DNA of 32,884 nucleotides. It comes from a virus. The translations under genes were made by a program, and so were the position numbers. Every line of letters starts with the position of its first letter. Positions within the stretch are counted from its first letter, which is position 1. The notes below the pieces were generated by a model. That model did no database searches. It was not told the DNA's origin and saw nothing but the letters and a program-made list of their open reading frames with translations. The stretch is from positions 1 through 32,884 of the IMG/VR virus record IMGVR_UViG_3300031997_000039. One strand, given 5' to 3'. Below, piece after piece: positions 1-32,884 of the stretch.

Positions 1-1
1 T

Positions 2-616
2 GGTCAGGCCGTTTATGCCGATGGCGATACAGGTGACATAAACCACGAAGGTCGTGTCATAGATGCACTTAGACGTGAGATTTTAGATGCTTTGGGAGTT
101 GATGCTGGAAATCACGATTATGCACCGGATTTCAATGATGTAAAGGATGAGATTATTCAAAACATTGGCGATGAACTAAATGCCGAAGAATTGGAAGCAT
201 GGAAAAATGATGAATTTGCCGAAGTTGTTATTTCCTATTTGAAAAGAAAAGGCGACAGTAAAATAGACAACAAAATTTATTACATCCGTGGACATGATAG
301 TAAAGGTAAGACGTTGGATGCCAGAGAATATGCTTTGGTAAATTGGGGATGGCAACGTGTAAAAGGAAATGTAATTCAAACTCAAACTCTCACATCAAAA
401 GATTTAAACAGTATTGTAAGTGGCCTTTGGGATGCTTACAACGATGAATTGGAAAATAGAGACGAAGGCCGCGTTAGTAATGAAAATCCACATGGAGAAC
501 AGACATTTGATATCGAAGTCATGTCAACTAGGTCTTGGTATCAAGGCGTTCCTTGGTCGGTATTAGAAAAGAAAAATCCAACTTCCTTAAACCCTTATAG
601 GACAAGATACGAATGA
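2..616 (+). CDS. Hypothetical protein, 5' end outside the window
   Basis: The reading frame is open from base 2, and the codons before the first in-window alternative start (TTG at 92) translate sensibly (GQAVYADGDTGDINHEGRVI), so this is the 3' part of a longer gene. At least 204 residues are visible. The visible part is acidic and mixed alpha/beta, with a helical Glu/Asp-rich stretch encoded near 140-230. It ends in a polar tail rich in Asn, Pro and Tyr. I do not recognise the family. The stop overlaps the next start (ATGA at 613-616), so the two are probably translationally coupled. Because its N-terminus is missing, I cannot tell whether it carries the leader found on the downstream neighbour. 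Confidence 0.8.
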   Translation, partial: GQAVYADGDTGDINHEGRVIDALRREILDALGVDAGNHDYAPDFNDVKDEIIQNIGDELNAEELEAWKNDEFAEVVISYLKRKGDSKIDNKIYYIRGHDSKGKTLDAREYALVNWGWQRVKGNVIQTQTLTSKDLNSIVSGLWDAYNDELENRDEGRVSNENPHGEQTFDIEVMSTRSWYQGVPWSVLEKKNPTSLNPYRTRYE

Positions 617-1479
617 AAAGACAAGAATTAAAATTGTTACTTAAAGAGATTCTAAATATTCTAAAAGAATCTGATGATGGCATGTCCTATAAAGAACGTC
701 AAGTCAAATCTCTTCTTGCTCAACTAACTGATGAAACTATAGTAGTTACAGTTCAGAGAAATAAGGAACTTCCGGAGGCCGACTATGTTCAGGTAGATGG
801 ATTTGTTGGCGGCCAAAATGTATTTTCTAGTAATGCAGAAGATTTGAATAAGTGGGGACTTAAGATGCCTAGCACTAAAGAATTTTTAACATTGCCGCAG
901 GGAAGATACAAATTATCTGATGCTAAAAGACAACTTCATAAACCATTAGATGAAGAAATGTCTTATGACCAACTTCTCAAATTAACAGATAAAACTCCAA
1001 AAAGTCCAGAAGATGGAACGTCTCGTATAGATAGGTCAAAAAATGTAAGAGCCCGTTCAATTCCGGTTAGTACGGAAGAAAACAAGGAACAGTGGAATTT
1101 TAGGTATAAATCCAATCCAAGCGTAACAAATAAACCGTTTGAAGGAAATATAATGTTTCTCAAGGGAGAGGTAGGTAACAAAGATGATGCGGCCCAATTA
1201 CAATGTAAAGTAGATTGTAGTTGTCCCGATTACAGATACAAATTTGCTTATAACAACTTCAAACAAGGTGCTGGAGAAATCGGCCCCAATAGTTTAAATA
1301 AGTGTATAAATCGCTCGCCACAACCTGCGTATGATATTGGCGAAGGTCTATGTAAACATTTAGTCGCATTGAGAGGATATTTACAAACGAAGATAAAATC
1401 TACGCAAAAAAGTAACTTATTTGAAGCAATTAATGAGGTAGCTAAACAAGGGCCGTTTAACATAACGTATTATGATTAA
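613..1479 (+). CDS. SWIM-like Cys/His protein with candidate capsid-targeting leader
   Basis: 288 residues. The start ATG overlaps the upstream stop. The N-terminus MKRQELKLLLKE is a variant of the leader seen on ten other proteins here. It ends in L-K-E (residues 10-12), with a second candidate site L-K-E-S at 17-20. The C-terminal third holds a Cys/His cluster: C198, C202-x-C204, C231, and C247-K-H249. The CxC...CxH arrangement resembles a SWIM zinc finger, but with a long insert between the halves. SWIM fingers usually bind nucleic acid or protein. The middle (residues 120-170) is polar and probably a linker. I infer a packaged zinc-binding cargo protein; its biochemical role is unknown. 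Confidence 0.8.
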   Translation: MKRQELKLLLKEILNILKESDDGMSYKERQVKSLLAQLTDETIVVTVQRNKELPEADYVQVDGFVGGQNVFSSNAEDLNKWGLKMPSTKEFLTLPQGRYKLSDAKRQLHKPLDEEMSYDQLLKLTDKTPKSPEDGTSRIDRSKNVRARSIPVSTEENKEQWNFRYKSNPSVTNKPFEGNIMFLKGEVGNKDDAAQLQCKVDCSCPDYRYKFAYNNFKQGAGEIGPNSLNKCINRSPQPAYDIGEGLCKHLVALRGYLQTKIKSTQKSNLFEAINEVAKQGPFNITYYD

Positions 1480-1494
1480 AGAGTAAGACGGTTC

Positions 1495-1502
1495 TATTTA
1501 TA
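1495..1502 (+). promoter_or_regulatory. TATTTATA element upstream of the 1505 gene
   Basis: TATTTATA lies in the 25-base gap after the SWIM-like gene, two bases before the next ATG. Related elements precede four other genes in the same orientation. Read on the other strand it is TATAAATA, the T4 late-promoter -10 sequence, but that direction would run antisense into the upstream gene. Promoter function is inferred from recurrence only. Confidence 0.4.
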
Positions 1503-1504
1503 AT

Positions 1505-2041
1505 ATGAAACGTTATTGTTTTTATTGGAGTACACCAAACCACATTGCGTGGCCAAGGGCAGATTGGACGTGGGCAGATTGTGAACTAATTAATGAAATC
1601 TGTGCTAGATGGGGGACGGAAGGTGCTTGGTGGGTAGATGAAAAGATGAAGTGGTCGGAATGTTCGAGTTCCGCTCCACCGGCGATATGTGCTATATGGG
1701 GAACAACGAACGTTTGGTGGAAGAATGTAAATTGGTATTGGTCGCAATGTTCAGGTTCGATAACGCCTCCAACACCATCATTTACGGCATCTTTACAGCC
1801 ACCGGGCGTAGATGCTACGACTCTTGTTCAACCTTGGTTGATAACACCGTGGAATCCTTATACAGCGAATGATGAACATGATAAGAAAAGAAAACGACTT
1901 ATCAAATTGATTTGTAAAGTAAAAGGTGAAACATATGAAGAGGAAAAAATGGTAGGAACAATGAATATTTCAGTGGATGATATTAAAATGGTTGTTAAGG
2001 CAATCTCTAATATAGATTTAGATGTAAAATTTGAGGAATGA
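1505..2041 (+). CDS. Tryptophan-rich protein with a duplicated 22-residue Cys/Trp module
   Basis: 178 residues, family not recognised. Residues 32-53 and 61-82 are two copies of one module, I-C-A-x-W-G-T-x3-W-W-x6-W-S-x-C, each starting and ending with the same Cys/Trp spacing. A third, degenerate W/C stretch (W16-W23, C26) precedes them. The first 85 residues are therefore unusually rich in Trp and Cys. A Pro/Thr linker (86-120) leads to a charged C-terminal region (126-178) with a basic KKRKRLIKLI stretch. No signal peptide or membrane segment is evident. The gene lies directly upstream of the fibre block, so a virion or assembly role is possible but unproven. No Shine-Dalgarno sequence is obvious. 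Confidence 0.78.
   Translation: MKRYCFYWSTPNHIAWPRADWTWADCELINEICARWGTEGAWWVDEKMKWSECSSSAPPAICAIWGTTNVWWKNVNWYWSQCSGSITPPTPSFTASLQPPGVDATTLVQPWLITPWNPYTANDEHDKKRKRLIKLICKVKGETYEEEKMVGTMNISVDDIKMVVKAISNIDLDVKFEE
2033..2037 (+). promoter_or_regulatory. Shine-Dalgarno GAGGA deciding the 2043 start
   Basis: GAGGA sits five bases before ATG 2043 and overlaps the end of the preceding gene. It favours ATG 2043 over the in-frame TTG at 2031. Confidence 0.6.
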
Positions 2042-2042
2042 T

Positions 2043-2657
2043 ATGTCATATAAAATATACACAGACAAGAATGAGAATTTTGAATGTGAAGTATCTGTAA
2101 AGAATGCTTCGTTGAAAGGTTCTATTGCTCGTCTCATCGTAGAATCTTCCGATGGGCCGACTTTGGTATTTAAGGGTGAGTTAAATGGTGATAAATGTAC
2201 CATCCCCATCAAAAGATTAAAAGGCATATTGGATGAAAGTTCTCGTGGAAATATGCATTTGGAAGTCATAGTAGAAGATACCTATTTTAGACCTTGGGAA
2301 TCGGATTTTGTAGTCGAAGAACACACATCAGTAAAGGTCAGAGTGGATGAACAAAAACAGTCTTCTAACAAACCCATTGTAAAAATCAAAGTACCGGTTG
2401 TAAAAATTATTGAATCTAAAGCACCAGCAGTTAAAACATCAACAATCAAACCAAAAATAAAGAGGAAAGGCATTAATGTTTTCGTTCCGAAAAAAGAAAT
2501 CGCAACTATATGTGAACAGTTTGGTATTAGAAAGAATAACTTTCAAAAAAGGAAAGGGGACTTTCTTCAAATTTTAAAAGAATACTTTAAAGTGAATCCT
2601 GAATATAATTACCATACAAGAACGATTTTAAGCGGAATAGACGACTTCTTGAGATAA
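2043..2657 (+). CDS. Hypothetical protein: beta-rich N-terminus and basic C-terminus
   Basis: 204 residues from ATG 2043, chosen because of GAGGA five bases upstream; an in-frame TTG at 2031 is less likely. Residues 1-103 look like a compact beta domain, alternating hydrophobic and charged residues and ending in ...PWESDF... A Lys/Pro/Val linker follows (105-145). The last 60 residues are basic with Phe/Tyr. The linker contains I-I-E-S (122-125), which matches the [IL]-x-E-S pattern discussed for the cargo proteins, although this protein lacks the N-terminal leader. I do not recognise the family. Its position between the Trp-rich gene and the fibres suggests a late structural or assembly role, as inference only. 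Confidence 0.75.
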   Translation: MSYKIYTDKNENFECEVSVKNASLKGSIARLIVESSDGPTLVFKGELNGDKCTIPIKRLKGILDESSRGNMHLEVIVEDTYFRPWESDFVVEEHTSVKVRVDEQKQSSNKPIVKIKVPVVKIIESKAPAVKTSTIKPKIKRKGINVFVPKKEIATICEQFGIRKNNFQKRKGDFLQILKEYFKVNPEYNYHTRTILSGIDDFLR

Positions 2658-2676
2658 TTATGGAGTTATATAGCAT

Positions 2677-4479
2677 ATGCCACAATTTCCACAAAGAGAT
2701 TTAACAAATCAATACATATCGACAAGCTACCAAGATGTAGTTCAACGATATCTCTCTGGTTCTACAGATTATCTATTAGATGGTCTTGGATATGTAATTT
2801 TGGGTATTCCTACATCATCTGTAGGCAATCTAGTTTTAACTCAAGACCAGACTGCTAGTTGGGCATATAATTCCGTCAGTGCATCGTGGGCGCCACCAAT
2901 TCCAAGTAATTTTTCTGTAAGTTCTTCTTGGGCATCTGAATCGTTTTGGGCTACGTCAGCATCTTTTGCCAGTAAATCAATCTCATCTATATCATCATCG
3001 TGGGCATCTGAAAGTTTACATTCTAAAACCACAGACGTATCAATTTCTTCATCGTATGCTTTATATTCAGAATTATCGAATACAGCATCAATATCAATTT
3101 TATCGGAATTTTCTGACACGGCTTCTTTGGCTGGTCTGGCTCTAGTTGCTAGAGTCGCCACAAGCGCGTCGTGGGCATCTGCCTCATTTGTTGCCTCATC
3201 TGCATCGTTTGCCTCACAATCAATTAGTTCAAGTTTTGCTGTTAGTGCATCTTGGGCACCGGGTACAGGAAATTCGGTGTCTTCATCGTGGGCATCTGAA
3301 TCGTTTTGGGCTACGTCAGCATCTTTTGCTTCACAATCCATTTCTGCTAGTTTTGCTCAAACAGCTTTAAATGCTGATTCGGCATCTTATGTAAATCCAG
3401 CATCATTTGATAATTTAGTATTGGCATTTGAATTTAAATTCAGTACTAATACAACCTCAGGCGACCCCGGTAGTGGAAAATTTAGATACAATAATGCAGC
3501 GTCTCAATCTATAACCAACGTTTTTATTTCTGACACAACTAATAATGGATTGGATATTACTGGCATTGTTGACTCATTAAAAAGTGGAAGTTATCAACTT
3601 TATATTCAACAAAAATCGGATGCCACCAAGGCATCCATATTCCAAGTTAGTTCGGGTCTAACAGATAATGGTGCTTGGTTTACCGTTCCTGTCATTCATC
3701 TTTCATCTGCGCCGGGAGGATTACCTCTTAATAATCAAGTATGTACATTATTTGTTATTAATAAAAACTCCATTGTTGAGGGTGCCACTTATCCGGTAAC
3801 AGCTAGTTGGTCAATAAGTTCTAGCTGGGCTCCTGTACCAGAGAGTGCAAGTTGGTCAAGTGCTTCGTTGTTTGCAACATCAGCATCGTGGGCATCTAAA
3901 TCCATTAGTTCTTCATATTCACTTTCATCGTCTTTTGCTGATACGTGTTCTGTATTCATTTATAGTAACATTACTCAATCATTGACGTTTATTACGTCGG
4001 CTTCTTTTGCTAGTCAGTCGATTAGTGCAAGTTACGTTCCTAATTTATATCCACAAGTTGAACAAATCAGTTCTTCGTGGGCTAGTGCCTCCTTTGTGGC
4101 TACGTCAGCATCTTTTGCTTCACAATCCATTTCTGCTAGTTTAGCATTGACAGCTAGTAGTTTGGCAGGTTGGAATTTTAACAACACATCTTTATCTGTA
4201 GGAACTGGTTCAAATGTTGTGGTATCCATTTCTACAGGTTCATATATCGCAGCGTTTTTTGATTACGCTGTGACAAGTGGAAGTAATATACGAGCAGGAA
4301 CAATTTTCGGTTCGTGGGTAAATAGTTCAATAACATTTGCTGAAACAAGTAATACAGACATTGGAAATACTTCACAAGTAAGTATGTCTATATCACTGAC
4401 AGGAAGTTTACTCCAATTGATTGCTACCGTTTCAAGCACGATTCCTTGGAATATTAGAGCATTAGGTCGATACTTATAA
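2677..4479 (+). CDS. Tail-fibre protein with SASWA repeats (600 aa)
   Basis: A GGAG sequence lies 11 bases before the ATG. The N-terminal ~55 residues are non-repetitive and could be the attachment part. Two blocks of Ser-Ala-Ser-[WF]-Ala repeats follow (about residues 60-240 and 370-492). They flank a globular beta domain at about 245-370 that includes S-G-D-P-G-S-G-K-F and resembles domains seen in other phage fibre proteins. The last ~100 residues are a non-repetitive beta-rich tip ending ...IPWNIRALGRYL. Such repetitive shafts with globular inserts are typical of host-binding or whisker fibres. It heads a run of three fibre genes. The exact location on the virion is unknown. Confidence 0.8.
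   Translation: MPQFPQRDLTNQYISTSYQDVVQRYLSGSTDYLLDGLGYVILGIPTSSVGNLVLTQDQTASWAYNSVSASWAPPIPSNFSVSSSWASESFWATSASFASKSISSISSSWASESLHSKTTDVSISSSYALYSELSNTASISILSEFSDTASLAGLALVARVATSASWASASFVASSASFASQSISSSFAVSASWAPGTGNSVSSSWASESFWATSASFASQSISASFAQTALNADSASYVNPASFDNLVLAFEFKFSTNTTSGDPGSGKFRYNNAASQSITNVFISDTTNNGLDITGIVDSLKSGSYQLYIQQKSDATKASIFQVSSGLTDNGAWFTVPVIHLSSAPGGLPLNNQVCTLFVINKNSIVEGATYPVTASWSISSSWAPVPESASWSSASLFATSASWASKSISSSYSLSSSFADTCSVFIYSNITQSLTFITSASFASQSISASYVPNLYPQVEQISSSWASASFVATSASFASQSISASLALTASSLAGWNFNNTSLSVGTGSNVVVSISTGSYIAAFFDYAVTSGSNIRAGTIFGSWVNSSITFAETSNTDIGNTSQVSMSISLTGSLLQLIATVSSTIPWNIRALGRYL
2854..3399 (+). repeat. SASWA/SASFA coding repeats, block 1
   Basis: Degenerate repeats encoding Ser-x-Ser-[Trp/Phe]-Ala, often followed by Ser-x-Ser-[Ile/Phe]. 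The peptide is conserved, but Ser and Ala codons vary freely (TCA, TCT, TCG, AGT), so the DNA copies are less alike than the protein copies. Confidence 0.85.
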
Positions 4480-4514
4480 ACATAACAGACAGATAGAATC
4501 ATTACCGGATATTG

Positions 4515-4520
4515 AAGGGA
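4515..4520 (+). promoter_or_regulatory. Shine-Dalgarno AAGGGA of the 1567-aa fibre gene
   Basis: AAGGGA lies four bases upstream of ATG 4525, inside a 45-base gap after the previous fibre gene. I see no TATATTTAT element in the gap, which fits co-transcription with the upstream fibre. Confidence 0.5.
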
Positions 4521-4524
4521 TGAT

Positions 4525-7500
4525 ATGGCATACGAATTCATTATAAAAAATGGGCTGATTAGCCCCGGCTCCGCACAAATCACTGGCTCCTTAACGGTGC
4601 TCGGTGGTATTACTGGCGACCTTACAGGAACCGCTTCTTGGGCATCAAATGCTGTATCAGCTTCGTGGGCACCAGACCAAACTGTTAGTGTAAATAGTGC
4701 AAGTTGGGCTAGTTCATCTATTTCAGCCAGTTATTCCGAATTTGCTTTGAGTGCCAGTTGGGCACCACAACAACAAGACATATCTGTAAACAGTATCACC
4801 GCCTCATACATTTCTGCAAGTCATATTGAAACTGTTGACCCACTACACGAAGATGATGTAGCCACAAAGAGATATGTTGATAGTTTGACTCCGGCAGGAT
4901 TTGACTTTTATTTTCGTTCATCAAGTGCTGATATTGTTGGATATCATAATGCTTTGCCATTGACCACACCTGTTAGTTCATCACAAACAGATTTGATTGT
5001 ATTAAATGCTTCAGCATCACAATATATTTATGAGTTTATAACTCCAGCAATAAATGTTGTTTCATTAGCAAGAGGAACTACCAATTTTCACATTCACATG
5101 TATCGTGTGGGTGGTCATGCTGCTAACACTTTTCAGGTGGAAATGTATATTAGAAGTGCCAGTGTTGAAACTGAATATGTAGTTTCTTCTCCAATTACAC
5201 TTACCACAGATGTAAACGCAAACTACATTATTCCAGTTGTTTTGACAAGCAGTTTGGAAACCAACTTAACTGATAGAATAGTTGGAAAAATCAAAATTAT
5301 CAATGGAGCAAGTACTCCAAATGTCCATTGTTTAGTTGAAGGCACCACTGCTGCTGGTATTACTGTTCCTATTCCATCTTCCAACTTCGTATTGAAATCG
5401 GGAGATACGATGACTGGCGACCTTACTGTTCCAAATGTAATTGGAAATCTTATAGGAACAGCTTCGTGGGCATCAAATGCTGTATCAGCTTCATGGGCAC
5501 CTGACCAAACTGTTAGTGTAAATAGTGCAAGTTGGGCTTCGGCTTCAATTAGTTCATCATTTTCTACAACCGCTTCTTACACTAACGATTATCAAAGTAA
5601 AACCGCAACGAATTTTTATTTTCCGACGTGGTTCAATGGTAAATTAACTGACACAAGTGGTATTAGTGTAGAAAATGATATTTACCATTATATCAATGGT
5701 AATATTTATTCTCTATCTGATAAACCATCATTGACTGTAAATCAGGTTGATGTAAATAATGTCAACGTCATACGTTCTTTCGGTGACGCAAATGATTATG
5801 TTCAAACTGCCGTAAGAAATATCAACGCTGGTACCGCTGCTTCAAGTGATATGGTAGCAGAAGCTGATAATGCTTCGGAGAGTAGTAGTTATGTTGACGT
5901 GGGCATCAATTCGTCGGGATGGAATAGTGGTTCTAATGGAAACGACGAACAACCAAATGACTCTTACCTAATCAATCATGATGGTGATTTATGGATTGGT
6001 ACGGATGAATCGGGGTCAGGCTATGCTATTCGTATGGGTATTGGAAACCACGTTTATCCAAGCATGTCATTGGTTGTGGAAGAAGGTGGTGTCAGTGTTT
6101 CTGGTTCATTCTACGGAACGGCATCATATGCAAAAAATTCAGACCGTTCTATTAGTTCATCAAATGCAAATTCTGCCAGTTACATAATTCCGGGTGCTAC
6201 TTTATATGTGGTATCAAGTTCAACAAATCCATCATATATTGAACCCTACAACATTCCAACCGTTCCTTACAATCCTCCTTACAAGGAAGGTAGAATGTTT
6301 TATGACAAGGATTATTCTAACTGGGTTTATTACACGGACCAGAATTTCAAACTTCACATCGGTAAAGAAGTAATTTGGAGAGTTCACAACCCATTCACTT
6401 CGTCTTTGAACGCATTGACCGCGGTTTATCTATCAGGCTCAACTAATGGACAAGACCCGGATGTTTATCCAGCAATTTCTGACGGCACAGGAATTCGCAG
6501 TGAAGTAGTGGGAGTTATTAGACATGCAATTCCATCAGGTTCTACAGGATATGTTCTCCAAGTTGGTGTATCACATAATGTGAATATGACCGGATTTAAT
6601 ATTGGAGATAGAGTGTGGCTCTCTACAACGGTGCCGGGAGGATTTACCAATGTAGAGCCGGGACAGCCATATGAATCAGTTGAGATTGGTTACTGTCAAG
6701 TAGATGGTATAAATGGTTCACTTATAGTTCATACTGTAATAAATCCGTCGCCTCCAAATGCTTATGCTGGTATAACCTCCGATATTTTTGTCACCAATTT
6801 ACTAAATGGAACAGTCGGCGTTTCAACGGGTAGCGTCAATTTATTTGATGACGCTACTGGATATGGTCTTGTAAAAGGTTATCCACTATCAGCTACAACG
6901 TTATCATTGGTTACAGGTTCAACAAACTACATCGTTTCAGAAAGAACCGGAAGTATTAATGCCAAATACACTCTTACAACCGACCCATCTTACGCTACCG
7001 GTATTAATATTGTTCGTGTGGCTACCTTGGACATTTATCAAGAGACGACTTCATCGTGGGATGTTCAGATCTTTAATGTTGGTATTGTTGGTCTTGCTTT
7101 AGCAAATAGAACCGATAATAAAGACATTCTTCTTTACGGTTATCAGAGACAAAATGGTTTAACTTTATACACCACAGGTTCGGTAGGATATTTTGGTATT
7201 ACCGAAGGAACGGTTTGGTATGGACCAAATTCACACGTAGTTCCAACTTTTGATACCTACATACCGGGATATTACACATACATTTTCCACACATCAGGAA
7301 GTGGTTGGCACCAACACACATCAAGTATTTACTTGAATGGTGTTTATGATAGTGGAGCGGGAAGTTCATCATTGATAACCTGCGCTCCTAATTCTTGGTC
7401 GGTAAACTTTGTCTATCGTTTGATGGGCACGAATGATGAATCTGCTATTGTAATGAGTAATGCTCAATTCGCCACCGAATTAGAAGCCTCAAATAATGCT

Positions 7501-9228
7501 CAACCACCAGCAAATCTTCCATCAACCATTAGAGATGTTGGACTATTGGTTGGTAGATTTGTTGTCCAGAGTGGTTCATATAGTTCTGTGGTCATTGAGT
7601 CAGCATTTTCAAATATTTTCATTCCATCCGTAGTTACTGACCACGAAAGTTTGACGGGACTACAAGGTGGGCAAGGCGGAGAACACAGACACTTAACAGC
7701 AGCAGAATACACGGGCACGGGCACAGGTGTATTTATGAGAAATATCAAGCCTGTATTCGGCGGGGCAACTCCGGGTCATGTTCCTTACTGGAAGAATGAC
7801 CAGACATTGACTTTAACAGGCAGTGTTCAGGTTTACGGTGACCAGTATGTTTTGATTAACTCAGGTTCACCAAATCCAACAGACCCAGAAGCATTGTTGG
7901 TATATCAGAAAAATACATCATCGGTAAACACCATTGGTGCTTATTCAAATGTTAATAATTACTCACAGATTTACAATCAGAACTTGAGTAGTGGTTCTGA
8001 TGCCTCTACTGATTTTTGTGCTACGGCCGACGTTGGGACTCAAAACTCCAATTATCTTGATGTTGGTGTTGCTAATAGTGGATATGCTAGTGTCTCTTGG
8101 CCTTGGTTAAAACCATTAGACGGATACGTTGAAGTAGATGGTGGAGATATGTGGTTGGGATTACTTGGTGACAAAAAACTCCTATTTACATTCAACAATA
8201 CGGCCAGCACAAATTATGCTGATAAGACAGGTTTCTATCTTTCTGGTTCATTCTTTGGAACTGCTAGTAATGCTAGAAACTCAATTGTTTCAGTTTCTTC
8301 ATCATTTGCAAGTAGGTCATTTACTGCCACAAGCGCATCGTGGGCATCAGAATCGTTCTGGGCCACAAGTTCCTCTTTTGCAAGTGAGTCATTTGTTGCC
8401 ACGTCGGCTTCATTTGCTTCACAATCTATTAGTGCTAGTTACGCACCATTTACTCAGACAGAACAGATTAGTGCAAGTTGGGCTTCATCGTCGTTTGTTG
8501 CCACGTCGGCTTCATTTGCTTCAAGGTCAATCAGTGCTTCATACGCACCACAAGTTGAACAAATAAGTGCATCATGGGCTTCTGCTTCATTCGTTGCCAC
8601 GTCTGCATCATTTGCCAGTCAGTCAATAAGTGCCTCTTGGGCACCAGTGCCGGTGAGTGCTTCGTGGGCTTCTGCTTCATTTGTCGCCACATCGGCGTCA
8701 TTCGCTAGCAGGTCTATTTCTGCAAGTTTTGCACCACAAGTTGAACAAATTAGTGCAAGTTGGTCGAGTGCTTCGTTTGTAGCTACGAGTGCTTCGTTTG
8801 CCTCAAGTTCTTTTGTATCGGTAAGTTCATCATTTGCCAGTAGGTCATTTACCGCAACGAGTGCTTCGTGGGCCTCTGAGTCATTCTGGGCTACCTCAGC
8901 TTCGTTTGCATCAAATTCAATTAGTTCATCATTCACTACAACTGCTAGTTTTGCTGTCACGGCTAGTTTTGCTTTGGGTATGCCTTCGATTAAATCGGGT
9001 ATTGCCTCAGGTTCAGCGTTTGCTGGTAGTCCAAAAACAATTACGATTACATTCACAAAAGCTTTCCCTGACAATAATTATAGCGTGACGGTGACGGGTG
9101 AAAGTTCAAGAACTTATACAATTCAATCCAAAGTAAGTGGAAGCTTTGTAATCAATGCTAACAATAATACAGCGTTTACTAACTTTGTATTTTGGCAGGC
9201 AATAACTGGTGGAGAGTTCTACTCATAA
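4525..9228 (+). CDS. Giant tail-fibre protein (1567 aa) with duplicated beta domains
   Basis: A strong AAGGGA precedes the ATG. The N-terminus (M-A-Y-E-F-I-I-K-N-G-L) leads into a short SASWA segment. A globular domain around residues 426-480, with the pattern N-x-G-x-A-A-S-S-D...Y-V-D-V-G-I-N-S-S-G, recurs in diverged form around 1148-1190 (G-S-D-A-S-T-D...Y-L-D-V-G-V-A-N-S-G). Near residue 1052 there is G-G-E-H-R-H-L-T-A-A-E-Y, a histidine-containing motif common in phage fibres. A long SASWA/SASFA shaft covers about 1256-1490. The C-terminal ~80 residues form a beta-rich tip with F-P-D-N-N-Y-S-V-T-V and a final F-W-Q-A-I. It is probably an adhesive fibre; the receptor is unknown. Only three bases separate it from the next fibre gene. 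Confidence 0.85.
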   Translation: MAYEFIIKNGLISPGSAQITGSLTVLGGITGDLTGTASWASNAVSASWAPDQTVSVNSASWASSSISASYSEFALSASWAPQQQDISVNSITASYISASHIETVDPLHEDDVATKRYVDSLTPAGFDFYFRSSSADIVGYHNALPLTTPVSSSQTDLIVLNASASQYIYEFITPAINVVSLARGTTNFHIHMYRVGGHAANTFQVEMYIRSASVETEYVVSSPITLTTDVNANYIIPVVLTSSLETNLTDRIVGKIKIINGASTPNVHCLVEGTTAAGITVPIPSSNFVLKSGDTMTGDLTVPNVIGNLIGTASWASNAVSASWAPDQTVSVNSASWASASISSSFSTTASYTNDYQSKTATNFYFPTWFNGKLTDTSGISVENDIYHYINGNIYSLSDKPSLTVNQVDVNNVNVIRSFGDANDYVQTAVRNINAGTAASSDMVAEADNASESSSYVDVGINSSGWNSGSNGNDEQPNDSYLINHDGDLWIGTDESGSGYAIRMGIGNHVYPSMSLVVEEGGVSVSGSFYGTASYAKNSDRSISSSNANSASYIIPGATLYVVSSSTNPSYIEPYNIPTVPYNPPYKEGRMFYDKDYSNWVYYTDQNFKLHIGKEVIWRVHNPFTSSLNALTAVYLSGSTNGQDPDVYPAISDGTGIRSEVVGVIRHAIPSGSTGYVLQVGVSHNVNMTGFNIGDRVWLSTTVPGGFTNVEPGQPYESVEIGYCQVDGINGSLIVHTVINPSPPNAYAGITSDIFVTNLLNGTVGVSTGSVNLFDDATGYGLVKGYPLSATTLSLVTGSTNYIVSERTGSINAKYTLTTDPSYATGINIVRVATLDIYQETTSSWDVQIFNVGIVGLALANRTDNKDILLYGYQRQNGLTLYTTGSVGYFGITEGTVWYGPNSHVVPTFDTYIPGYYTYIFHTSGSGWHQHTSSIYLNGVYDSGAGSSSLITCAPNSWSVNFVYRLMGTNDESAIVMSNAQFATELEASNNAQPPANLPSTIRDVGLLVGRFVVQSGSYSSVVIESAFSNIFIPSVVTDHESLTGLQGGQGGEHRHLTAAEYTGTGTGVFMRNIKPVFGGATPGHVPYWKNDQTLTLTGSVQVYGDQYVLINSGSPNPTDPEALLVYQKNTSSVNTIGAYSNVNNYSQIYNQNLSSGSDASTDFCATADVGTQNSNYLDVGVANSGYASVSWPWLKPLDGYVEVDGGDMWLGLLGDKKLLFTFNNTASTNYADKTGFYLSGSFFGTASNARNSIVSVSSSFASRSFTATSASWASESFWATSSSFASESFVATSASFASQSISASYAPFTQTEQISASWASSSFVATSASFASRSISASYAPQVEQISASWASASFVATSASFASQSISASWAPVPVSASWASASFVATSASFASRSISASFAPQVEQISASWSSASFVATSASFASSSFVSVSSSFASRSFTATSASWASESFWATSASFASNSISSSFTTTASFAVTASFALGMPSIKSGIASGSAFAGSPKTITITFTKAFPDNNYSVTVTGESSRTYTIQSKVSGSFVINANNNTAFTNFVFWQAITGGEFYS
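4627..4710 (+). repeat. Direct DNA repeat, copy A
   Basis: This 84-base stretch encodes GTASWASNAV...SASWA and recurs 828 bases downstream at 5455-5538 with only a few, mostly synonymous, differences. It is a recent duplication compared with the other repeats in the gene. Confidence 0.8.
5455..5538 (+). repeat. Direct DNA repeat, copy B
   Basis: Second copy of the 84-base unit at 4627-4710. Both copies follow a similar G-D-L-T segment, so the duplicated unit may include flanking sequence that has since diverged. Confidence 0.8.
8290..8990 (+). repeat. SASWA/SASFA coding repeats, long C-terminal shaft
   Basis: A near-continuous run of Ser/Ala-rich repeats with a higher-order unit of about 20-25 residues (SASWA-SASFVAT-SASFASQSIS-ASYAP). 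It is separated in places by a short Q-V-E-Q-I spacer that itself recurs. Confidence 0.85.
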
Positions 9229-9231
9229 TTT

Positions 9232-12200
9232 ATGGCAGACGAAATCTTTTTAGTTAATTCGAGCAGCTTCCAAGATGTGGAAGTATCCGCATCATTGCGT
9301 GCTGGGCCGGGAATCATTGTTGATTTTACACAAGCAACAAGAGTTACAGGCTCATTTGTTGGCGACGGAAGACAATTAACACAAATTTCAGCATCATTTA
9401 TTATTGCTGGTAGTAACACAACATCCAGCCAAGCAATCTCATCAAGTTTTGCTATATCGGCTTCTTGGGCACCTGACCAGACGGTAACAGTAAATAGTGC
9501 TTCGTGGTCATCGGCGTCATTTGTGGCGACAAGTGCTTCATTTGCTTCACAATCAATTAGTGCAAGCTATGCTCTCACAGCTTCATCAGCCGTAAACGCT
9601 TTCTTGGCAACATCTGCCACATCTGCTACTTCGGCAACATCCGCATCTTGGTCATCTGCTTCATTTGTTGCTACATCAGCGTCGTTCTCAAGTGCATCAT
9701 TTGTTTCTTTGAGTTCATCGTTTGCCTCTGCGTCAATTTCATCAAGTTATTCATTAACGGCTTCGTCAGCAGTTAATGCTTTCTTGGCAACGACAGCAAC
9801 TACAGCCACCACTGCAACATCAGCATCTTGGTCATCTGCTTCTTTTGTAGCTACCAGTGCTTCATTTGCTTCTCAATCAATTAGTGCAAGTTATGCTCTC
9901 ACAGCTACAACTGCCGCATCTGTTACATCGGCTTCTTGGGCAAGCGCATCGTTTGTAGCAACAAGCGCATCATTTGCTTCACAGTCAATAAGTGCAAGTT
10001 ATGCTCTAACTGCTTCATCGGCTGTAAATGCTTTCTTGGCAACCACGGCGACAACGGCTACGGCTGCAACTTCTGCTTCTTGGTCAAGTGCATCTTTTGT
10101 GGCTACGAGTGCCTCATTTGCCAGTCAGTCAATTTCAGCCTCATGGGCGCCACCAATCCCAAGTGATTACGCTGTATCATCGTCTTGGGCATCAGAATCA
10201 TTTTGGGCTACCTCAGCATCGTTCGCTAGTCGTTCAATCAGTGCAACTTCTGCTTCGTTTGCCAGTGCGTCGTTTGTTGCCACGTCTGCTTCATTTGCTT
10301 CCACTTCATTTGTAGCTGTATCTGCCTCATTTGCTAGTGCTTCTTTTGTTGCAACTTCTGCTTCGTTTGCCAGTGCTTCATTTTTCACTACAAGTGGTTC
10401 ATGGTCCTCTGCTTCATTCGTAGCTTTGAGCGCATCATTTGCAAGTTCATCACACAGTTCTTCATTGGCAGCTTTGATGAATGTAAGTTCGAGTATAACC
10501 GATGATAGAAATTATCCTTTGGTATTTACTATCAATTCAGGAAGTCAAAATCTAATCATAGATGATGGTCAGTTGGTCTATAATCCAAGTATCAACAGAT
10601 TATTAACTTCAACATTAAGTGCCTCAACATTTACAGGTCCCGTAAGAACAGGTCTAAACGTAAGAACGTTTGGTGCTACAGGCGATGGAACTACTGATGA
10701 TACTGCTGCTATTCAGAGGGCGTTGTCTGCTTCTTGGACTTCTGGTGTCGGCAACAGAGGCGTGGATTTGTTCTTTCCGGGTGGTGTTTATCTAACAACT
10801 GCTCCAATTTCATGTTCCGGTAACAACGTATTTTTGGTTGGTGCTGGTGTAGGTGGGACGGCTCTTTATCCACAACACGTTACGGGTGATGTTCTACAAT
10901 TTGGTAGTATTGCTATCAGTGTTGCTTCCGTGGGTGTGATGAATATGTCATTGATTTGTCCTACCACAAGAAGTTCTGGTGCGACAATTAATCTAACCAA
11001 TGCTGATGATGTTCTCATTCAGAACTTCAATATTACAAATTACTTTGAAGGTATTAGAGTTACAGGTTCCAGTATTAAGGTAAAAATTGATAACGGAGTT
11101 TTGAGTTCTGGATACAGACAAACAGGTGTTGGTATTCTTGTTAACAACGGATTAGCGGGAGATACTTACATCACTGACGTTGTAACGTCAAATCCAGTTA
11201 CAGCTATTCCATTGGCGGGTATTCAATTAATTCAAACCGGCCATACATCCATTCTCAGAAATAACATAACATCGGCCCAGTATGGATTGTATATGAATCC
11301 ATCATCTTCACAGGATGTTACTTATGTGTTCTGTGACCACACTTTGTTTGACTCTTGTATATCAAATTCTCTCTTTATCAATCCTGTCGCATCAGGTAGC
11401 GCAAGAGTTCGTAGTGGTGTGTTTGTCAATTCTTGGTTTGCTGGAACTTTGTCAGGTTCAGGTATAACCATTTCTGGTGATGCCAATGCTGGTGGTATTA
11501 ATAGTCCAATCATTGATGATTACAAATTCATCGGTTGTAGAGTATTGAATAACTACCGTCAGGGTGTTTACATTTCTAACAGTGGTTCTACAGGAAACAT
11601 TGGTTTTCACGATTGTACAATTGCTGGTAACTCACAACAAAGTTCCAGCCAATGGAGTGCCTTCGAAATTGACAAAAATGTGACCGGTAGTATAATGCTT
11701 ACAGGCAACAGAATTGGTCAAGCCGGCACGGCAACCAATACTCAAAGACATGCCATTCTTGTTCCAGATTCATCAGGTAGCATGAACCTTAAAGTTGCTC
11801 ACAACAATTTATCGGCGAACGTCATTCCTCCATTCATTAACTTTGGTGTAATGACCGGCAGCGTAATTATATCTGATAATATAGGTGATGAATCATCAGG
11901 CGTCTCAGTTAGATCACTACCTACAACGGGGTCGGCAACGTCAGGTGCAAGTGAAGTGTTGTTGTTCAATTATCGTGTACCAGCCAACTCTGTTAGGGTC
12001 GGTCAATACTATCGTATCAGAGTAATTGGCTTCTCTTCATCCACCGGTACATTGATTTTCCGTGTTCGTGTTGGTGCTAACGGAACAACCGCTGACAATC
12101 AAGCTTGGATTAATACAACAAGTGCGGCTCAGGTAGCTAATGCAAGGGCTGGATTTGATGGTCTATTATATGTAAGAGCTATCGGTGCGTCGGGATTAGT

Positions 12201-12366
12201 TTGCGCAGAAGCACAAGCCCATGCTGGTGCTTTGGGATTGGGAACTCTTGTTGCCGCACCAACTACTGCCGCTGTAGTTACAACCGCTAACTGGTTTATT
12301 AATGTATCTGCTACATGTTCAGTCGGAACATACACAATTCTAGCAGCAGCAATTGATGCTCTATAA
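9232..12366 (+). CDS. Tailspike-like fibre: SASWA shaft plus pectate-lyase-type beta-helix
   Basis: 1044 residues, starting three bases after the previous stop and without a clear Shine-Dalgarno sequence. Residues 74-420 are SASWA/SASFA repeats with sub-blocks of A-T-S/A-T-T triplets. At about 476 the motif V-R-T-F-G-A-T-G-D-G-T-T-D-D-T-A-A-I-Q begins, a hallmark of the Pectate_lyase_3 beta-helix family. About 400 residues of right-handed beta-helix-like repeats follow (N-x-x-I, G-I-x-V, Asn-rich turns). A separate C-terminal beta domain (about 900-1044) is rich in Ala/Thr/Val. Such proteins bind, and often cut, surface polysaccharides. I cannot assign catalytic residues, so depolymerase activity is inference. 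Its end converges with the minus-strand block after only eight bases. Confidence 0.85.
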   Translation: MADEIFLVNSSSFQDVEVSASLRAGPGIIVDFTQATRVTGSFVGDGRQLTQISASFIIAGSNTTSSQAISSSFAISASWAPDQTVTVNSASWSSASFVATSASFASQSISASYALTASSAVNAFLATSATSATSATSASWSSASFVATSASFSSASFVSLSSSFASASISSSYSLTASSAVNAFLATTATTATTATSASWSSASFVATSASFASQSISASYALTATTAASVTSASWASASFVATSASFASQSISASYALTASSAVNAFLATTATTATAATSASWSSASFVATSASFASQSISASWAPPIPSDYAVSSSWASESFWATSASFASRSISATSASFASASFVATSASFASTSFVAVSASFASASFVATSASFASASFFTTSGSWSSASFVALSASFASSSHSSSLAALMNVSSSITDDRNYPLVFTINSGSQNLIIDDGQLVYNPSINRLLTSTLSASTFTGPVRTGLNVRTFGATGDGTTDDTAAIQRALSASWTSGVGNRGVDLFFPGGVYLTTAPISCSGNNVFLVGAGVGGTALYPQHVTGDVLQFGSIAISVASVGVMNMSLICPTTRSSGATINLTNADDVLIQNFNITNYFEGIRVTGSSIKVKIDNGVLSSGYRQTGVGILVNNGLAGDTYITDVVTSNPVTAIPLAGIQLIQTGHTSILRNNITSAQYGLYMNPSSSQDVTYVFCDHTLFDSCISNSLFINPVASGSARVRSGVFVNSWFAGTLSGSGITISGDANAGGINSPIIDDYKFIGCRVLNNYRQGVYISNSGSTGNIGFHDCTIAGNSQQSSSQWSAFEIDKNVTGSIMLTGNRIGQAGTATNTQRHAILVPDSSGSMNLKVAHNNLSANVIPPFINFGVMTGSVIISDNIGDESSGVSVRSLPTTGSATSGASEVLLFNYRVPANSVRVGQYYRIRVIGFSSSTGTLIFRVRVGANGTTADNQAWINTTSAAQVANARAGFDGLLYVRAIGASGLVCAEAQAHAGALGLGTLVAAPTTAAVVTTANWFINVSATCSVGTYTILAAAIDAL
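9430..10490 (+). repeat. SASWA repeats with A-T-S/A-T-T sub-repeats
   Basis: Three related copies of a unit encoding S-Q-S-I-S-A-S-Y-A-L-T-A begin near 9544, 9868 and 9976. Two of these continue into V-N-A-F-L-A-T and runs of A-T-S or A-T-T. The copies differ mainly at third codon positions. Confidence 0.8.
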
Positions 12367-12374
12367 GAAGTGAG

Positions 12375-13298
12375 TTATTTGAAAGGAATTTCAGTAACCG
12401 TTCCACTTAGAGGAATTGTATTTGGAAGTGGTTCCCAGTTTTCAATTTTATTGGAATCTACAGGTTTGCCGCCGTCGGCAGTATTTACTGATAATGTGAT
12501 ATGAGCAACTTCGTTGGTTGTCCAATACCCTCTTACTTTTACAGCGACAGCTTTATCAGACTTACCAAACTCGTAAGCGGTTAATTGAACTTTCTTACCA
12601 ATATCTTGTTTTTTATCTTGTGGAAGTTCGCCCATTTTAATAGTCATGTGATGGGCAAATTCTTTCCAATTTGAATCCATTTTATCCTTGAAAAATTCTA
12701 AAAGCTTCTTTTGGTCAACATCATCTAAAACTACAGCAGAATAACTAACTTTTTTGTATGGCATGGATTCTTGAAGTCTTGGTGTAAAATTCACTGGGTC
12801 TGCCAAAGATGATGTTTCTTGTTCGCCACAGTCGGCCAGATGCGCTTTAAGCTTTGCATCCTTCAAAGACTCACGAAAGGCTTGTTTCCACGTTATAGGG
12901 ACAGGATTACCCGCTTCATTGATATCTGGATTGTTATGGATTTTCTTTGCTGCAGTCATCCACGTTCTAGCCACTTTATTTGTGTGTTTACGGACTCTTT
13001 CCTTGTAAGACTCATTGGTATCGTTGGGTTTACGAAGATTATGCGTCTTTATTTTAATCCAAATCTTGTGGGGTTTATCATCTTCGTTGATATAAACCGT
13101 GGCGCCAGAACGTTTAGTTTGCCAATCATTACCTTCCATGTAACAAAACCAGTCTTTACCCTCAACAATACCATCCCAATTTGGTGAATCATCATTCCAT
13201 CCTCCGGGCATAGGACGGAGTTTGGAGTCAGGATTACCATTGACCGCCGGGCCGTGACTAATCCACTCATTGATTTTGATTAAGGTCTTTAATTTCAT
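12375..13298 (-). CDS. 2H phosphoesterase-like protein with leader and extra N-terminal domain
   Basis: 307 residues. The leader MKLKTLIKINE ends in I-N-E (9-11). Residues 12-170 form an unrecognised domain rich in Trp, Asp and Lys. From about 182 to the end the protein carries two H-x-T motifs, H217-M-T219-I and H266-I-T268-L, 49 residues apart, each at the end of a predicted strand. That is the signature of the 2H phosphoesterase superfamily, which acts on 2',3'-cyclic phosphates or cyclic oligonucleotides. The domains are joined at L175-Q-E-S178, a match to the prohead-protease pattern, so the enzyme may be released by cleavage. It is the last gene of the minus-strand block and has its own upstream TATTTATA. 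Confidence 0.75.
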   Translation of the reverse strand: MKLKTLIKINEWISHGPAVNGNPDSKLRPMPGGWNDDSPNWDGIVEGKDWFCYMEGNDWQTKRSGATVYINEDDKPHKIWIKIKTHNLRKPNDTNESYKERVRKHTNKVARTWMTAAKKIHNNPDINEAGNPVPITWKQAFRESLKDAKLKAHLADCGEQETSSLADPVNFTPRLQESMPYKKVSYSAVVLDDVDQKKLLEFFKDKMDSNWKEFAHHMTIKMGELPQDKKQDIGKKVQLTAYEFGKSDKAVAVKVRGYWTTNEVAHITLSVNTADGGKPVDSNKIENWEPLPNTIPLSGTVTEIPFK

Positions 13299-13304
13299 TA
13301 TAGG

Positions 13305-13312
13305 TATAAATA
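13305..13312 (-). promoter_or_regulatory. TATTTATA element upstream of the 13298 gene
   Basis: Read on the minus strand, ATATTTATA lies six bases before the ATG, in a 21-base gap between two minus-strand genes. It could be an internal promoter. The opposite strand reads TATAAATA, but that direction would be antisense to the 13320-13733 gene. Confidence 0.4.
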
Positions 13313-13319
13313 TCTTCGA

Positions 13320-13733
13320 TTATTCTACGAAGTCCTTTATTTCTGTTATTGCTGATGCTGGGATTGTTCCTTTGTAGATATATGATTTTGGTAACTCTTC
13401 ATCTTCTACTGCCGACATATTAACATGTGGGTCTTTATCAAGATTTGATGTATCAAATTTTCCTGTGTCAATAACACAAATTACTACTTCATCCAACCAT
13501 TCATCTGGAATATCTTCATTTTCTGTTCCCGCTTGAACCATACTTCCCGCAAAAGATTCATTATCGCTTAAATACACTCCCCACTCCGCACCATCAAAAT
13601 TTCTAATAGTAGTTCCATGAGGAATAAGACCGTGTTTTTGGATGCTAGGAACCAGAGCGTTAAACGTTGCATGATACAAAACAGGCGGTATCGGTTCATT
13701 AAACGATTCAATAATTTCTTTAAGTTTTATCAT
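13320..13733 (-). CDS. ADP-ribosyltransferase/KptA-fold protein with leader
   Basis: 137 residues. The leader MIKLKEIIE ends in I-I-E (7-9) and is followed by S-F. The body matches the ART superfamily outline: L-Y-H21-A-T near the start, a helix with H-G-L-I-P (34-38), G-V-Y54-L-S, and a C-terminal Y-I-Y-K-G-T-I-P segment (118-125). H21 and Y54 would be the first two residues of the H-Y-x triad used by KptA/Tpt1 RNA 2'-phosphotransferases and diphtheria-type ADP-ribosyltransferases; the third residue is unclear. Known members transfer ADP-ribose from NAD+ to protein or RNA. T4 packages an ADP-ribosyltransferase (Alt) in its head, which makes the leader meaningful. The substrate cannot be read from sequence. 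The gene overlaps its upstream neighbour by 14 bases. Confidence 0.65.
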   Translation of the reverse strand: MIKLKEIIESFNEPIPPVLYHATFNALVPSIQKHGLIPHGTTIRNFDGAEWGVYLSDNESFAGSMVQAGTENEDIPDEWLDEVVICVIDTGKFDTSNLDKDPHVNMSAVEDEELPKSYIYKGTIPASAITEIKDFVE

Positions 13734-14148
13734 ATTCAGGTTTAAATTCTGATTTATCTATCATCTCATGGTCTTCTGGACTCCACTTTGGAACTCTCTT
13801 AAACATACTACCAGTAAATATCAATACAGGAACTTTTTCAATACCAAGTTTTTTGGCAACGGTTGCTCGGTGTCTTCCTTCGTGACCAGTAACTTTCTTT
13901 TTTGCCACATCAACCGTCAATACTAAAAAATCAAGAGGAAGACCATTTCTCATTCTATGTTCCAAATTTTTCATGGATTCATCATCATTTTCACTGTCAG
14001 GAAGAGGATGGACTAGACTTAAAAATTTATCAGGAGTCATCCACACAACCTTTCCTTTCCAACCTTCATTACCACCATAGGATTGAAGGTCTTCTTTTCC
14101 AGCAAGAGGATATTCTATTTCTTTAAGTAATGACTTTAATTTAATCAT
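13720..14148 (-). CDS. ParB/Srx-like domain protein with leader
   Basis: 142 residues from ATG 14148. This start overlaps the previous stop as ATGA and gives the leader MIKLKSLLKE, ending L-K-E at 8-10. An upstream in-frame start at 14175 would bury the leader and is rejected. The core contains V-x-W-M-T-P-D-K-F (34-42), then T-G88-H-E-G-R-H-R94-A-T-V-A-K-K-L-G-I-E-K-V-P-V. This is the characteristic (D/H)-G-x-H-R-x-x-A-x-x-x-L-G-x-x-x-V-P-V element of ParB/sulfiredoxin-fold proteins. That fold includes nucleases, NTP-binding proteins and sulfiredoxins. No DNA-binding helix-turn-helix follows, so a partition role is unlikely. I infer a small packaged effector. Confidence 0.65.
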   Translation of the reverse strand: MIKLKSLLKEIEYPLAGKEDLQSYGGNEGWKGKVVWMTPDKFLSLVHPLPDSENDDESMKNLEHRMRNGLPLDFLVLTVDVAKKKVTGHEGRHRATVAKKLGIEKVPVLIFTGSMFKRVPKWSPEDHEMIDKSEFKPEYDKT

Positions 14149-14894
14149 GACGTGGATTTTTTTACTTTTGACCAAAGTTCTTTAGATTTAGGGTCGCTTG
14201 GGGATAATGGTTGTTTTTCTTTTTCGGCTCTAAGCATTCCTAATTCCTGTTGAATCTGTTGTTGTCTAGCTGTGCCTGTACCCGTAGAGTCCAATCTATC
14301 CCACTCTTGTTCAAGTCGTGCAATTTTACCATCTATGTCGTGATGGATATTACCTTCGGTCAAATCAAAATATGATTTACCACCACTAATAGGTGAATAA
14401 CACAACCGCTTAATAGGAACATTTAATCTCAACCCTTCTTTAAGACGATTGAATTTTCCTTTTTTAACATAAGCCAAAGTAAGATGTGGAATATAATCAG
14501 GATAATCACTTTCATTCAGATGGGCTCCTGATAATTCGTTTAATTTTTTCAATACAGGACTGTTTACTTTAAATACAGCCACATCATAACTTGGATGTGG
14601 TGCAAATTTATCCAACCCAAAAATTTCCATCATGAATGGTTTTTGTCCTTGAATCAATTGACGTATATCAAGTTCATTCAAATCTTTTAAAAATCCATAA
14701 CGAATAGTAACATGAGATTCCATTTCTCTACCATATTCATTACCTTCAAGATACAGGTCTTCATCGTTAATCAATTGTTTACTGAATTTAAGAATTTTGG
14801 CCGTATCTTCTTCTGATAACATGGCCATCAAACACCCCTTACGTGCCGATACGTCTCTATTTTCAGTCAACATTTTTTTTAAGTTAATCATCAT
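14145..14894 (-). CDS. 2H phosphoesterase-like protein with leader and coiled-coil tail
   Basis: 249 residues from 14894. A second ATG at 14891 gives a leader aligning exactly with the others, MINLKKMLTE, ending L-T-E; either start overlaps the upstream stop. Two H-x-T motifs, E-S-H61-V-T63-I and P-H137-L-T139-L (numbered from 14894), lie 76 residues apart with the usual alternating strands, so the 2H phosphoesterase assignment is good. After residue ~185 comes a charged, Gln-rich, probably coiled-coil tail with no family match. Known 2H enzymes open 2',3'-cyclic phosphates on RNA ends or, as in phage Acb1, destroy cyclic oligonucleotide signals. Which applies here is not decidable by eye. 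It is only distantly similar to the other 2H protein at 12375-13298. Confidence 0.75.
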   Translation of the reverse strand: MMINLKKMLTENRDVSARKGCLMAMLSEEDTAKILKFSKQLINDEDLYLEGNEYGREMESHVTIRYGFLKDLNELDIRQLIQGQKPFMMEIFGLDKFAPHPSYDVAVFKVNSPVLKKLNELSGAHLNESDYPDYIPHLTLAYVKKGKFNRLKEGLRLNVPIKRLCYSPISGGKSYFDLTEGNIHHDIDGKIARLEQEWDRLDSTGTGTARQQQIQQELGMLRAEKEKQPLSPSDPKSKELWSKVKKSTS

Positions 14895-16153
14895 ATTCCT
14901 CTGAATGGTTCGTTTCTTATAAATACTTCCATAGCATAGTCACCCTTCGCTTTCTTACCAGATATAATTTGTTCGTAATTCTTCAAAAACTCACTAGCTT
15001 TCATGGTTTCTCTTGGAGACGCCGACCATTTAATGACTATCCAGAAGTCGCCATAGTTCTCTATTACCCATTTTACTCTACCATTCTTAATATCTTCACC
15101 ACGAATCCATTGACTGTATTCTGGTGGGCCAGCGCCAAATGGTTTCGGTTGGTTTTCTGGCTTTTGCATTTCTTTCTTGAAATCATCTATTACAGTGCCC
15201 AATTTATCCAAGAACGCCTTATTCTCAGGAGTATTGGTATCAACCACCTTCAATTTCAAGGCCTGAGTATAAGGAAGGCCTAGTTTTTTCAACTGTTCTG
15301 CTAACGCAGCATATATCTGTTCTGCGTTTGTGCTAGCTGGCCCCAAATGAACCGTTCCACCTACACCAATCTTTTTGCCATGATAGTCTGCATAATGGTC
15401 GGGTGGAGAGTTGATATCATAGTTGTATTTGACAATCCCATCCCTTACAAACTTAAAAACTCTGACACGATACTCACCCTTTGGTGTTTGTATCCTCATT
15501 ACTGTGTCTCCTTTATCAAACTCAATATTTTCTCTTAGAAACACCTTACCAACTACTTCATCAATGTTACCCCAATCATTGCCTCCATAATGTTCAATCC
15601 AAATTTCTTCTGGATTCAATTTTTTGATGACTTTGATTTTATTCAAGTCCAAAAGTGGTTCATCATCATGAATACCCAAATCTTCCAACGATTGACCTTG
15701 TATCAAATAAATGGGTCTTCCTTTTTTATCAAAAAAGTCTCCTATCAAACTATCCAAAGTATTCAATCCTATATCACTTAACTGACTTGTATCCAATTCC
15801 CACATACCACGTTTAGTATTCCACTTCACAGGATACGCACTTATTCCTTTTTCAAATCCACCGGTTACATGATTTGAAGATTTACCACTTTTTGGAATGT
15901 CGCCAAATCGAACATAGTAATGGTCGGCTTGAAATTTTGCCTTGTAAGCTTCTGGATGTGGTGGCTTGTATCTATTGAAATTACGCAAAGCCTTAACAAC
16001 TTTACCCCACCGTGGGTCTTTATCCCACAGATATTGAAGTTTCTCACCCCTATCTTTACCGGGCGCATTATCTATTAAATTATCGAGCCATTTTTGGATA
16101 TTTTTCTCTCTATCCTCTAAACTCTCAAATAGTATGTTTATTAGTTTATCCAT
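14891..16153 (-). CDS. Unknown 420-aa protein with candidate leader
   Basis: The N-terminus MDKLINILFE ends in L-F-E (8-10) followed by S, fitting the leader pattern although the usual Ile-x-Leu-Lys is changed. The protein is rich in Lys, Asp, Trp and Tyr. It has an aromatic N-terminal helical region (15-60) and a middle part (about 185-275) that looks beta-rich. The C-terminal region repeats short stretches such as W-V-I-E-N-Y-G-D-F-W-I-V-I-K-W. No catalytic motif, signal peptide or membrane segment is evident, and I do not recognise the family. It overlaps the upstream polyprotein gene by eight bases and the downstream 2H gene by four, so it is firmly part of the block. Confidence 0.72.
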   Translation of the reverse strand: MDKLINILFESLEDREKNIQKWLDNLIDNAPGKDRGEKLQYLWDKDPRWGKVVKALRNFNRYKPPHPEAYKAKFQADHYYVRFGDIPKSGKSSNHVTGGFEKGISAYPVKWNTKRGMWELDTSQLSDIGLNTLDSLIGDFFDKKGRPIYLIQGQSLEDLGIHDDEPLLDLNKIKVIKKLNPEEIWIEHYGGNDWGNIDEVVGKVFLRENIEFDKGDTVMRIQTPKGEYRVRVFKFVRDGIVKYNYDINSPPDHYADYHGKKIGVGGTVHLGPASTNAEQIYAALAEQLKKLGLPYTQALKLKVVDTNTPENKAFLDKLGTVIDDFKKEMQKPENQPKPFGAGPPEYSQWIRGEDIKNGRVKWVIENYGDFWIVIKWSASPRETMKASEFLKNYEQIISGKKAKGDYAMEVFIRNEPFRGI

Positions 16154-18116
16154 TTGGAAAAATTAGTTTGTATAATTCCTTGGTGAATAATTTCCACCGT
16201 GGGAAGTCTTTATTTTTCATGTGTTCTAAATTATCAATGATAGTTTCCAAAGTATCAATGCCTGTGTAAATTGGTTTACCTGTAACTATATCATTGAATT
16301 TTTCCTTCCATTGTTTGTATGGAAAACTTCGATTCAAAAACTTTTCAATGTGAAATTTATAACTGTAAAGATTGGTCTTAAATTCAACATCACGCATATG
16401 ATGCCTTTCTCTAGCATTATATCCATGAATATTTCTAAATCCCAAAACATCCGCCGTCTTACTTAATACTTTAGTTTTAGGAAATCCAATATTATCACTA
16501 AATTGTTGTACGTGTCTAATTTCATGTTTTATTGTATCCGTTAATTCTTCTGTAGATTTCTTAAATGAATGTATAAAACTGTGTCTATTGACCAAAATGT
16601 AAATATCTTGTGGAGATTTTGAATGGACCACATATCCACCATTTGATGTTGTATATCCATTTGTAATTTTCAAAATTACATCAGGCATTATAAATTTTCC
16701 ATCTACACCAGACGTTGGATATACTCGTAGAGAAGCCTGACCCCAATTGGTATCTTCTTCACATCTCATAGTTTTGAATAATTTCTTTCCTTCATCTCTA
16801 TATTGTTTAGCTAACTTGTAATACTCATTATATTTTACAATCGCATGGTCAGTTTTTGTCTTGGAGTTTTGCACTCTCGTTTCAAAATATTTCAAAAAGA
16901 ACGATGCGATAAATTTAGCTAATATCTCAGATTGACTGTCAACGTTAGGAGCAAGTTTGAATGATTCGTTTATTTTAGGTCTTCTATACATTATACGACC
17001 GGAAAAACCACCAAGGCTATAATCTTTTTTTCTTCCTTTATTATTCACAAATCCCAAATCTTTGTAAAATCTATCCAACTTTTTTGTATAACCTCTTTTT
17101 GCTTCTGGTGATAAAGTAATGACTAAATCTCTGTCATCTGCAAATTTCTTAATGTCTCTTATTACTGACCCTCCGACTCCCATATGTCGGTCTTCTAATT
17201 TAACTCTAATAGAACTTAGATATAATGAACGGTCAGCAGAAATGTAAAAATACAAATCCTCCAACTGTGGATATTTTTGAATTAAGGATTTCCTAAACTT
17301 CTCCGTATCAATTTGGAGTGGCGTTCGGTCTTCAAAACTTTCCTTTATATTTTGTTGTTTTTGTTTTAGTTTTTGAAACCAATTTACTCCATGTCTTTTT
17401 GCCATCAAATCGTAATATTTTTTGGTCATGGAAATACCTTTATTAGTCATCTGACCTATTTTTCCCCTGCCACTTTTTACCGTTGGTCTTTGTTCAATAT
17501 GTTTATCCAACAAATCTGTGCCTATTCCCAATTTTTGATATGGACCTTCAACCCACACTCCAACAGCTCCAAACTCATCACCAGCAAAACCAATTGGTTT
17601 ATCACCAACAAAAGCTACAATGCTAGTATTATATTCTGGCAGGTTTGCTTTTTTAATTTCGTCCGGAGTCATGTATCCTATATCTCCATTTGGGTATCGA
17701 ACGATTTCACCATTAGCATCGTGTTGAGTATATTGGTTTTTTTCTCCTGTTTGTCTAAACTCAACTTCATAATTTCCGTATGTTCCCCTATCTAAAAGTT
17801 TTGGGTATTTAGATTTACTTCCCAACCAAGACAATCCACCTTCCTTCTCATAATTCTTATACGCATCAGACCCAATAAATCCTGTGTAGTGATGATTAAA
17901 GAACTCTTCTTTGTCTTGTTCGTATTCTCTTTGTGATGGAGATTTGTGTTTTTCTTTTTCTATTTCTATTAAAGCTAGTTTGATTAAATCCATCAGATGT
18001 TTTTTATCATACCCACCTTCCGGCGATTTACGCCACCGTTTAATAAGGTCGGTCAATTCCTTTTTAAAGGTATTGATACGAGTATTTTCTAAAACTATGG
18101 ATTTGAGATTAATCAT
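16146..18116 (-). CDS. Candidate polyprotein: GNAT-like, GNAT, and HExxH metalloprotease domains
   Basis: 656 residues. The leader MINLKSIVLE ends V-L-E (8-10), the only leader here without Ile or Leu at the first position. Domain 1 (about 75-250) has a GNAT acetyl-CoA loop, Q194-K-L-G-I-G199. Domain 2 (about 265-380) has R310-H-M-G-V-G-G and the GNAT C-terminal signature L-D-R-F-Y-K-D-L-G-F-V (347-357). Domain 3 (about 390-656) has H531-E-I-R-H535, a zinc metalloprotease motif, with E578 a plausible third ligand. The junctions read I257-K-E-S-F261 and I382-N-E-S-F386, identical in pattern and matching the T4 prohead-protease site. I infer maturation into three enzymes after packaging. A permanently fused protein is the alternative. 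Confidence 0.78.
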   Translation of the reverse strand: MINLKSIVLENTRINTFKKELTDLIKRWRKSPEGGYDKKHLMDLIKLALIEIEKEKHKSPSQREYEQDKEEFFNHHYTGFIGSDAYKNYEKEGGLSWLGSKSKYPKLLDRGTYGNYEVEFRQTGEKNQYTQHDANGEIVRYPNGDIGYMTPDEIKKANLPEYNTSIVAFVGDKPIGFAGDEFGAVGVWVEGPYQKLGIGTDLLDKHIEQRPTVKSGRGKIGQMTNKGISMTKKYYDLMAKRHGVNWFQKLKQKQQNIKESFEDRTPLQIDTEKFRKSLIQKYPQLEDLYFYISADRSLYLSSIRVKLEDRHMGVGGSVIRDIKKFADDRDLVITLSPEAKRGYTKKLDRFYKDLGFVNNKGRKKDYSLGGFSGRIMYRRPKINESFKLAPNVDSQSEILAKFIASFFLKYFETRVQNSKTKTDHAIVKYNEYYKLAKQYRDEGKKLFKTMRCEEDTNWGQASLRVYPTSGVDGKFIMPDVILKITNGYTTSNGGYVVHSKSPQDIYILVNRHSFIHSFKKSTEELTDTIKHEIRHVQQFSDNIGFPKTKVLSKTADVLGFRNIHGYNARERHHMRDVEFKTNLYSYKFHIEKFLNRSFPYKQWKEKFNDIVTGKPIYTGIDTLETIIDNLEHMKNKDFPRWKLFTKELYKLIFPNG

Positions 18117-19906
18117 GATATATTTGCTACTTTTTTAGCAATGTCCAAAGCTTCTTCTCTTGTTAATCCGGGATTTTCATACCAAGCATCAGTAACCGCA
18201 GTAATGATTTCCTTGAACAGTGGTCCGGGTTTCAATCCCATTTTTTGTAGGTCAAAGCCAGAAATAGGCATCTTCGGTTTGGTAGGAACATCTTTCAATG
18301 TCTCCAAACGTTTACGAATACCAGCAATCTGATGTGGCATAGATGACGCTTCGGCGTGAGCAATGTTATCAGCATGCATCAAGTTCAAGACGTTTTCCAA
18401 CTGTTCGCCCATTTCATTACGAAACTTCAACAGAGTCTTGTCTTTTAGTTTAATTCCAACATCACCTGCCTGCTTTAGACGCATATGGTTACGAACGCCC
18501 AACTTAACGGCGTCAATCAATTCTCTTGGGTATTTTAGACGAGCCATGATTTCTTCAACCATTTTCTCACCTTCCATTTCATGACCGTAGAAATGAACGC
18601 CGCCTGTCTCAGGTTCAACAGAACGTGTAACCGTCTTGCCGATATCATGAAACAATCCCATCAAACGTTGAACCAATACAGGTTCGGTTTTACCAAGAAC
18701 ATCAAGAGTGTGTTGAAACACATCAGCTTTGTGATATTTGTTCTGAACCATCTTGACGGCAGGCAAAAGTTCTGGAATGACAAATGGTAACAAACCTGTA
18801 ACCTTCATCATTTTGATTGCCTTTGATGGATGGCCTGTAACCAACATCTTATTCAATTCATCACGAATTCTTTCCTGAGAAATGTTTGGAAGTTGATTAG
18901 CATTCTTCTTCAATCCCCTCAACATAAACATTGGAAGTTTCCAATTGTATTTGACAGCAAATCGAATTGCTCGCAACATACGAAGTGGGTCATCCGTGAA
19001 AATTTTGTCAGGATTGAGAGGGGTTCTGACGATTCCAGCTTGAATGTCAGCCTTGCCCATTCCTGTAAGGTCTAGGATTTCTCCCGTTGATAAGTCTTTC
19101 AATAGACTATTAACGGTAAAGTCTCTACGTTCAACGTCATCTTTCAATTCTCCACCTGTTACGGTAGGCTTTCTTGAACCTGCTGTGTATTCCTCTTTAC
19201 GTGGCATTACAGACTCAATATCCATATCGGATAAGTCAATACCATTGTGAACAACACCACGAAGATTAAACTTCGCTGTGCCAAATCTTGGGAAGATTAC
19301 AGGATTAGAGCCGGGGTCTTCTTCGTTAGCCCCGCCTCTGTAAGCTCCTACTTTTTTGGTAATCCACTTGGCAAATTCGATTCCGCCATTTGGAGCGTTT
19401 ACCAACAAGTCAAGGTCTTTTGGGTCTTTGCCCATGAACTCATCACGGACATATCCACCGGCGATGAATACCTTACCGTGCCATTCAGTTCCCCGAATAG
19501 TCTTACTGATAAAGTCTTCCAACGCTTTTTCTTTGACGCCTTCTTTAATCAACTGTTTAATTTCTTCCATAAGTTTGTTTCCGCCAAAGTCTTCCGGTTG
19601 TGACTGTCCGTATAAAACATGGCGTTTCACCTTAACATTATACTGGTATTTTAGGAATTCTTCAACTACAAATCTCTGTTTTTCAGATGGGATGAGTTCC
19701 CACCATCTTACAATCTCATCGTCATAATGATAACGCCATCTATTATCATTGGCAGTAATACCATAACCCTGACCACGACTCAAAACATCATCGTGACGAG
19801 AAAGTTCATCGGATGCTATTATATCAAAAGAATCGTTTACAAATCCTGTGATGGCTTGTAATTTCTTAAGTCCGAGTTTTATCTTTTTTTCGGTTTCCTT
19901 TAACAT
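18113..19906 (-). CDS. CCA-adding/poly(A) polymerase-family nucleotidyltransferase with HD domain and N-terminal extension
   Basis: 597 residues. The polymerase head starts near 140: A-G150-G151-Y-V-R-D, then the catalytic D164-L-D166, R-R-D-F-T-V-N (260-266) and D-D-P-L-R-M-L-R-A-I-R-F (305-316). An HD phosphohydrolase domain follows, with H399 and H420-D421. This is the class II CCA tRNA nucleotidyltransferase/poly(A) polymerase family, which adds CCA to tRNA 3' ends or A tails to RNA; HD domains often remove 2',3'-cyclic phosphates. Residues 1-110 are an unrecognised domain. Residues 113-122, MEEIKQLIKE, look like the cargo leader placed inside the protein, with ATG at 19570. The gene may be a fusion cut at that point, or translation may also start there. 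It is coupled to the next gene by ATGA at 18116-18113. Confidence 0.85.
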   Translation of the reverse strand: MLKETEKKIKLGLKKLQAITGFVNDSFDIIASDELSRHDDVLSRGQGYGITANDNRWRYHYDDEIVRWWELIPSEKQRFVVEEFLKYQYNVKVKRHVLYGQSQPEDFGGNKLMEEIKQLIKEGVKEKALEDFISKTIRGTEWHGKVFIAGGYVRDEFMGKDPKDLDLLVNAPNGGIEFAKWITKKVGAYRGGANEEDPGSNPVIFPRFGTAKFNLRGVVHNGIDLSDMDIESVMPRKEEYTAGSRKPTVTGGELKDDVERRDFTVNSLLKDLSTGEILDLTGMGKADIQAGIVRTPLNPDKIFTDDPLRMLRAIRFAVKYNWKLPMFMLRGLKKNANQLPNISQERIRDELNKMLVTGHPSKAIKMMKVTGLLPFVIPELLPAVKMVQNKYHKADVFQHTLDVLGKTEPVLVQRLMGLFHDIGKTVTRSVEPETGGVHFYGHEMEGEKMVEEIMARLKYPRELIDAVKLGVRNHMRLKQAGDVGIKLKDKTLLKFRNEMGEQLENVLNLMHADNIAHAEASSMPHQIAGIRKRLETLKDVPTKPKMPISGFDLQKMGLKPGPLFKEIITAVTDAWYENPGLTREEALDIAKKVANIS

Positions 19907-19907
19907 A

Positions 19908-20300
19908 TTACTTCTTGGCTTCTTTTTCTTTTTTCTGTTTTATCATGATGGATTTTACCATTTTTGCCCAGTTCTTATGATTTTCATGACAATACCTCAG
20001 TGATAAAAAATCTATGAAGTTTCCTTTTGAACCACTAACCCTCCAATCATTAAGTGCGTGTGATATCGTATTTAGACAAATTTTTCTAGCGTCGGCTTCA
20101 TCTGCCGTTTGAATTCCTGACTTTTTCAAAGATATTCCGTATGGAAACCTTGTTTTCTTACCGCCTTCTGCCACATAAATAGCATCGGCAATAGCATTTG
20201 TGTTGACGGAAGGAACTTGTTGTATTATAGCCGGCGGTGCAGGAGGTATCGGAGGTAATGCTTCCATAATTTCATTTATAATTCTTTTAAGGCTAATCAT
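19908..20300 (-). CDS. Lysozyme-like (putative muramidase) protein with leader
   Basis: 130 residues from ATG 20300, which gives the leader MISLKRIINE ending I-N-E (8-10). Upstream in-frame starts to 20324 would bury it. A Pro-rich linker (15-30) is followed by a domain with I-Y-V-A-E45-G-G, F-P-Y-G-I (52-56), A-R-K-I-C-L-N-T-I (71-79), N-F-I-D-F-L-S-L-R-Y-C (94-104) and N-x-x-W-A-K-M-V. I recall this arrangement from small lysozyme-fold phage proteins, where the Glu in A-E-G would be catalytic; this is from memory, not a search. It would cut peptidoglycan, and packaging in the head would suit DNA entry better than lysis. It ends one base before the next start and is the first gene of the minus-strand block. 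Confidence 0.6.
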   Translation of the reverse strand: MISLKRIINEIMEALPPIPPAPPAIIQQVPSVNTNAIADAIYVAEGGKKTRFPYGISLKKSGIQTADEADARKICLNTISHALNDWRVSGSKGNFIDFLSLRYCHENHKNWAKMVKSIMIKQKKEKEAKK

Positions 20301-20304
20301 GGAC

Positions 20305-20313
20305 ATAAATATA
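20305..20313 (-). promoter_or_regulatory. TATATTTAT element, minus strand, divergent region
   Basis: The minus strand reads TATATTTAT four bases before ATG 20300. It pairs with an outward-facing copy at 20335-20343 on the plus strand. The plus strand here reads CATAAATA (20304-20311), close to the T4 late consensus, so the element could instead drive gene 13. Confidence 0.45.
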
Positions 20314-20334
20314 AGCATAAACACTATCAGTTTC

Positions 20335-20343
20335 TATATTTAT
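20335..20343 (+). promoter_or_regulatory. TATATTTAT element, plus strand, divergent region
   Basis: TATATTTAT lies 23 bases before ATG 20367 of the gene-13-like neck gene, within the only divergent intergenic region (20301-20366). The complementary strand reads AATAAATA pointing the other way, so direction is ambiguous at this site. Confidence 0.45.
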
Positions 20344-20366
20344 TCAGATAGATACATGTGATTTTT

Positions 20367-21584
20367 ATGAGCGACGTAACACAACCAATAACCAATCCAA
20401 CTACTTTAGTTGACCAAGACCGTGTAAGATGGCCCGGCAGCGGTTCGTCGGTGGTAGGTAAAACGCCATTCGGCTTTTACGACAACGATTTCATGTTTCA
20501 GGCCGATGCACAAGCGGCGGCCATTTGGGCTGCATACAGACTTGGGTATCCTGTCATTGACATTGAACTTTTAGATGTAAATTTCTATGCTGCCTATGAA
20601 GAATCGGTAAATGAATATTCAGCTCAAGTCAATCAGATGAATATTCAAAATTACCTTCAAGTATTTCAAGGACAAAAAGTTACAGCATTGGGAAATCTTA
20701 CAGGTAAAGCCGTAACCGGAACTACACTACCATACATAATAGAACTTGCCAAGGGATATGGTAGAGAAGTTGGTGTTGGTGGATATGCAGATTGGAAAAA
20801 AGGTTTCATTACGACGTATCCTCATCAACAAACGTATGATTTACAAGCTTTGTGGGGGGATAAAGTGGAAAATTGTAATAGAATTGAAGTAATGAGGATA
20901 TTCCATGAACGGGCTCCTGCTTCCGCCCGTGTCTATGACCCCTTTTCTATGACGGGTATGAGTTATTCAAATGTATTGAATGAATTAGGATTTGGTGCAT
21001 ATTCTCCTGCGGTTCAATTTCTCATGACTCCGATTTTTGAAGATTTGCTTCGTATGCAAGCAATTGAGTTTAATGACATGGTTCGTAAAAGCGCATATTC
21101 ATTTGAGTTGGTAAATAACAAATTGAAATTGTTTCCAATTCCAACGTATGGATTTAATGTTTATTTTGACTATATGTTGAGGGAAGATAGATTAAGTGGT
21201 TCATTGAACTCAGGCGGCGACCCACACTACACAGGTAGTTACGTTGCTGACTATGCTAACATTCCCTATAATAACGTTGTTTACAATACATTAAACTCTG
21301 TTGGTAGGCAATGGATTCGTAAATATTTCTTGGCTGTATGTAAGGAACTTCTTGGTGCTATTCGTCAAAAGTATCAAACTCTTCCTATCCCGGGTGGTGA
21401 TGTTACTTTGGATGGTGCAGAATTAAGAAGCGAAGCCCAACAAGAAAAAACCGATTTGATTACACAACTCAGAGAATCGCTTCTAGCTACAAGTCAAAAA
21501 CAACAAATGGAAAATCAAGCCTTACAATCAGAACAAATGATGGAAACATTGAAACGGGTTCCATTATTCATTTACATAGGATAA
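20367..21584 (+). CDS. gp13: Neck protein, gp13-like
   Basis: 405 residues from ATG 20367; an in-frame GTG at 20358 has no better support. Residues 45-90 (F-Q-A-D-A...Y-R-L-G-Y-P-V-I-D-I-E-L...A-Y-E-E-S-V-N-E-Y) match the pattern I recall for the N-terminus of T4-type gp13 from environmental phages: a helix, then R-x-L-G-x-P-V-I-x-I-x-L, then a second acidic helix. gp13 and gp14 form the neck ring joining head to tail. The order 13, 14, 15 on the same strand supports the call. The protein is longer than T4 gp13 (about 309 aa), with a Gln-rich C-terminus (360-400). It carries no cargo leader. Confidence 0.65.
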   Translation: MSDVTQPITNPTTLVDQDRVRWPGSGSSVVGKTPFGFYDNDFMFQADAQAAAIWAAYRLGYPVIDIELLDVNFYAAYEESVNEYSAQVNQMNIQNYLQVFQGQKVTALGNLTGKAVTGTTLPYIIELAKGYGREVGVGGYADWKKGFITTYPHQQTYDLQALWGDKVENCNRIEVMRIFHERAPASARVYDPFSMTGMSYSNVLNELGFGAYSPAVQFLMTPIFEDLLRMQAIEFNDMVRKSAYSFELVNNKLKLFPIPTYGFNVYFDYMLREDRLSGSLNSGGDPHYTGSYVADYANIPYNNVVYNTLNSVGRQWIRKYFLAVCKELLGAIRQKYQTLPIPGGDVTLDGAELRSEAQQEKTDLITQLRESLLATSQKQQMENQALQSEQMMETLKRVPLFIYIG

Positions 21585-21585
21585 T

Positions 21586-22065
21586 ATGAAAAGAAAAAAA
21601 TCACTAATAAAAGAAATTGTACAAGAAATTCGTAAAAGACAAAGTGGTGCTAGTGGTGAATACGAAGACTACGAAATTGAAGTAGATGACTTAGCAATTC
21701 CGGGCATTGTAAATATGGGTGATTATGTATTAATCAATATAACCATTGGATATGAAGCTGATGGTGGTTGTGAGGGAAAAACTTATGGACCGCCTGAGAA
21801 TTGTTATCCGGGAGAGGGAGCATCGGTAGATATTATTGAACAATATCCTGTTTCAATGAAAGTCACAGATGAAAGGGGACAAGAAGTAGAGTGGGATGTA
21901 GCCAAATTGACACCAGAACAACTATTACCTTTGCGAGTCTATGTAGAACAGTATGTGAACAAAAATCAATCTGATATAGAAGATAAAATATTGAATTCCA
22001 TTGATTTTGATGCTGAGCCAGATTATGACGAAGATAGGGATGATGATAGAGACTTTGACCGATAA
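21586..22065 (+). CDS. Unknown protein with leader, inserted between neck genes 13 and 14
   Basis: 159 residues. AGGA just before the ATG serves as a ribosome site. The leader MKRKKSLIKE ends I-K-E (8-10), followed by I-V-Q-E-I. Residues 25-135 look like one small beta domain with two Cys (about 61 and 69) and a Gly/Pro-rich loop. The last ~20 residues are almost purely Asp/Glu/Arg (D-E-D-R-D-D-D-R-D). I do not recognise the fold. Its leader and location suggest packaged cargo rather than a neck component. The following gene starts four bases after its stop. Confidence 0.72.
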   Translation: MKRKKSLIKEIVQEIRKRQSGASGEYEDYEIEVDDLAIPGIVNMGDYVLINITIGYEADGGCEGKTYGPPENCYPGEGASVDIIEQYPVSMKVTDERGQEVEWDVAKLTPEQLLPLRVYVEQYVNKNQSDIEDKILNSIDFDAEPDYDEDRDDDRDFDR

Positions 22066-22069
22066 TTTT

Positions 22070-22543
22070 ATGGGAAAACTAGGAAGATATTTTTCAGATA
22101 GGGATGTAAAGTTCATCAACTCCATAAATGCAGAGTTGATGGGCGATATCATTCAAACAGAAGTCTTTATCTATAAGATTTGTGCAGACCAAACCAGAAT
22201 CAATATTTATGGTGAATCAGACCCAAAATCTGGTAAAGTATTTTATCCCGGAGTTGAATGCACCTGTCTTATTGACCGCGCTGATATTGATACTAACTTT
22301 GATGAATTTGGTCCAGACAGAAATCAAACTGTTGTATTCAAATTTAGAGAAGATAACTTGAAACTTGTCAATTTGTATCCGGAGGTTGGTGATATCGTAG
22401 AATTTAATAAACGATATCATGAGATTGATAATGTAGTTCAAGAACAATTTCTTGGAGGTATTTCTGATAAATCTCTTTCAATAATTGTAAACACTCATTA
22501 CGCAAGATTGAGTAAATTGAGTCTTGTAGAAAGACAAGTATGA
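22070..22543 (+). CDS. gp14: Neck protein, gp14-like
   Basis: 157 residues from ATG 22070; longer in-frame starts back to 22001 overlap the upstream gene and add no conserved sequence. The outline follows T4 gp14 in shorter form. I-N-A-E-L-M-G-D-I-I-Q-T-E-V-F-I-Y-K-I (19-37) parallels the gp14 segment with I-L-A-D...E...Y-Y. N-L-Y-P-E-V-G-D-I-V-E-F...Y-H-E-I-D (101-120) parallels its G-D-L-I-Y-F-P...F-E-I-N. This is similarity from memory, not an alignment. gp14 partners gp13 in the neck. It is about 100 residues shorter than T4 gp14. The stop overlaps the next start (ATGA). Confidence 0.65.
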   Translation: MGKLGRYFSDRDVKFINSINAELMGDIIQTEVFIYKICADQTRINIYGESDPKSGKVFYPGVECTCLIDRADIDTNFDEFGPDRNQTVVFKFREDNLKLVNLYPEVGDIVEFNKRYHEIDNVVQEQFLGGISDKSLSIIVNTHYARLSKLSLVERQV

Positions 22544-22899
22544 TTAAACTAAAGACTTTAATAGAAGCAAGAATCCCTACGTATCGTTGGCATTCAAAAT
22601 CAGGTACTCCAGATGATGTTATTAGAGTTCTTCATTATCTTAGTGCTACAGCCATGAAACGCAACGAAGACCCAAAAGATATTGTATCAATTCATCATGG
22701 AGGTACTGGAATATCAGTCGTTGGAATGTCGCCGCTTAATGCAAAAAATACGTGGATGTTGGCCAATAAAAAAAGAATGGATGATTCAATTTATTATAAT
22801 GATGAACATGGTCAATGGTATGCACATATACAAGGCGATGAATTTGAACCAATGAATAGTAACGAATTGAAAAATGCTCTAGCAAATTGGGGAACATGA
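22540..22899 (+). CDS. Unknown small protein with leader, between neck genes 14 and 15
   Basis: 119 residues. The leader MIKLKTLIE ends L-I-E (7-9). The rest is a compact mixed domain with H-H-G-G-T-G-I-S-V-V-G (53-63), several His and Asn, and an aromatic I-Y-Y-N-D-E-H-G-Q-W-Y segment. I do not recognise a family, and no catalytic motif is convincing. It is coupled to both neighbours by ATGA overlaps, so it is translated with gene 14 and the GNAT gene. Confidence 0.72.
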   Translation: MIKLKTLIEARIPTYRWHSKSGTPDDVIRVLHYLSATAMKRNEDPKDIVSIHHGGTGISVVGMSPLNAKNTWMLANKKRMDDSIYYNDEHGQWYAHIQGDEFEPMNSNELKNALANWGT

Positions 22900-23279
22900 T
22901 TAAACTTAAACAGTTAATTTTTGAAACAATTGAAGAAAAAGATATAACTGTATTATCTACCTCTCAAAGTGTATCTATTATGCATAGATTGGGTCTTGGT
23001 CCCACAAGAAATTCGGTTGTAAGTATAGATAGGATTGACGGTAATAGGTGGTGGGTGGCAAGAGCATTGGTTGGTGATAGAAATTCTAGGGGGCAAGGCA
23101 TTGGAAGTTATCTATTACAAAAAGCTGTGGCGGAAGTTCTTAAACAAGACGCTGACGCAAATATTTTAGTTGAACCGGGTGGATACGACGGTAACACCGA
23201 AGAACAAATCAACTTCTACAAGAAGAATGGATTTGTTGAACATCCAGAATATGAAGGTTCGCTGGTGTATAAAAAGTAA
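22896..23279 (+). CDS. GNAT-family N-acetyltransferase with leader
   Basis: 127 residues from ATG 22896, which overlaps the previous stop as ATGA and gives the leader MIKLKQLIFE ending I-F-E (8-10). An ATG nine bases upstream is less likely. The acetyl-CoA pyrophosphate loop is R65-G-Q-G-I-G70, followed by a helix, and motif B is N-F-Y-K-K-N-G-F-V-E (106-115). The domain is close to the minimum GNAT size. GNAT enzymes acetylate amines on proteins, small molecules or aminoacyl-tRNA; the target is unknown. Two more GNAT-like domains lie in the minus-strand polyprotein. Confidence 0.8.
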   Translation: MIKLKQLIFETIEEKDITVLSTSQSVSIMHRLGLGPTRNSVVSIDRIDGNRWWVARALVGDRNSRGQGIGSYLLQKAVAEVLKQDADANILVEPGGYDGNTEEQINFYKKNGFVEHPEYEGSLVYKK

Positions 23280-23284
23280 AACAT

Positions 23285-24265
23285 ATGGCATGGACAGGCG
23301 ACCCAAAAAATCCAGTTCCTAATATCGGAAATGTAAAAACCGATTTAAGTCAGACGGTTGTACAACAGTCGGATAATCTCAGTGAGAAGAAGGCTAATGT
23401 TAATCGTGCTGAACAGGTGCGTCGTGACACCGACAAAAATAAAAACAATACGGTTACATTGCTTGATATTGACACTGCCATAATGACGCAGTTGGAAAAA
23501 CTTCAATTTACTGTAATAGACGAAGGAAATAAAATCATCGTTCCATCATATTATGCTTCTCCAGAAAAATGGAAATCTATACAAAGTGATGGTGTTATTC
23601 GTGATTATAATGGTAAATTGATTTTACCTGCCATAGTATTTCAAAGAACTTCATCAGAAAAAGATGCAACTATGTTGATGTTCAATCGTTATTTGAATTA
23701 TCCTGTAATGAGACAATATTCCGAAAAGAATCGTTACACAAGATTTAGTAATTTAGTTGGTCAAAATATTCCTGTTCGTGAAGTTTATGATGTAGTTATG
23801 CCTGACCATATGTTGTTCACATATCATTTCATCGTATGGACGGAATATGTAGAACAGATGAACACTATAATAGAACGATTTAATTTTGAAACGGAAGATT
23901 ATTGGGGAAATGCCAGAGGTCTTAGGTTTAGAACTAAGATTGAGTCTTTTTCTCACACGATAGAACTTCAAGTAGAACAAGATAGAATGGTTAAAACGGA
24001 GTTTGACTTGATGGTTAACGGTTATTTATTGCCTGACATGAATTACAATCTTGCTGACGGTAAAATGACCACTCAGAAATGGTTTAGTCCAAAGAAAATA
24101 GTTATGGGAACAGAAGTTGTTGCGTCTTCATTTGACCTTAATGCGTTGGATAAAAATAGAGAAAAATGGAGAAGTCAACGATATCCAAACTTGCCGGCGG
24201 ATGAAATAATACCAGCGACACCAGTTGTATTAGGAAATCCTTTGAATACATCTGGCTCTATCTAA
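23285..24265 (+). CDS. gp15: Tail terminator / sheath stabiliser, gp15-like
   Basis: 326 residues. Segments follow T4 gp15 in order: V-P-S-Y-Y-A-S (86-92) against I-T-Y-A-S; L-P-A-I-V-F-Q-R (114-121) against L-P-R-I; F-I-V-W-T-E-Y-V-E-Q-M-N-T-I-I-E (182-197) against I-F-T-R-Y-E-D-D-M-F-Q-I-V-E; and E-F-D-L-M-V-N-G-Y-L-L-P (239-250) against T-F-E-V-N-G-W-M-Y-P-P. gp15 caps the contractile tail tube and sheath and binds the neck. This is the best-supported evidence that the virus is a myovirus. The charged N-terminal 55 residues have no T4 counterpart that I recall. It has no cargo leader. Confidence 0.75.
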   Translation: MAWTGDPKNPVPNIGNVKTDLSQTVVQQSDNLSEKKANVNRAEQVRRDTDKNKNNTVTLLDIDTAIMTQLEKLQFTVIDEGNKIIVPSYYASPEKWKSIQSDGVIRDYNGKLILPAIVFQRTSSEKDATMLMFNRYLNYPVMRQYSEKNRYTRFSNLVGQNIPVREVYDVVMPDHMLFTYHFIVWTEYVEQMNTIIERFNFETEDYWGNARGLRFRTKIESFSHTIELQVEQDRMVKTEFDLMVNGYLLPDMNYNLADGKMTTQKWFSPKKIVMGTEVVASSFDLNALDKNREKWRSQRYPNLPADEIIPATPVVLGNPLNTSGSI

Positions 24266-24282
24266 CCATAAATCTTAATGTT

Positions 24283-24296
24283 CCTATATTTATAGG
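24283..24296 (+). promoter_or_regulatory. TATATTTAT element inside a perfect inverted repeat
   Basis: CCTATA-TT-TATAGG is a perfect 6-bp inverted repeat around two bases, containing TATATTTAT (24285-24293). It lies in the 50-base gap between gene 15 and the 2090-aa fibre gene, 22 bases before the ATG, with AAAGG as ribosome site. It could be a promoter, an operator-like site, or both. Confidence 0.45.
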
Positions 24297-24315
24297 GGAC
24301 AATAAAGGTAAATAG

Positions 24316-27300
24316 ATGCCGATTACTAATACAAATCCACAGCCGAAAGATGTTGTAATTTTACAACGTGATGCCACAAATACGTATTATGGTGAAACTC
24401 ACATTTCGGCATCCGAAGTAATTCTTCATATTGATGCTTCGGGAAATTTAAATGCCGATAAATCTGCGTCTTTTTATACTCTTTATCCACCACCAACCAC
24501 ATTCGCTAATGCAGCAATATCAGCATCTTGGGCTAGTCAATCACTTAGTACATCTTTCTTTATAACAACCGACAATCCTTTGCCAGTTGACCAAAGAACG
24601 GTTGTGGTAGATACTACGGCTCGTGATGCAATTCCTCTTGGTGATAGATACCTTGGATTGAGAGTTTGGGTTACAAATGACAGTAAAGAATACACTCTAA
24701 TTGGTGGAACAAACAACGCATTTTGGCAACAAACTCCAATTTCTGCTAGCTTTGCTCAAAATTCATATTTTTCCGTGACAGCCTCTCACGCTTTAAATGG
24801 CGGCGGCGGAGGTTCTAATTTGGTGGGAAGTAACAATTACGTAGGGTATTGGTGGAATAATGTGCCTACTACTGGCAGTTTGATTTATGTAAACGATGAC
24901 AATGTAGGCATAAATACACCAAATCCTATAGCGAATGATACATTTACAATTACAGAAGTAAGTAATTCAAATGTTTTATGGACGCCTACGCTTTTGGGTA
25001 GTGATAGTCCTAGATTGTGGTATAGAGCTGATGCTATTACAGACATTTCTGCCAGTCTTTTAAACTTATGGCCCGATTCCACACCAAACTTAAACCATGC
25101 TACCGCGTCTGCTGCTACTTCAAGGCCGGTGTTGGTTTACAATGTTCTTAATGGTTATCCCGCCGTTAGATTTGACGGAACAAATGACCAGATGCGTTGT
25201 CTTGTTCCTACTTCTGTAAGTTGTAGTGCATTGACAGCGTTCGTGGTAGCCAAGGTAACGTCTTATGCTCCTACTGTTACAAACGCAAATGTAGGAACAA
25301 TTTTTGGTAATAGTCACGTTGGTAATAATAGAGACATTGTAGTTGGTGAACGTTTTGATGGTGGAACTTCAAGATTTACTTGGACTCTTCACACCGAAGA
25401 TGCAGTTTCAAGTTTTGATACGGAAACTCCCATTAATCCATACAACGCTAAAACAGGTGAATGGTATATCAATACCGTAATTGTAAATGGCGGTGCAAGT
25501 TCAACAACAATTTATTTGAGCGGTTCTGCTTCTGGTTCAGGAGTATCAGCCCAATCTACAAACTTAGATTTGAAAGATTTGTGTATTGGTTGGGAATCTT
25601 CATCTAATCAACCGTTTAATGGTGATATAGCTGAAATCATTATCATAACTTCATCCATATCAGCTGGCGACCAATCAAGGGTTGAAGGATATTTGGCTTG
25701 GAAGTATGGATTGGTGCAAAGTTTGCCTACAGCACATACCTATAAAACATCCATGCCTATACCTCTTGGTGGCGGCAATATTCAAGTATGGAAAGATATA
25801 AACAGAAATGTTGTAGGATTCTTTAGTGGTAGTGGAATACTATACGCCACATCTTCTTTTGCTATTAGTGCTTCGTGGGCACCCGGCTCAGCAGGCTCAT
25901 CAACCTCTGCATCTTGGGCAAGTCAATCGTTGAGTTCGAGTCAAGCTATATCATCTTCATATGCTTTGACCGCCTCAAGTGCGGTAAATGCTTATCAGGC
26001 CGTATCTGCAAGTTGGGCACCACCACTCCCAAGTGACTATGCTATATCAGCTTCTTGGGCCTCAGAATCGTTCTGGGCCTCATCGGCATCCTTTGCATCA
26101 TCATCGTTATTTGCACGTTCTGCATCGTGGGCTAGTAAATCTTTTTCTGCCGATACAGCATCATGGGCAAGTCAATCATTAAGTTCAAGCAATTCTTTAA
26201 CGTCATCATTTGCATTGACGGCTTCTTTCGCCACCAATTTGAATCCTAATGCTGTATCTGCATCTTGGGCAAGTCAATCGTTGAGTTCAAGTTTCGCTAT
26301 TACTGCATCTTTCTCATTGAATGTAAATCCTAATGCTCTTTCCGCATCTTGGGCAAGCGCATCATTTGTTGCCACATCGGCATCTTTTGCTTCACGGTCA
26401 TTCTTTTCTACATCTGCGTCTTTTGCTTCTGTATCAATTAGTGCATCGTGGGCGCCGCCAATACCAAGTGATTTTGCTGTATCAGCATCTTGGGCCTCAG
26501 AGTCTTTTTGGGCTACCACCGCGTCATTTGCTAGTAAATCTTTTATATCAGTAACATCATCATTTGCTAGTAAATCGTTCGCTGCTGATTCAGCCTCTTG
26601 GGCATCACGTTCTTTAAGTGCATCATTTGCAATAAGTGCTTCTTGGTCGCCACCACAGTTTAATAGCTTTGCTGAATCTGCTTCGTGGGCAAGTTTTTCA
26701 TTGAGTGCATCATGGGCACCTACCTTTGGAATTGTTGGAACTAACAACTATCTTCCAAAATGGCAGAATAACAGTCTTACTGAAACCAGTTCTGTATTTG
26801 ATACAGGAGTAGGCGTAGGCATTCGTGCTACAGGGTCACAAATAGATGCAACATTGACTGTCAAAGCATTTTCATCATCTAGTAACATTCTTTGGAGTCC
26901 GTTTTACGCAACCGTTCCAATGAGAGTATGGTTGCGTGGTGATGATATAACAGGGTCACAAAGTTCATCCGTATCTCTATGGCCTGATACAGGTTCTTAT
27001 GGAAATTACTTTACTCAATCTACGGCTGGTAATCAACCGGCTTTATACACATCATCAATCAACGGACACAGTGTTGTTCACTTTGATGGTACAAATGATA
27101 GGTTGAGTGCTATATCAGGAAGTACATCAATATCTCAATCATCGTTGTGTGTATTTGCTGTAGTCAAGCCACAAACATTTCCAGTTTCACCGTCAGCTTT
27201 TTCAAACGGCACCGTGATTGCTAATGGACATTCTGGTAATTCCAGAGATTTTACATTAGGACCAAGAATTTTCAGTGGTGTTCCTGAATGGAATATGTAT

Positions 27301-30300
27301 AATGAATCAGGAACTACAACTTATGACATAAATGCTTTGGCAAATATTTCTCGTTCTTGGTATATTGTCAACGGTAATGTTAATTCTAATAATTCAATTC
27401 TAACCGTTTACATAAATAATGCTGCTACAAGTTCTGGTGTTGTTAATGGTTCAAATGACATGGATCTTCGTGATTTGTTTGTTGGATTTGAACCTAACTT
27501 CGGGCAACCATTTAGTGGAGAAATTGCTGAAATCATTATTACGAACCAAAACATTAGTTCTGATGAACAACGTAAAATGGAAGGTTATTTGGCTTGGAAA
27601 TATGCACTAACTTCAAGTTTACCACTTGACCACCAATACATAAACGTTGCTCCTTATGTTTTAGATTCTAGTACAATTCAATCTTGGAAAAATTTTACAT
27701 CTGATACCGTTGCTTTTGTCAGTAGTAGTGGTCTATATTTTGGTACAGCTAGTTGGGCGTATAATTCTACATCCGCATCATGGGCGCCTCCATCAGGTGT
27801 AACGGCGTTTTCAATATCATCCTCTTGGGCCAGTCAATCTTTAAGTTCAAGTTATGCTGTGACGGCTTCTTATGCTTTAATAGCTATAGGACCGGGTACA
27901 CCAAAGTATTTTACAACGTGGGTTACAAGTGGTTCATTGTCGGATACAAGTTCTTTGTATGAAACAGGAAGTAAAGTGGGTCTTGGAACTATAGCCCCAT
28001 CAGGCAGTTTAACCATATTTTTAAGTAATACAAATGCCTTTACTACAGCAACAGACCATATAACATTGGTTAATCCAAGTCTTACTGGTCAAACACATAT
28101 CACATCCATCATCAGCGGTTCAAACAGTTTGGCTGGTAGATGGAGAACCGATTATCTAAAACAAGTAGTATATGTTTCATATGCTAATGCTGTAAGTGCT
28201 GGTCATTATTTTCTTGTAAATGGTGATACGGATGTTGGTTCGACAAAAGCAAAAATAACCATTGGTGGTATTAGAATTGGACAAAACGTTGTTAGTGATA
28301 CTCCTACTGCTTTATTACATTTGGCGGGTGGCGATGGAACTGCAACAAGAGGTCAGATGAAGTGGGATTCAAGTACTCTATTAACTGTTCCAGAAGCAGG
28401 TGTTGTAGAATTCAATACTGATAAGTGGTTTTGTACAATTAATACAGGTACAGCTAGAAAAGAATTTGCTATAAATGATATAACGATGCCTTCTGGTTCG
28501 GTTGTTGTTACTACAACCAATGGAAGATTGACGGTAGTTACAGGTTCGGGTGTATGGAATATTACATCAAGTTATTCTACTAGCGCATCATTTTCCAACA
28601 ATACTACGATTACTTGGCCTATTCCGGGTTGGTATCAACTTCAACTTTCGGAATCACGATTGGGTGCTACCGCTAGAACCGCATCATCAACTTTTTATGG
28701 TGCGGCTGGTGCAATGGTGAGTGGAACGGTGTATGTTTTTGGTGGTTATAGTGGCGCAGCGGCACTTGGTACAATTTGGACTTCATCAGTCGGTGATGGT
28801 GGTCAAATTACCGTAGCTACAGGCAAAACTTTACCTATACCAGTTTTACAAACCAATTGTATTCGTTTGGGTAATAGTCTTTATCTTTTCGGTGGTGCTA
28901 TTGATAACGTAGGAACTCCAACATCTTCAATTCAAACCGCATCTTTAGATGATCCTACTACTTGGGTTGCTACCGGTTCGTTGCCATTTAATCTAAGTAA
29001 TCATAACACGGTTGTTATTAATGACAATCAAGAATTGTGGATTTTCGGTGGTCTTACTTCTTCGGGAAGTGCAGTATTTTCAGCGTCGTTGTATGCTACG
29101 GCTAGTAATCCTTTATCATGGTCTATTGTTCCTGTAACTTGGTTTGGTGGTGGAGGATATCAGTCAACGATTGCAGGTAATGCCGCCGTTCTTGGTGATA
29201 AAATTTGTGCGTTTGGTGGGTTTAACGGGTCTGGATTCAATAACGTAAATACATCGGTTTATACATCATCCGTTCAAAATCCGTCAGCGTGGGGTGTGGC
29301 TAATATTGGTATTAATCCGGGATGTGCTTACATAAACAACAGTGGTGTTGTAATTGGAAATTATTACTACAATTTTGGTGGATATAACGGAAGTATAATT
29401 TCTTCAAAAATCAATAGAGCACAAATAAGTAATCCGGGTGGATATGCAAGTACACTGTTTAGTAACTCATTTAATGACCATTCACAAGTAGCTATTGTAT
29501 CAGGAAGTAAACTGTTGTTGTATGGTGGATTTACTTCGACGGGAAGTATTGCAACAAATAGAATTCAATCCGCATCAATTCTTGATTTAGGTGTTCAAGC
29601 ACTTGCTGATGAAACAACAGTGTTTCAAAACATGTCGTGGTCTTACGCGGCCAATTATTTCTTGCCATCTATTACACAATCAATGTCTGCATCATGGGCC
29701 GTAAACTCTTCCATGTCATTGTTTGTAAATATCAATTTAGCAACAGGTTCTAGCATTTACTACATTCCATTTGTAACTGGTAGTGGATTTCAGAGACTTT
29801 ATATTGATAGTGGAAGTAATCTTACATATAATCCAGCAACGGATGCTATAACTGTTCCAGCGGTTTCTTCGAGTTTATTTGGAACGGCGTCATGGGCATT
29901 GAATACTTTGAATGTTCTTCAAGCTGTAAGTGCAAGTTATGCTTCTTTTGCTCAATTAGCTTTTATAGCTACATCATCAATATCTGCTTCTTGGGCGTCG
30001 GCTTCATTATTTGCATCATTTGCAATAAGTGCTTCGTTTGCAAGTCAATCCATCAGCGCATCGTGGGCACCACCAGTTCCGAGTGACTATGCTATATCAG
30101 CATCATTTGCCTCAGAATCATTCTGGGCCACGTCAGCATCGTTCGCTTCACGGTCAATTAGTTCATCATTCTCATCAGTAGCACTTTCATCAAGTTATGC
30201 AGTTACGGCTTCTTGGGTGCCTATTGGTAGGTCTGTGGTATTATGTTCAGCATTTTCACCAACCACAACCGGCGGCGACGCGGCGGAAGTTATAGTTCCG

Positions 30301-30588
30301 TTTAATCCACAAAATAACACTGTAATATCATGGAGTGTAAAACGATTGTCTATTAGAGCACAATCCGTAGAATCCATTACATCATCCATCAATATAGAAA
30401 AATCATCGGTTGTGGGTGCTTTTTCTGCTTCGTTGATTGGTTCGGTTTCATTGCCTAGTAGTTCTTATGAAAATTATGCGACAGGAACCTTTACAACTAC
30501 CGTAAGCGGAGATAAATTGAGATTCAATGTAACAACTCTAGGAACTGCACAAAATTGGACGGTTATTGCAGAATTATCCAATGCTTAA
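24316..30588 (+). CDS. Giant fibre protein (2090 aa) with two LamG-like domains and a Kelch-type propeller
   Basis: AAAGG precedes the ATG by seven bases. Domains in order: N-terminal region (1-225); LamG/concanavalin-like domain 1 (about 230-470), with L-W-Y-R-A-D-A, W-P-D-S, R-F-D-G-T-N-D and E-G-Y-L-A-W-K-Y; SASWA repeats (514-805); LamG-like domain 2 (about 868-1098) with the same signatures; short repeats (1144-1190); a domain with M-K-W-D-S-S-T-L-L...P-E-A-G-V-V-E-F (1330-1375); and a beta-propeller (about 1462-1758) with six [VL]-x-x-[FY]-G-G blade signatures. More repeats (1858-1970) and a beta-rich C-terminus follow. LamG-like and Kelch folds commonly bind carbohydrate or protein, so a multivalent adhesin is likely. 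Its place on the virion is unknown. Confidence 0.85.
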   Translation: MPITNTNPQPKDVVILQRDATNTYYGETHISASEVILHIDASGNLNADKSASFYTLYPPPTTFANAAISASWASQSLSTSFFITTDNPLPVDQRTVVVDTTARDAIPLGDRYLGLRVWVTNDSKEYTLIGGTNNAFWQQTPISASFAQNSYFSVTASHALNGGGGGSNLVGSNNYVGYWWNNVPTTGSLIYVNDDNVGINTPNPIANDTFTITEVSNSNVLWTPTLLGSDSPRLWYRADAITDISASLLNLWPDSTPNLNHATASAATSRPVLVYNVLNGYPAVRFDGTNDQMRCLVPTSVSCSALTAFVVAKVTSYAPTVTNANVGTIFGNSHVGNNRDIVVGERFDGGTSRFTWTLHTEDAVSSFDTETPINPYNAKTGEWYINTVIVNGGASSTTIYLSGSASGSGVSAQSTNLDLKDLCIGWESSSNQPFNGDIAEIIIITSSISAGDQSRVEGYLAWKYGLVQSLPTAHTYKTSMPIPLGGGNIQVWKDINRNVVGFFSGSGILYATSSFAISASWAPGSAGSSTSASWASQSLSSSQAISSSYALTASSAVNAYQAVSASWAPPLPSDYAISASWASESFWASSASFASSSLFARSASWASKSFSADTASWASQSLSSSNSLTSSFALTASFATNLNPNAVSASWASQSLSSSFAITASFSLNVNPNALSASWASASFVATSASFASRSFFSTSASFASVSISASWAPPIPSDFAVSASWASESFWATTASFASKSFISVTSSFASKSFAADSASWASRSLSASFAISASWSPPQFNSFAESASWASFSLSASWAPTFGIVGTNNYLPKWQNNSLTETSSVFDTGVGVGIRATGSQIDATLTVKAFSSSSNILWSPFYATVPMRVWLRGDDITGSQSSSVSLWPDTGSYGNYFTQSTAGNQPALYTSSINGHSVVHFDGTNDRLSAISGSTSISQSSLCVFAVVKPQTFPVSPSAFSNGTVIANGHSGNSRDFTLGPRIFSGVPEWNMYNESGTTTYDINALANISRSWYIVNGNVNSNNSILTVYINNAATSSGVVNGSNDMDLRDLFVGFEPNFGQPFSGEIAEIIITNQNISSDEQRKMEGYLAWKYALTSSLPLDHQYINVAPYVLDSSTIQSWKNFTSDTVAFVSSSGLYFGTASWAYNSTSASWAPPSGVTAFSISSSWASQSLSSSYAVTASYALIAIGPGTPKYFTTWVTSGSLSDTSSLYETGSKVGLGTIAPSGSLTIFLSNTNAFTTATDHITLVNPSLTGQTHITSIISGSNSLAGRWRTDYLKQVVYVSYANAVSAGHYFLVNGDTDVGSTKAKITIGGIRIGQNVVSDTPTALLHLAGGDGTATRGQMKWDSSTLLTVPEAGVVEFNTDKWFCTINTGTARKEFAINDITMPSGSVVVTTTNGRLTVVTGSGVWNITSSYSTSASFSNNTTITWPIPGWYQLQLSESRLGATARTASSTFYGAAGAMVSGTVYVFGGYSGAAALGTIWTSSVGDGGQITVATGKTLPIPVLQTNCIRLGNSLYLFGGAIDNVGTPTSSIQTASLDDPTTWVATGSLPFNLSNHNTVVINDNQELWIFGGLTSSGSAVFSASLYATASNPLSWSIVPVTWFGGGGYQSTIAGNAAVLGDKICAFGGFNGSGFNNVNTSVYTSSVQNPSAWGVANIGINPGCAYINNSGVVIGNYYYNFGGYNGSIISSKINRAQISNPGGYASTLFSNSFNDHSQVAIVSGSKLLLYGGFTSTGSIATNRIQSASILDLGVQALADETTVFQNMSWSYAANYFLPSITQSMSASWAVNSSMSLFVNINLATGSSIYYIPFVTGSGFQRLYIDSGSNLTYNPATDAITVPAVSSSLFGTASWALNTLNVLQAVSASYASFAQLAFIATSSISASWASASLFASFAISASFASQSISASWAPPVPSDYAISASFASESFWATSASFASRSISSSFSSVALSSSYAVTASWVPIGRSVVLCSAFSPTTTGGDAAEVIVPFNPQNNTVISWSVKRLSIRAQSVESITSSINIEKSSVVGAFSASLIGSVSLPSSSYENYATGTFTTTVSGDKLRFNVTTLGTAQNWTVIAELSNA
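25009..25710 (+). repeat. LamG-like domain, copy 1 (coding)
   Basis: Encodes the first of two paralogous jelly-roll domains within one protein. Shared signatures are L-W-x-R-x-D-x-I, W-P-D, F-D-G-T-N-D, a G-x-I-A-E-I-I-I strand and E-G-Y-L-A-W-K-Y. Confidence 0.75.
25850..26727 (+). repeat. SASWA repeats between the LamG-like domains
   Basis: Long Ser/Ala/Trp repeat block containing two copies of the P-P-[LI]-P-S-D-[YF]-A-[IV]-S plus W-A-S-E-S-F-W-A cassette also found in the fibre genes at 2677 and 9232. Confidence 0.8.
26914..27610 (+). repeat. LamG-like domain, copy 2 (coding)
   Basis: Second jelly-roll copy, diverged from copy 1 but keeping W-L-R-G-D-D-I, W-P-D-T-G, F-D-G-T-N-D-R, A-E-I-I-I and E-G-Y-L-A-W-K-Y in the same order and spacing. 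Confidence 0.75.
28700..29590 (+). repeat. Six Kelch-type blades (coding)
   Basis: Six blade signatures occur in order: V-Y-V-F-G-G-Y, L-Y-L-F-G-G-A, L-W-I-F-G-G-L, I-C-A-F-G-G-F, Y-Y-N-F-G-G-Y and L-L-L-Y-G-G-F. The spacing of about 45-60 residues fits one six-bladed beta-propeller. Confidence 0.75.
29880..30215 (+). repeat. SASWA repeats, C-terminal block of the 2090-aa fibre
   Basis: Encodes further Ser-Ala-Ser-[WF]-Ala repeats and a third copy in this gene of the P-P-V-P-S-D-Y-A-I-S plus F-A-S-E-S-F-W-A cassette, just before the C-terminal beta domain. Confidence 0.8.
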
Positions 30589-30649
30589 TGAAAATAAAAA
30601 ATCTAAAACTTTTTATAACAGAATATGTATAACCAAAAGATAAGATAAT

Positions 30650-31759
30650 ATGCCATCATCACAATTTACAATTTACACTTCATCTGACCCACAAGGACCG
30701 GGTCCAATGAACGGTGCTACAGGGTCTTTGATAAACGTCCTTGATTATGTATTGGTCGGTGGATATGGAACCGGGTCGTATTTTAAACAGGGAGCCGGTT
30801 GGAGTAAACCATTAACAAACGTATCTGGAACTCTTAACGGGCCGTCATTATTGGCTGCCTATAAACAAGCATCGGGGTCTAAATTATCTTTGTTTGTAAA
30901 TGATGCAGGAGCAAATGCTACTTCTTTGGGAAAAGAAGCTTGGATTTGTGGATTTGAACTTATAACAAGTTTAACAAATCCAACAAGTGGTTCAGGATTT
31001 GTTTATTCAGGTTCTTATGGCAATGGATTTGGATTTGGACAATTTCCATTTCCCGGTCAACAATTAAATAGTGGACACGTTGTTTGGAGAAAATCTTCTG
31101 CTGCTGATACAACCCCTAGACAATGGATTATTGCAGCCGATTCTAGCACAATGTATCTTTGGGTACTTACATTGGATACCACGGCATATTATCATGGAAT
31201 GTTTGGTGATATCTTTTCATTAAGAGGCACAAATGACATATACAGGTGTTTAGTAATGGGTCGTTTTACGGAAAATACTAGTGTAACTCTTAACAACGAT
31301 ATGACTGGTTTGATTGCTACTGGTGCGTCCATTGGTGCTGGCAGTGTTGGTGGAACCAGTATAGGTACCGCACAGCCCGGATGTTGGATAGCTAGAAGTA
31401 TGTCAGGAACAGGAGGAAGCACCGGAATAACTAAAAAAGGAGATCCAACCACTTCGAGCGCGGTGGACCAGACAACAGCAGATACCACATCTATGACGGG
31501 AGTGTTGCAAACACCGAACGGGTCAGATAATTCAATATACATCACACCATTACAAATAATAGAACCAAGTGGTATATGTTATCGTGGAAGAATGAGAGGA
31601 ATATATCAAATTAATCATCCAATTGCTAATTTTACTGATGGACAAAATATCACCGCGGGTGGTGATTATTCTGGAAAAACGTTGATGGTAATTAAACCGA
31701 CAACTGACGGTCTTGGACTTTGGTTGTTAGAAACCTCAAATACAGTAGAAACTAATTAA
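30650..31759 (+). CDS. Virion-type beta-rich protein, tandem paralogue 1
   Basis: 369 residues. It starts S-S-Q-F-T-I-Y-T-S-S-D and contains G-P-G-P-M-N-G-x-T-G-S-L-I, G-Y-G-T-G-S-Y-F-K-x-x-A-G-W-S-K-P and K-Q-A-S-G-S-K-L-S-L-F-V-N-D. It later has R-Q-W-I-I-A-A-D-S-S-T-M-Y-L-W. The next gene and the partial one after it share this plan. I recall proteins of this type encoded near phage tail-fibre and baseplate genes, without a defined function. It has no SASWA repeats, leader, signal peptide or membrane segment. It follows the giant fibre after 61 bases, in which I see no clear promoter. A small fibre, decoration or baseplate part is plausible. Confidence 0.75.
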   Translation: MPSSQFTIYTSSDPQGPGPMNGATGSLINVLDYVLVGGYGTGSYFKQGAGWSKPLTNVSGTLNGPSLLAAYKQASGSKLSLFVNDAGANATSLGKEAWICGFELITSLTNPTSGSGFVYSGSYGNGFGFGQFPFPGQQLNSGHVVWRKSSAADTTPRQWIIAADSSTMYLWVLTLDTTAYYHGMFGDIFSLRGTNDIYRCLVMGRFTENTSVTLNNDMTGLIATGASIGAGSVGGTSIGTAQPGCWIARSMSGTGGSTGITKKGDPTTSSAVDQTTADTTSMTGVLQTPNGSDNSIYITPLQIIEPSGICYRGRMRGIYQINHPIANFTDGQNITAGGDYSGKTLMVIKPTTDGLGLWLLETSNTVETN

Positions 31760-31764
31760 GTTTT

Positions 31765-32841
31765 ATGCCTACAACGTCATCATTTACAATTTATACCTCA
31801 GAAGACCGTGACGGTCCGGGTGCTTGCAATGGATTAACAGGGTCTTTATTAAGAATATTAAACGCATGTTTGATTAATGGATATGGAACAGGGTCTTATT
31901 TTAAACCCGCAGCAGGATGGAGTAAACCTTGTCCCGACTCAGCTAGTACTGCTGGTGGATTTAAACAAGCATCTGGTTCTCAGTTTTCAATGTTTGTAAA
32001 TGATAGCGCACCTACTACTGGACTTACGGCTACTGAAGCAAGTCTTGTAGGTTGGCAATATTTAAGTTCTAGTATTCCTCCTGCTGGAATATTGAATACT
32101 GGCTCTGTGGGAACAGGCTATGGACAGTTCCCTACACCTATACAATTACTAACATTTGGACATCTTGTAATTAGAAAAAGTGTAACCGCTAGTTCCGTTG
32201 CTAGACAATGGATTCTTGCGGCTGATGCCAGTACAATGTATATGTGGATTCAAACCGGCGACAATGGTTCAAGATATTGGCACTTTGGATTTGGTGAGTT
32301 TTATTCATTAAAAGGACCAACAGATTTATGGCGATGTTTTATTTATGGTGGACATGCCACCGGCGCGGCAAATAATTGGTGTGATACAATGAGTGCCGGT
32401 TCACAGGACGCAGGAAGACAAAGCAATATAAATTCTTTAACCGTGGGACTGAATGGACATTATCTTGCGGCTAATGCATCAGGAACAGGAGGAAGTGTGT
32501 TTAACGCCGTTAAAGGCGATCAAGGGTTATCATCTACGTCAGGAGTTTCTGCAACATCAAATCAAGCAAGTATAATTGATGGAATTATGGCATCCCCAAA
32601 TGCATATGATGGTTCGTATTACATTTCTCCTTTATGGGTAGTAGAACCACCTTCTATTAATATAAGAGGTAGATATAGAGGGTTGTATCAGATTTGTCAT
32701 CCCGCAACCACTTTTACAGTAGGTCAAAAACTTGATGGGTCTGGCACATATGCAGGAAAAACTTTTATGGTTATTACAGTTGGAGGAAATAGTGGTGGAT
32801 TTTGGGGATTGGAAGTATCCAACACTGTAGAAACAAATTAA
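31765..32841 (+). CDS. Virion-type beta-rich protein, tandem paralogue 2
   Basis: 358 residues, starting five bases after the previous stop and without a clear Shine-Dalgarno sequence. It aligns along its whole length with paralogue 1: F-T-I-Y-T-S-E-D...G-P-G-A-C-N-G-x-T-G-S-L, then G-Y-G-T-G-S-Y-F-K-P-A-A-G-W-S-K-P, then R-Q-W-I-L-A-A-D-A-S-T-M-Y-M-W. Both end T-M-V/F-M-V-I...L-E-V/T-S-N-T-V-E-T-N. The middle loop regions differ most, as expected for exposed surfaces. The function is unknown, as for paralogue 1. Confidence 0.75.
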   Translation: MPTTSSFTIYTSEDRDGPGACNGLTGSLLRILNACLINGYGTGSYFKPAAGWSKPCPDSASTAGGFKQASGSQFSMFVNDSAPTTGLTATEASLVGWQYLSSSIPPAGILNTGSVGTGYGQFPTPIQLLTFGHLVIRKSVTASSVARQWILAADASTMYMWIQTGDNGSRYWHFGFGEFYSLKGPTDLWRCFIYGGHATGAANNWCDTMSAGSQDAGRQSNINSLTVGLNGHYLAANASGTGGSVFNAVKGDQGLSSTSGVSATSNQASIIDGIMASPNAYDGSYYISPLWVVEPPSINIRGRYRGLYQICHPATTFTVGQKLDGSGTYAGKTFMVITVGGNSGGFWGLEVSNTVETN

Positions 32842-32844
32842 ATT

Positions 32845-32884
32845 ATGCCAACATCACAATTTAAATTTTATTCGGCGAATGACC
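32845..32884 (+). CDS. Virion-type protein, tandem paralogue 3 (cut by window end)
   Basis: Only the first 13 codons are present (M-P-T-S-Q-F-K-F-Y-S-A-N-D). They match the starts of the two preceding genes (M-P-S-S-Q-F-T-I-Y-T-S-S-D and M-P-T-T-S-S-F-T-I-Y-T-S-E-D). It begins three bases after the previous stop, so the array has at least three members and continues beyond the window. Confidence 0.65.
   Translation, partial: MPTSQFKFYSAND

Follow-up and report, generated by a model that had tools for sequence, protein, structure and literature searches.

A repeated tryptophan/cysteine module in a small phage protein that is probably an accessory of fibre mounting

The gene at positions 1505-2041 of the virus record IMGVR_UViG_3300031997_000039, here termed W, encodes a small protein with a tandemly repeated tryptophan/cysteine module and is followed by a gene termed c1 and by a fibre-like gene. 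The membership of W in this three-gene cassette is well supported. In the related viruses examined, W almost always stands immediately ahead of a possible fibre-collar gene and a fibre gene, which points to a role in fibre mounting: W is most likely an accessory of a fibre-mounting collar in T4-type phages and probably assists in attaching the host-contacting fibres. To the fuller reading, in which W, c1 and the fibre gene constitute a cassette for mounting fibres in T4-type phages and W, encoded first, acts as an adaptor or assembly factor, we assign a probability of about 50%. The window analysed is the entire virus record of 32,884 bases, and the features of the cassette are as follows.

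1495-1502, plus strand: TATTTATA, possible element of late-promoter type, two bases upstream of the W start codon
1505-2041, plus strand: W gene, Trp/Cys repeat protein of 178 aa (open reading frame and relatives)
1517-1582, plus strand: unit 1, residues 5-26, absent from the initial annotation
1601-1663, plus strand: unit 2, residues 33-53
1688-1750, plus strand: unit 3, residues 62-82
1799-1861, plus strand: linker PPGVDATTL..PW..PWNPY, residues 99-119, conserved inside the cysteine branch (alignments)
1871-2038, plus strand: C-terminal core, residues 123-178, KRKRLIKLICKVKG..., conserved family-wide (alignment; AlphaFold2 block means 72-89 over residues 121-178)
2043-2657, plus strand: c1 gene, 204 aa, with a beta (Ig-like) domain at the N-terminus (1-96), then a linker and C-terminal helices
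2677-4479, plus strand: fibre-like gene with SASWA-type repeats, after c1 in the cassette
2698-2739, plus strand: fibre N-terminal motif DLTNQYISTSYQDV, proposed anchoring segment

Residues 32-53 of W (ICARWGTEGAWWVDEKMKWSEC) and 61-82 (ICAIWGTTNVWWKNVNWYWSQC) are identical in 11/22 residues and 44/66 bases. The best ungapped self-match of the whole protein scored 91 at a period of 29, against a shuffle maximum of 59 (0/2000 as high), and residues 1-86 alone scored 86 against 65 (0/2000 as high). The tandem duplication described in the initial annotation is thus real. Both of the 22-residue copies counted there exist, but the correct count is three, as an N-terminal copy at residues 5-26 (CFYWSTPNHIAWPRADWTWADC) with one extra residue between Trp 1 and Trp 2 had been overlooked. 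Likewise, the elements I-C-A-x-W-G-T, W-W and W-S-x-C listed there belong to a real module, but the unit is better given as C-x2-W-x6-W-x6-W-x2-C, which is symmetrical about the middle Trp; unit 1 of the window has x7 in the first gap. The three units form the N-terminal part of the protein, and the most conserved part is the core of about 55 residues at the C-terminus.

Relatives were collected from IMG/VR, and the loci are given L-numbers. A DNA pattern for the unit matched nine stretches, one of which (L005) encoded a relative 50% identical to the window protein; the early matches L002-L004 were rejected as chance after translation. Stepwise alignments yielded 7, 17 and 56 loci in partly overlapping sets. 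The resulting alignment A6 holds 43 members of the W family and omits the truncated L021, L042-L044 (copies of L041), re-found loci, LR756502.1 and 12 near-identical loci (L070, L072, L076, L079, L083, L089, L091-L093, L095, L099 and L100). The C-terminal core was common to all 43 members, and W65, W79, R131, L135, C137 and D159 (window numbering) were invariant.

The cysteine-bracketed unit was found in 18 of the 43 members (n = 32 units, 31 of them 21 residues long), a count that alone cannot prove pairing because the unit pattern requires both cysteines. The cysteine lists of these 18 proteins contained two cysteines per unit and one in the core, with one or two extra in L040, L047, L020, L048 and L068, and by eye no unpaired Trp triplet was present among them. 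The other 25 members had a single Trp triplet and no cysteine pair. Twelve of these had the spacing x6 and x6 with an aromatic residue in the second place, in 11 the second gap spanned 13-21 residues, and L077 and L087 were not matched by the triplet pattern; the second cysteine occurred alone in four (L081, L084, L090 and L096) and the first alone in none, again by eye. The Trp triplet is therefore general across the family, with a single gain or loss of the cysteine pair. Two candidate explanations of the repeat were rejected. A coiled coil with heptad Trp spacing was considered, and a continuous helix is unlikely because of the variable distance between Trp 2 and Trp 3 (13-21 residues in 11/25 members lacking the cysteine pair) and the frequent Pro, Asn and Gly. 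Thrombospondin-like repeats, which have the form W-x-x-W-x-x-C, obtained no supporting Pfam match.

The number of units in relatives, which the initial annotation had proposed to check, ranged from one to three. Three units were present in the window, L015, L016, L018 and L055, two in L017, L039, L040, L019 and, by eye, the truncated L021, and one in nine members. In a midpoint-rooted c1 tree of 41 rows, which excludes L040 (partial) and L068, the 16 carriers of cysteine units were located on one side of a single branch supported at 100/100 (0 of 500 label shuffles as low), a split at which, according to a warning of the tool, long branches meet between both sides. The tree grouped the window (three units), L017 (two) and L041 (one) with support of 98/94, so units are gained or lost quickly. 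A 30-codon tandem duplication in L115, with 86/90 bases identical and the first cysteine missing from the second copy, is recent. The divergent W protein at L123 3541-3993 displayed two Trp-triplet-like runs and no cysteine-bracketed unit, which suggests that units were duplicated outside the cysteine branch too.

The W family is undescribed in the libraries searched. The earlier statement that no matching family was known held up: nothing significant was found in Pfam, NCBIfam, PHROGs or PDB sequences, and no known repeat family turned up. For the window protein the nearest hit in Pfam, NCBIfam and PHROGs was phrog_4331 at E 0.2, and the W proteins of the window, L024 and L020 had no match in NCBIfam. 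With all 43 members, the best Pfam value was E 0.0026 (DUF7123; 5/43 members matching at E up to 1) and the best PHROG value, among the matches listed (25 of 41 families), was E 0.012, no PHROG being matched by more than 3/43; none of these was significant, nor were the best hits of family profiles to PDB sequences (E 1.9 and 0.51). None of 41 stretches from prokaryote genome contigs retrieved with W alignment A4 held a confirmed relative. Translated searches of a collection of 50,697 phage records with six W-family proteins or c1 recovered only LR756502.1, from one uncultured huge phage. Among the four records LR756502.1, LR756508.1, Microcystis phage Mel-JY01 and Flavobacterium phage immuto, c1 was found in LR756502.1, and Mel-JY01 contained a weak, broken c1 match (E 0.006) with four internal stop codons; profile searches gave no W match in Mel-JY01, immuto or LR756508.1, which had been found via the neck gene. 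In titles and abstracts of the open-access literature, no paper was recognised as describing the Trp/Cys repeat or the W-c1-fibre cassette.

Structure prediction, also proposed in the initial annotation, succeeded for one part of W and not for the other. The AlphaFold2 model of the window protein (43 sequences) had a mean pLDDT of 57.6; the C-terminal core was confident (block means 72-89 over residues 121-178) and mostly helical, but the repeat region was not (42-61 over residues 1-90). The nine PDB matches of the model all had E of 6 or more, its best Z in VIA was 3.3, which is not significant, and its best BFVD match was A0A218ML67 (E 0.054, not significant). This uncharacterized 95-aa protein of an uncultured virus, 28% identical to W, is possibly an unannotated relative, judging from the predicted structure.

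The gene order was determined in a first set of 50 loci, comprising the window, 48 IMG/VR loci and LR756502.1. A c1 gene, of about 190 residues in the family, followed W in 46/50 by clustering and also in L068 on re-inspection; the sequences of L070 and L103 stop just after W, and L021 is without c1. In the 46 loci the gap between W and c1 was -11 to +36 bases, with the exceptions L074 (149) and L097 (296), and the two frames overlapped in 18/46 when the first start codon of each c1 frame was taken. The fibre motif was detected in 40/50 by pattern and in three more by eye (L047, L020 and L066); L040, L070, L080 and L103 reach the locus end without a further gene, and the motif was absent from L021, L084 and LR756502.1. 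The gene before W varied among loci, which indicates that W, c1 and the fibre gene travel together. In L021 7989-8327 the W frame ends after the linker (KKR) while another frame continues with a different protein and no c1 after it, which may reflect recombination or a chimeric assembly.

An independent test employed loci retrieved with the c1 alignment A8 alone. Relatives of c1 were present in 345/407 candidate stretches, which makes the cassette common in uncultured phages. The best 80 of these 345 were analysed, so that more distant c1 genes may stand without W; the 80 overlap the earlier loci and include near-copies, with 61 distinct W sequences. A W gene was located upstream of c1 in 80/80, with exactly one W profile match per locus, the weakest being those of L123 (E 0.0013) and L127-L129 (E 2.7e-5), and in a few of the 80 the gap was larger, up to 647 bases (L182). 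Three of the 80 loci were too short for the fibre-motif test. In the 77 with room, the motif followed c1 in 68 by the fixed pattern and in 73 with those added by eye (L119, L123, L144, L165 and L182); pattern search and inspection of the stretch revealed none after c1 in the near-identical L127-L129 and in L142. The pattern had no other match in 1,152,400 six-frame residues of these loci.

In 15/20 cysteine-branch rows by our own count, in which L021 and L043, a copy of L041, are included, TATTTATA occurred no more than about 25 bases ahead of the W start, and TATTTATT occurred there in four more. TATTTATA was not enriched window-wide (4 observed, 3.07 expected). This element may be a variant late promoter that opens the cassette with an almost leaderless start.

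Insertions were noticed at several loci. In L015, a 21-codon 5′ fragment of a W gene (1866-1928), which agrees with the intact start in 40/63 bases, precedes a GIY-YIG/NUMOD3 homing endonuclease gene at 1948-2622 and the intact W gene at 2619, as if the endonuclease gene had inserted into or beside W. Between c1 and the fibre gene, GIY-YIG endonuclease genes were detected in L020 (8898-9569), L047 (8904-9752) and L064 (6885-7757), so the cassette seems to be a repeated target of homing endonucleases. At the equivalent position L016 has a 160-aa open reading frame (9100-9582) with no Pfam match.

The c1 protein was predicted with more confidence than W. The AlphaFold2 model (41 sequences) had a mean pLDDT of 78.6. 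Residues 1-96 were confidently modelled as a beta domain (block means 88-93 over residues 1-90), followed by a linker scoring below 50 and by C-terminal helices. Foldseek matches of the domain were mostly antibodies. When VIA examined the top 1000 Foldseek chains, six of the seven best rows were phage connector, baseplate or tail-tip chains: 9mt4_H (Bas63 connector, Z 8.8), 8zdo_a (Douge baseplate, Z 8.8, aligned over chain residues 9-108), 8hqz_Q (DT57C tail tip, 7.9), 7qg9_J (T5 tail tip, 7.8), 9m8o_Q (NF5, 7.0) and 6v8i_AN (80alpha, 6.6). A BCAP domain was third in the list (8.1), and PD-1 (6.4) and antibody chains (at most 6.2) were also matched. The Ig fold is very common and a Z near 8 can reflect a common arrangement; the predicted c1 domain thus resembles phage collar and baseplate chains within a common fold. 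From the chain length of 139 rather than the chain label, we take 8hqz_Q to be LtfC and 7qg9_J to be p132; 8zdo_a is presumably Douge BppU with its ring domain, from the length of 311 and the aligned range 9-108, again not from the label.

These chains belong to known fibre-mounting or ring-forming devices. DT57C LtfC is described as a 12-mer collar that takes beta-strands from the N-termini of LtfA (PMC10713586), and T5 p132 as an Ig-fold collar that anchors the fibre (PMC10038345). The predicted Ig-like domain of c1 resembles, within a common fold, the chains taken to be these two proteins (Z 7.9 and 7.8), and beside the c1 gene lies a fibre gene with a conserved N-terminus (motif in 73/77 loci with room). 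The c1 phages differ in having a T4-type head module instead of being T5-like siphophages, in the extra helical C-terminal part of c1, and in the third gene, W, for which the parts of PMC10038345 and PMC10713586 considered here mention no equivalent in T5 or DT57C. The label T4-type was chosen because of PHROG matches to a head maturation protease, major head protein and PhoH in L088 and to head-tail adaptor Ad2 in the window, together with the weaker matches of the neck gene in phage records, which were T4-like neck proteins. No sequence link of c1 to collar proteins of the T5 family was found, tblastn against the 50,697 phage records having matched only LR756502.1 at E up to 0.01; c1 is therefore not classed as a member of that family, only as possibly working like one. 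The N-terminal fold of c1 is also like the ring-forming baseplate domain of BppU (Douge, and phage TP901-1 as cited in PMC10038345), of which residues 1-100 in Douge are described as a 12-mer ring (PMC13033339). The Douge protein differs by a carbohydrate-binding module in the same chain (PMC13033339), whereas here the fibre and W are separate genes. By analogy, a collar role of c1 is plausible.

A mechanism may be depicted as follows: The Ig-like domain of c1 would build a collar, in which the fibre would be held via its conserved N-terminal strands, as LtfC and p132 do with the lateral fibre in DT57C and T5. W would serve as a structural adaptor or assembly factor that attaches to c1, to the N-terminus of the fibre or to both; its contacts would be made by the conserved core at the C-terminus and by the Trp triplet, the latter being the constant contact element. 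In the branch of the window, the cysteine pair could form a disulfide once the protein has left the cell and so close each triplet into a loop of about 21 residues, and further copies of the unit would multiply the contact surface. Disulfide cross-links of the kind proposed for W have a precedent in myophage structural proteins, in the disulfide-rich collar of Agrobacterium phage Milano; that collar differs in bearing no fibres (PMC10491603). The three genes may accordingly work like part of a known device with W as a constant partner. A stronger version, in which W is a new class of adaptor and an obligate partner of a T5-like collar in T4-type phages, with a disulfide-locked palindromic Trp triplet in one to three copies whose number tunes fibre grip or sticking to the host, is put forward as a tentative suggestion.

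The strongest rival, which we regard as possible though not probable, is that c1 or the fibre is assembled with W as its dedicated chaperone, a protein that would be produced inside the infected cell but would not be part of the virion. The small size of W, the overlap of its frame with c1 in 18/46 loci and the mostly helical core model agree with such a role. So does a weak match of L088 residues 28-97 to the tail assembly chaperones of Phage_TAC_15 (PF21822; E 0.0062, 17.5 bits), a family matched by 2/43 members at E up to 1, but this score is under the curated gathering cut-off of 22 bits, the W protein of the window had no match to PF21822, and W occurs in a fibre cassette. The conserved cysteine pairs and the one to three modules look, we infer, more like a part outside the reducing cytoplasm.

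A site of the cassette on the head, as a head fibre or decoration, instead of on the tail is rather unlikely; it would be compatible with W as an adaptor. In 9/50 loci (L074, L075 and L103; L077, L086, L087, L088, L091 and L102) the gene immediately preceding W fell in a major-head-protein or PhoH cluster. In the remaining loci, however, W followed other genes, so the site cannot be read from gene position, and the analogues of c1 with solved structures come from the baseplate, tail tip or connector.

We consider it unlikely that the Trp/Cys units, held on the virion by the core domain, form an adhesive surface for host glycans. Dense Trp and the fast change of unit number (three, two and one in the window, L017 and L041; the duplication in L115) fit host-driven selection, and the ring and other exposed domains of Douge BppU are described as binding host glycans (PMC13033339). 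However, in the 43-member alignment two Trp never vary and the third hardly does, a constancy that most receptor-binding surfaces do not show, and no similarity to carbohydrate-binding modules was found in Pfam, for the window protein or the 43 members, or in the PDB-sequence profile searches. Binding of a metal such as zinc by the unit cysteines, one of the functions initially suggested, is very improbable: the paired cysteines do flank a compact motif, but there are two conserved cysteines per unit, 20 residues apart in 31/32 units, and of the nine single-unit members five have just these two and the core cysteine that is also present in members lacking the pair, while four have one more inside the unit, so that, counting cysteines alone, four close ligands are not provided by three or four cysteines in all, one of them in the core.

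If the preferred reading of W as part of a fibre-mounting cassette is true, it identifies the genes for fibre mounting in a large group of environmental T4-type phages, offers three adjacent genes for co-expression and imaging, and supplies a small module whose copies can be counted and set against the host.

Elsewhere in the window, 8/23 selected open reading frames of 90 aa or more begin with a leader like MIKLKxLLxE (loose pattern).

12375-13298, 13320-13733, 13720-14148, 14145-14894, 16146-18116 and 19908-20318, minus strand: open reading frames with the MIKLKxLLxE leader
22540-22899 and 22896-23279, plus strand: open reading frames with the MIKLKxLLxE leader

The leader was also detected in L019 (4/15), L020 (1/16), L022 (3/19), L023 (6/19) and L045 (5/22). 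It resembles the capsid-targeting leaders of T4, which are cut by the head protease, and the proteins that carry it may be packaged in the head. The gene upstream of W (613-1479) had a partial SWIM zinc-finger match of 17.0 bits, under the cut-off of 19.6, and its weak relatives came from a single Vibrio phage and a single Achromobacter phage (two records). The gene at 18113-19906 on the minus strand resembles, by eye, a tRNA nucleotidyltransferase/poly(A) polymerase with an HD domain. Very long fibre-like proteins of SASWASxSFxATSASFASQSISASxA repeats are located at 2677-12366 and 24316-30588.

Follow-up and report, generated by a model that had tools for sequence, protein, structure and literature searches.

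Layout of the 307-residue fused gene

Next to neck and tail genes of the window (the whole 32.9-kb stretch that was analysed), a 307-aa open reading frame joins an N-terminal domain to a 2H phosphoesterase domain behind a candidate capsid-targeting leader (Table 1). The leader follows the pattern MKLKTL[IL]xIxE, ending in L/I-x-E, and in the alignment E11 is invariant across five relatives; a cut at E11 is uncertain, as the Glu is followed by a bulky W, unlike in most leaders. The earlier note had placed L175-Q-E-S178 between the two domains, which agrees with the sequence and with an AF2 model from five sequences (mean pLDDT 61.6). The better-defined blocks of the model are residues 50-161 and 184-306, and because residues 164-184 have pLDDT <50, LQES lies in a predicted disordered linker. 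The predicted cut would follow E177, whose codon is 12768-12770 (-).

Table 1. Features of the fused gene and of candidate sites at other module joins, in window coordinates; a slash follows the Glu of a candidate or leader site
Feature	Coordinates	Strand	Basis
Fused gene, N-terminal domain + 2H phosphoesterase	12375..13298	(-)	307 aa ORF; split and fused relatives
Candidate capsid-targeting leader, residues 1-11, MKLKTLIKINE/W	13266..13298	(-)	alignment; like MIKLKxLIxE leaders
N-terminal domain, residues 12-174	12777..13265	(-)	stand-alone in G002-G005, separate gene in G006
LQES, residues 175-178, candidate prohead-protease site	12765..12776	(-)	leader register, four fusions, linker
2H phosphoesterase domain, residues 179-307, CNPase/CPD-like	12378..12764	(-)	VIA, PF08302, phrog_36523
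First HxT motif, H217-M-T	12642..12650	(-)	sequence
Second HxT motif, H266-I-T	12495..12503	(-)	sequence
Candidate site IKES257-260, 656-aa protein, before second GNAT module	17337..17348	(-)	aligns with separate-gene leader LIIE/G, G002
Candidate site INES382-385, 656-aa protein, before HEIRH metallopeptidase-like module	16962..16973	(-)	register of IKE/V (G006) and LDE/A (L048)
Candidate site IKEG120-123, before CCA-adding module	19538..19549	(-)	ILE/G N-terminal leader in G002; PolyA_pol E 2.2e-18
Candidate site LREN206-209, 420-aa protein, before KGDT module	15527..15538	(-)	G006 has IEE/G there, different upstream domain
Candidate site LDEE112-115, 288-aa protein, before SWIM-like module	946..957	(+)	[LIV]xE precedes the module in six phages

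The N-terminal domain matched nothing in Pfam or PHROGs, and its AF2 model (mean pLDDT 64) gave no usable fold match in Foldseek (best E 0.31) or VIA (best Z 4.6). It has zero relatives among the cultured phages searched. PADLOC returned no convincing match, and the Pfam search matched no peptidase domain on the 307-aa protein. The domain ends in DP[VI]NFTPR (window 12777-12800 (-)), eight residues that recur close to the C-terminal end of the major capsid protein (MCP) of the same phage, as seen in G002 (PLVYDPVNFTPRRG); in the G002 MCP gene (354066-355913) their codons differ from those of the N-terminal domain at synonymous positions, and the T4 gp23 equivalent is SDPKNFQP. Judged from the shared residues, mimicry of, or docking to, the capsid shell is possible.

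The C-terminal half combines two H-x-[TS] motifs with a 2H fold, as in the 2H phosphoesterase superfamily. VIA matched it to mouse CNPase (9etl) with Z 11.1 over 125 residues, and more weakly to the fungal entry 6u05 (Z 8.1) and to Acb1 (Z 7.2). PF08302 (tRNA_lig_CPD) was found on the 307-aa protein at E 0.0019 with 18.1 bits, below the gathering cut-off of 23, which the G006 homologue passes with 23.4 bits; the Acb1 family PF23474 was not reported for the 307-aa protein in the Pfam search. The domain thus shares two HxT motifs and the fold with CNPase, the CPD domain of fungal tRNA ligase and Acb1, but differs from them in sequence (about 11% identity) and in being predicted capsid cargo.

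The candidate site lies at an orthologous gene junction

A first scan found relatives whose match ended at residue 174. In L005-L008 the N-terminal domain forms a whole protein of its own, 175-181 aa long, that ends in DPVNFTPRK and a stop codon, one residue beyond the fusion point. The fusion in L003 and L004 is diverged and reads FTPR-IGES-NMQKISYSA across the join. Scanning with the single 2H sequence retrieved the near-identical copy only; a two-sequence 2H alignment gave 72 matches and added two fusions, FTPR-LGES and FTPR-IGES. In L128 (genome G006) the N-terminal domain and 2H are separate genes in unchanged order. The former terminates DPVNFTNTV followed by a stop, and the stand-alone 2H gene, with 69% identity to the 2H of the window, begins MIKLRPLIGE-VMINRTISYSAVVLDD. 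Its leader MIKLRPLIGE/VM aligns with LQE/S such that the cleavage Glu maps onto E177 with zero offset. All four diverged fusions retain [LI]xES (LQES, IGES, LGES and IGES), the linker between ES and SYSA varies among them in sequence and length, and the MIKLK core is absent at the 2H join of each. Between the two G006 genes lies a reverse-strand NUMOD3 ORF (L128 4189-4938, E 4.4e-13), homing-endonuclease-like, which may either have split a fused gene or have entered between two genes.

We extended the comparison to other 2H homologues. Where the 2H protein has a short N-terminal extension (7-45 aa), [LIVM]xE occurs at most 16 residues before the domain in 17 of 23 non-redundant homologues, and the same holds for 12 of 14 non-redundant fused forms. 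In other phage groups some of the extensions are T4-like leaders, for example MKLLIENWRNYLNE/A. A different partner is seen in other phages (L143, L146-L148, L154, L157 and L159), where 2H stands behind a P-loop kinase-like domain in a tRNA-ligase-like kinase-CPD arrangement; in these fusions the matching linker residue is E, G, D, A or N, so that, unlike in the fusions to the N-terminal domain, the Glu is not kept. A stand-alone 2H homologue in L046 (4152-4556 (-)) has the leader MIKLKTLITKD, with Asp in place of the expected cleaved Glu. In T4 IPIII this exchange permits targeting and blocks processing (PMC9026906).

Motif frequency in leaders and protein bodies

Recurrence of [IL]-x-E-S at boundaries had been taken in the earlier note as an argument against chance, and the sites named there are all present: IIES7 (13320-13733), LFES8 (14891-16153) and LKES17 (613-1479) after leaders, together with those in the 656-aa polyprotein. 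Strict [IL]xES sites number 12 in the 24 window proteins, where shuffles predict about 5.0 (per-protein values summed). Six of these stand at leaders or module junctions; the other six comprise one each in a 249-aa 2H protein, the neck protein and a tail protein, and three (IVES36, LDES67 and IIES126) in the protein at 2031-2657 (+), which is leaderless, so that the motif occurs off boundaries too. Since the record holding the window is itself no more than a 32.9-kb fragment, a wider count was made on relatives, using 87 MIKLK-type leader proteins drawn from its phage group. Leader residues 1-20 are strongly enriched for [IL]xES (10 vs 2.0 expected), whereas the bodies of these proteins (11 vs 9.6) and tail-repeat proteins (7 vs 6.7) have it at background. 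The enrichment is limited to leaders, and recurrence of the strict string does not tell boundaries from bodies. Tail-type proteins of 600 to 2090 aa with SASWAS/SASFASQSIS repeats occupy 2677-12366 and 24316-30588 (+) of the window.

The fourth residue of the motif proved unconstrained at leaders: P1' after the leader Glu is N, I, S, A, Q, G, E or V, with no preference for Ser. At P3, 74 of the 79 leaders having a site carry L or I, in a search that admitted only L, I, V, M or F at this position. The variable P1' and the L or I at P3 indicate that the informative motif is [LI]xE, which is the published T4 gp21 site (PMC9026906). We therefore rejected the strict [IL]xES count as proof, and the motif alone points only weakly to a cleavage site. 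As far as sequence can tell, the diagnostic feature is that the motif sits at an orthologous gene junction.

Module joins in other proteins

For each leader site of an unfused gene, the corresponding internal residue in fused or extended proteins was located automatically. This gave 40 junctions, which include several orthologues of one fusion. [LIVM]xE falls at the exact predicted residue in 13 of them (control 0.8), at most one residue away in 21 (control mean 2.1, maximum 8 in 300 draws) and at most three residues away in 24 (control 4.7). As fused and unfused relatives share descent, the 40 cases are not independent and retention is partly inheritance; the joins have, however, usually lost the MIKLK core but not the Glu, which argues for selection. 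Lysozyme-like proteins with long N-terminal extensions, probably not fusions, account for many of the misses. There is no site at L046 2945-3907 (QKEA) or at the GNAT1 join of the window's 656-aa protein.

The automated count serves as the test, and a module table made by hand from BLAST joins picked by eye as illustration. In the latter, leader and internal forms share register for metallopeptidase-like, GNAT2, ParB-like, ART-like, KCYEL and SLKGST modules, and for CCA and SWIM-like modules [LIVM]xE precedes the module behind differing upstream partners. Counterparts of IKEG120-123 elsewhere are IME/G, IVE/G, MSE/G and LNE/G. A scan with the 656-aa protein returned near-identical copies only.

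Prohead protease and proposed processing

A Peptidase_S77 gene occurs in two relatives, G002 (365 kb; gene at 342792-343421) and G004; its product is homologous to T4 gp21 (5jbl, E 1.2e-14) and matches phrog_207, head maturation protease. Relatives also have gp23-type capsid proteins; in the 32.9-kb window fragment no protease gene was identified. In T4, a 10-residue CTS is sufficient for packaging and gp21 cuts after L/I-x-E (PMC9026906), and cleavage of Alt takes place at both ends, at ITE-6 and LTE-619 (PMC5694885). By neck protein the nearest cultured phages are Microcystis phage Mel-JY01 and Flavobacterium phage immuto, each showing no more than a single MIKLK-type leader across the regions examined, so they offer no proteomic shortcut; a literature search found no virion proteomics for immuto.

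We consider it likely that the fused gene encodes two capsid cargo proteins as one precursor, which is cut apart in the prohead by a gp21-type protease. The leader MKLKTLIKINE would direct the 307-aa precursor into the prohead core, where the gp21-type (S77) protease would cut after E177 in L-Q-E/S and probably also near the leader. The products would be an N-terminal-domain protein of ~19.0 kDa and a free 2H phosphoesterase of ~14.7 kDa, both ejected together with the DNA. Neighbour genes appear to follow the same rule, their GNAT, metallopeptidase-like, CCA-adding enzyme, ParB-like, SWIM-like and 2H modules being either single with a MIKLKxLIxE leader or joined with the [LIVM]xE position kept. 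The earlier note's proposal of a protease-cleavable fusion of two cargo proteins is well supported by the split and fused forms, the leader of the 2H gene and its register with LQES, the linker position, the three further fusions and a gp21 homologue in two relatives; we infer the packaging, cleavage and ejection of the 307-aa protein. With somewhat less assurance, we favour the wider view that in a group of large T4-like phages the prohead protease site may act as a universal connector for shuffled, trans-processed cargo polyproteins, delivered as separate enzymes.

The fusion might instead stay whole as a two-domain protein, in the manner of uncut polyvalent proteins of phages; LQES would then be the relic of a leader, left when an adjacent 2H gene joined the N-terminal-domain gene. 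Common descent of the fused and unfused forms is clear, the CCA join is still leader-like in three phages (IKQLI[KMV]EG), and the virion RNA polymerase of N4 is packaged uncut (PMC5512222). However, the MIKLK core is lost at the 2H join, yet [LI]xES persists in 4/4 fusions despite changing flanks and linker length, and the kinase-2H fusions, for which no such pressure is expected, vary at this residue. We regard retention as a mere relic as unlikely. That cleavage is real and due to the HEIRH metallopeptidase-like module of the 656-aa protein (16146-18116) or to a host protease seems the least probable explanation of all; the module lies in the same cargo cluster and embedded peptidases have been proposed to release some polyvalent proteins (PMC5512222), but the T4 gp21 class, of which relatives encode a homologue, has [LI]xE as its published cleavage specificity, and the leaders end in the same motif.

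The 2H domain could also be made separately from M179, an old start codon directly behind LQES, in which case no proteolysis would be required. The window, L003 and G008 have an ATG at the motif or a short way behind it, and G009 has a GTG; many 2H homologues begin with an M just before the domain. The distance from start codon to motif is not fixed, though, nor is the codon always ATG, and no obvious Shine-Dalgarno sequence precedes M179, although few window genes show one. Internal initiation would leave the conservation of [LI]xE unexplained and yield a product without a targeting leader, and we hold it to be very improbable. The same small probability is given to a short motif falling in the linker by chance: about 21% of random 15-residue stretches of these proteins contain [LIVM]xE and bodies carry the strict motif no more often than background, but the precise alignment with the unfused gene's leader, the four diverged fusions and the 40-junction test argue against it.

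Relation to known capsid cargo

The proposed cargo resembles the T4 internal head proteins and Alt in its short N-terminal leader ending in L/I-x-E and its enzyme content, in the T4-type capsid protein and S77 protease (here in relatives) and, with respect to Alt, in a single cargo protein cut at two places (PMC9026906, PMC5694885). It differs in the leader core MIKLKxLIxE, in carrying at least two enzyme modules per precursor with a site per join, and in that packaging is here predicted; its modules also swap between single-gene and joined forms, whereas the T4 internal proteins are without fusions. Polyvalent proteins are likewise multidomain, encoded near virion genes and composed of ART, GNAT, ParB-like, lysozyme and metallopeptidase-type domains; they are predicted to be injected, and their authors liken them to polyproteins (PMC5512222). 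The 307-aa and 656-aa proteins similarly combine several unrelated effector-type domains and adjoin neck and tail genes. Release of polyvalent proteins is attributed to embedded peptidases, whereas the joins here match the leader site of the prohead-protease class. The inner-head proteins of phiKZ and SPN3US are ejected and cut after Glu by a related protease, and fragments can stay in the head, but their site is A/S-x-E rather than L/I-x-E and no modular joining of separable genes is described for them in the available text of PMC5694885.

Most likely, from these sequence comparisons, the present case combines T4 internal proteins and polyvalent proteins, as multidomain cargo with prohead-protease-type sites at its joins. 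A literature search, with subscription literature mostly outside it, found no description of such cargo. If the proposed processing is true, head-maturation proteolysis would sort the delivered enzyme payload besides maturing the shell, and fusion would let one targeting leader bring several enzymes into the head at a fixed ratio. Leader-register [LI]xE at module joins would then be a sequence rule for capsid cargo in uncultured jumbo phages, and CPD-like 2H, CCA-adding, GNAT, ART-like and metallopeptidase-like proteins would be candidate injected enzymes to try against host defence.

Possible function of the 2H product

The least certain step is the activity of the 2H product, which most likely opens RNA 2',3'-cyclic phosphates, as its fold would suggest. 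With the CCA enzyme it would perhaps form a tRNA-repair kit, given the 2H fold and the co-occurrence with a CCA-adding module; RNA repair by 2H enzymes in jumbo phages has been proposed earlier (PMC7824862). A counter-signalling activity may also be considered. CCA-adding and/or 2H domains are joined in much longer proteins of 1293, ~1810 and 1237 aa in L205/L206 (G010, 8859-12740), L134 and L209, respectively, the last from a 735-kb phage record. The 1293-aa protein of G010 holds CCA, Acb1-like 2H and CPD-like 2H domains in a single chain, and the joins in these long proteins read MNE, INE, ILKE, LE-S or LNE.
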